DNA of 39,667 nt, taken from a virus. The notes beneath the pieces were generated by a model. That model had not been told where the DNA came from. It did no database searches and saw only the letters and a program-made list of their open reading frames with translations. The stretch covers positions 1 through 39,667 of IMG/VR virus record IMGVR_UViG_3300006077_000579. The stretch is one strand, 5' to 3'. A program made the translations under genes and the position numbers. This document shows, in pieces, positions 1-39,667 of this stretch. Within the stretch, counting starts at the first letter, position 1. The number at the start of each line of letters is the position of its first letter.

Positions 1-1
1 T

Positions 2-574
2 ATGAGTTATATGTTTTGTGATAGTAAATTCAATGGAGATATATCTCAATGGAATGTATCTAGCGTATCCAATATGAGTTTTTTATTTGAATATGGTGAT
101 TTTAATCAAGATATATCTCAATGGAACGTATCTAGCGTAACTAATATGCAAAATATGTTTTCTAATAGTAAATTTAATGGAGATATATCTAATTGGGATG
201 TGTCTAATGTTACTAATATGACACATATGTTTTCAAATACCAAATTCAATGGAAATATATCTGATTGGGATGTGTCTAGTGTAACTGATATGAATAATCT
301 ATTCTTTTTCAGCGAATTCAACGGAGACATATCTAAGTGGGATGTGTCAAATGTGAAAAAGATGTTTCATATGTTCATAAATAGTAAATTTAATCAAGAT
401 ATATCTAGTTGGGATGTGACAAAAGTTACTGATGTGAGCTTTATGTTTGGTTATAGTAAATTTAATCAAGATATATCTAATTGGGACGTATCGGGAAAAT
501 TAAAAGATTTTATGTTTGAGGGGTGTGATATTGAAAGCTCTTTTAAACCAAATTTTAATCAAAGACTGTATTAA
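2..574 (+). CDS. DUF285/BspA-like repeat protein 1 (5' truncated by window edge)
   Basis: This is the C-terminal part of a DUF285 protein. It shows seven 24-residue repeats of the type [17 protein letters not shown], followed by a tail FMFEGC then FKPNFN. The frame is open from the first bases of the window and there is no header domain (TIxxIVxxEI, ADLNHIDVS), so the true start lies upstream and the ATG at 2 is simply the first Met of a repeat. Repeat families of this kind form elongated solenoids related to leucine-rich repeats and are best known from Mycoplasma lipoproteins and BspA-like surface proteins. The target of the phage version is unknown. Confidence 0.88.
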   Translation: MSYMFCDSKFNGDISQWNVSSVSNMSFLFEYGDFNQDISQWNVSSVTNMQNMFSNSKFNGDISNWDVSNVTNMTHMFSNTKFNGNISDWDVSSVTDMNNLFFFSEFNGDISKWDVSNVKKMFHMFINSKFNQDISSWDVTKVTDVSFMFGYSKFNQDISNWDVSGKLKDFMFEGCDIESSFKPNFNQRLY

Positions 575-594
575 ATACTGAAATAAAGGGAAAG

Positions 595-624
595 ATGAGT
601 TTCAAACAAATATTAAAAAGGTAA
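595..624 (+). pseudogene. Header relic MSFKQILKR of a DUF285 gene
   Basis: A good ribosome site (AAAGGGAAAG) precedes ATG and nine codons reading MSFKQILKR, then TAA. This is the first seven residues of the long header found intact at 4294 (MSFKQILEGV), cut short and joined to the AAAAAGGTAAA spacer that precedes short-header genes. It is best explained as a recombination scar between two array cassettes. It could still be translated as a nine-residue upstream peptide before the gene at 628. Confidence 0.6.
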
Positions 625-627
625 AAA

Positions 628-1656
628 ATGAACTCAAACGAAATAATAGCAACTAATGAAACAATTAAAGAGATTGTTAGAAATGAAATAAACAGACTAG
701 GTGAAGAAGCTGATTTAAATCACATTGATGTATCTAATGTAACTGATATGAGTGGTTTATTTTTAGCTAGTAGTTTTGATGGTGACATTTCAAAATGGAA
801 TGTGTCAAACGTAACTGATATGAGTTATATGTTTGCTGAGAGTAAATTTAATGGAAATATATCTGGTTGGAACGTATCTAATGTAACAATTATGGGGGAT
901 TTGTTCGCTGATAGTAAATTTAACAAAGACATTTCTGAGTGGGATGTATCGAATGTGAAAAATACGCGTTTTATGTTTTCTAATAGTGAATTTAACAAAG
1001 ACATTTCTGAATGGGATGTATCGAATGTGGTTGATATGCGTTTTATGTTTCATAGTAGTAGAAAATTTAACAGGAACATTTCTGGATGGGATGTATCAAA
1101 TGTTGAAAATATGGGCTTTATGTTTCATAATAGCCCATTTAATAAAAAGATTTCTGAATGGGATGTATCGAATGTAACTGATATGCATAATATGTTTTCC
1201 TTTAGTAACTTTAATCAAGATATATCTGAATGGGACGTGTCTAGTGTAACTCATATGTATAATATGTTCGCTTATAGTAAATTCAACGGAGATATATCTG
1301 ATTGGAACGTATCTAATGTAAAAGACATGCGTAATATGTTTTATGAAAGTAAATTCAATAAAGATGTATCTAAGTGGAATGTATCAAACGTAACTGACAC
1401 ACATAATATGTTTTATAAAAGTAAATTTAATCAAGATATATCTAAGTGGGATGTATCAAATGTAACTGATATGAGTGGTATGTTTTATAAAAGTAAATTT
1501 AACAAAGACATTTCTGATTGGAATGTATCAAACGTAACCGATATGCGGCAAATGTTCGCTGAAAGTGATTTTAACGGAGACATATCTAAGTGGGTGATTT
1601 CAAGTGACATAAATATAGGGTTTAACACGATAAAGGGTAAAAATGAGTACAAATAA
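628..1656 (+). CDS. DUF285/BspA-like repeat protein 2
   Basis: The 342-residue protein starts with a short header ([16 protein letters not shown], then ADLNHIDVS near residue 30) that looks like an amphipathic helix capping the solenoid. About 12 repeats of 24 residues follow. Conserved columns are Met-x-x-Met/Leu-Phe, Phe-Asn, Ile-Ser-x-Trp-Asp/Asn-Val-Ser and Val. Residues 2, 3, 6, 7, 9, 12 and 16 of each unit vary. The fifth repeat carries one extra residue (HSSRKFNRN), a local register change. The usual IKPEFKPNF tail is missing and the protein ends [18 protein letters not shown]. The last 14 bases overlap the next gene, which suggests coupled translation. There is no signal peptide or membrane segment. 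Confidence 0.92.
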   Translation: MNSNEIIATNETIKEIVRNEINRLGEEADLNHIDVSNVTDMSGLFLASSFDGDISKWNVSNVTDMSYMFAESKFNGNISGWNVSNVTIMGDLFADSKFNKDISEWDVSNVKNTRFMFSNSEFNKDISEWDVSNVVDMRFMFHSSRKFNRNISGWDVSNVENMGFMFHNSPFNKKISEWDVSNVTDMHNMFSFSNFNQDISEWDVSSVTHMYNMFAYSKFNGDISDWNVSNVKDMRNMFYESKFNKDVSKWNVSNVTDTHNMFYKSKFNQDISKWDVSNVTDMSGMFYKSKFNKDISDWNVSNVTDMRQMFAESDFNGDISKWVISSDINIGFNTIKGKNEYK

Positions 1657-3568
1657 AATAATAGCAACTAATGAAACAATTAAAGAAATAGTTGAAAATG
1701 AAATAAAGAGGCTAGGAAATAAAGCTGATTTAAATCATATTGATGTATCTAAAGTAACTGATATGAGTGGTGTGTTCTTCAATACTATATTTAATGGAGA
1801 TATATCTCTGTGGGATGTATCAAATGTAACTGATATGAATTATATGTTTGCAATGAGTAAATTCAATGGAAATATATCTCAATGGAATGTATCAAATGTA
1901 ACTAATATGGGAGGTATGTTTGCTGATAGTGAATTTAATAAAAAGATTTCAGATTGGGATGTGTCAAATGTAACTGAAATGGAAGCTATGTTTTATAAAA
2001 GTAAATTCAACAAAGACATTTCTGATTGGGATGTGTCAAGCGTGAGAAAAATGAGAACTTTATTTGCTCAAAGCAAATTTAACGGAGATATATCTAAATG
2101 GGATGTATCTAAGGTAACTGATATGAGAGCTTTATTTGCTTATAGTGAATTCAACAAAGACATTTCTGAATGGGATGTATCGAATGTGGTTGATATGTCA
2201 ATGATGTTCTCTGGAAGTATCTTTAACAAAGAAATATCTGGATGGGATGTATCTAGTGTAGAGGATATGTCTTCCTTATTCTCTAATAGTGAATTCAACG
2301 GAGATATATCTCAATGGAATACCTTTTGTGTAAAAAATATGAGTTTTATGTTTTCTAATAGTAAATTCAACGGAGACATTTCTGAATGGAATGTGCGAAG
2401 CGTGAGAGATATGGGAGAAATGTTTTTTAATAGCAAATTCAATGGAGATTTATCTAGGTGGCGTATAAGTGGAAAATACACCACGTTGAATATGTGTAAT
2501 AAAAAACCATCAGATGACATCATTGTGGATAAAAAGACAAAAATAACAAATGAAAACATATCTGAAATAGTAAAAAAAGAAATAAAGAGGCTAGGTAATG
2601 AAGCTGATTTGAATCATATTGATGTTAGTAAAGTAACGAATATGGGAGGTTTATTCAAATTTAAAATGTTTAACGGAGATATATCTCAATGGGATGTGTC
2701 AAACGTAACTTGTATGAAAGAAATGTTTTTTGGGAGTAAATTCAACGGAGATTTATCTAATTGGGATGTCTCAAAGGTTACTAATATGGGAAATATGTTC
2801 GCTCATAGTGAATTTAACAAAGACATTTCTAGTTGGAACGTATCTAGTGTAACAAATATGACACATATGTTTGAAACTGTCAAATTTAACGGAGATATAT
2901 CTGAGTGGGACGTGTCAAATGTAAAAAATATGAGTTTTATGTTTTATATTAGCAAATTTAACGGAGATATATCTAAATGGGAAACATCCAGTGTAACTAA
3001 TATGATGCATATGTTTTATGGTAGCCATTTCAACGGAGATATATCTGAGTGGGATGTATCAAATGTGACTGATATGAGTCATATGTTTGCTACCAGTAAA
3101 TTCAATAAAATCATATCTAAGTGGGATGTGTCAAGCGTAAGAAATATGTATTTTATGTTTGGATATAGCGTTTTTAATGGGGATATATCTCAATGGGACG
3201 TGTCAAATGTGATAGATATGAGTTTTATGTTCCAAAATAGTAAATTCAACGGAGATATATCTGAATGGGATGTATCTAATGTGAAAAATATGTATTTTAT
3301 GTTTTCTGAAAGTGAATTTAATGGAGACATATCTAAGTGGAACGTGTCTAATGTAAGAAATACGAACCATATGTTTTGTTTTAGTAAATTTAATCAAGAT
3401 ATTTCCAATTGGGATATATCGAATGTAACTAATATGCATAATATGTTTTATGACAGTGTTTTCGACAAGGATATTTCTGGTTGGAATTTACCTAAAACAA
3501 GAAATTATGATTTATTTGGAGAATTTGAAACCTCTATAATAATTAATAATTCAAAGGTAAATAAATGA
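1643..3568 (+). CDS. DUF285/BspA-like repeat protein 3, double-header fusion
   Basis: At 641 residues this is the longest member, and it is clearly two array genes joined in frame. The first half has a short header and about 10 repeats, ending [12 protein letters not shown] second complete header ([19 protein letters not shown], then [13 protein letters not shown]) begins near residue 290, about nt 2515-2640, followed by about 12 more repeats. The linker [18 protein letters not shown] is unlike any repeat. The end ([17 protein letters not shown]) replaces the usual tail. The start lies inside the previous gene behind AAGGGTAAAA. The stop overlaps the next start as ATGA. The fusion could reflect loss of the stop and spacer between two cassettes. 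Confidence 0.92.
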
Positions 3569-4170
3569 AAAAAATAAAAGCTTCAAATAAAACAATATTA
3601 GAGATAGTTAATAAAGAAATAAAAAGACTAGGAAATGAAGCTGATTTAAATCATATTGATGTTTCGGATGTAACTAAAATGAACCTTTTATTTTTAAGGA
3701 GTTCCTTTAATGGGGATATATCTAATTGGGATGTATCAAATGTGACTTCTATGTGCGGTGCATTTAGAAATAGCGTATTTAACGGAGATATATCTAAGTG
3801 GAACGTATCTAGGGTAACTGATATGTGTGGGATGTTTAGAGATAGCGAATTTAATCAGGATATTTCTAATTGGGATGCGTCTAGTGTTTCAAATATGGAA
3901 ATTATGTTTGGTGTGAGTAAATTTAACAAAAACATATCTCAATGGGATGTATCTAATGTAATTTTTATGGGTTTTATGTTTTGTGAAAGTGAATTTAATC
4001 AAGATATATCTAAGTGGAATGTTTCAAATGTAACTGATATGGGATATATGTTCTCTAAAAGCAAATTTAACAAAGATGTATCTGGTTGGGATATGCCCAG
4101 CGTAGGAAATATGAAAAATATGTTTTATGGTTGTGATATCAAACCTGAATATAAACCAAATTTCGATTAA
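3565..4170 (+). CDS. DUF285/BspA-like repeat protein 4
   Basis: A 201-residue protein with header [17 protein letters not shown] then [12 protein letters not shown], six repeats, and the complete tail [14 protein letters not shown]. The start overlaps the stop of the preceding gene by four bases (ATGA), so the two are probably translationally coupled. The first repeats are more divergent than average ([26 protein letters not shown]). The stop is followed by a spacer holding a Campylobacter-type promoter for the next gene, so this is likely the last gene of the first transcription unit. Confidence 0.92.
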
Positions 4171-4202
4171 AGAGCTGAAATTAATTTGTAATTTAAGTTT
4201 GT

Positions 4203-4224
4203 TTTAAGAATATTTTAATATAAT
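4203..4224 (+). promoter_or_regulatory. Host-type promoter for gene at 4294
   Basis: TTTTAAG (4202-4208) is followed by exactly 10 bases and a perfect TATAAT (4219-4224) in the 123-bp gap between two repeat genes. The predicted transcript starts near 4231, leaving a leader of about 60 nt before the ribosome site and ATG at 4294. The TTTAAG plus T-rich stretch before TATAAT resembles the published Campylobacter jejuni sigma70 consensus. Confidence 0.65.
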
Positions 4225-4293
4225 ATTAGATATGGTATTATATAAAGAAATTTAGATTAAATTTAGATTACTTTTAAAAGTTAAAGGAAAAAG

Positions 4294-5010
4294 ATGAGTT
4301 TTAAACAAATACTAGAGGGTGTTGAAAATAAACCTGAAACAATCATAGCTTCAGATAAAACAATTAAAGCTATTGTTACAAATGAAATAAAAAGGCTTGG
4401 AAATGAAGCTGATTTAAATCACATTGATGTGAGTGAAGTAACTGATATGAGCCTTATGTTCGTTAAAAGTAAATTTAATGGAAACATATCTGATTGGGAT
4501 GTCTCCAAAGTAACAAATATGAGCGATATGTTCGCTAAAAGTAAATTTAATGGAGACATATTTGATTGGGATGTCTCCAAAGTAACAAATATGAGACATA
4601 TGTTTTATGGTAGCGTATTCAATAAAGATATTTCTAAGTGGGATGTCTCCAAAGTAACTGATATGTGCGGTTTGTTTTTTGAAAGTAAATTTAATGGAGA
4701 TATATCTAAGTGGGATGTATCAAATGTGATAGATATGTGTGGAATGTTTATGGAAAGTAAATTCGATAAAGACATTTCTGATTGGAATGTGTCTAGTGTA
4801 ACTAATATGAGACATATGTTTGCTGAAAGTGAATTCAATAAAGACATTTCTGATTGGAATATCTCTTTTGTGATAGATATGAGATATATGTTTTTTAAAT
4901 GTATTTTCAATCAAGACATTTCTAAATGGAATATATCTGATATAACTGATATAAGTTATATGTTTTATGCTAGTGTTATCAAATCTGAATTTAAGCCAAA
5001 TTACGATTAA
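4294..5010 (+). CDS. DUF285/BspA-like repeat protein 5
   Basis: This 238-residue protein is the first intact example of the long header: MSFKQILEGVENKPETI is added in front of the IIASDKTIKAIVTNEIKRLG core. Seven repeats follow, and the degenerate tail YASVIKSEFKPNYD. Two consecutive repeats share [10 protein letters not shown] with nearly identical DNA (TGGGATGTCTCCAAAGTAAC at 4496, 4568 and 4640), so unit-by-unit duplication inside the gene is visible. AAAGGAAAAAG gives a strong ribosome site. A promoter sits about 70 bases upstream, making it the first gene of a unit. Confidence 0.92.
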   Translation: MSFKQILEGVENKPETIIASDKTIKAIVTNEIKRLGNEADLNHIDVSEVTDMSLMFVKSKFNGNISDWDVSKVTNMSDMFAKSKFNGDIFDWDVSKVTNMRHMFYGSVFNKDISKWDVSKVTDMCGLFFESKFNGDISKWDVSNVIDMCGMFMESKFDKDISDWNVSSVTNMRHMFAESEFNKDISDWNISFVIDMRYMFFKCIFNQDISKWNISDITDISYMFYASVIKSEFKPNYD

Positions 5011-5031
5011 AGAGTTGAAATTAATTTATAA

Positions 5032-5052
5032 TTTAAGTATTTTTAGTATGAT
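5032..5052 (+). promoter_or_regulatory. Degenerate promoter copy before header relic
   Basis: TTTAAG (5032-5037) and TATGAT (5047-5052) are separated by 9 bases. The surrounding spacer (TTAATTTATAATTTAAGTATTTTTAG) is clearly a decayed copy of the promoter spacer at 4188-4230. It now sits in front of a broken header, so promoter and gene start may have decayed together. Confidence 0.35.
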
Positions 5053-5083
5053 ATCAGATTACTTTTAAAAATTAAAGGAAAGA

Positions 5084-5189
5084 TGAGTTTTAAACAAATA
5101 CTAGAGGTGTATAAAAACCTGAAACAATTATAGCAACAAATACGACAATTAGAGCTATCGTTTTAAGTAAATATCAAAGGGGTTTATAA
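5084..5189 (+). pseudogene. Frameshifted long-header relic
   Basis: A good ribosome site and ATG begin MSFKQILE, then the frame breaks just after the GAG codon and ends at TAG after 16 codons. The lost part continues in another frame as IIATNTTIRAIVLSKYQRGL and then stops (5127-5189). This is a complete header that lost its repeats and was joined to the spacer AGTAAATATCAAAGGGG, which recurs at 10773. It is a decayed or recombined cassette, not a functional gene. Confidence 0.7.
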
Positions 5190-5219
5190 ACCTAAACAAA
5201 AAATTAAAAAGGTAAATAA

Positions 5220-6185
5220 ATGGGTAAAATAAAAGTTACAAATAAAACAATATATGAGATAGTTAATAAGGAAATAAGAAGACTTGGGAATAAGTCTAAT
5301 TTAAATCATATTGATGTTTCGGATGTAACTGATTTAAGCTTTCTATTTTATAGGAGTGATTTCAACGGAGATATATCTGAGTGGGATGTGTCTAATGTAA
5401 CTGATATGAGTTTTATGTTCCAAAATAGTAAATTCAACGGAGATATATCTGAGTGGGATGTGTCTAATGTAACTGATATGAAATATGTGTTTGCTAGTAG
5501 TAAATTCAAAAAAGATATATCAAAATGGAATGTATCTGATGTAGAAGATATGAGCTATATGTTTTATGATAGTGAATTTAATAAAGACATTTCTGGTTGG
5601 GGCGTATCTAATGTAAAAGATGTGATATTTATGTTTGCTCACAGTAAATTTAACAAAGACATATCTAGTTGGAATATGAAAAAAGTAAAAGATATGAGTT
5701 ATGTGTTCTCTAACAGTAAATTCAACGGAGATATATCTGGTTGGGATGTTAGTAATGTTAGTAATATGAATTATATGTTTGCTAATAGTAAATTCAATAA
5801 AGACATTTCTGATTGGAACGTGTCAGGTGTAAGGAATATGTATTCTATGTTTTCTCAAAGTGAATTTAATCGGGACATATCTGAGTGGGACGTATCTTTT
5901 GTTTTAGATATGAGTCATATGTTTTATGAAAGTAAATTCAATAAAGACATTTCAAAATGGAATGTGTCTTTTGTGATAGATATGGACTATATGTTTTATA
6001 AAGGTAATTTCAATAAAGATATATCTGAGTGGGATGTGTCTAGCGTAAAAGAAATGAACTTTACGTTTTTAGGTAGTAAATTTAACAAAGACATTTCAAA
6101 ATGGCGTGTATCAGATGCGACTGATATGAGTTATATGTTTGCTAATAGTAAATTTAATGATGACGTATCTAAGGAGAAAAATTAA
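5220..6185 (+). CDS. DUF285/BspA-like repeat protein 6
   Basis: A 321-residue protein with short header MGKIKVTNKTIYEIVNKEI and the variant [18 protein letters not shown], in which the usual EADLN is KSNLN. About 12 repeats follow. Two neighbouring repeats (5364-5480) share GAGTGGGATGTGTCTAATGT and are almost identical. The C-terminus stops abruptly inside a repeat (NDDVSKEKN), so the tail was lost by truncation. The start follows AAAAAGGTAAATAA. It lies next to a broken header, consistent with local recombination. Confidence 0.92.
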   Translation: MGKIKVTNKTIYEIVNKEIRRLGNKSNLNHIDVSDVTDLSFLFYRSDFNGDISEWDVSNVTDMSFMFQNSKFNGDISEWDVSNVTDMKYVFASSKFKKDISKWNVSDVEDMSYMFYDSEFNKDISGWGVSNVKDVIFMFAHSKFNKDISSWNMKKVKDMSYVFSNSKFNGDISGWDVSNVSNMNYMFANSKFNKDISDWNVSGVRNMYSMFSQSEFNRDISEWDVSFVLDMSHMFYESKFNKDISKWNVSFVIDMDYMFYKGNFNKDISEWDVSSVKEMNFTFLGSKFNKDISKWRVSDATDMSYMFANSKFNDDVSKEKN

Positions 6186-6265
6186 ATTTTAGGATTATAA
6201 ATATCTTTATGATATGTATATGTTTTTGATTAAAGAGTTGAAATTAATTTGTGATTTAAGTTTGT

Positions 6266-6287
6266 TTTAAGTATATTTTGATATAAT
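6266..6287 (+). promoter_or_regulatory. Host-type promoter upstream of gene at 6421
   Basis: TTTTAAG (6265-6271), 10 bases ending in TTTTGA, then TATAAT (6282-6287). The spacer TATATTTTGA matches the T-rich, G-ending -16 element described for C. jejuni especially well. The whole spacer is near-identical to that at 4188-4230, so it was copied together with the cassette. Confidence 0.65.
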
Positions 6288-6336
6288 ATAGCATCAAATA
6301 AATTTAGATTACTTTTTAAAATCAAAGGAAAGGGAG

Positions 6337-6420
6337 GAATTTAAAGAAATACTTTAGGCGTTAGAAATAAACCTGAAACAATTATGGTATCAAATAAAAC
6401 AATTAAATATAAGGTGAAAG
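6337..6420 (+). pseudogene. Start-less, frameshifted header relic
   Basis: GAATTTAAAGAAATACT is identical to the beginning of the intact gene at 6421. Here, however, the ATG has become AGG, and a one-base shortfall (CTTTAGGCG in place of CTAGAGGGTG) breaks the frame before NKPETIMVSNKTIK. The intact header follows immediately, so this is a tandem duplicate of the header in which one copy died. Confidence 0.7.
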
Positions 6421-7035
6421 ATGGAATTTAAAGAAATACTAGAGAGTGTTAGAAATAAGCCTGAAACAATTAAAGCAACAAATAAAACAATTAAAGATAT
6501 TGTCAAAGATGAAATAAAAAGGCTTGGAAATACAGCAGATTTAAATCACATTGATGTGAGCGAAGTAACCGATATGAGTCATATGTTTTCTGAAAGTGAA
6601 TTCAATGGAGACATTTCTAAGTGGGATGTATCTAGTGTAAAAGAGATGGTTTCTATGTTTGTTGCAAGTAAATTCAATGGGGATATTTCTGAGTGGGATG
6701 TGTCTAGCGTAACTGAAATGAGAGAGATGTTTTTTGAAAGTATATTCAACAGAGACATTTCTGAGTGGGATGTGTCTAACGTAACGAATATGGTTAATAT
6801 GTTTTATAGAAGTAAATTCAATAAAGACATTTCTAAGTGGAATGTATCTAAAGTAACAAATATGAGCAAAATGTTTTTTGGAAGTGATTTCAATGGGGAT
6901 ATTTCTGAGTGGGATGTCAAGAGAGTGAAAAATTTTAGAGATATGTTTTATATTAGCAAATTCAACGGAAATTTATATAAATGGGATACGTCTGGTGTAA
7001 GAAATATCAAGAAAACACTTGTGATACCAAATTAA
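6421..7035 (+). CDS. DUF285/BspA-like repeat protein 7
   Basis: A 204-residue protein with long header MEFKEILESVRNKPETIKATNKTI and six repeats. The last unit drifts (LYKWDTSGVRNIKK) and ends TLVIPN without the standard tail. Several neighbouring repeats share GAGTGGGATGTGTCTA, showing unit duplication at the DNA level. The gene is the first intact reading frame after the promoter at 6266 and the dead header. The ribosome site is AAGGTGAAAG. Confidence 0.9.
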   Translation: MEFKEILESVRNKPETIKATNKTIKDIVKDEIKRLGNTADLNHIDVSEVTDMSHMFSESEFNGDISKWDVSSVKEMVSMFVASKFNGDISEWDVSSVTEMREMFFESIFNRDISEWDVSNVTNMVNMFYRSKFNKDISKWNVSKVTNMSKMFFGSDFNGDISEWDVKRVKNFRDMFYISKFNGNLYKWDTSGVRNIKKTLVIPN

Positions 7036-7078
7036 ATTATCACTTTTAAAGCGAAAATAAGTAACTAAAAAATTGTTA

Positions 7079-7129
7079 AATTGGGAGCTTTCAAGTGATG
7101 TTAATTGGAAAATGGTATCAATAGGTTAA
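7079..7129 (+). pseudogene. Repeat-end relic between array genes
   Basis: Read from 7079 the frame gives NWELSSDVNWKMVSIG and a stop. This resembles the end of the protein at 628 (SKWVISSDINIGFN). It has no start codon or ribosome site. I take it as a leftover 3' fragment of another array gene. Confidence 0.4.
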
Positions 7130-7153
7130 AAGATTAAAAATAAAAGGAAAAAG

Positions 7154-7876
7154 ATGAGCGATTTTAAACAAATACTAGAGGATGTTAGGAATAAGCCTGA
7201 TATAATTAAAGTAACAAATAAAACGATTAAAAAGATAGTTGAAAGGGAAATAAAAAGTCTAGGTAATGAAGCTGATTTAAACCATATTGATGTATCTAAA
7301 GTAACCGATATGTCTGCATTGTTCAAAAACTCATCATTCAACGGAAATATTTCAGAATGGGATGTTAGTAATGTTACTGATATGGACTCTTTGTTTAAAG
7401 GTAGTAAATTTAATGGAGACATTTCTGAATGGGATGTATTATGCGTAACTAATATGAGACATATGTTTTGGGAAACTAAATTTAATGGAGACATTTCTAA
7501 ATGGGATGTATCTAGTGTAGAAAATATGGTTGGTTTATTTTTTGATAGTAAATTTAACGGAGATATATCTAAGTGGGATGTATCTAGTGTAGAAAATATG
7601 TGTGATATGTTTCATAAAACTCCATTCAATCAAGATATATCCGAATGGGATGTATCTAGCGTGAAAAAAATGAATTGTATGTTTTCTGAATGTAAATTCA
7701 ATAAAGACATATCTGAATGGGATATATCTAATGTAAAAAATATGTGGGCAATGTTTATGAAAAGTAATTTTAACAAAGACCTTTCTAAGTGGAAAATCGG
7801 TCACGTGATAGACATATCAGATATGTTCTCCGAGTGTAATATTAAACCTGAATTTAAACCAAATTACGGATTTTAA
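7154..7876 (+). CDS. DUF285/BspA-like repeat protein 8
   Basis: A 240-residue protein with header variant MSDFKQILEDVRNKPDIIKV, seven repeats and the tail SECNIKPEFKPNYGF. Just past the stop, a second tail (FKPNFVYN, stop at 7896-7898) reads in another frame, so two tails have been joined end to end by recombination at the TTTAAACCAAATT sequence they share. Start chosen at the ATG after AAAAGGAAAAAG. The same spacer and header recur before the next gene. Confidence 0.92.
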   Translation: MSDFKQILEDVRNKPDIIKVTNKTIKKIVEREIKSLGNEADLNHIDVSKVTDMSALFKNSSFNGNISEWDVSNVTDMDSLFKGSKFNGDISEWDVLCVTNMRHMFWETKFNGDISKWDVSSVENMVGLFFDSKFNGDISKWDVSSVENMCDMFHKTPFNQDISEWDVSSVKKMNCMFSECKFNKDISEWDISNVKNMWAMFMKSNFNKDLSKWKIGHVIDISDMFSECNIKPEFKPNYGF

Positions 7877-7919
7877 ACCAAATTTCGTTTATAATTAGAT
7901 TAAAAATAAAAGGAAAAAG

Positions 7920-8861
7920 ATGAGCGATTTTAAACAAATACTAGAGGATGTTAGAAATAAGCCTGATATAATTAAAGCTACTACTAGGACAATTAAAGAT
8001 ATTGTTAGAAATGAAATTGAAAGGCTTGGTGACAAAGCTGATTTAAACCATATTGATGTTTCAGAAGTAACCAATATGTATGTGTTGTTCAAAAACTCAT
8101 CATTCAACGGAGACATTTCTGGTTGGGATGTGTCTAATGTGACTGGTATGGAAAGTATGTTTAGTGGAAGTAAATTCAATAAAGACATATCTGAATGGAA
8201 TGTGTCTAAAGTAGAAAATATGAAACAAATGTTTTATAAAAGTGAATTTAATCAAGATATTTCTGATTGGGATGTGTCTAAAGTAGAAAATATGATACAT
8301 ACATTTTTTGATAGCAAATTTAATGGGGACATTTCTGATTGGGATGTATCTAAATTAACAAATATGCGTTATATGTTTTCTAAATCTCCATTTAATCAAG
8401 ACATTTCAAAATGGGATGTATCAAAAGTGAAAAATATGGAAAGTGTGTTTTTTAACAGTAAATTCAATAAAGACATTTCTGATTGGGATGTGTCTAAAGT
8501 AGAAAATATGAAACAAATGTTTTCTTACAGTAAATTTAATAAAGATATATCTGATTGGGATGTGTCAAATGTAACTGATATGGAAGATATGTTTAGTGGA
8601 AGTAAATTCAATAAAGACATTTCTGAGTGGGATGTATCTAAAGTAGAAAATATGAAGCAAATGTTTGCTGAAAGCGAATTTAATCAAGATATTCCTGATT
8701 GGGATGTGTCTAAAGTAAAATATATGACGGAAATGTTTTATAAGAGTAAATTCAATAAAGATATTTCTGGTTGGAATTTAGCTAACATCAAGGATACATC
8801 ACATATGTTTTATGGCTGTGATATTAAACGGGATTTTGAGCCAAATTTCGTTTATAATTAG
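7920..8861 (+). CDS. DUF285/BspA-like repeat protein 9
   Basis: A 313-residue protein with the header of its left neighbour (MSDFKQILEDVRNKPDIIKA), then TTRTIKDIVRNEIERLG. It has about 10 repeats, several sharing the DNA for DWDVSKVENMKQMF (8220, 8504, 8650), a local unit amplification. One unit has an unusual Pro (NQDIPDWDVS). The tail YGCDIKRDFEPNFVYN is the FVYN type, matching the tail relic just upstream at 7872-7898, so this spacer and tail were duplicated as a block. Confidence 0.92.
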   Translation: MSDFKQILEDVRNKPDIIKATTRTIKDIVRNEIERLGDKADLNHIDVSEVTNMYVLFKNSSFNGDISGWDVSNVTGMESMFSGSKFNKDISEWNVSKVENMKQMFYKSEFNQDISDWDVSKVENMIHTFFDSKFNGDISDWDVSKLTNMRYMFSKSPFNQDISKWDVSKVKNMESVFFNSKFNKDISDWDVSKVENMKQMFSYSKFNKDISDWDVSNVTDMEDMFSGSKFNKDISEWDVSKVENMKQMFAESEFNQDIPDWDVSKVKYMTEMFYKSKFNKDISGWNLANIKDTSHMFYGCDIKRDFEPNFVYN

Positions 8862-8884
8862 ATTAAAAAAATAAAAGGAAAAAG

Positions 8885-9745
8885 ATGAATTTTAAACAAA
8901 TACTGGAGGGTGTTAGAAACAAACCTGAAACAATTATAGCTACTGATAAGACAATTAGAGATATTGTTAAAAAAGAAATAAAAAGGCTAGGCTATGAAGC
9001 TGATTTAAATCACATTGATGTATCTGGTGTAACCAATATGTTTGTATTGTTCCAAAACTCAGCATTCAATGGAGACATTTCTCAATGGGATGTTAGTAAT
9101 GTAACCAATATGAGCGTTTTGTTCACTAAAAGTAAATTCAACGGAGACATTTCTGAGTGGGATGTGTCAAATGTAACTAGTATGGATAATATGTTTTATA
9201 AAGCCAAATTTAATGGAGATATATCTAAATGGGATGTGTCTAATGTAGAAAATATGTCAGATATGTTTTTGGGAAGTAAATTTAATCAAGACATTTCTGA
9301 ATGGAATGTGTCTAATGTAACTGATATGAAATATATGTTTGCTGATAGCGAATTTAATAAAAAGATTTCTGAGTGGGATGTGTCAAATGTAACTAAAATG
9401 GAAGCTATGTTTTCTAATAGTAAATTTAACGGAGATATATCTAAGTGGAATGTACCAAATGTGACTGATATGAGTGGTATGTTTAGAAATAGTAAATTTA
9501 ATCAGGATATTTCTGATTGGAATGTGTCAAATGTAGAAGATATGAGCTTTATGTTTTCTAATAGTCAATTCAACAAAGATATATCTGAATGGGACGTATC
9601 CAAAGTATTTGATATGGCTGAAATGTTTTCAAATTCAAAATTCAATCAAGACATTTCTGATTGGGATTTAGCTAGTGTTGAAGATATATCCCATATGTTT
9701 TATGGTTGTAAAATCAAACCTGAATTTAAACCAAATTTCGATTAA
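8885..9745 (+). CDS. DUF285/BspA-like repeat protein 10
   Basis: A 286-residue protein with header MNFKQILEGVRNKPETI, nine repeats and tail YGCKIKPEFKPNFD. Its first 73 coding bases, together with the ribosome site, are identical to those of the next gene at 9792, after which the headers diverge (RDIVKKEI against KAIVTNEI). One repeat has Pro for Ser (KWNVPNVTD). The identity of the 5' end with distinct bodies argues for recombination or recent copying of the start cassette. Confidence 0.92.
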   Translation: MNFKQILEGVRNKPETIIATDKTIRDIVKKEIKRLGYEADLNHIDVSGVTNMFVLFQNSAFNGDISQWDVSNVTNMSVLFTKSKFNGDISEWDVSNVTSMDNMFYKAKFNGDISKWDVSNVENMSDMFLGSKFNQDISEWNVSNVTDMKYMFADSEFNKKISEWDVSNVTKMEAMFSNSKFNGDISKWNVPNVTDMSGMFRNSKFNQDISDWNVSNVEDMSFMFSNSQFNKDISEWDVSKVFDMAEMFSNSKFNQDISDWDLASVEDISHMFYGCKIKPEFKPNFD

Positions 9746-9791
9746 AAGAAATAAATAGAGCTAATTTAAAAAGGTAAATAAAAGGAAAAAG

Positions 9792-10724
9792 ATGAATTTT
9801 AAACAAATACTGGAGGGTGTTAGAAACAAACCTGAAACAATTATAGCTACTGATAAGACAATTAAAGCTATTGTTACAAATGAAATAAAAAAGCTAGGCT
9901 ATGAAGCTGATTTAAATCATATTGATGTGAGTAAAGTAACGAGTATGACAGAAATATTTAAATATAGTTACTTCAATGGAGATATATCTGGGTGGGATGT
10001 ATCAAAAGTAACAAATATGAATGGAATGTTCGGGCAAACTATTTTCAACGGAGACATTTCTAAGTGGAACGTTAGTAAAGTAACAAATATGAATGGAATG
10101 TTTTCTAATAGTAAATTCAACGGAGACATTTCTGATTGGAACGTTAGTAAAGTAACTGATATTGGATTTATGTTCTATATGTGTGATTTTAATAAAGACA
10201 TTTCTGGTTGGAATGTATCTAACGTAACTGATACGGAAGCTATGTTTTTTACAACTAAATTCAATAAAGACATTTCTGGTTGGAACGTGTCTAAAGTAAC
10301 AAATATGCGTCATATGTTTTATCGTAGTGATTTTAATCAAGATATATCTAGTTGGAACGTGTCTAAAGTAACAAATATGAGTCATATGTTTGCCAACAGT
10401 AAATTCAACGGAGTCATCTCTGAGTGGGATGTATCTCGCGTAGAAGATATGAGTTATATGTTTGCTAATAGTAAATTCAATCAAGACATATCTAGTTGGG
10501 ATGTGTCTAAGGTAAAAGATATGAATTCTTTATTTTATGGTAGTCGTTTCAACGGAAACATTTCTGAGTGGGGCGTATCTAAGGTAAAAGATATGAGTCA
10601 TATGTTTGCTTTTTCCAAATTCAATCAAGACATTTCTGAGTGGGGTATATCTAATGTAGAATATATGGAAGATATGTTTGACAGATGTAAAATCAAACCT
10701 GAATTTAAGCCAAATTTCGTATAA
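9792..10724 (+). CDS. DUF285/BspA-like repeat protein 11
   Basis: A 310-residue protein with the same 5' cassette as the gene at 8885, then KAIVTNEIKKLG and [13 protein letters not shown]. It has about 10 repeats. Units near 9990-10150 and 10280-10390 repeat the WNVSKVTNMxxMF version almost exactly. The tail DRCKIKPEFKPNFV is intact. The antisense strand is open for 160 codons here, purely because the repeat period is a multiple of three and codon choice is uniform. Confidence 0.92.
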   Translation: MNFKQILEGVRNKPETIIATDKTIKAIVTNEIKKLGYEADLNHIDVSKVTSMTEIFKYSYFNGDISGWDVSKVTNMNGMFGQTIFNGDISKWNVSKVTNMNGMFSNSKFNGDISDWNVSKVTDIGFMFYMCDFNKDISGWNVSNVTDTEAMFFTTKFNKDISGWNVSKVTNMRHMFYRSDFNQDISSWNVSKVTNMSHMFANSKFNGVISEWDVSRVEDMSYMFANSKFNQDISSWDVSKVKDMNSLFYGSRFNGNISEWGVSKVKDMSHMFAFSKFNQDISEWGISNVEYMEDMFDRCKIKPEFKPNFV

Positions 10725-10739
10725 AGAGATGATTAAAAT

Positions 10740-10788
10740 CCCTTTGATGTTTATACAAGATTTTTGTTTTTCAGTAAATATCAAAGGG
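10740..10788. repeat. Inverted repeat between array genes 11 and 12
   Basis: CCCTTTGAT (10740-10748) and ATCAAAGGG (10780-10788) form a 9-bp perfect inverted repeat around a 31-base AT-rich loop containing TTTTTGTTTTT. The right arm belongs to the spacer cassette AGTAAATATCAAAGGGG shared with 5166. It could fold in mRNA between two genes or be a recombination remnant. It lacks the compact GC stem of a terminator. Confidence 0.35.
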
Positions 10789-10823
10789 GTTAAACCTAAA
10801 CAGAAAATTAAAAAGGTAAATAA

Positions 10824-11645
10824 ATGGGTAAAATGATAGCTACAGATGACACAATTAAAGAGATTGTTGAAAATGAAATAAAAAAGTTAGGTAATGAAGC
10901 TGATTTAAATCATATTGATGTTAGTAAAGTAACTGATATGGGAAATTTGTTTTCTAAAAGTAAATTTAACGGAGATATATCTCAATGGAATGTATCAAAT
11001 GTGACTTGTATGAAAGAAATGTTTTTTGGAAGTAAATTTAATGGGAACATATCTGATTGGGATGTATCTAGTTTAGAAAATATGAACTATATGTTCTATA
11101 ATAGTAAATTTAATCAAAATATATCTAGTTGGGATGTATCCAGCGTAACTAATATGATTCAAATGTTTTATAGTAGTCATTTCAACGGAGATATTTCTCA
11201 ATGGGACGTATCTAGCGTAACTGATATGAGTCATATGTTTTCTTACAGTAAATTTAACGGAGACATTTCTGAGTGGGATGTATCAAATGTGAGAAGTATG
11301 AATTTTATGTTTGGGTGTAACGTTTTTAACGGAAATATATCCGAGTGGGATGTGTCTAATGTAACAAATATGAGAGATTTGTTTTTGGGAAGTAAATTTA
11401 ACGGAAACATATCTAAGTGGAATGTATCGAATGTACAAGATATGTATTTTATGTTTGCTGAAAGCGTTTTCAATAAAGACATTTCTAAATGGGATGTCAG
11501 AAATGTTACTAATATGATGAATATGTTTGGGGATAGTAAATTTAACAAAGATATATCTGGTTGGAACGTCACTAATGTACAATATAACTCACGAATGTTC
11601 ATCGGTTGTAACATCAAACCTGAATTTAAACCAAATTTCGATTAA
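10824..11645 (+). CDS. DUF285/BspA-like repeat protein 12
   Basis: A 273-residue protein with short header [19 protein letters not shown], nine repeats and tail IGCNIKPEFKPNFD. The start follows the AAAAAGGTAAATAA spacer also used by the genes at 5220, 11694 and 12237, so short header and spacer travel together. Its second repeat ([13 protein letters not shown]) matches one in the fusion protein at 1643 (near 2710), evidence of exchange across the array. Confidence 0.92.
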   Translation: MGKMIATDDTIKEIVENEIKKLGNEADLNHIDVSKVTDMGNLFSKSKFNGDISQWNVSNVTCMKEMFFGSKFNGNISDWDVSSLENMNYMFYNSKFNQNISSWDVSSVTNMIQMFYSSHFNGDISQWDVSSVTDMSHMFSYSKFNGDISEWDVSNVRSMNFMFGCNVFNGNISEWDVSNVTNMRDLFLGSKFNGNISKWNVSNVQDMYFMFAESVFNKDISKWDVRNVTNMMNMFGDSKFNKDISGWNVTNVQYNSRMFIGCNIKPEFKPNFD

Positions 11646-11693
11646 AGAGCCGATTAAAAGAAATAAATAGAGCTAATTTAAAAAGGTAAATAA

Positions 11694-12122
11694 ATGGATA
11701 AAATGACAGCAACAGATGAGACAATTAAAGAGATTGTTGAAAATGAAATAAAAAAGTTAGGAAATGAAGCTGATTTAAATCATATTGATGTTTCAGAAGT
11801 AACTGATATGAAAAATTTGTTTTATGAAAGTAAATTTAATGGGGATATATCTAAGTGGGATGTATCAAATGTAAAAGATATGAGCAAAATGTTTTCTTAC
11901 AGTAAATTTAACAGAGACATTTCTGAATGGGATGTGTCTAATGTAACTGATATGGGTTTTATGTTTTATGAAAGTAAATTCAATCAAGATATATCTCAAT
12001 GGAATACATCTAATGTAGAATATATGGGATATATGTTTTATGAAAGTAAATTCAATCAAGATATATCTCTTTGGGATGATGAGAAAGTGAAAATAAATGG
12101 GTCGCGTGTTTCAAGATGGTAA
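11694..12122 (+). CDS. DUF285/BspA-like repeat protein 13, frameshifted at the 3' end
   Basis: A short header ([19 protein letters not shown]) and four good repeats are followed by a break. The frame runs into [16 protein letters not shown] and stops at 12122. The proper continuation lies in another frame directly across the break, so the 142-residue product is truncated relative to its siblings. The break is at GTGAAAATAAATGGG, where normal units read Val-x-x-Met-Gly. It could still be translated as a small four-repeat protein. Confidence 0.75.
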
Positions 12123-12213
12123 ATTTAACGGAGATATATCTAAGTGTTGCAAAATCAAACCTGAATTTAAACCAAATTTCGTATATAAAGAGTCGATTAA
12201 AAGAAATAAATAG
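12097..12213 (+). pseudogene. Out-of-frame 3' remainder of gene at 11694
   Basis: From 12097 the sequence reads [19 protein letters not shown], then IKPEFKPNFVYKES and a stop at 12211-12213. This is a repeat fused prematurely to the tail: the expected Ser-x-Trp has become SKCCK, which joins unit and tail by deletion. Together with the frameshift it records at least two events in this cassette. Confidence 0.65.
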
Positions 12214-12236
12214 AGCTAATTTAAAAAGGTAAATAA

Positions 12237-13136
12237 ATGAGTAAAATGATAGCTACAGATAAAACAATAGATGAGATAGTTGAAAATGAAATAAAAAAGC
12301 TAGGTAATGAAGCTGATTTAAATCATATTGATGTGAGTAAAGTAACGAGTATGCAAAATTTATTTTTAAAATCTAAATTCAACGGAGACATTTCTGAGTG
12401 GAATGTTGGAAATGTCACTGATATGGAAGCTTTGTTCTATGGAAGTGAATTCAACGGAGACATTTCAAAGTGGGATGTATCAAAAGTAAGTAATATGAGA
12501 GATTTGTTTTTCTTTAGCGAATTCAATGGAGACATCTCTGAGTGGGATGTATCTAGCGTAACTAATACGAGTTTTATGTTTTCTAATAGTAAATTCAACG
12601 GAAACATTTCCGAGTGGGGTGTATCGAATGTAAAAGAGATGGTTTCTATGTTTCAAGACGGTAAATTCAACGGAGACATCTCAAAATGGGACGTGTCCAG
12701 TGTAAAAGATATGTCTTCTGTGTTTTTCTTAAGTCTTTTCAACGGAGATATATCTCAATGGAATGTATCTAGTGTTGAAAATATGGTTTCTATGTTTGAA
12801 AATAGCGTATTTAATCAAGACATATCTCAATGGGACGTATCAAATGTAACGAATATGTCGTTTATGTTTGTTAAAAGTGTTTTCAATCAAGACATTTCTG
12901 AATGGAATGTGTCTAATGTAGAAAATATGGCATTTATGTTTTCTGAAAGTGAATTTAATCAAGACATATCTAAGTGGGATGTTGAGAGAGTGAAGAAAAT
13001 GGGTTATATGTTTAGTTATAGCGAGTTTAATCAAGACATTTCTGAGTGGAACGTGTCTAATGTGGATGATTATTCAGATATGTTTGTTGAAGCAAAACAC
13101 AAAGGCGTTAAACCTAAACAAAAACCAAAAGATTAA
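12237..13136 (+). CDS. DUF285/BspA-like repeat protein 14
   Basis: A 299-residue protein with short header MSKMIATDKTIDEIVENEI and about 10 repeats with strong variation between units. One unit uses WDVERVKKM in place of the SNV type. The usual tail is replaced by a basic, Lys/Pro-rich end (FVEAKHKGVKPKQKPKD), whose DNA resembles the AAAGGGGTTAAACCTAAAC spacer at 10785. An intergenic sequence therefore seems to have been captured as coding sequence. It is followed by a promoter, so it probably ends its transcription unit. Confidence 0.92.
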   Translation: MSKMIATDKTIDEIVENEIKKLGNEADLNHIDVSKVTSMQNLFLKSKFNGDISEWNVGNVTDMEALFYGSEFNGDISKWDVSKVSNMRDLFFFSEFNGDISEWDVSSVTNTSFMFSNSKFNGNISEWGVSNVKEMVSMFQDGKFNGDISKWDVSSVKDMSSVFFLSLFNGDISQWNVSSVENMVSMFENSVFNQDISQWDVSNVTNMSFMFVKSVFNQDISEWNVSNVENMAFMFSESEFNQDISKWDVERVKKMGYMFSYSEFNQDISEWNVSNVDDYSDMFVEAKHKGVKPKQKPKD

Positions 13137-13142
13137 GTTTAA

Positions 13143-13164
13143 TTTAAGTTTTTATTAGTATAAT
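13143..13164 (+). promoter_or_regulatory. Host-type promoter for gene at 13197
   Basis: TTTAAG (13143-13148), 10 bases (TTTTTATTAG), then TATAAT (13159-13164). TTTAAGTTTTT fits the C. jejuni TTTAAGTnTT element very well. The promoter starts only 6 bases after the preceding stop codon and would give a leader of about 25 nt with the ribosome site AAAGGAAAAAG. Confidence 0.7.
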
Positions 13165-13196
13165 ATGTTTAACTTTTTAAAATTAAAGGAAAAAGA

Positions 13197-13697
13197 ATGT
13201 GTTATATTAAACAAAAACTAGAGGCTCTATTTAGGAGAAAATTTTTCACAATTAAAGCTACAAACGAAACAATTAAAAAAATTGTTGAAGATGAAATATA
13301 TAAGCTAGGTTACGAAGCTGATTTAAATCACATAGATGTTAGCGAAGTAACTGATATGGATTGTTTATTCTATAATAGTAAATTTAATGGAGATATTTCT
13401 TTGTGGAATGTCTCCAATGTAACGAATATGAGTTTTATGTTTCACGGAAGTAAATTTAATGGAAATATAACTCAATGGGATGTGTCTAAAGTAACGGATA
13501 TGTCACATATGTTTTTTTCTTCCAGTGATTTTTTCCAGAATATTTTTAATTGGAAAGTGTCTAGTGGAACTGATATTAGTCAAATGTTCTGGGGGACACA
13601 TTTATCAAAAATGTTCTCAAAAGAGCGTTTATCCAATATGCTTTTATGTGGCGAATTTAATAAACTTACATATAATTATGGTGAGGTTTTAGCATAA
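13197..13697 (+). CDS. DUF285/BspA-like repeat protein 15, atypical C-terminus
   Basis: A 166-residue protein with a divergent long header (MCYIKQKLEALFRRKFFTIKA), three good repeats and one decayed unit (SSSDFFQNIFNWKVSSGTDI). The C-terminal part (SKMFSKERLSNMLLCGEFNKLTYNYGEVLA) has no repeat pattern and is not seen in the other members. The header carries an insertion where its right-hand neighbour has VRNKPK. This is either a decaying copy or a version with a new C-terminal segment. Confidence 0.88.
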   Translation: MCYIKQKLEALFRRKFFTIKATNETIKKIVEDEIYKLGYEADLNHIDVSEVTDMDCLFYNSKFNGDISLWNVSNVTNMSFMFHGSKFNGNITQWDVSKVTDMSHMFFSSSDFFQNIFNWKVSSGTDISQMFWGTHLSKMFSKERLSNMLLCGEFNKLTYNYGEVLA

Positions 13698-13728
13698 CAA
13701 ATAACTTTTTAAAATTAAAGGAAAAAGA

Positions 13729-14502
13729 ATGTGTCATATTAAACAAAAACTAGAGGACGTCAGAAATAAACCTAAAACAATTGTAGCAACAGATAATACA
13801 ATACGTGATATTGTTGAAGATGAAATAAAAAGGCTAGGTTACGAAGCTGATTTAAATCACATAGATGTGTCTAAAGTAACAAATTTATCTCATCTATTTT
13901 TTGAAAGTAAATTTAATGGAGATATTTCTCAATGGGACGTATCTAAAGTAAAAAATATGAATTTTTTGTTTTCTAAAGGTAAATTCAACGGAGACATTTC
14001 AAAATGGAAAGTGGGGCGTGTTACCGATATGGAAAATATGTTTTTTGTATCTAAATTCAACAAAGATATTTCTCAATGGGATGTATCAAGAGTAAAAAAC
14101 ACATTTGGAATGTTCCGTTTTAGTAAATTCAACAAAGACATTTCTAAGTGGAAAGTTTATAGAGTTGAAGATATGGCTTATATGTTTCAAGATAGTAAAT
14201 TTAATCAAGACATATCTCAATGGGATGTCGGAAATGTTAGAGATATGGGGTTTATGTTTGAAGATAGTAAATTTAATCAAGATATATCTCAATGGGATGT
14301 ATCTAATGTGAAAAATATGGCTTATATGTTTTATAGAAGTAAATTTAATCAAGACATTTCAGAGTGGGATGTATCTAGTGTAAAGGGTATGTCGTTTATA
14401 TTTGCTAGAAGTGAATTTAATGGTGATGTATCTAAGTGGGATATATCTAATGTTTTCGACAAACGTGAAATATTTCTCAAAAGTAAATGTAAAAGGGACT
14501 AA
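13729..14502 (+). CDS. DUF285/BspA-like repeat protein 16
   Basis: A 257-residue protein with header MCHIKQKLEDVRNKPKTIVA, the same start cassette and ribosome site (TTAAAGGAAAAAGAATG) as the gene at 13197. It has eight repeats, including the variant KWKVGRVTDMENMF that links it to the three genes downstream, and KWKVYRVEDM. It ends SNVFDKREIFLKSKCKRD with no standard tail. Confidence 0.92.
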   Translation: MCHIKQKLEDVRNKPKTIVATDNTIRDIVEDEIKRLGYEADLNHIDVSKVTNLSHLFFESKFNGDISQWDVSKVKNMNFLFSKGKFNGDISKWKVGRVTDMENMFFVSKFNKDISQWDVSRVKNTFGMFRFSKFNKDISKWKVYRVEDMAYMFQDSKFNQDISQWDVGNVRDMGFMFEDSKFNQDISQWDVSNVKNMAYMFYRSKFNQDISEWDVSSVKGMSFIFARSEFNGDVSKWDISNVFDKREIFLKSKCKRD

Positions 14503-14528
14503 ATTTATAAATAAAAAAGGGAAATAAT

Positions 14529-15581
14529 ATGAGTGATTTTAAACAAATACTAGAGGATGTTAGAAATAAACCTGATACAATTATAGCAACTAATGAAACA
14601 ATTAAAAAAATAGTTGAAAAAGAAATAAAAAGCCTTGGAAATAAAGCTGATTTAAATCACATTGATGTATCTAAAGTGACAAATATGGAAGCTATGTTCT
14701 CTGGTAGTAAATTTAACGGAGATATTTCTGGTTGGAATGTACTTAATGTGACTGATATGCGTTATATGTTTAAAAATAGTGATTTCAATAAAGATATTTC
14801 TGGTTGGGATGTATCTAAAGTAACAAATATGTGTCAAATGTTCACAGATAGTAAATTCAACAAAGATATATCTAGTTGGGATGTGTCTAATGTAACTGAT
14901 ATGGGCTTTTTGTTCTCTGAAACTAAATTCAACAAAGATATATCTAGTTGGGATGTGTCAAAAGTGATAGATATGAGATATATGTTTTATAAAGGTAAAT
15001 TCAATCAAGACATTTCAAAATGGAAAGTGGGACGCGTAACCAATATGATTTCTATGTTCTCAAGAAGCGATTTCAACAAAGATATTTCTCAATGGGATGT
15101 ATCAAATGTAACTGATATGAGCTTTATGTTCTCTGGAACTATATTCAACAAAGACATATCTAGTTGGAATGTGTCAAAAGTAACTGATATGTCATATATG
15201 TTCTCTGAAACTAAATTCAACAAAGATATTTCTCAATGGGATGTATCAAATGTAACTGATATGGTGTTTATGTTTCGTTTTAGTAAATTTAATCAAGACA
15301 TATCTAGTTGGGACGTATCTAAAGTAACCAATATGTCACATATGTTTTCTAAAAGCGAATTTAATCAAGACATTTCTGAATGGAATGTGACAAGCGTAAC
15401 CAATATGGAATATATGTTTTTTTCAACTAAATTTAATCAAGACATTTCTAAGTGGGATGTATCTAATGTTAAAAAAATGGGCTATATGTTTTATAGAAGT
15501 AAATGCGATAAAGGACCATATGGGTGGGAAATATCAAGTTCAACCGATACGGAAAATATGTTCTATGATGATTTTATGTAA
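14529..15581 (+). CDS. DUF285/BspA-like repeat protein 17
   Basis: At 350 residues this is one of the longer single-header members: header MSDFKQILEDVRNKPDTI, then about 12 repeats. The sixth boundary is the distinctive WKVGRVTNMISMFSRSDF, present with nearly identical DNA in the next two genes. Many units use SSWDVSKV and FNKDIS, with Thr in place of Ser-Lys (SETKFNKD). The end is irregular (YGWEISSSTDTENMFYDDFM). Confidence 0.92.
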   Translation: MSDFKQILEDVRNKPDTIIATNETIKKIVEKEIKSLGNKADLNHIDVSKVTNMEAMFSGSKFNGDISGWNVLNVTDMRYMFKNSDFNKDISGWDVSKVTNMCQMFTDSKFNKDISSWDVSNVTDMGFLFSETKFNKDISSWDVSKVIDMRYMFYKGKFNQDISKWKVGRVTNMISMFSRSDFNKDISQWDVSNVTDMSFMFSGTIFNKDISSWNVSKVTDMSYMFSETKFNKDISQWDVSNVTDMVFMFRFSKFNQDISSWDVSKVTNMSHMFSKSEFNQDISEWNVTSVTNMEYMFFSTKFNQDISKWDVSNVKKMGYMFYRSKCDKGPYGWEISSSTDTENMFYDDFM

Positions 15582-15646
15582 TGGTGTTGAACATAAACTA
15601 ATTTCATCAATGCAACTAAATTTATAAATAAAAAAGGGAAAATAAT

Positions 15647-16621
15647 ATGAGCGATTTTAAACAAATGTTAAAGGGTGTTAGGGGAAATTCTCACACAATT
15701 AAAGCTACAAACGAAACAATTAGAAATATTGTTTTAAGAGAAATAAGACATATTGGGACAAAAGTTGATTTAAACCATATTGATGTATCTGAAGTGACAA
15801 ATTTGAGTGGATTATTTAAAAATATCCCTTTCACTGGGGACATATCTAGTTGGGATGTGTCTAATGTAACTGATATGAGTAGAATGTTCGTTAATGCCTC
15901 ATTCAACGGAGACATTTCTGGGTGGAACGTATCTAAGGTAAAAGATATGCAGGAAATGTTTCATAAAAGTAGATTTAATAAAGACATTTCTGAGTGGAAT
16001 GTGTCAAATGTGACTGATATGCGTAGTATGTTTCATACAAGTAAATTCAATAGGAACATATCTAAATGGAATGTGTCAAAAGTAACTGATATGCGTTTTA
16101 TGTTTTATATGAGTAAATTCAACGGAGACATTTCAAAATGGAAAGTGGGACGTGTAACCAAAATGGCATCTATGTTCTCAAGAAGCGATTTCAACAAAGA
16201 TATTTCTCAATGGGATGTATCAAATGTAACTGATATGTCGAAAATGTTCTGTGAAACTAAATTCAACAAAGCCATATCTCAATGGGAAGTATCTAGTGTG
16301 GAAGATATGAGTTATATGTTTCACGAGTGTGACTTCAACAAAGACTTATCTCAATGGGACGTGTCTAGTGTAGAAGATATGGGATTTATGTTTAGTGATA
16401 GTGCATTTAATCAAGACATATCTGAGTGGGATGTATCTAAAGTAACAAATATGAAATATATGTTTTATAAAACTAAATTTAATCAAGACATATCTGAGTG
16501 GGATGTATCTAAGGTAAGAGATATGCGATTTATGTTTAATTCAAGTGATTTCAATAAAGACATTTCTAAGTGGAAAATAACTCAAAAAACCAATACTGAT
16601 TATATGTTCGAGGGCGTCTAA
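15647..16621 (+). CDS. DUF285/BspA-like repeat protein 18
   Basis: A 324-residue protein with divergent header [40 protein letters not shown] (LGNEAD is changed to IGTKVD) and about 11 repeats. It has the shared WKVGRVTKMASMFSRSDF segment. The block from about 16132 to 16237 differs from 15015-15120 by only a few bases. The end is KWKITQKTNTDYMFEGV, without the IKPEFKPNF tail. Confidence 0.92.
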   Translation: MSDFKQMLKGVRGNSHTIKATNETIRNIVLREIRHIGTKVDLNHIDVSEVTNLSGLFKNIPFTGDISSWDVSNVTDMSRMFVNASFNGDISGWNVSKVKDMQEMFHKSRFNKDISEWNVSNVTDMRSMFHTSKFNRNISKWNVSKVTDMRFMFYMSKFNGDISKWKVGRVTKMASMFSRSDFNKDISQWDVSNVTDMSKMFCETKFNKAISQWEVSSVEDMSYMFHECDFNKDLSQWDVSSVEDMGFMFSDSAFNQDISEWDVSKVTNMKYMFYKTKFNQDISEWDVSKVRDMRFMFNSSDFNKDISKWKITQKTNTDYMFEGV

Positions 16622-16625
16622 TATT

Positions 16626-16653
16626 TTTAGTAAAATGTATCATATTTACTAAA
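16626..16653. repeat. Inverted repeat downstream of array gene 18
   Basis: TTTAGTAAA (16626-16634) and TTTACTAAA (16645-16653) form a 9-bp perfect inverted repeat with a 10-base spacer, 5 bases after the stop. It is AT-only in character and has no T-tract after it. It could be a weak mRNA 3' hairpin or an operator-like site before the gene at 16729. Confidence 0.35.
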
Positions 16654-16728
16654 TATAAATCTAAAAGGATTAAAATTAATTTGTAATAAATAGATTTATA
16701 AATAAATTTATATAAAAAAGGAAATAAG

Positions 16729-17490
16729 ATGAATGATTTTAAACAAATACTAGAGGGTGTTAGAAATAAATCTGAAACAATTATAGCTTCAGATGAGACA
16801 ATTGAAGATATTGTTGAAAGGGAAATAAAAAGACTAGGTTATAAAGCTGATTTAAATCATATTGATGTTAGTGAAGTAACGAATATGTCACGCTTATTTT
16901 ATTCTAAAAAATTCAACGGAAACATTTCAAAATGGAATGTGTCAAATGTAGAAGATATGAACTATATGTTTGCATTTAGCGATTTCAATGGGAACATATC
17001 TAGTTGGGATGTGTCTAACGTAACTAATATGCGTTTTATGTTCTTTGAAAGTAAATTCAACGGAAACATCCCAAAATGGAAAGTGGGACGTGTAACCAAT
17101 ATGACATCTATGTTCTCAAGAAGCGATTTCAACAAAGATATTTCTGGGTGGAATGTATCTAATGTGAGAAAAATGGGATTTTTGTTCTCTGGAACTAAAT
17201 TCAACAAGGATATATCTGGTTGGGATGTGTCTAATGTAACTGATATGAGTTTTATGTTTGAAAATAGCGTATTTAATAAAGACATATCTGAATGGGATGT
17301 ATCTAATGTGAAAACTATGGGGTATATGTTTAATTTTAGTAAGTTTAATAAAGATATTTCTGAGTGGGATGTATCTAAGGTAGAAGATATGCAATTTATG
17401 TTTCATAAAAGCGAATTCGACGGAGACATTTCTAAGTGGAAAATATCGCGTTCAACCTATAAGAAAAATATGTTCTCTGATGAAAATTAA
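16729..17490 (+). CDS. DUF285/BspA-like repeat protein 19
   Basis: A 253-residue protein with header MNDFKQILEGVRNKSETIIA and eight repeats. It contains the third copy of the WKVGRVTNMTSMFSRSDF cassette (about 17069-17150), here after a Pro variant (NGNIPKWKVG). It ends KWKISRSTYKKNMFSDEN. This is the last gene of the left array. The next 67 bases lead into uvsW with no clear promoter, so read-through is possible. Confidence 0.92.
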   Translation: MNDFKQILEGVRNKSETIIASDETIEDIVEREIKRLGYKADLNHIDVSEVTNMSRLFYSKKFNGNISKWNVSNVEDMNYMFAFSDFNGNISSWDVSNVTNMRFMFFESKFNGNIPKWKVGRVTNMTSMFSRSDFNKDISGWNVSNVRKMGFLFSGTKFNKDISGWDVSNVTDMSFMFENSVFNKDISEWDVSNVKTMGYMFNFSKFNKDISEWDVSKVEDMQFMFHKSEFDGDISKWKISRSTYKKNMFSDEN

Positions 17491-17557
17491 TTTCATCAGT
17501 ACAACTAAAATCATAAAACAATTGAAATAATGAAATAAAAATTAAAATGGAATAAAA

Positions 17558-19216
17558 ATGTATATAGAAGATTTAGACGAAACTTATTCACGGTTGGTAT
17601 ATTCTGAAAATGAATTACCAACAGTACAAAAAATAATTGATAATTTATCACCTTATACTGAAAATTATCAATTTAATGTTCAATATAAGGCTGGTATTTG
17701 GGATGGTAAGCAATATTTTTTCAAGATAGAAGATGATAACTTTTTAATACCAAAGGGGTTATCAAAAAGAGTTTCAAAGACCTTTGATTTAGAATATAAG
17801 GAAAGGGAAGATAATTTAAAATTTAATTCAAATGAATTAAGCGAATTTATAGATACTTTAAATTTACCCTTTAAACCATACGAATATCAATTTAATGGTG
17901 TTTTAGAAATGTTAAATGATAAGAGAATGGTTGCTATTTTTGCCACTGGTTCGGGAAAATCTCTAATAGCTTACATTTTTCTCAGATTTCTCATTTCCAG
18001 AGGATATAAAGCACTATTACTTGTCCCTGATGTTGGGCTTGTTGAACAAATGTATAATGATTTTAAAAACTATGGCTTTGATAATATTGATGAGCATACA
18101 AATAAAATATATTCAGGACAAGATAAAGACCTATCAAAACCTATCGTTATCAGTACATTTCAATCGATGATAAATTTAACAAACCATCCATATTTATCAG
18201 ATTTAGATTGTATTTTTATTGATGAAGCACACGGACTTAATGATATAGAAAACTCTATGGGTAAGATAACAGAAAAAACAAAAAGAGCAAAGTGGAAAAT
18301 AGGTGTTACAGGAACTCTACCACCATCAGAAACAAGTAGAATGTCATTATATTCTTTTCTAGGCTCTCTTGAATTCAAAGTAAGACCAATTGATTTGATT
18401 AAAATGGGTAGAGCAACTCCAGTTCAGATAATGTTAATTTATCTTTTACACGATAAAAAACACAGCTATGCTAAAATGAGGAAAAGTAGTGCTAAGGGTA
18501 AATATCAAAAAGAAGTGAAATATTTGATTGATGATGTTGTGAGAAATAAAACAGTCATCAAAATAGCCGATAATGTTTCAACACAGCACGGAAATAGCAT
18601 TTTATTATATGATAGAATAGAACACGGTTTTTTATTATTAAAGTTAGCTATTAAAGAGAGATTTGAAGATTTAAGAAGTGTTCCTTTAGATGATATTGAA
18701 ATACAATTAAAACCTACTAAAAAATTCACTTCTACTAAAAAAGTCGTATTATATCAAAACCATTTTAAAGGTTTAAAACCTCCAGATAATTGGTATTGTA
18801 TAAATGATTTTGATATTTTCTTTATTAAGGGTGAAGTTCCTGGAAAGGAAAGACTAAAAATATCAGGTATATTAGAAACCAAAGACAAAGCCATCTTAAT
18901 AGCTAATTTTAAAACTACTTCAACTGGAGTTTCTATTAAAAATATACATAATATTATTTTTGGTATTAATACGAAAGGTTTTATAAGAGTTTCTCAATCA
19001 ATTGGTAGAGGGATGAGGTTGAATGATAATAAAAGTAAAGTGAATATAATAGATATTGTAGATGATATTGACGGTAAAAACTATGCTTTAACGCACTCTG
19101 AAGTTAGAATAAATGATGTTTATTTGTTCAACGGTTACCCAATGAATGAAGTAGAACATAAATTAAAACAAGAGGTTAATAATGCTAAATCCACAATTAA
19201 AAACGATTTTCATTGA
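17558..19216 (+). CDS. uvsW: UvsW-type SF2 DNA helicase
   Basis: The 552-residue protein carries the complete superfamily 2 helicase set. Walker A ATGSGKS is at residues 129-135, DEAH at 222-225, motif III VTGTLP near 250, and motif VI QSIGRGMR at 480-487. The N-terminal segment with YKAGIWDGKQYFF matches the UvsW-type DNA-binding domain. T4 UvsW (about 500 residues) unwinds R-loops and regresses forks, switching origin-dependent to recombination-dependent replication. The gene begins the core block right after the left repeat array, and its end overlaps the next gene by 35 bases. AT-rich codon use matches its neighbours. Confidence 0.92.
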   Translation: MYIEDLDETYSRLVYSENELPTVQKIIDNLSPYTENYQFNVQYKAGIWDGKQYFFKIEDDNFLIPKGLSKRVSKTFDLEYKEREDNLKFNSNELSEFIDTLNLPFKPYEYQFNGVLEMLNDKRMVAIFATGSGKSLIAYIFLRFLISRGYKALLLVPDVGLVEQMYNDFKNYGFDNIDEHTNKIYSGQDKDLSKPIVISTFQSMINLTNHPYLSDLDCIFIDEAHGLNDIENSMGKITEKTKRAKWKIGVTGTLPPSETSRMSLYSFLGSLEFKVRPIDLIKMGRATPVQIMLIYLLHDKKHSYAKMRKSSAKGKYQKEVKYLIDDVVRNKTVIKIADNVSTQHGNSILLYDRIEHGFLLLKLAIKERFEDLRSVPLDDIEIQLKPTKKFTSTKKVVLYQNHFKGLKPPDNWYCINDFDIFFIKGEVPGKERLKISGILETKDKAILIANFKTTSTGVSIKNIHNIIFGINTKGFIRVSQSIGRGMRLNDNKSKVNIIDIVDDIDGKNYALTHSEVRINDVYLFNGYPMNEVEHKLKQEVNNAKSTIKNDFH

Positions 19217-19616
19217 TGGTGTGTTCTGCGAATTAAAAGATTTCCAGAATACTCTAAAAAGAATTAGTGAAGATTTTAGTGAAGATGATAAAAACATAGG
19301 GTGTATTGTTGTGTTGTGGGACTCACCATTATTAGAAGTTGCTCGGAATTATTCTGAATTAACAAATATAAAATTAAGAGTAATTTATGAGAGGCAAGAT
19401 TTATATGGTAATTCGGCAAAGGATATTGCCATTGACGAGAGTTGTGATAAATCTGATATTATAGTATGCTTGTATGAATTTGAAATTGACAGCAGTCTGA
19501 TGATTTCTTATTACCAAAAGCTCTCAATAATAAAGGGATTAATATACTATAAGATTGATTTATTTGATGTTGAAAATCCTAAAAGATTTTCTTCATTTAA
19601 GGGTAATTTTAGCTAA
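19182..19616 (+). CDS. Unknown protein, possible SLOG/DUF2493-like fold
   Basis: This 144-residue protein overlaps the end of uvsW by 35 bases, with ribosome site AAGAGGT. The sequence alternates predicted strands and helices: IFIDGVF at the start, CIVVLWDSP near 45, VARNYSELTNIKLRVI, then a Gly-Asn-Ser-Ala segment and KSDIIVCLYEF. That order (nucleotide-site loop, then Ala-rich helix, then SDIIV strand) recalls SLOG-superfamily DUF2493 proteins, which bind nucleotides or nucleotide-derived ligands. The typical GGARGAD loop is not present. Placement beside ribonucleotide reductase would fit nucleotide metabolism, but this is a fold-level guess. Confidence 0.75.
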   Translation: MLNPQLKTIFIDGVFCELKDFQNTLKRISEDFSEDDKNIGCIVVLWDSPLLEVARNYSELTNIKLRVIYERQDLYGNSAKDIAIDESCDKSDIIVCLYEFEIDSSLMISYYQKLSIIKGLIYYKIDLFDVENPKRFSSFKGNFS

Positions 19617-19629
19617 CTTTAGTTATAAT
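19608..19629 (+). promoter_or_regulatory. Weak promoter upstream of nrdA
   Basis: TATAAT (19624-19629) lies in the 41-bp gap before nrdA, with TTTTAGC (19607-19613) at the same distance as TTTAAG at the better sites. The T-rich ACTTTAGT between them fits. The upstream element is degenerate. Confidence 0.45.
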
Positions 19630-19657
19630 TACTTGTTAAATTATAAAAAGGAAAAGA

Positions 19658-22522
19658 ATGGAATATATAGTGGTTAAAAGAGATGGTGTTGAAGAACCAT
19701 TCGATTTTGATAAAATTTATAAACATATGAAAAGAGCTTGTGATGGCTTAAAAGTTGATGTGAATAAATTAGTTGAAAATTTTAAAATAAGAATGAATGA
19801 GAAAATGGAGAGTGCAAATATACAAAGAAGTTTATACTCTACAGCAGCATCACTAACAAATGAAGACGAACCAGATTGGCAGTATGCGTCTGCAAGATTA
19901 TTAAAGGATGATTTATATCAAAGAATTTACGGAGGGCATACGCCTAAATTTGATTATAGTGCGTTAAAAGATAGAATTGAAATGGGGTTCTATGATAAAG
20001 AAATTTTAGAACATTATACAGAAGACGAATTTAATGAACTCGCAAGCTATATAAATTTTGAGAGAGATGATAATTTCACATATCTTGGTTTAACTCAAAT
20101 GATTAAGAAATATAGTATCAGACGAAACGGTTTATCTATTGAAACTCCACAAGAAATATTTTTCTTAATTGGAGCTTATATATTTTCAAGAAATAAAAAT
20201 AAAGCTGTTCGAAAGAAAAAAGTCCTAACATTATATGAAAAGTTATCTACATTTAAAATTTTCTTGGCTACTCCCCCAATGTGTGGTATAAGAAGCTTAA
20301 AAAGAGGTTTTACAAGTTGTGCTGGTATTGATTATGGTGATAGCATAGAGAGCTTTGGAAATGCTACTAAAAATATGCTAAAACTCATTACAAGATTAAA
20401 TGCTGGAATTGGTGCTAAGTCTATGAATATCAGAGGTTTAGGAGCAGATATAGGTTCAGGGCAAGATGAACACACTGGTTTAATACCTTATCTAAAAATA
20501 TATGAAGCTATTTCAAGAAGTTCAACTCAACCAAATTCTGGTCGTAGTGGTGCTATAACAAATTATTATCCATTTTTCCATTGTGAAATAGAAGATATAA
20601 TGACTTTGAAAAATAATAAAGGCTCTGATGAAAATAGCGTAAGATTTAGCGACCATTCAATAGTCTTTAATAAACTTTTTTATGAAAGAGTAAAATCAGG
20701 CAAAGAAATTTGTTTATTCCACCTTAATGAAGTTAAAGAACTCGTGGAAGTTATGGGTGAATATAAAAAATTCAAAAAGCTTTATGAAGCATTTGAAAAG
20801 GATGAAACAAAGACAAGAAAATTTGTTAGTGCTGAATATATCTTAAGAAGATATTATAATGAGAGATACATAACAGCTAGATTATACAAGGTTAATGCTG
20901 ATGAAATGCAAGGACACGGAGCTTTTGATTTACCAAATGTGTCTTCAAATCTTTGTTTAAGAGGCGACACAATAATCATCATAGCTTCAAAACAACGCAA
21001 AGGGAAACACGAAAGAATTTATTTGAGAGATGCAAAGATAGGGGATTTGGTACTATCACGTAATACTGAAACAAAAATGGATGAGTTCAAAAGAATTTCT
21101 AATGTTGCTATGACAAATCCAAAAGCAGAAGTTTTACAAATTGTTAATGGCGTTTCTGATATTGTTTGTACTCCAGAACACAAAGTTTGGACTGAAAATA
21201 GAGGTTATGTAAAGGCGAAAGATATAAAGAGAGGTGATAACCTTAGACGAATGGGTTTTAATTTAAACGAAAGTGTAATTGTACCTTTAGAAAATAAAAT
21301 TCCAGTCTATGATATTACAGTAGAAGATAATAACAACTTTTATGCTAATGGAATTCTAGTACATAATTGTACTGAAATAAATCTTCCTAGTTTTCCAGAT
21401 GAAAAACTAAAATTAAAGGTAAAGGATAAAGGAAAATTTGAATCATTTATACAAGCATCATATGAAAACGGAACTTGGTATGACATTTATAGGGTTCTAT
21501 ATTTAAATATTAAACCTGATGATTTATCCATATATGATGAATTGAATAAATTTATAAACGAAGACGCTAATGAAGATGTAGAAATAAACTTTGGTGAGAT
21601 TTTTAGTTGTATTTTAGGTGGTATTAATATAGGAATATTACCTAAGAATATTAAAGCTAGACAAAAAGAAATTAAAGAGAGTATGGGAATATTAGTTGGC
21701 TTTTTAGATGAAATGATAGATTATCAAGACTATGCTGATATAAAAGCCTTTGAAAAATTTACAAGGAAAAGAAGAGCATTAGGAATTAGTCCAGGAAATT
21801 TGTTTTATATGTTGGCAAGAAATAACGTTGAATACAATTCACAGGAAGCTAGAGATTTAGTCAATGATGTGTCTTCAGAAATGTTATATTATGGTATAGA
21901 TGCTTCAGTTGAATTAGCAAAAGAAAAGGGAAAATGTGAATATTTTGCTGATACGAAATATAGTAAAGGCATCCTACCAATCGATACATATAATAAAAAT
22001 GTAGATAAATTATTATCAAGGAAAGAGAATTTAGATTGGGAAGACTTAAGACAAAGAATATTAAAACACGGAATGAGAAACTCAACAATAATGACATCAG
22101 TCCCGAGTTCAAATGGTTCTCGTCCAGCGAATATGATTTCTGGTATAAATCCTCCACAAGGGCTTGAATATGTTATAGAAGACCAGAAGATAAAAGTGAC
22201 TGGTGTTGTACCTGAAGTGAAGAAATATAAAGAATGGTATAAAAGACATATCTGTTGGGAACTTGATATGATTGAATATTGGAAATTATTAGCTATAATT
22301 CAAAAGAATAATGATCAAGCCATTAGTATAAATGAATACATAGATTTTACAAAATATCCAAATAAAAAGATACCTTTGGTTGAAGTCTTGAAAAGAGATT
22401 TATTTACAAATGCATTTGGTTTAAAAAGCATCTATTATGCTAAAACAAAGACTGAAGAAAACGAAGACGATACTGAAACATCTGATACAGAGGGGTGTTC
22501 AAGTGGTGGTTGTACTCTCTAA
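19658..22522 (+). CDS. nrdA: Class Ia ribonucleotide reductase large subunit with in-frame mini-intein
   Basis: The 954-codon frame gives an 816-residue NrdA after removal of a 138-residue intein. It reduces ribonucleotides to deoxyribonucleotides for phage DNA. An N-terminal ATP cone (VVKRDGVEEPFDFDKI) covers roughly residues 4-90. Redox cysteines are C221 (TSCAGIDYGDS) and C651 (FSCILGG). The catalytic Asn-x-Cys-x-Glu is split as N431, L432, intein, C571, T572, E573. The radical-transfer Tyr pair is at 926-927, and the C-terminal shuttle cysteines are C947 and C952 (CSSGGC). All residues expected for activity are present. AAAAAGGAAAAG gives a good start at 19658. nrdB follows after 262 bases. 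Confidence 0.96.
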   Translation: MEYIVVKRDGVEEPFDFDKIYKHMKRACDGLKVDVNKLVENFKIRMNEKMESANIQRSLYSTAASLTNEDEPDWQYASARLLKDDLYQRIYGGHTPKFDYSALKDRIEMGFYDKEILEHYTEDEFNELASYINFERDDNFTYLGLTQMIKKYSIRRNGLSIETPQEIFFLIGAYIFSRNKNKAVRKKKVLTLYEKLSTFKIFLATPPMCGIRSLKRGFTSCAGIDYGDSIESFGNATKNMLKLITRLNAGIGAKSMNIRGLGADIGSGQDEHTGLIPYLKIYEAISRSSTQPNSGRSGAITNYYPFFHCEIEDIMTLKNNKGSDENSVRFSDHSIVFNKLFYERVKSGKEICLFHLNEVKELVEVMGEYKKFKKLYEAFEKDETKTRKFVSAEYILRRYYNERYITARLYKVNADEMQGHGAFDLPNVSSNLCLRGDTIIIIASKQRKGKHERIYLRDAKIGDLVLSRNTETKMDEFKRISNVAMTNPKAEVLQIVNGVSDIVCTPEHKVWTENRGYVKAKDIKRGDNLRRMGFNLNESVIVPLENKIPVYDITVEDNNNFYANGILVHNCTEINLPSFPDEKLKLKVKDKGKFESFIQASYENGTWYDIYRVLYLNIKPDDLSIYDELNKFINEDANEDVEINFGEIFSCILGGINIGILPKNIKARQKEIKESMGILVGFLDEMIDYQDYADIKAFEKFTRKRRALGISPGNLFYMLARNNVEYNSQEARDLVNDVSSEMLYYGIDASVELAKEKGKCEYFADTKYSKGILPIDTYNKNVDKLLSRKENLDWEDLRQRILKHGMRNSTIMTSVPSSNGSRPANMISGINPPQGLEYVIEDQKIKVTGVVPEVKKYKEWYKRHICWELDMIEYWKLLAIIQKNNDQAISINEYIDFTKYPNKKIPLVEVLKRDLFTNAFGLKSIYYAKTKTEENEDDTETSDTEGCSSGGCTL
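20954..21367 (+). mobile_element. Mini-intein in NrdA at the catalytic cysteine
   Basis: Residues 433-570 of the precursor form a complete splicing domain of only 138 residues. Block A starts with Cys (CLRGDTIII). Block B has TPEHKVW with the Thr-x-x-His pattern. Block F is VYDITVEDNNNFYANGI, and block G ends VHN before the +1 Cys. All four splice residues (Cys1, block-B His, terminal His-Asn, Cys+1) are intact, so splicing should work. There is no LAGLIDADG or HNH homing nuclease. The linker between blocks B and F is only about 30 residues, so this intein cannot spread by itself. The +1 cysteine is the thiyl-radical residue of the enzyme. Confidence 0.93.
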
Positions 22523-22546
22523 AGTTTTTTAAAGATTTAAGCTTAA

Positions 22547-22568
22547 TTTAAGAGTATTCAGGTATAAT
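22547..22568 (+). promoter_or_regulatory. Host-type promoter in the nrdA-nrdB gap
   Basis: TTTAAG (22547-22552), 10 bases (AGTATTCAGG), TATAAT (22563-22568). Transcription would start near 22575, giving a leader of about 80 nt before the small ORF at 22655 and about 210 nt before nrdB. It allows nrdB to be expressed separately from nrdA. Confidence 0.65.
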
Positions 22569-22595
22569 TATAGATATATTAAGAACGAAGCATTT

Positions 22596-22615
22596 GGTTG
22601 TTAGAGATAACAACC
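22596..22615 (+). promoter_or_regulatory. 5'-leader hairpin with GAGA tetraloop
   Basis: GGTTGTTA (22596-22603), GAGA, TAACAACC (22608-22615): a perfect 8-bp stem closed by a GNRA-type tetraloop. It lies about 20 nt inside the transcript expected from the promoter at 22547. It is not followed by a T-tract, so it is unlikely to be a terminator. A 5' mRNA-stabilising or protein-binding hairpin is more plausible. Confidence 0.6.
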
Positions 22616-22654
22616 TTATTTGTTATTCATCAATATTATCTATAAAGGGAAAAT

Positions 22655-22729
22655 ATGGACGCAATTTATTTTACTAGCTTGGTGCTCTTAGGAGCTTTAA
22701 TCACTCTAATATTTATTAAAAAAATATAA
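22655..22729 (+). CDS. 24-residue hydrophobic microprotein
   Basis: ATG at 22655 sits behind AAAGGGAAAAT and opens a 24-codon frame (MDAIYFTSLVLLGALITLIF followed by IKKI) ending TAA at 22729. Residues 4-20 form one strongly hydrophobic segment with a positively charged C-terminus, the layout of a single-pass inner-membrane peptide. It is the first frame after the nrdB promoter and hairpin, 55 bases before nrdB. Many phage membrane peptides act in lysis control or superinfection exclusion, but nothing in the sequence shows the role. The good ribosome site and placement argue that it is real. Confidence 0.6.
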   Translation: MDAIYFTSLVLLGALITLIFIKKI

Positions 22730-22784
22730 AATTTCAGATAAAATAATATCTTTAGGATATTCGGTTTAAAAATAAAGGTAATGA

Positions 22785-23930
22785 ATGAAAAAATTAGAAA
22801 TTTATACGCTCGATAGAGTGGCGACAACAGAACAGCCATATTTCTTTGGTGAAGCTAAGAATACCCAAAGGTTTGATAAAAATAGATATGAGTGGCTCTC
22901 TAAACAAGCATTGGAATTCCAAAGATTATTTTGGGTGCCAGAAGAGATTAAATTAAACAAAGATAAAATGGATTTTAACACTGCTACAAAGGCAGAATTA
23001 TGGATATTAACAAAACAATTATCTAAATTGGAATTTCTTGATAGCTATCAAGGGAGAAATCCACTTTTGACTTTTGGGCAACTAACAACTAGTCCTGAAT
23101 TAGAGGGTATTTTATTAGAACAAACTTATTTTGAGTCAAGGCTTCACGCTAGAAGTTATTCATATATGATTGAAAACATATATCCAAATCCAGATGAAGT
23201 TTTTGAAGATATTTGGAGCAATGAGGTTTTGTTAAAACACGCAAAAACGGTTGTTAAAGAGGGTAATAATTTATATGAATTAGTAATAGAACATATATAT
23301 AAAACACAAAAATCAATTGAAATAACAGAAGATGAAATTTACAACTTAAAAAAATCTATTTTACTAGCATTTGTTAGTATGAATATTTTGGAGGGTATAA
23401 GATTTTATCTTGGGTTCGCAAGTGTTTGGGCTCTTACGGAATTTAGCAATAAATTTCCAGGAAGTAGTAAGATTTTACAATTCATTCAAAGAGATGAAAG
23501 AAAACATTTAGGTTTTACACAATATATGATTAATCAACTTAAAAAACTAGATGGATGGAAGTCAATTTGGGAAGAGATACAACCAACAGTTTATGAAATG
23601 TATTTCACAGCATCTGAAGAAGAGTTTGAGTGGGCTGATTATCTTTATTCAAACGGTAGCATCTTAGGTATGAACGGTGAAGTTGGAAAACAATATGTTA
23701 AATACATAACAAACCAAAGAACCAAAGCAATTGGTATAAAGAAACTATATCCAGAGATTAAAGAAAATCCAATAAGTTGGTTAAAGAAGTACATAAATTT
23801 ATCAACTTCTGAAACAGCTCTTCAGGAGTCAGAAGCAGTTGATTATATTTCCGACCCAATAAATGACAATGGTGATTTTAAGAAGTCTTTTAATGAAGCA
23901 TTAAAGTTTATAGAGAACTTATTGAAGTAA
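22785..23930 (+). CDS. nrdB: Class I ribonucleotide reductase small subunit
   Basis: The 381-residue protein houses the metal-radical cofactor that activates NrdA. Metal and radical residues by alignment with E. coli R2: D86 (LDSYQG), H121 and radical Y125 (HARSY), E203 (LEGIRFY), and E238 with H241 (RDERKH). The glutamate of the first helix is odd. The usual E-x-x-H is E117-S-R-L-H121 (ExxxH), one residue longer, and the DNA (GAGTCAAGGCTTCAC) confirms it. The start is at the ATG 7 bases after AAAGG. Together with nrdA it makes the phage dNTP supply. The C-terminal tail (NEALKFIENLLK) differs from the E. coli R1-docking peptide, as expected for a self-contained pair. Confidence 0.94.
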   Translation: MKKLEIYTLDRVATTEQPYFFGEAKNTQRFDKNRYEWLSKQALEFQRLFWVPEEIKLNKDKMDFNTATKAELWILTKQLSKLEFLDSYQGRNPLLTFGQLTTSPELEGILLEQTYFESRLHARSYSYMIENIYPNPDEVFEDIWSNEVLLKHAKTVVKEGNNLYELVIEHIYKTQKSIEITEDEIYNLKKSILLAFVSMNILEGIRFYLGFASVWALTEFSNKFPGSSKILQFIQRDERKHLGFTQYMINQLKKLDGWKSIWEEIQPTVYEMYFTASEEEFEWADYLYSNGSILGMNGEVGKQYVKYITNQRTKAIGIKKLYPEIKENPISWLKKYINLSTSETALQESEAVDYISDPINDNGDFKKSFNEALKFIENLLK

Positions 23931-23934
23931 GCTT

Positions 23935-24354
23935 GTGAAAACTTCTTACTATGCTAATATAAAAAACCTTGATGGTTTGTTGGTTGCTATATCTTTATAT
24001 CCTCCAGTATGGGTAAAAACAGACTGTTGGGAAAGAGCATTAGCACCAGATAAAAGCATTTTGTTAGATATGAAACAAAAACTAATTACTGAAAATGAAT
24101 ATTATACAAGGTTCAGAGAACAGTTGGAGAATACAGAACATTTAATATATGAAGCGTTTAAAAACATATCAGAACGAAAAAGAGATAATCAAGAGGTATT
24201 TTTATTATGCTATGAAAAACCGACTGATTTTTGTCATAGACATATATTGAGTGAATTTTTATCAGAGCAAGGTTTAAAAGTATCAGAATTTGGTTGTGAA
24301 CTTTATAAGCCTGAATTAGGAAGATTAGTTGGTGGAATTTCAGATTTCATTTAA
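23935..24354 (+). CDS. DUF488 family protein
   Basis: A 139-residue protein beginning with GTG at 23935, 4 bases after nrdB. The C-terminal half has the DUF488 signature: C92 in LLCYEKP and C100-H101-R102 in DFCHRHILSEFL. The N-terminus MKTSYYANIKNL begins the typical strand. DUF488 proteins are small alpha/beta proteins of unclear activity that are common in phages and defence-related islands, with the Cys/His-Arg cluster suggesting a metal or redox site. Tight spacing implies co-expression with nrdB. No function can be assigned from the sequence. Confidence 0.85.
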   Translation: MKTSYYANIKNLDGLLVAISLYPPVWVKTDCWERALAPDKSILLDMKQKLITENEYYTRFREQLENTEHLIYEAFKNISERKRDNQEVFLLCYEKPTDFCHRHILSEFLSEQGLKVSEFGCELYKPELGRLVGGISDFI

Positions 24355-24363
24355 GGAAAAAAC

Positions 24364-24828
24364 ATAAAAAAGTATTACAATTACATATATCTAAATCCAT
24401 TAAATAAAGGTTCATTTAAATATAATCTGCTTAATTTCTCTTTATTATATGAGCCGATTTATGTTGGTAAGGGACAAAAAGATAGGTATTTACATCATTT
24501 TAAAGAATGTGTCGGTGTCAATAATAATTTTACCTTACTAAAAAATACAAATAAGTGTAAAAAAATTTATGAGATATTATTAAAGTTAAATAAAATATAT
24601 TCAAAAGAAGACTCGATTAAAATTTTATCTTCTTATATATTGGTTTTTAATTTTACGGATAACGAACAAATAGCTTTGAAAAATGAAAGAATTTTGATAA
24701 ACATTTTAGGAAATAGAGGCTTCTCGAATGAGTCAAAAATAACAAATAAAGTTGGTTACGGTAAAAAATTAAATCAAAGTAAAGCAACAAAAACTATTAG
24801 AAAATTAAAAAATTATTGGAGATATTAA
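24364..24828 (+). CDS. GIY-YIG nuclease, apparent AUA start
   Basis: The frame is open from 24355 and encodes KKYYNYIYLNPLNKG, YEPIYVGKGQKDRYLHHF, and a later E in ALKNERILI. These are the Tyr-x-Tyr strand, the YVGKG strand, the catalytic Arg (DRY) and the catalytic Glu of a GIY-YIG domain. About 154 residues, like free-standing phage homing nucleases. No ATG, GTG or TTG occurs before the domain. The only sensible start is ATA at 24364, placed 6 bases after a perfect AAGGA, exactly where ATG would be. Either AUA is used weakly or a G-to-A change has silenced the gene. The first conventional start, TTG at 24640, would remove the active site. The stop overlaps the gp47 start (TAATG). Confidence 0.7.
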   Translation: MKKYYNYIYLNPLNKGSFKYNLLNFSLLYEPIYVGKGQKDRYLHHFKECVGVNNNFTLLKNTNKCKKIYEILLKLNKIYSKEDSIKILSSYILVFNFTDNEQIALKNERILINILGNRGFSNESKITNKVGYGKKLNQSKATKTIRKLKNYWRY

Positions 24829-25916
24829 TGAATAAATCGATTTTATTAGGTGATTTGCATTTTGGAGTTAAAGGGTTTTCTAAAAAATTCTTTGAAAATC
24901 AAATCTCCTATTTCAAAGAGGAACTAATTCCTAGAATGAAAAAAGATAACATAAAAACAGTTTTTCAATTTGGGGACTTTTTTGATAATAGAAAAATCCA
25001 AGATGTGTTACTTTTAACAGAGGTGGTTGGATTTTTAGAATATTGGAAGGAACAAATACCTGATTTAAAAATATATATGTTGTTGGGAAACCACGATATT
25101 TATTTTAGGGAAAAATTAGATGTTTCAACTATTGAATTGGTTTCAAAAATATTTGATTTCATAGAAGTTATAAAGAAACCTACTTGTATTGGTAATATAC
25201 AATTATTTCCTTGGGTTGTTGGTAAAGTTGGTAAAGAAGACTTTAAAAGAGATATAATTTTTGGACATTTTGAGATTAAAAATTTCAATATGACAAAGGG
25301 AATAGTATGTGAGTCGGGCTTGGAGACGTCTATTTTCGGTGATAGACAAGTTTATAGTGGGCATTTCCATCTAAGAGGTGAAAGAAGTAATATACACTAT
25401 ATAGGAACTCCTTACCAGATAAATTGGAATGATGTTGGAGATAAAAGAGGGGCTTTTATATTTGACACTGAAAATGGTAAAATACTTGATTTTATAGAAA
25501 ACAAGTCAAGTAAATTACATATAATTATTATTATTAAAGATGGGAATATTATCTTAAATGTTTTTGATGGAGAAGAGGCTTACTTCAATTTAAAGGAATT
25601 TGGAAAATTTCTTGAAGATGGTTTTGATAAAATTCTTTTAAATTCTTACGTTAAGATTATAGTTAAAGATGCAAGTTTCAGAGATGCTTTGGAATTAATT
25701 AAAAGTTACAACATTTTAGAATTCATTTTCATAAATCAAGCTCAAATTGATGTTGAAATAGAAGACATTGATGTTGATACTTCAACTATTGAGGAAACTG
25801 TAAGTGAAACTATTAAAACTATAACTGATGATGGTGTGAATAAGGAAAGATTATTGGAAAAGGCTAGAAACCTTTTGCAGAGGGTTAGAAGCAAACAAGA
25901 TGATAAAAAGGAATAA
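24828..25916 (+). CDS. gp47: gp47-like SbcD/Mre11 recombination nuclease subunit
   Basis: The 362-residue protein shows all metallophosphoesterase motifs of the SbcD/Mre11 family: GDLHFG (8-13), GDFFDNR (49-55), GNHD (87-90), a GHFE near 147 and GHFH near 177. T4 gp47 is of similar length (about 340). With gp46 it resects DNA ends to start recombination-dependent replication. The start is ATG 24828, which overlaps the upstream TAA and follows TTGGAGA. A TTG at 24816 in the same frame would put the ribosome site inside the gene. An acidic then basic C-terminal extension (DVDTSTIEETV and RNLLQRVRSKQDDKKE) probably contacts gp46. gp46 starts at the next base. Confidence 0.93.
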   Translation: MNKSILLGDLHFGVKGFSKKFFENQISYFKEELIPRMKKDNIKTVFQFGDFFDNRKIQDVLLLTEVVGFLEYWKEQIPDLKIYMLLGNHDIYFREKLDVSTIELVSKIFDFIEVIKKPTCIGNIQLFPWVVGKVGKEDFKRDIIFGHFEIKNFNMTKGIVCESGLETSIFGDRQVYSGHFHLRGERSNIHYIGTPYQINWNDVGDKRGAFIFDTENGKILDFIENKSSKLHIIIIIKDGNIILNVFDGEEAYFNLKEFGKFLEDGFDKILLNSYVKIIVKDASFRDALELIKSYNILEFIFINQAQIDVEIEDIDVDTSTIEETVSETIKTITDDGVNKERLLEKARNLLQRVRSKQDDKKE

Positions 25917-27635
25917 ATGTTGGAAATAGATTTCAAGAAAATAAAATTTAAGAATATTGGAGCTTATGGTGATATAGAGCAAGAAATTAATTTTTCCAGA
26001 GGCATAAGCTTGATAATAGGAAAAAACGGAAGAGGAAAATCAACTATCATAGAAGCCTTGACTTATGTCTTGTATGGGAAACCATTCAGTAAGATAAGAT
26101 TGGGAAGTTTAATTAACAAATACAATAATAAAAATCTTAGAGTTGAATTGGATATTAATGTTAATGGGAAAGAGATAAAAATCATTAGAGGACAAAAACC
26201 AGTTGTTTTCTCTATATTTGTGAATAAAAAAGAGTTAAATTTTACTGATTTAAAACAACACCAGCTGACATTAGAACAACATTTGGGTATGTCAGAGAAT
26301 ATTTTCAGACAATTAATTGCACTTGGTGCGAATTTACAACATTCAAAAAACTTTATGGAATTAAGTAAAAAGGAAAAGGAAGAAATTTTACAAATAATTT
26401 CTGACACCACTTTATTCGGTTTATTATCAAACGAAATAAAAGAAGTAAAAACAGAAATAAAAAACAATATTTCAAATCACAATCAACAAATGAGCTTTTT
26501 GAAAAATGGTTTATCATCATCGCAAAGTATTTTAAAGAATATAGAGGCTCAAAATCTGGAGATAAAAACAAATAAAGAAAAAAGAATAAAAGAAATTCTC
26601 ACACAAATAGAAGTTGCTAAAGCGTCTATAAAAGAGGGTGGGGAAAAAATAAAAGAAATTGATGATATTTTAACACAAACCACGCCTTTGCTTAAAAGAT
26701 TTGATGATGTTGAAAATACAGTAAATAAGATAAATAATGATATTGTATTCTACACAGCAACAAAGGTTCAATTTGATAACTCCCCTGAAATAAAATGCCC
26801 AAAGTGTGGAGAAGATTTTAAAGAAATAGAGGCTAAAAGAAAAATAGAAATTGAAGATACTATTGCTAAATTAAAGGAAAAGCAAGAGGAACTTAAAGAA
26901 CATCAACAAGAATTTGAAAAACTTGAAAAGGTAATGTTAATACATAATCAAAATGAAAAAGCAAGAGGAGAACATTTAAATGATTTAAATATTTTGAAAA
27001 ATAATTTAAACAGATTAGATGAGCAATTAAAAGAATTAAAGGAAATGAGCGAAGTTTCAACAGAACATACGCAAAAAGAAATTGAAAAGTATGAAAAGAA
27101 ATTAGATGGGATTAGAAAAAAGCTTACTTCTGACGAAATTGATTTTGATGAATATAATATACTTGATGAAATTTTAAGTATAAAATCGGTTGTTGGTAAT
27201 ATAATCAATAAACAAGTACCAATGTTGAATAAATTTATAAACGAATATCTTGAGAAATTTGAAGTTGATTATCAATTCTTTTTAGATAAAGAATTAAAAG
27301 AAACCATCTTAAAAAGAGATGAAGAATTTGAATACAATTCTTTAAGTAATGGGGAAAAACAAAGAATAGTTTTAAGTATTCTATTCGCTTTTTTAAGATT
27401 GATTGAAGTATCAGTAAAAATTAATATTTTATTTCTTGATGAATTTCTCGACTCATCTTTAGATGATGATGGAACAAATTTAGTATTAGAGATATTAAAA
27501 AATGAATTCAAAGAAAAAAATATTTTCATTATATCTCATAAACAAGAAATAAAAAATATTGATGACGAAACAAATAATGTGTATTTCATAGACAAGGACG
27601 ACAGGAAAAAATTTAGTATAATAAAAAAAGGATAA
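25917..27635 (+). CDS. gp46: gp46-like SbcC/Rad50 recombination ATPase subunit
   Basis: The 572-residue protein (T4 gp46 about 560) has Walker A GKNGRGKST (35-43), long coiled coils broken by a zinc-hook CPKC at 294-297, the ABC signature LSNGEKQR (476-483), and Walker B NILFLDEFLD around 503. This is the full Rad50/SbcC architecture. The hook Cys pair joins two molecules through zinc, and ATP binding controls the gp47 nuclease. The start directly abuts the gp47 stop, with ribosome site AAAAAGGA. The gene lies between two repeat arrays that would be good substrates for its pathway. Confidence 0.94.
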   Translation: MLEIDFKKIKFKNIGAYGDIEQEINFSRGISLIIGKNGRGKSTIIEALTYVLYGKPFSKIRLGSLINKYNNKNLRVELDINVNGKEIKIIRGQKPVVFSIFVNKKELNFTDLKQHQLTLEQHLGMSENIFRQLIALGANLQHSKNFMELSKKEKEEILQIISDTTLFGLLSNEIKEVKTEIKNNISNHNQQMSFLKNGLSSSQSILKNIEAQNLEIKTNKEKRIKEILTQIEVAKASIKEGGEKIKEIDDILTQTTPLLKRFDDVENTVNKINNDIVFYTATKVQFDNSPEIKCPKCGEDFKEIEAKRKIEIEDTIAKLKEKQEELKEHQQEFEKLEKVMLIHNQNEKARGEHLNDLNILKNNLNRLDEQLKELKEMSEVSTEHTQKEIEKYEKKLDGIRKKLTSDEIDFDEYNILDEILSIKSVVGNIINKQVPMLNKFINEYLEKFEVDYQFFLDKELKETILKRDEEFEYNSLSNGEKQRIVLSILFAFLRLIEVSVKINILFLDEFLDSSLDDDGTNLVLEILKNEFKEKNIFIISHKQEIKNIDDETNNVYFIDKDDRKKFSIIKKG

Positions 27636-27637
27636 AA

Positions 27638-27877
27638 ATGTTTTCAGAATTAGGTAGAAAAATAATGAAGTTCGCTTTAGATAGTGGATGTGAAGATTAT
27701 AGTATGTTGGAAAAGATTGGAATGTATTGTGAGGAAAAGGATTTATGTGAGATGGAAGTGGGTAATGAGTTGTCATCTGATAAAAAATTTAAAAAGATTT
27801 TAGAGGAAGATTTAATTAGACATAATTACATAAAAGAAAACGTAAAAACAACTAAAACAATTATTAGCGACTTCTAA
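27638..27877 (+). CDS. Unknown small acidic protein after gp46
   Basis: This 79-residue protein begins 2 bases after the gp46 stop with ribosome site AAAGGATAA and is surely co-translated. It is predicted to be helical, with charged segments (MLEKIGMYCEEKDLCEMEVG, then KKFKKILEEDLIRHNYI) and three Cys (residues 18, 31, 37) without a clear CxxC. I do not recognise a family. The position suggests an accessory of the recombination complex, but that rests on proximity only. Confidence 0.75.
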   Translation: MFSELGRKIMKFALDSGCEDYSMLEKIGMYCEEKDLCEMEVGNELSSDKKFKKILEEDLIRHNYIKENVKTTKTIISDF

Positions 27878-27900
27878 AAGACTTCTAGTTTTAGGTAAAA

Positions 27901-27922
27901 TTAAGGAAAGTTATAGTATAAT
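27901..27922 (+). promoter_or_regulatory. Host-type promoter upstream of CxxC microprotein
   Basis: TTAAG (27901-27905), 11 bases, TATAAT (27917-27922), then AAAGGAG and ATG at 27949. The spacing is one base longer than the other examples. It would drive the cluster from 27949 through the clamp-loader genes. Confidence 0.55.
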
Positions 27923-27948
27923 ATATCACTTAAAAATAAAGGAGATAT

Positions 27949-28029
27949 ATGGTTTATTGTAGGGATTGTAAATTTTTCTTTCCAACTCTTTTTAAGATGT
28001 GGACTGATTTTATAAAAGGTATATTTTAA
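27949..28029 (+). CDS. 26-residue CxxC microprotein
   Basis: ATG at 27949 follows the strongest ribosome site in the window (AAAGGAGATAT) and opens 26 codons: MVYCRDCKFFFPTLFKMWTD, then FIKGIF. The CRDC pair could be half a zinc site or a redox pair, and the rest is aromatic and amphipathic. The stop overlaps the next start (TAATG), so the peptide is translationally coupled to the 179-residue protein. No family recognised. Confidence 0.6.
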   Translation: MVYCRDCKFFFPTLFKMWTDFIKGIF

Positions 28030-28568
28030 TGTTAAATGTTAAAAGACAATATCAATTGGCTCAAGGTGTGTTGATAAGTATGAAAGATGGAAAGCCCTTT
28101 GTACAGATTAAAGGTGAAAGTCAAATTTTTTCCACTTTATTTTCTGGTGGGCGATTTGAAACTTTTAGTGAAAGCAAATTTGTTTTATTTTCCGTTTATG
28201 TGATATACACATATTCAATAAAAACTATAAATGATTTTATATCCGTTGTAAAAAATAAAGAAGATATAAAAGCTGATTTTGAGAAATTCATTGAAGAATT
28301 AAAACATTGGAAAATGTTTGCTCAAAAAGAATTAGAGAATATACGAAAGAATAACACAACACCAGAGGAACTCATAATTTTATTAAAACAACACCAGATA
28401 AAATTCTATACATTTTATTTCTATTTTCTCTTAACTGGGAATTGGGAGATATTTGAAAAAAGAATGTACAAAGGTGTATTAAAAGAATTAAGAGCTATGG
28501 CAACATATTTTCCATTTAAATTAACAGAAATAGAAAAATTTAAAAAATATTTAATAGATTTAAAGTAA
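28029..28568 (+). CDS. Unknown 179-residue protein upstream of clamp loader
   Basis: The start overlaps the microprotein stop by one base. An N-terminal beta-rich part (GVLISMKDGKPFVQIKGES, SGGRFETFSESKFVLFSV) is followed by helices rich in Lys, Glu and aromatic residues (FEKFIEELKHWKMFAQKELE and IKFYTFYFYFLL). I do not recognise it. In T4 the region upstream of gene 44 holds the sliding clamp (gene 45) and rpbA. This protein is shorter than a 228-residue clamp and shows no clamp features, so I do not assign it. It lies 38 bases before gp44. Confidence 0.8.
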   Translation: MLNVKRQYQLAQGVLISMKDGKPFVQIKGESQIFSTLFSGGRFETFSESKFVLFSVYVIYTYSIKTINDFISVVKNKEDIKADFEKFIEELKHWKMFAQKELENIRKNNTTPEELIILLKQHQIKFYTFYFYFLLTGNWEIFEKRMYKGVLKELRAMATYFPFKLTEIEKFKKYLIDLK

Positions 28569-28606
28569 ATTATAAAACAATTTTAAAATAAAAACAAAGG
28601 AAATAA

Positions 28607-29551
28607 ATGAAAAAAATAGGAAGTAATTATTTATGGGTAGAAAAATATAGACCACAGACAATTGACGATGTGATTATTCCAGATGCATTTAAGGCTACAT
28701 TAAAGAAGTGGGTTGATGATGGAGAGATTTCTAATTTTGGTATGTTTGGTGCTGCTGGGTTAGGAAAGGGTAGCGTATATGGTTCATTATTAAATGATAT
28801 GAATGCTGATAGGATTGTTATTAATGCTTCAAAAGACAATGGTATTGATACTTTGAGAACAACTATCAGCAGATTTGCGTCTAGTAAATCATTTGAAAAT
28901 AAAATTAAAATTGTAGTTCTTGATGAAAGTGATTATATCACTTCTAACGCTCAATCTGCTTTTAGAAATGATATTGAGAGTTTCAGTTCAAATGCTAGAT
29001 TTATTTTCACTGGTAATGAAAAAGAAAAAATAATCCCTCCAATATTGAATAGATTACAAGTATTTGATTTGGATAAAATATTTGAAGAGAATACTAAAGA
29101 ATTAAAGGAAAAAATATTTTTCAGATTAAAATTTATTTTAGAGAATGAGAATGTTGAATTTGATTTAAAAGATTTGCAAGAAGTTGTTAAAACACAATAT
29201 CCATCAATAAGAGGTATGATTAATTATTTAAGCCAAAACTCAACAACTGGAAGATTTTTATTAACCTCTCCACAAACTGAAAAATATTCTCAAATTTTAC
29301 AAGCTGTGAATGATAAAAACTTTAATGAGTTAAAAAAGTTAGTAAATAACATAGATACTCCTGAAATGTTCTATAAGTGGGTTTATCAAAATATTGATAC
29401 AATCATTCCAAAGGTTGAACAAAGAGTTTCATTTATTCCTTTGTTAGCACAATATCAAGATATGAATGGTAGAGCCATAATGAAAACAATACCTTTACTT
29501 GCATTTTTAGTAGATTGCTTTGATAAGGTTACATTTGAAGTGAAAAAATGA
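28607..29551 (+). CDS. gp44: Clamp-loader large subunit, T4 gp44-like AAA+ protein
   Basis: The 314-residue protein starts LWVEKYRPQTIDDVI, the hallmark of RFC/gp44 clamp loaders. Walker A region GAAGLGKGS (48-56), Walker B VVLDESD (103-109), sensor I TGNE (135-138) and an Arg-finger loop LNRLQ (R149) follow in order. T4 gp44 is 319 residues. It loads the sliding clamp with gp62. Two departures: the residue after Walker A Lys54 is Gly rather than Thr/Ser, with Ser one place later, and the usual SRC motif reads NRL. Ribosome site AAAGGAAATAA. The stop overlaps the next start as ATGA. Confidence 0.93.
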   Translation: MKKIGSNYLWVEKYRPQTIDDVIIPDAFKATLKKWVDDGEISNFGMFGAAGLGKGSVYGSLLNDMNADRIVINASKDNGIDTLRTTISRFASSKSFENKIKIVVLDESDYITSNAQSAFRNDIESFSSNARFIFTGNEKEKIIPPILNRLQVFDLDKIFEENTKELKEKIFFRLKFILENENVEFDLKDLQEVVKTQYPSIRGMINYLSQNSTTGRFLLTSPQTEKYSQILQAVNDKNFNELKKLVNNIDTPEMFYKWVYQNIDTIIPKVEQRVSFIPLLAQYQDMNGRAIMKTIPLLAFLVDCFDKVTFEVKK

Positions 29552-29925
29552 AAACTATGAATGAAAAGGTAACATCATTGTTGAAAATTGATAAGGAAAC
29601 TATTGAAGAGCGTGTGGAGGTTTTCACATTTGTTGATACAGAAGCAAACGTGTCTTATCTAATAGATAAAAACTCGAAACTTGAAATATCCTCTGATGGT
29701 TTAAGAGTAACAAATTCAAAATATGGTGATATGATTTATGTTTATGAAGGAAATGGAAATGGCGTTATTGATGTGGATGGTACTTTTAGTGAGGAATTTT
29801 TATCAAAGGTTGATGAAATATCCACAATAATAAGTGCTTTGAATGATTTTGATAAAAGTAAAATATCTACTAGGGGAGATATTATCAAATCAACACAAAA
29901 AATTTTAGATAAGGGGATGAAATAA
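29548..29925 (+). CDS. Unknown protein between gp44 and gp62
   Basis: A 125-residue protein coupled to gp44 by an ATGA overlap. It has an N-terminal helix, a beta-rich middle (VEVFTFVDTEANVSYLID, LRVTNSKYGDMIYVYEG) and a C-terminal helix (FLSKVDEISTIISALNDF) ending STQKILDKGMK. It is not recognised. Its last coding bases (ACACAAAAAATTTTAGATAA) are repeated 177 bases downstream, where they mark the end of a tandem duplication that includes the start of gp62. Confidence 0.78.
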   Translation: MKTMNEKVTSLLKIDKETIEERVEVFTFVDTEANVSYLIDKNSKLEISSDGLRVTNSKYGDMIYVYEGNGNGVIDVDGTFSEEFLSKVDEISTIISALNDFDKSKISTRGDIIKSTQKILDKGMK

Positions 29926-30240
29926 ATGGGGTTTATTGATGAATACGGTATATCAACTAAAAATGTAGAATATGAAGAAGTTTTTGAAATAAAGAAAAAT
30001 ATTTTTGAAAAAATGAGTATTTCATTTACAAAGAAATTTAAACCAACGATTGAAGAAATTTTTAAAAAAACACAAAAAATTTTAGATAATAGGTGTTGCA
30101 AATGAGTTTTCTTGATGAATATGGTATAGAAGTTAAAAATGTAGAATATGAAGAAGTTGTTGAAAAAAAGAAAAACATTTTTGAAATAATGAGTGCTTCA
30201 TTTACAAAGAAATTTAAACCAACGATTGAAGAAATGAAAA
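29893..30240 (+). repeat. 177-bp direct duplication at the start of gp62
   Basis: The segment beginning ACACAAAAAATTTTAGATAA at 29893 recurs at 30070. Both copies continue into a start codon and about 45 codons of closely related sequence (FTKKFKPTIEE in both). Divergence between copies is about one residue in four, so the event is not recent. It left an extra 59-residue gene and kept gp62 intact. Confidence 0.8.
29926..30105 (+). CDS. 59-residue duplicate of the gp62 N-terminus
   Basis: ATG directly follows the preceding stop and encodes MGFIDEYGISTKNVEYEEVF, then KKNIFEKM and FTKKFKPTIEE. This is nearly the first 45 residues of gp62 at 30102. It then ends FKKTQKILDNRCCK, borrowed from the duplicated end of the upstream gene. 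It overlaps gp62 by four bases (ATGA). It could be a fossil of the duplication, or a retained peptide that occupies the gp62 docking site on gp44 and tunes clamp loading. The intact frame with conservative changes favours some constraint. Confidence 0.65.
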   Translation: MGFIDEYGISTKNVEYEEVFEIKKNIFEKMSISFTKKFKPTIEEIFKKTQKILDNRCCK

Positions 30241-30545
30241 CAATAAGTCCTTGGTTATTTCATACATTATTATCTGGTGATGTGAGAACATTACAAATAG
30301 CATTGTTTTTGAACTCTTATGAGGACATACCAACTGAAAATAGATGGAAATTTGTAAATGATATCGTACCTAAAACTTGGATAACTTACCCTAAAAAGTT
30401 AAAAGAAGACACTGAAATCTTAGGTATATTGCAAGATGAGTTTTGTATTAATAAAAACACTGCTAGGGAATATTTAAAAATGCTAGATAAAAAAGAACTT
30501 AAAAGAATAAAAAATAAACACACAATTACAGAGGGAAGAGTTTAA
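30102..30545 (+). CDS. gp62: Clamp-loader small subunit, T4 gp62-like
   Basis: A 147-residue protein. The central pattern PWLFHTLLSGD, ALFLNSYEDIP, KFVNDIVPKTWITYPKK and NTAREYLKML follows the gp62 family layout (fixed LS and D near the first helix, aromatic KW/TW-K, and Ala-Tyr-Leu helix near the end). With gp44 it forms the clamp loader. The family is usually longer (T4 187 residues), so it is a short version. ATG 30102 is chosen because it overlaps the previous stop and because SFLDEYG aligns with the duplicate. A TTG at 30093 in frame would add only three residues. Assignment rests on pattern and context. Confidence 0.8.
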   Translation: MSFLDEYGIEVKNVEYEEVVEKKKNIFEIMSASFTKKFKPTIEEMKTISPWLFHTLLSGDVRTLQIALFLNSYEDIPTENRWKFVNDIVPKTWITYPKKLKEDTEILGILQDEFCINKNTAREYLKMLDKKELKRIKNKHTITEGRV

Positions 30546-30574
30546 ATTTAATATTTTGAATATTTTAAGCTGGT

Positions 30575-30596
30575 TTTAAGATTAAAAGGTTATAAT
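30575..30596 (+). promoter_or_regulatory. Host-type promoter for gene at 30625
   Basis: TTTTAAG (30574-30580), 10 bases, TATAAT (30591-30596), then GGGGTGTGAATG. The leader would be about 20 nt. It begins the unit containing the DHH protein and gp41. Confidence 0.7.
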
Positions 30597-30624
30597 AGTA
30601 GTGTAAAAATTAAAAGGGGTGTGA

Positions 30625-31011
30625 ATGAAAAACAAAGTGGAGGAATTGAAAGTCTTCTCTAGGGAAGACTTTGATGTTTTTTTAGGAGATTTGTATTATA
30701 GACTTTCAGAGGAATTTGATAAATTTAAAGCTGGGGTTAAAAATATAATTTTCTATTTTGACGTTATATGGAATGATAGATGGTTTGATTATGTATTTCT
30801 CTTAAAAATAGTAGAACGAAAGTTTGAAAATATGGAAAGGAATTGGGATAAAGCTATCTATGAAAATAGTGAAATTCAAAAAGCTGAATTCAAAGAAATA
30901 AGGGAACTTTTAAACCTTATTATTGAAGATGAATTAGATGGTGATGAACTTAAGAAGACTGAAAAAAGACTTTTTGTTTTATTGAGTCATTATAGAAAAT
31001 TTTGGGACTAA
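30625..31011 (+). CDS. Unknown 128-residue helical protein
   Basis: First gene after a good promoter, with ribosome site AAAAGGGG. Predicted to be almost all helical with many aromatic residues (IIFYFDVIWNDRWFDYVFLL) and charged heptad-like stretches (KAEFKEIRELLNLIIEDEL). No motif or family recognised. It is followed after 17 bases by the DHH protein and is likely co-transcribed with it. Confidence 0.8.
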   Translation: MKNKVEELKVFSREDFDVFLGDLYYRLSEEFDKFKAGVKNIIFYFDVIWNDRWFDYVFLLKIVERKFENMERNWDKAIYENSEIQKAEFKEIRELLNLIIEDELDGDELKKTEKRLFVLLSHYRKFWD

Positions 31012-31028
31012 AAATATAAAGGATAAAT

Positions 31029-31988
31029 ATGAAAGATTTTTTTCATCTCACACATACAGATTTAGATGGGATTGGGTGTTTATTTTCAACATTTGCTGAA
31101 TTTGGCAAAGTTAGCTTTGGTAGTATCTCTTATGATTTAATAGATGATGAAATACCCAACCTTGATAGTAATGTAATTACTCTTATCACTGATTTAAACT
31201 TCAATGAAAGACAATTAAATATATTACTTGACAAGGCAAAAGAGTTCGCTGAAAAGAGAATTCCTATCATTTACATAGACCACCACGAATATTCTGAAAA
31301 AGAATTGGAATTATTATCTGAACTTGAAAATATGTCAAGTGGAAATAAGGTTATAGTTGATACCAAATATTGTGCATCTTATTTAACTGCACAATATTTT
31401 GAAAAATTATTAATACCGAGACTTGGTGATGATTTCAAAAACTTCAAAGAAACGATTAACATTATAGATACATATGATGTGTGGAGAACTGAAAGGGAAT
31501 TATTTCCAAAAGCCTTTATGTTAGATAAGATTTTTTGGATGGAGTTAAGCAGTAAAGGGCAATTAGGTATTATAAATGATTTTATAGATAATAAGTGGAA
31601 AATACCTGAGAGATACAAAACACTAGAGGGAAGTTTTCTTGATCAAAAATCAAAAGATTATGAAATATTAAAACCATTAATTTTTGATCAAGATGGTGTT
31701 TTCGCTATACCATCAATAAAATACATTGGTGACGTTAGATTTGATTTTCCAGATAGAAAAATTTATATCGGTTTTTCTTTAGATAAATCAAAAATATCAG
31801 TTAGAGTAGATGAAAAATACACTACATTTAAACAAGCGATAATTGATGACATAATAAATATGCCTGAAGTTTTAGCATCAGGTGGTCATAATTTTGCATT
31901 TGGTATTACTCTTAATGATGTAAAATTTGTAGAAAAAGTAGTAACAAGAGTGATTGAAAAATCACTCGAATTAACGAGAGGAAATTAA
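31029..31988 (+). CDS. DHH family phosphoesterase
   Basis: The 319-residue protein has the DHH catalytic series HTDLDGIG (9-16), a TDLN near 55-60 and IDHHE with D84-H85-H86. After a helical linker it has a DHHA1-type C-terminal domain with GGH at 285-287. This family includes RecJ exonuclease, NrnA oligoribonucleases and cyclic-dinucleotide phosphodiesterases, all Mn-dependent. Length and two-domain layout fit the NrnA/small-RNA or pApA type rather than full RecJ. It could recycle nanoRNA or degrade a signalling dinucleotide such as those of host defence systems; the sequence does not decide. AAAGGATAA precedes the start. Confidence 0.9.
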   Translation: MKDFFHLTHTDLDGIGCLFSTFAEFGKVSFGSISYDLIDDEIPNLDSNVITLITDLNFNERQLNILLDKAKEFAEKRIPIIYIDHHEYSEKELELLSELENMSSGNKVIVDTKYCASYLTAQYFEKLLIPRLGDDFKNFKETINIIDTYDVWRTERELFPKAFMLDKIFWMELSSKGQLGIINDFIDNKWKIPERYKTLEGSFLDQKSKDYEILKPLIFDQDGVFAIPSIKYIGDVRFDFPDRKIYIGFSLDKSKISVRVDEKYTTFKQAIIDDIINMPEVLASGGHNFAFGITLNDVKFVEKVVTRVIEKSLELTRGN

Positions 31989-32255
31989 ATGTATGAAATT
32001 TTTAAAAGCGAATTTGGAAAAAATTATTCCGTTAAGGAAAAAGATTATTTCAAATTGTTAAATCCGAAAACATTTTTAAGATTTTTAAAACTTAGGAAGT
32101 CAGAAAAATTCACAATAAAGGAATTTTTACTCATTGATTATGTTTTAGATTTAGAATATTCATATTCCATAAATCGTTTAGAGTTATTTGATGTATGTAA
32201 CAGTTGGAATAATGGATTTTTCAATTTACATTATAGGGAAATAAGAAAAATATAA
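31989..32255 (+). CDS. Unknown 88-residue protein between DHH gene and gp41
   Basis: ATG immediately follows the DHH stop codon. Ribosome site AGAGGAAAT. The protein is basic and aromatic (SVKEKDYFKLLNPKTFLRFL, then LELFDVCNSWNNGFFNLHYR) with mostly helical prediction. It is not recognised. Tight packing between two replication or nucleic-acid genes is the only clue. Confidence 0.75.
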   Translation: MYEIFKSEFGKNYSVKEKDYFKLLNPKTFLRFLKLRKSEKFTIKEFLLIDYVLDLEYSYSINRLELFDVCNSWNNGFFNLHYREIRKI

Positions 32256-32275
32256 AAGTTTAAACAAGGGTGAAA

Positions 32276-33604
32276 ATGGAAACTGAAATAGAACGATACA
32301 TATTAAAAGAATTACTTTTTAATGAAATATATTTTGGTAAAGTATATTCTATATTGGATGGAAAACATTTTGAAATGATTGAATTTCAAACGGTTTTTTC
32401 ATATATAAAAAAGTTTGTAACAAAACATAATAAATCACCAAATATTAAGGAATTTGTTTTATATCTCCAAAATTCAGAAGTCGAGGAAAATACAAAAACA
32501 CAAATCAAAGAAACTCTTCAAGGGTTGATTTCAGATGAAGCTAAAATTGATGTGAATGTTTTACTAAAAGAAACTGAAGAATTTGTACAAAAAGCAGAAT
32601 TAAAAGAAGCTATTTTAAAATCTGTTGATATTATTCAAGGTGGTGGCGACTTTGATGAAATCACCAGACTAATTTTAAATGCTCAATCTGTAAAAATTGA
32701 TAGTGATTTAGGAATTGATGTTTTCAATGATTTACAAAAGAAATATGAATTTTACACAAAATTATTCAAAGGCTATCTAACAGGTATTGAACCAATTGAC
32801 AATACATTGGGTGGAGGTTTTAAAGAGAAGACATTATCGGTGGTTTTAAGCCCCTCTCACGGTGGTAAATCAACCTTTTTAATGGCTCTTGCTGGAAATT
32901 ATGCTACTAGGAAACTTGATGTTGTTTATTTCACACTTGAAATGCCTGAGGAAAGCGTATCAAGGAGAATTGATAGTAACATTATAAGAACACCATCTAA
33001 TGATATTGACAAAATGTCCTTTGATGAATATAAAAATAAATTTCCAAAAGAATTAGGTAACTTATTTGTGAAAGAATTTTCTTCAGGGAGTTTATCCGTC
33101 TTAGGTATAAAAACATATTTAAAGGAATTATTCACACAAAAAGGGAAAACTCCAAAGATAATTATAATTGATTATTTGTCTTTATTAAAAAGTGATAGAG
33201 TGTCTTTGAGTAAAGCTGGTGGTTACCTTTATTATAAAGCAATAGCTGAAGAATTACACGGATTTGCTAAAGAATATGGGGTTGCTGTAATTACTGCTCA
33301 ACAACTCGGTAGAAGTGCTTTTGATAATATAGAAGCTGGTGCTGATGAAGTTGCCGACTCAATTGGCGTTATACAAACTGCCGATATAGCTTTTGGTTTA
33401 TTATCGAATGAAACGCTAAGAGGAGAAAATCAAGTTATTGTGAATTTTTGGAAAAATAGATACACTGGATTATTGGATAAATACCCTCTTAATGTGGATT
33501 ATAGTATGGCAACTTATTGGGCAACTGATGAAGCTAACACAATGACAAAACAAGTAGAAATTACAACACCAAAAGCTGGTGATGGTTTTAAATTTCAAAT
33601 GTAA
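32276..33604 (+). CDS. gp41: DnaB-family replicative helicase, T4 gp41-like
   Basis: The 442-residue protein has a helical N-terminal domain (to about residue 150) and a RecA-type motor. Walker A SPSHGGKST is at 192-200, followed by LEMPEESVSRRID (motif H1a), Walker B IIIIDYLSLL with D299, and ITAQQLGR as the switch motif. This is the DnaB/gp41 order. T4 gp41 is 475 residues. It unwinds the fork and recruits primase. The start is ATG 32276 after CAAGGGTG. A GTG at 32270 in the same frame lies in the ribosome site. Confidence 0.93.
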   Translation: METEIERYILKELLFNEIYFGKVYSILDGKHFEMIEFQTVFSYIKKFVTKHNKSPNIKEFVLYLQNSEVEENTKTQIKETLQGLISDEAKIDVNVLLKETEEFVQKAELKEAILKSVDIIQGGGDFDEITRLILNAQSVKIDSDLGIDVFNDLQKKYEFYTKLFKGYLTGIEPIDNTLGGGFKEKTLSVVLSPSHGGKSTFLMALAGNYATRKLDVVYFTLEMPEESVSRRIDSNIIRTPSNDIDKMSFDEYKNKFPKELGNLFVKEFSSGSLSVLGIKTYLKELFTQKGKTPKIIIIDYLSLLKSDRVSLSKAGGYLYYKAIAEELHGFAKEYGVAVITAQQLGRSAFDNIEAGADEVADSIGVIQTADIAFGLLSNETLRGENQVIVNFWKNRYTGLLDKYPLNVDYSMATYWATDEANTMTKQVEITTPKAGDGFKFQM

Positions 33605-33637
33605 GGTGAAAAAATATCTTTGAATTATAAATAACTG

Positions 33638-33643
33638 TATAAT
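33638..33643 (+). promoter_or_regulatory. -10-like TATAAT before the Lys-rich gene
   Basis: A perfect TATAAT lies 23 bases before the ATG at 33666, but the region 10 bases upstream reads ATTATAAATA and lacks TTTAAG. It may be a different class of promoter or chance in an AT-rich gap. Confidence 0.35.
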
Positions 33644-33665
33644 ATTAAATTCAAAGGAAAAAATT

Positions 33666-33968
33666 ATGACAAAAGAGGATTTCATTTCAAGCTTTTTTGA
33701 AAATCAAAGAGCTGACAGACGAAAAACAGTTGATAAAAAGACTGGTAAAAAGATATGGAAATATACTTGCCCAAAGGATTTTAAAGTAGATAAATCGGGT
33801 GCAAAACCAGTTTGTGTGAAAATGGCAGCAAAGGAAATAATTGCAAAACAAAAAGCATCTAAAAAGATGGTAAGAAATAAAAAAGCACAAGGTGGTGCTC
33901 TAGCTAAAAAGATAGCAAAAGCTAAAAGAAAAACAATGATAATGAAAAAAAGAGTTGGTTTAAAATAA
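33666..33968 (+). CDS. Very basic Lys-rich protein with CPKD/CVKM motif
   Basis: A 100-residue protein. After an acidic-aromatic start (TKEDFISSFFENQRAD) comes KYTCPKDFKVDKSG and PVCVKM, a two-Cys module I recall from small phage proteins with a C-P-x-G-like loop. The last half is almost all Lys, Ala and Arg (KKIAKAKRKTMIMKKRVGLK). Such tails bind DNA or RNA, or serve as internal head proteins packed with DNA. No family name can be given with confidence. It starts a new group after gp41 with AAAGGAAAAAAT. Confidence 0.82.
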   Translation: MTKEDFISSFFENQRADRRKTVDKKTGKKIWKYTCPKDFKVDKSGAKPVCVKMAAKEIIAKQKASKKMVRNKKAQGGALAKKIAKAKRKTMIMKKRVGLK

Positions 33969-33984
33969 AATTAGGGGATAAAAT

Positions 33985-34308
33985 ATGTTACGAAATATTG
34001 TAGAAAATATAGATGAAAACCAAAACGCTGGATATTCAATGATGGATGGTTTCTTTGATAGAAGTAATTACAAAGTAGGAAAAACATTAAATGTTGGGGA
34101 AATTTGGGGTGAAGAAGATTATCCTGATGATGTTGTAATTGTTTTCGATGATAAGGAAAAGGTTAGAGTAGGAATAGCTGGAAAAACAAGAATAGTTCGA
34201 ACATTAAAAGATGGCATAACACTATTGAAAACGAGTTATGGTATAAAGATAAATTTAAAAGATGAATTTTTTCTTAAATTTTTAGATTTAACTGGATTAT
34301 CAATTTAA
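33985..34308 (+). CDS. Unknown 107-residue protein before terminator
   Basis: Follows the Lys-rich gene by 16 bases with ribosome site AGGGGATAAA. The sequence is mixed alpha/beta (YKVGKTLNVGEIWGEEDYP, VVIVFDDKEKVRVGIAGKT, YGIKINLKDEFFLKFLD) and is globular, with no motif I recognise. A strong intrinsic terminator begins 6 bases after the stop, so it ends its transcript. Confidence 0.8.
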   Translation: MLRNIVENIDENQNAGYSMMDGFFDRSNYKVGKTLNVGEIWGEEDYPDDVVIVFDDKEKVRVGIAGKTRIVRTLKDGITLLKTSYGIKINLKDEFFLKFLDLTGLSI

Positions 34309-34313
34309 TTCAA

Positions 34314-34358
34314 ATTTGACACCTTAAGCCTTAAGCTTAGGGTGTTGAATGTTTTTTT
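34314..34358 (+). terminator. Intrinsic terminator after gene at 33985
   Basis: A 16-bp stem (34314-34329 with 34335-34350, three G-U pairs, core ACACC/GGTGT and TAAGC/GCTTA) closes a 5-base loop CTTAA. It is followed by G and seven T (34352-34358). This is the clearest terminator in the window. It separates the replication block from the acidic-protein genes, which have their own promoters. Confidence 0.8.
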
Positions 34359-34407
34359 AAAATACTTATTTCAGGCGTTTTTAAAAAACATTCTCATTTA
34401 AGTAAAT

Positions 34408-34429
34408 GTTAAGTTTAATTAGGTATAAT
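34408..34429 (+). promoter_or_regulatory. Promoter cassette copy 1
   Basis: GTTAAG (34408-34413), 10 bases, TATAAT (34424-34429). It is part of a segment (34387-34463) that recurs almost unchanged at 35347-35420 and includes the ribosome site ACAAGG. It drives the acidic gene at 34461. Confidence 0.7.
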
Positions 34430-34460
34430 ATACTTATAAATTTAATACAAGGATAAAAAA

Positions 34461-34958
34461 ATGGCTTTTGATAGAAGTAAATGGGATATAGGTGGAGTTG
34501 TGAATACGGATAAAAAAATGAGTCAAGATTTAAGTGATTTGCGTGGTGAGGCTGTTTTTTCTGGAGAAATAAGCAGTTGGTCTATTTCTGGAAATGAAAA
34601 CAGATGTGGTATTGCTGCTGTAGCTGATGTTTCTGAGGATGTAGTTGCTATTGCTGGTATTGCTGCTGCTGTAGCTGATGTTTCTGGGAATGTTTCTGAG
34701 GATGTTTCTGTGGGTGTAGCTGATGTGGTTGCTGGTGCTGTTGATGTGGCTGCTGGTGTAGCTATAGCTGGTGCAGTTGCTGATGTGGTTGCTGGTGTAG
34801 ATATAGCTGATACAGTTTCTGATGTAGTTTCTGATGTAGTTTCTGATGATATTGCTGATTTTCTTGACGAAGTAGTTGATGAAATTGGAGACGATATTGG
34901 TGATTACCTTGATGATGTCTTTGACGAAGTATCTGATATTGTTTCGGATATTTTTTAA
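34461..34958 (+). CDS. Acidic Ala/Val/Asp-rich low-complexity protein A
   Basis: The 165-residue protein has three parts. The N-terminus has LRGEAVFSGEISSWSISGNE, whose FSGEISSWSIS matches the FNGDISxWDVS half of a DUF285 repeat. The middle (about 55-125) is built of short Val-Ala-Asp-Gly blocks (VADVVAGAVDVAAGVAIAGA) that look like slippage-prone triplet and hexamer repeats. The acidic C-terminus (DDIGDYLDDVFDEVSDIVSD) is shared with the gene at 35015. There is no signal peptide. The strongly acidic character could mimic DNA or act as a chaperone-like or assembly protein; no evidence decides. It has its own promoter and lies just before the second repeat array. Confidence 0.85.
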   Translation: MAFDRSKWDIGGVVNTDKKMSQDLSDLRGEAVFSGEISSWSISGNENRCGIAAVADVSEDVVAIAGIAAAVADVSGNVSEDVSVGVADVVAGAVDVAAGVAIAGAVADVVAGVDIADTVSDVVSDVVSDDIADFLDEVVDEIGDDIGDYLDDVFDEVSDIVSDIF

Positions 34959-35014
34959 AACATTCTCATTTAAATAAAGAGTAGAAATAGAAAAATAGAA
35001 ATAAAGGTAAAAAA

Positions 35015-35344
35015 ATGACTTATAATTTAAATGATTTTCGTGGTGAAATTATTTTTTCTGGAGAAATAAGCAAATGGGATATTTCTGGGAATAAAGTAGC
35101 CAATGTGGTTGATGATGCGGTTGATGATGCACTTACCGTTGCAGGTATAGTTGCAGGTGTGACTGGCGTTGCCAGTGTTTCTGTTGCTGGTGTTTCTGAG
35201 AATGAAGCTGAGATAACCGATTCAGCTGATGTTGCTGATTTAGTTGCTAGTGTGGTTGGTATTGGAAGTTCAATTGATGATATTGGTGATTTCCTTGGAG
35301 ATGCCTTTGGCGAAGTATCTGATATTGTTTCGGATATTTTTTAA
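35015..35344 (+). CDS. Acidic Val/Ala/Asp-rich low-complexity protein B
   Basis: A 109-residue paralogue of the protein at 34461. It has the same N-terminal module (FRGEIIFSGEISKWDISGN, even closer to a DUF285 repeat) and the same C-terminus (DDIGDFLGDAFGEVSDIVSD), joined by a shorter, different Val-Ala-Gly middle. The ends are conserved while the middle changes in length and sequence, so selection seems to act on the ends. It is 56 bases downstream of its paralogue with ribosome site AAAGGT and no clear promoter of its own, so it is likely co-transcribed. Confidence 0.85.
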   Translation: MTYNLNDFRGEIIFSGEISKWDISGNKVANVVDDAVDDALTVAGIVAGVTGVASVSVAGVSENEAEITDSADVADLVASVVGIGSSIDDIGDFLGDAFGEVSDIVSDIF

Positions 35345-35346
35345 AA

Positions 35347-35368
35347 AACATTTACTTAAGTAAATGTT
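35347..35368. promoter_or_regulatory. 22-bp perfect palindrome overlapping promoter cassette 2
   Basis: AACATTTACTTAAGTAAATGTT is perfectly self-complementary and begins 2 bases after the preceding stop codon. Its right end runs into the TTAAG of the promoter. The matching place in cassette 1 (34387) keeps only the right half. A dimeric repressor site is plausible; an mRNA 3' hairpin for the gene ending at 35344 is the alternative. Confidence 0.55.
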
Positions 35369-35387
35369 AAGTTTAATTAGGTATAAT
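35366..35387 (+). promoter_or_regulatory. Promoter cassette copy 2
   Basis: GTTAAG (35366-35371), 10 bases (TTTAATTAGG), TATAAT (35382-35387). The bases from AAATGTTAAG to TATACTTA are identical to cassette 1. It drives the gene at 35418 and perhaps the repeat array beyond it. Confidence 0.7.
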
Positions 35388-35417
35388 ATACTTAAAAATT
35401 TAATACAAGGTAAAAAA

Positions 35418-35750
35418 ATGAAAATAGAAAGAGATTTATACGGTGCTGATGCTGATGGTAACAGAGGCATAGATGTGGTTTCGGTTGAACTTGATGATAG
35501 TCCTGAAGAAAGAGAGGAAATTGTTGAGAAAATATATGAAACTTTTTTAGACGGTAGAGTTTCTGGAACAGTTGAAATTGAATTAGAGGGTTATGATGTT
35601 GAAGTATATATTGAGGATTACCTTGACGAATTAAAAGAAAGCGTTTTGAACGACGGTGACGCACCAATTGAGAGTATAGAATTTTTGGCTGAAGAGCTTG
35701 ATGATGATAACTTGGTGGAGGAGTTCAAATTAAGAAATCACATTTTATAA
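35418..35750 (+). CDS. Unknown acidic 110-residue protein
   Basis: Start taken at ATG 35418 after ACAAGG. An in-frame ATG at 35364 lies inside the promoter. The protein is very acidic (LDDSPEEREEIVEKIYETFL, VEIELEGYDVEVYIEDYLDE) and looks globular alpha/beta. It does not share the SGEIS module of the two proteins before it. The DUF285 gene at 35751 begins at the very next base, so the two are in one operon. Not recognised; acidic phage proteins of this size include DNA mimics and anti-restriction proteins, but that is only a possibility. Confidence 0.82.
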   Translation: MKIERDLYGADADGNRGIDVVSVELDDSPEEREEIVEKIYETFLDGRVSGTVEIELEGYDVEVYIEDYLDELKESVLNDGDAPIESIEFLAEELDDDNLVEEFKLRNHIL

Positions 35751-36887
35751 ATGAATGATGAAATAAAAATGAAAACAACAAAAATTATAGCAACAGACAA
35801 AACAATAAAAATAATTGTTGAAGATGAAATTAAAAGGCTTGGGATTAGAGCTGATTTTAATCATATTGATGTTAGTAGTGTAACTGATTTTTCAAGATTA
35901 TTCCAAAGGAGATATTTCTATGGTAATATATCTAAATGGAATGTATCAAATGCTATTAATATGGAAGCTATGTTCGCATCTAGTGATTTCAATGGGAATA
36001 TATCTGATTGGAATGTTAGTAGGGTAGAAAATATGGAGGATATGTTTTATGGTAGTGGTTTCAACGGAAATATATCTGAGTGGGATGTTGGGAATGTAAA
36101 ATATATGTGTCATATGTTTGCAGATAGTGAATTTAATAAAGACATTTCTAAGTGGAATGTATCTAGTGTAAAAAGTATGTTTGGTATGTTCTCATTTAGC
36201 GATTTTAGTCAATCAGAAATATGTGATTGGAATGTTAGTAATGTTAAAAGTATGGAGGATATGTTTTATGGTAGTAAATTCAACAGAGATATATCTGAGT
36301 GGAACGTATCTAATGTAACTAATATGAGCAAAATGTTCTATAATAGTAAATTCAAAAAAGATATTTCTAAGTGGGACGTGTCTAAAGTAACTGATATGAG
36401 TAATATGTTTGGGGATAGCGTTTTTAATAAAGATATTTCTCAATGGGATGTGTCAAAAGTAACAAATATGTGTGCAATGTTTTGCTCTAGTAAATTCAAT
36501 CAAGATATTTCTGAGTGGGATGTATCTAGCGTAACGAATATGAAAAGTTTGTTTTTAGAAAGCATATTTGATGGTGATATTTCTCAATGGAATGTGTCTA
36601 ATGTAATCTTTATGAACCTTATGTTTGCTTATAGTGATTTTAATAAAGACATTTCTCAATGGGATGTATCTAGTGTAAAAGAAATGAACTCTATGTTTTC
36701 AAATAGTAAATTCAATAAAGACATTTCTGGTTGGAATGTTAGGAATGTAACTGATATGGGACATATGTTTGAAAACGCTTATTTTACTGGAAACTTATCT
36801 CAATGGAATGTAAAAAATGTAAAATTTTTCCAAGACATTTATAAAGATTGTCCCATAAAATTTATGTTGAAATCAAGGCTTATTTAA
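35751..36887 (+). CDS. DUF285/BspA-like repeat protein 20
   Basis: At 378 residues this is the longest single-header member. It has a header without the FKQIL part (MKTTKIIATDKTIKIIVEDEI), with LGIRADFNHIDVSSVTDF, and about 13 repeats. One unit (SDFSQSEICDWNVSN) carries an extra residue. The tail is degenerate (KDCPIKFMLKSRLI). It begins the right-hand array and is directly joined to the acidic gene upstream, so it shares promoter cassette 2. Confidence 0.92.
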   Translation: MNDEIKMKTTKIIATDKTIKIIVEDEIKRLGIRADFNHIDVSSVTDFSRLFQRRYFYGNISKWNVSNAINMEAMFASSDFNGNISDWNVSRVENMEDMFYGSGFNGNISEWDVGNVKYMCHMFADSEFNKDISKWNVSSVKSMFGMFSFSDFSQSEICDWNVSNVKSMEDMFYGSKFNRDISEWNVSNVTNMSKMFYNSKFKKDISKWDVSKVTDMSNMFGDSVFNKDISQWDVSKVTNMCAMFCSSKFNQDISEWDVSSVTNMKSLFLESIFDGDISQWNVSNVIFMNLMFAYSDFNKDISQWDVSSVKEMNSMFSNSKFNKDISGWNVRNVTDMGHMFENAYFTGNLSQWNVKNVKFFQDIYKDCPIKFMLKSRLI

Positions 36888-36938
36888 AGAAAATATAATT
36901 TACATATAAATTTGGAAATACAAAAAAAAAGGAAAAAG

Positions 36939-37805
36939 ATGAGTGAATTTAAACAAAAATCAGAGAGCGTTAGAAATGAAACTAAGACAATTTTAGCAAC
37001 TGATGTAACAATAAAAGAGATAGTTGAAGATGAAATAAAAAAGTTAGGTAATGAAGCTGATTTAAATCACATCGATGTGTTTGAAGTAACTGATATGTTT
37101 GGATTATTCTCTTTTTCAAAATTCAACGGAGATATATCTCAATGGGATGTCTCCAAAGTAACAAATATGAGAGAGATGTTTCGCGAAAGTAAATTCAACG
37201 GAGATATATCTCAATGGAACGTTAGAAATGTAACTTTAATGGGTTCTATGTTTTGTGGAAGTAAATTCAACGGAGATATATCTGGTTGGGACGTATCTAA
37301 TGTTGAAGAAATGGATTTTATGTTCTTTCAAAGCATCTTCAACGGAGATATTTCTGAGTGGAACGTGTCTGGTGTAAAAGAGGGTATGGTGGGTATGTTT
37401 GCTCGTAGTGAATTTAATCAGGATATTTCCAAATGGAATGTTTCAAATGTAACTCATATGTCTAATATGTTTAGTTATAGCGTATTTAATCAGGATATTT
37501 CCGAATGGAACACAAATAAAGTGGAATGTATGGGTCATATGTTTTGTAATAGTGCTTTCAATCAAGATATATCTCAATGGGATGTGTCAAAAGTAACAAA
37601 TATGTGGGGAATGTTTCAAGATAGTAAATTCAATAAAGATATTTCTCAATGGGATGTATCAAATGTAAAAGATATAAGCAGTATGTTTAAAAATAGTGAA
37701 TTTAACGGAGATATATCTCAATGGAACATCATCAATGTTAGTAATTTTCGAGGCATATTTCACAAATGCACAATAAAAGATGAATTTAAGCCAAGATTGA
37801 AATAA
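36939..37805 (+). CDS. DUF285/BspA-like repeat protein 21
   Basis: The start is ATG 36939 after AAAAGGAAAAAG, giving 288 residues. A TTG at 36912 in frame would place the ribosome site inside. Header [33 protein letters not shown] (Ser to Phe), nine repeats and tail HKCTIKDEFKPRLK. One unit has an inserted residue pair (SGVKEGMVGMF). The last 50 bases of gene and spacer (37784-37833) recur exactly at 38788. Confidence 0.92.
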   Translation: MSEFKQKSESVRNETKTILATDVTIKEIVEDEIKKLGNEADLNHIDVFEVTDMFGLFSFSKFNGDISQWDVSKVTNMREMFRESKFNGDISQWNVRNVTLMGSMFCGSKFNGDISGWDVSNVEEMDFMFFQSIFNGDISEWNVSGVKEGMVGMFARSEFNQDISKWNVSNVTHMSNMFSYSVFNQDISEWNTNKVECMGHMFCNSAFNQDISQWDVSKVTNMWGMFQDSKFNKDISQWDVSNVKDISSMFKNSEFNGDISQWNIINVSNFRGIFHKCTIKDEFKPRLK

Positions 37806-37833
37806 GTGCATAAATAAGAAAGGAATAAGATGG
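37784..37833 (+). repeat. 50-bp exact spacer repeat, copy 1
   Basis: ATTTAAGCCAAGATTGAAAT and the following 30 bases, through the ATG and one G of the next gene, are identical to 38788-38837, 1004 bases downstream. It spans tail, stop, spacer, ribosome site and start codon, that is, a complete inter-gene joint. Confidence 0.9.
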
Positions 37834-38762
37834 AATTTAAACAAATGCTAGAGAGCGTTAGAAATGAACCTGAAACAATTTTAGCTTCAAATAAAACAAT
37901 TAAAGATATTGTTGAAGATGAAATAAAAAAGTTAGGTAATGAAGCTGATTTAAATCACATCGACGTTAGTAAAGTAACTGATTTTTCAAGATTATTTAAA
38001 AAAAGAGATTTCAATGGAAATATATCTAAATGGAATGTCTCAAATGCTACTGATATGGAGGGGATGTTCTCATCTAGTAAATTCAACGGAGATATTTCTG
38101 AGTGGGATGTATCAAATGTTATTAGTATGGAGGATATGTTTTATAAAAGTAAATTTAATCAAGACATTTCAAAATGGAATGTGTCTAATGTAGCGTATAT
38201 GTGTTTTATGTTTTCAGAGAGCGTATTCAATGAAAACATATCTAATTGGAACGTGTCTAATGTAAAAGATATGTTTAATATGTTCTCCTCAAGCGTTTTC
38301 AATAAGGACATATCTGAATGGTGTGTCAGAAATGTTATTAGTATGGAGAAAATGTTTTATAAAAGTAAATTCAACGGAGATTTATCTGGGTGGGATGTTT
38401 CAAAAGTATTCAATATGAGTGAAATGTTCCATAAAAGTAAATTCAATAAAGACATTTCTCAATGGAACGTATCTAATGTAAAAAATATGTGCTTTATGTT
38501 TTCAAATAGTGTATTCAATAAAGACATTTCTCGATGGAACGTATCTAATGTAAAAAATATGTGGGGCATGTTTTATAAGAGTAAATTTAATAGCGATATA
38601 TCTCAATGGAATTTATCACATATAACTGATATAGGAAGTATATTTGAAAATAGTGAATTTAATCAAGACATTTCTAATTGGAATGTATCCCACATAAGAT
38701 TTCATAATAATGCATTTAAAAATTGCAAAATAAAAGATGAATTTAAACCTAAATTTAAATGA
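37830..38762 (+). CDS. DUF285/BspA-like repeat protein 22
   Basis: A 310-residue protein with header MEFKQMLESVRNEPETILA, the variant SKVTDFSRLF first unit shared with the gene at 35751, about 10 repeats and tail KNCKIKDEFKPKFK. Units WNVSNVKNMCFMFSNSVF and WNVSNVKNMWGMF are adjacent near-duplicates. The start codon lies at the end of the exact 50-bp repeat, so this joint is the donor or recipient of the copy at 38788. Confidence 0.92.
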   Translation: MEFKQMLESVRNEPETILASNKTIKDIVEDEIKKLGNEADLNHIDVSKVTDFSRLFKKRDFNGNISKWNVSNATDMEGMFSSSKFNGDISEWDVSNVISMEDMFYKSKFNQDISKWNVSNVAYMCFMFSESVFNENISNWNVSNVKDMFNMFSSSVFNKDISEWCVRNVISMEKMFYKSKFNGDLSGWDVSKVFNMSEMFHKSKFNKDISQWNVSNVKNMCFMFSNSVFNKDISRWNVSNVKNMWGMFYKSKFNSDISQWNLSHITDIGSIFENSEFNQDISNWNVSHIRFHNNAFKNCKIKDEFKPKFK

Positions 38763-38782
38763 TAAAAACAAAAAGAAATAAG

Positions 38783-38809
38783 ATGGGATTTAAGCCAAGA
38801 TTGAAATAA
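38783..38809 (+). pseudogene. Header-to-tail deletion product (MGFKPRLK)
   Basis: A ribosome site and ATG begin MGFK, the start of a long header, and pass straight into KPRLK and a stop, the end of the gene at 36939. All repeats are gone. The junction is the shared ATTTAA. The rest of the spacer and the next start follow unchanged. This is the clean scar of a whole-gene deletion between header and tail. Confidence 0.75.
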
Positions 38810-38837
38810 GTGCATAAATAAGAAAGGAATAAGATGG
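38788..38837 (+). repeat. 50-bp exact spacer repeat, copy 2
   Basis: Identical to 37784-37833. Here the left edge falls inside the nine-codon deletion remnant and the right edge at the start of the gene at 38834. Confidence 0.9.
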
Positions 38838-39364
38838 GATTAAAGGAAATGTTAGGGTTTGCGGAATATATACCTAAGACAATTATTGTTTGTGATAAAA
38901 CAATAAAAATAATTGTTGAAGATGAAATAAAAAAGCTAGGTAATAAAGCTGATTTAAATCATATTGATGTGTCTAAAGTAACTAGTATGTGTGGCGTATT
39001 CTCTCATTCCAAATTCAACGGAGATATTTCAAAGTGGAATGTCTCTAATGTTACTGATATGCTTCTTATGTTTAATTATAGTTCATTCAATGGAGATATT
39101 TCTGAGTGGAATGTATCAAATGTAACTGATATGACAATAATGTTTTGTGGAAGTAAATTCAACGGAGATATTTCTAAGTGGAATGTTTCAAATGTATCTA
39201 ATATGTGGGGAATGTTTCATTCAAGTAAATTCAACGGAAATATATCTGAGTGGGATGTTTCAAATGTAACTGATATGCGTAATATGTTTTGTGAAAGTAA
39301 ATTCAATCAAGATATATCTCAATGGGATGTATCAAATGTACAATCCCATAAAGACGCATTTTAA
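38834..39364 (+). CDS. DUF285/BspA-like repeat protein 23, tail cut off by a stop codon
   Basis: A 176-residue protein with header [38 protein letters not shown] and five repeats, ending VQSHKDAF. The expected tail continues in the same frame after the TAA (KCKTKNEFKPKFKIWD, stop at 39413-39415). Compared with the gene at 37830, TTTAAAAATTGC has become TTTTAAAAATGC, which turns Lys-Asn into stop-Lys. The tail was lost by a small local change. Confidence 0.88.
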   Translation: MGLKEMLGFAEYIPKTIIVCDKTIKIIVEDEIKKLGNKADLNHIDVSKVTSMCGVFSHSKFNGDISKWNVSNVTDMLLMFNYSSFNGDISEWNVSNVTDMTIMFCGSKFNGDISKWNVSNVSNMWGMFHSSKFNGNISEWDVSNVTDMRNMFCESKFNQDISQWDVSNVQSHKDAF

Positions 39365-39415
39365 AAATGCAAAACAAAAAATGAATTTAAACCAAAATTC
39401 AAAATATGGGATTAG

Positions 39416-39667
39416 TCCTCTAAATTAAAAACTCAAAGGGAGATTTTTGTACATCTTCCCTCTTCTTAAATGTTTAACGAAACAAATCTTCAAGTTAAAC
39501 AATTCCTCCAAATAAAAACAAACCTTTTAAATGAAATTTTTCTATTGCCCCAACTAAATTTATTTTTATAAAACAAATATAAAAGGGGTTTTTTATTTTT
39601 CTTATTATATATTAGAATACACTTTTTTATTTTTCTTATTATATATTAGAATACACTTTTTTATTTT
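39416..39667. other. Non-coding end of window
   Basis: No frame with a credible start is seen on either strand after the last tail relic. The segment holds a weak hairpin (AGGGAGAT at 39437-39444 with ATCTTCCCT at 39453-39461, one bulge). This is better oriented as a terminator for leftward transcription, since T-rich sequence follows it on the minus strand. A 34-bp tandem repeat starts at 39589. Confidence 0.5.
39589..39667. repeat. 34-bp tandem repeat at window edge
   Basis: The unit TTTTTTATTTTTCTTATT, continuing ATATATTAGAATACAC, occurs at 39589 and 39623 without a mismatch, and the third copy begins at 39657 and is cut by the window. On the minus strand each unit gives TGTATTCTAATATATAATAA, which contains a -10-like TATAAT, so the array could hold serial leftward promoters. 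A replication or packaging-related AT-rich iteron is another possibility. Confidence 0.8.

Follow-up and report, generated by a model that had tools for sequence, protein, structure and literature searches.

AUA is a weak start codon in bacteria generally. In Staphylococcus aureus, AUA or AUU starts with an extended Shine-Dalgarno sequence yield, in poor medium, about 10% of what AUG yields, and in rich medium the ccpN start reaches up to 30% (PMC13009471); these are S. aureus reporter values, from which the host of the phage described here may differ. Homing nucleases of T4-like phages are kept in check by hairpins that cover the ribosome-binding site (I-TevI/II/III, segB and Aeh1 mobE), by gene overlaps and by poor spacing, and the free-standing nucleases of T4 start at AUG, with one predicted at GUG (PMC2988022). 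Here we describe a phage gene for a GIY-YIG nuclease whose start position reads ATA. Most likely it is a mobile-type gene in a copy that was weakened recently, rather than an instance of a new mechanism.

The locus and its ATA start position

The window, that is, the whole stretch of DNA that was analysed, comprises one virus record (39,667 bases, 28% G+C) that carries T4-type genes for replication and recombination. Among isolated phages, its replicative helicase is best matched by Campylobacter T4-like phages, with about 35% identity. Roughly 23 adjoining frames for DUF285 (BspA/Mycoplasma-type) repeat proteins lie on either side of the replication genes (1-17490 and 35751-39364) and make up about half of the contig; two of them were tested against Pfam (401 and 293 bits) and the others were judged by eye. 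Such an expansion is unusual for a T4-like phage. Two adjoining frames at 34461-35344 each start with a DUF285-like piece and continue into low-complexity sequence rich in A, V, D and S; the first of the two frames gave no Pfam match. In addition, NrdA (19658-22522) has a short intein-like insert at about residues 434-573, with intein splicing matches to TIGR01443 and PF14890 (just under cut-off) and no nuclease domain among its Pfam matches.

The genes of interest all lie on the plus strand. NrdB (22785-23930, PF00268), which served as the upstream marker of the locus, is followed by a DUF488 gene (23935-24354, PF22751/PF04343) and then by the nuclease frame (24364-24828), which has 154 codons plus a stop when read from the ATA and shares its reading frame with DUF488. 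Next in the same run are the gp47/SbcD-like recombination nuclease subunit (24828-25916, PHROG 100), whose ATG overlaps the last base of the nuclease stop (TAATG), and the gp46/SbcC-like ATPase (25917-27635), which is named by position and sequence type.

Positions 24352-24372 read TAA GGA AAA AAC ATA AAA AAG. The nuclease frame is open from 24355 to its stop at 24826-24828, and its first in-frame ATG, GTG or TTG is a TTG at 24640, 95 codons in and downstream of the GIY motif, the YIG motif and the catalytic Arg. The Shine-Dalgarno sequence AAGGA (24353-24357) overlaps the DUF488 stop TAA (24352-24354) and ends 6 nt before the ATA at 24364-24366. This reading bears out the earlier note, which had placed an ATA start behind AAGGA and had seen no canonical start ahead of the active site. 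Gene finders that require ATG, GTG or TTG would either miss the nuclease or trim it to a 62-residue stub.

The nuclease is the sole frame among the 43 long plus-strand frames of the window to lack a canonical start near its 5' end; the others have one at most 14 codons after the preceding stop, and most genes of the window carry AAAGG or AAAGGA 4-9 nt before their ATG. Although AAGGA stands 4-7 nt upstream of seven ATA triplets in the window, only the one at 24364 opens a gene, and two of the seven sit inside genes (25056 in gp47 and 29114 in the clamp loader). A tRNA search found no tRNA at all in the window, and hence none that might aid the decoding of AUA. The frame has what a used AUA start would have in its own sequence, namely a Shine-Dalgarno site spaced as usual and the absence of any canonical start to use instead, but the ATA is not kept among relatives, as the only ortholog found has ATG.

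The ortholog and the nuclease family

The ortholog was found by a protein search with NrdB, in a region of contig IMGVR_UViG_3300026484_000250 (hereafter L003) where the gene order is NrdB, a 95-residue frame, a GIY-YIG gene, gp47 and gp46. NrdB is 67% identical between the two phages and gp46 47% identical (L003:4679-6397). The GIY-YIG gene (L003:3144-3593) lies just upstream of gp47, as in the window, and the two nucleases share 51% amino-acid identity. The proteins start M-K-R-Y-Y-N-Y-I-Y-L in L003 and I-K-K-Y-Y-N-Y-I-Y-L in the window, and in a gapless alignment the ATG of L003 stands opposite the ATA of the window, with a ribosome site of its own ahead of each. The gene upstream differs, there being no DUF488 at that place in L003, and both phages with this neighbourhood carry the GIY-YIG gene. 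Because the syntenic relative has ATG at exactly this codon, the ATA differs by a single base at what is the true start of an otherwise conserved gene; judged from homology, 24364-24366 is the start position of that gene.

The evidence base is one ortholog, and no second isolate with ATA was found. A search with the nuclease alone gave no close relative among viral contigs and phages, and an exact search of viral contigs with R at the variable base gave no near-identical record with either base, in a set from which near records may have been withheld. A two-sequence alignment had no match among genome contigs, and no PF22945 gene was present at the other phage gp46 loci searched, L003 excepted.

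The window nuclease belongs to PF22945 (LEM-3_GIY-YIG) with 33.4 bits against a cut-off of 27, and its L003 ortholog scores 36.2. In a six-sequence alignment of the family it retains the invariant Y, Y, YxGKG, R, H, E and N columns. No PDB relative of the nuclease was found by sequence search; AlphaFold2 on two sequences gave a pLDDT of 53 and PDB fold matches that carry no meaning. The six-member alignment, too divergent for scanning genome contigs, found 80 viral relatives. These have a median length of about 290 residues, and in nearly all of them at least 186 residues follow the YIG motif, versus about 150 amino acids and about 120 residues, respectively, in the window and L003 copies. Matches to NUMOD3 or NUMOD1, mostly below cut-off, were present in three of the four isolated-phage relatives scanned by Pfam, and a Pfam scan of the window nuclease found no NUMOD match. 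The window nuclease lacks the NUMOD-type DNA-recognition tail past the catalytic domain by which a homing endonuclease would be recognised. Either the tail was already missing from the ancestor that the two short copies share, or each of them lost it.

A canonical start ahead of the domain was found by scan in 78 of the 80 relatives (65 ATG, 8 TTG and 5 GTG). Of the other two, L090 was missed by the motif and has a canonical start by eye, and L079 has none, so that L079 is the only sequence besides the window copy with no such start. Three relatives are frameshifted, with the protein resuming in another frame (L031, L038 and L039), and L081 ends early. With L079 included, roughly 5 of the 80 relatives look damaged, as judged by eye and with sequencing errors possible for some. 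Decay is thus common in this family, and a lost start would fit it.

These comparisons qualify the description of the gene as a silenced homing nuclease caught one base from function. The comparison at base 24366 that the earlier note proposed gave ATG at the aligned codon in one relative, and the gene is indeed one base from a canonical start. The catalytic domain is full, as claimed, with the C-terminal region of most family members absent. On the other hand, "homing" is unsupported as stated for a protein with no NUMOD-like tail, in which a homing function would be putative. "Silenced" is too strong, since in S. aureus reporters AUA starts with a strong Shine-Dalgarno site retain about 10-30% of the AUG output (PMC13009471).

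Readings of the ATA

The account that we consider most likely, and hold with moderate confidence, is that a real and recent change of one base weakened the start of a short GIY-YIG gene. The ancestor would have been a short, vertically inherited LEM-3-type nuclease gene that sat beside gp47 in a T4-like phage, and a single base change in the present phage or strain would have turned its ATG into ATA. The ribosome site, the spacing and the coding sequence are still intact, and the change was probably recent and nearly neutral. Initiation at the AUA behind the AAGGA site would still yield a low level of protein, perhaps with the aid of reinitiation after the DUF488 stop; as AAGGA overlaps that stop, ribosomes ending DUF488 could restart 10 nt on. 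The gene would then be entering the decay that is usual for homing-type nucleases. The ATA, the Shine-Dalgarno site, the ATG of the ortholog, the synteny, the constraint over the pair and the lesions in relatives are observed; from them we infer that the base is real, the change recent and translation leaky rather than zero. If the lesion is fresh, the locus would offer a snapshot of the first decay step of a homing-type gene, which is an expected event.

Between the window and L003, the nuclease pair has dN 0.41, dS about 2.28 (near saturation) and dN/dS about 0.18, similar to or below the ratio of the neighbours gp46 and gp47, where a pairwise ratio reflects the history of the pair and is silent on the window's own branch. 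This constraint suggests that the domain kept some function even with no tail. The window frame has no internal stop and no frameshift, with about 0.28 stops expected per 1% divergence from random substitutions; an intact frame despite the expected stops implies that either the start change is recent or the protein has been kept. Outgroup residues are kept 3-7 times in the window nuclease versus 10-14 times in L003. The window copy would by this count have changed slightly faster, but the numbers are small and gp47 leans likewise, and the relative-rate test was set aside as evidence of decay.

A functional AUA throttle would leave the same sequence as the weakening account. We consider it possible, though rather unlikely, that the AUA start was selected to keep a dangerous nuclease scarce, replacing the RNA hairpins by which T4-like homing nucleases have their ribosome-binding sites hidden. 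T4-like phages as a rule keep such nucleases at a low level (PMC2988022), and AUA starts with a strong Shine-Dalgarno site damp S. aureus ccpN and infC (PMC13009471); however, the free-standing nucleases of T4 keep to AUG and one GUG (PMC2988022), and the ATA is known from a single sequence and is not conserved. RNA folding bears on both sides. In L003:3133-3175, the prediction has nearly all of the ribosome site and the ATG in base pairs, the Shine-Dalgarno sequence with codons about 11-13 (P about 0.9-1.0), whereas the site in the window is predicted mostly open, a contrast that comes from one pair only. The L003 hairpin is only moderately unusual (z -1.9), and another gene of the L003 phage shows as much pairing. 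As an observation in itself, the predicted L003 pairing resembles the restraining hairpins of T4-like homing nucleases. A hairpin sequestering the window's own ribosome site was also considered and is unsupported, given its mostly open prediction. That a maintained AUA keeps the nuclease dose low specifically in place of the hairpin that apparently covers the ortholog's ribosome site is doubtful. If the ATA is real and maintained, start-codon choice would join the known means by which phages keep DNA-cutting genes scarce.

An assembly error, a sequencing error or a minority strain variant in a phage population that really has ATG is unlikely, although the window is a single virus contig, the search of viral contigs gave no near-identical record with either base, and no biology is needed to explain a single differing base in one of 43 genes. 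Consensus base errors are as a rule uncommon, and the rest of the window does not look error-ridden, its other long plus-strand frames having canonical starts. A dead gene, with next to no AUA initiation in this host and no remaining translation of the frame, would draw on the general weakness of AUA in bacteria and on the start loss among the lesions of relatives. In S. aureus, AUA sites with an extended Shine-Dalgarno sequence reach 10-30% of AUG (PMC13009471). We nevertheless find this improbable: the frame, the Shine-Dalgarno site and the catalytic residues are intact, and the overlap of the gp47 ATG with the nuclease stop would fit ribosomes still passing through. Least probable of all is a fusion protein, made by ribosomes that read through the DUF488 TAA and on into the nuclease in the same frame. 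DUF488 is separated from the ATA by no more than the TAA and three codons, but a shared frame has a 1 in 3 chance, the ortholog has another upstream gene and its own ATG, and elsewhere in the window TAA serves as an ordinary stop; for these reasons readthrough was judged very improbable.

Comparison with known systems

The window nuclease resembles the phage members of PF22945, such as that of Bacillus phage Mater (CPT_Mater208) and the BcepSaruman "homing endonuclease" (QBX06642.1), in its domain, motif order and invariant residues. Unlike the family generally, in which some members have NUMOD3- or NUMOD1-like tails, it is short and starts with ATA. As with the seg genes of T4, it is a small nuclease gene among the replication and recombination genes of a T4-like phage. 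Reduced translation of the window nuclease would parallel the restraint of segB, Aeh1 mobE and I-TevI (PMC2988022), although in those genes the restraint acts via a hairpin, gene overlap or ribosome-binding-site spacing and AUA is not used. The S. aureus genes infC, ccpN and citZ share with it an AUA start and a Shine-Dalgarno site (PMC13009471). However, the infC and ccpN starts have been seen in use by ribosome profiling, whereas the window ATA is known from one contig, and the AUA of ccpN is conserved to B. subtilis, whereas the ortholog of the window nuclease has ATG.
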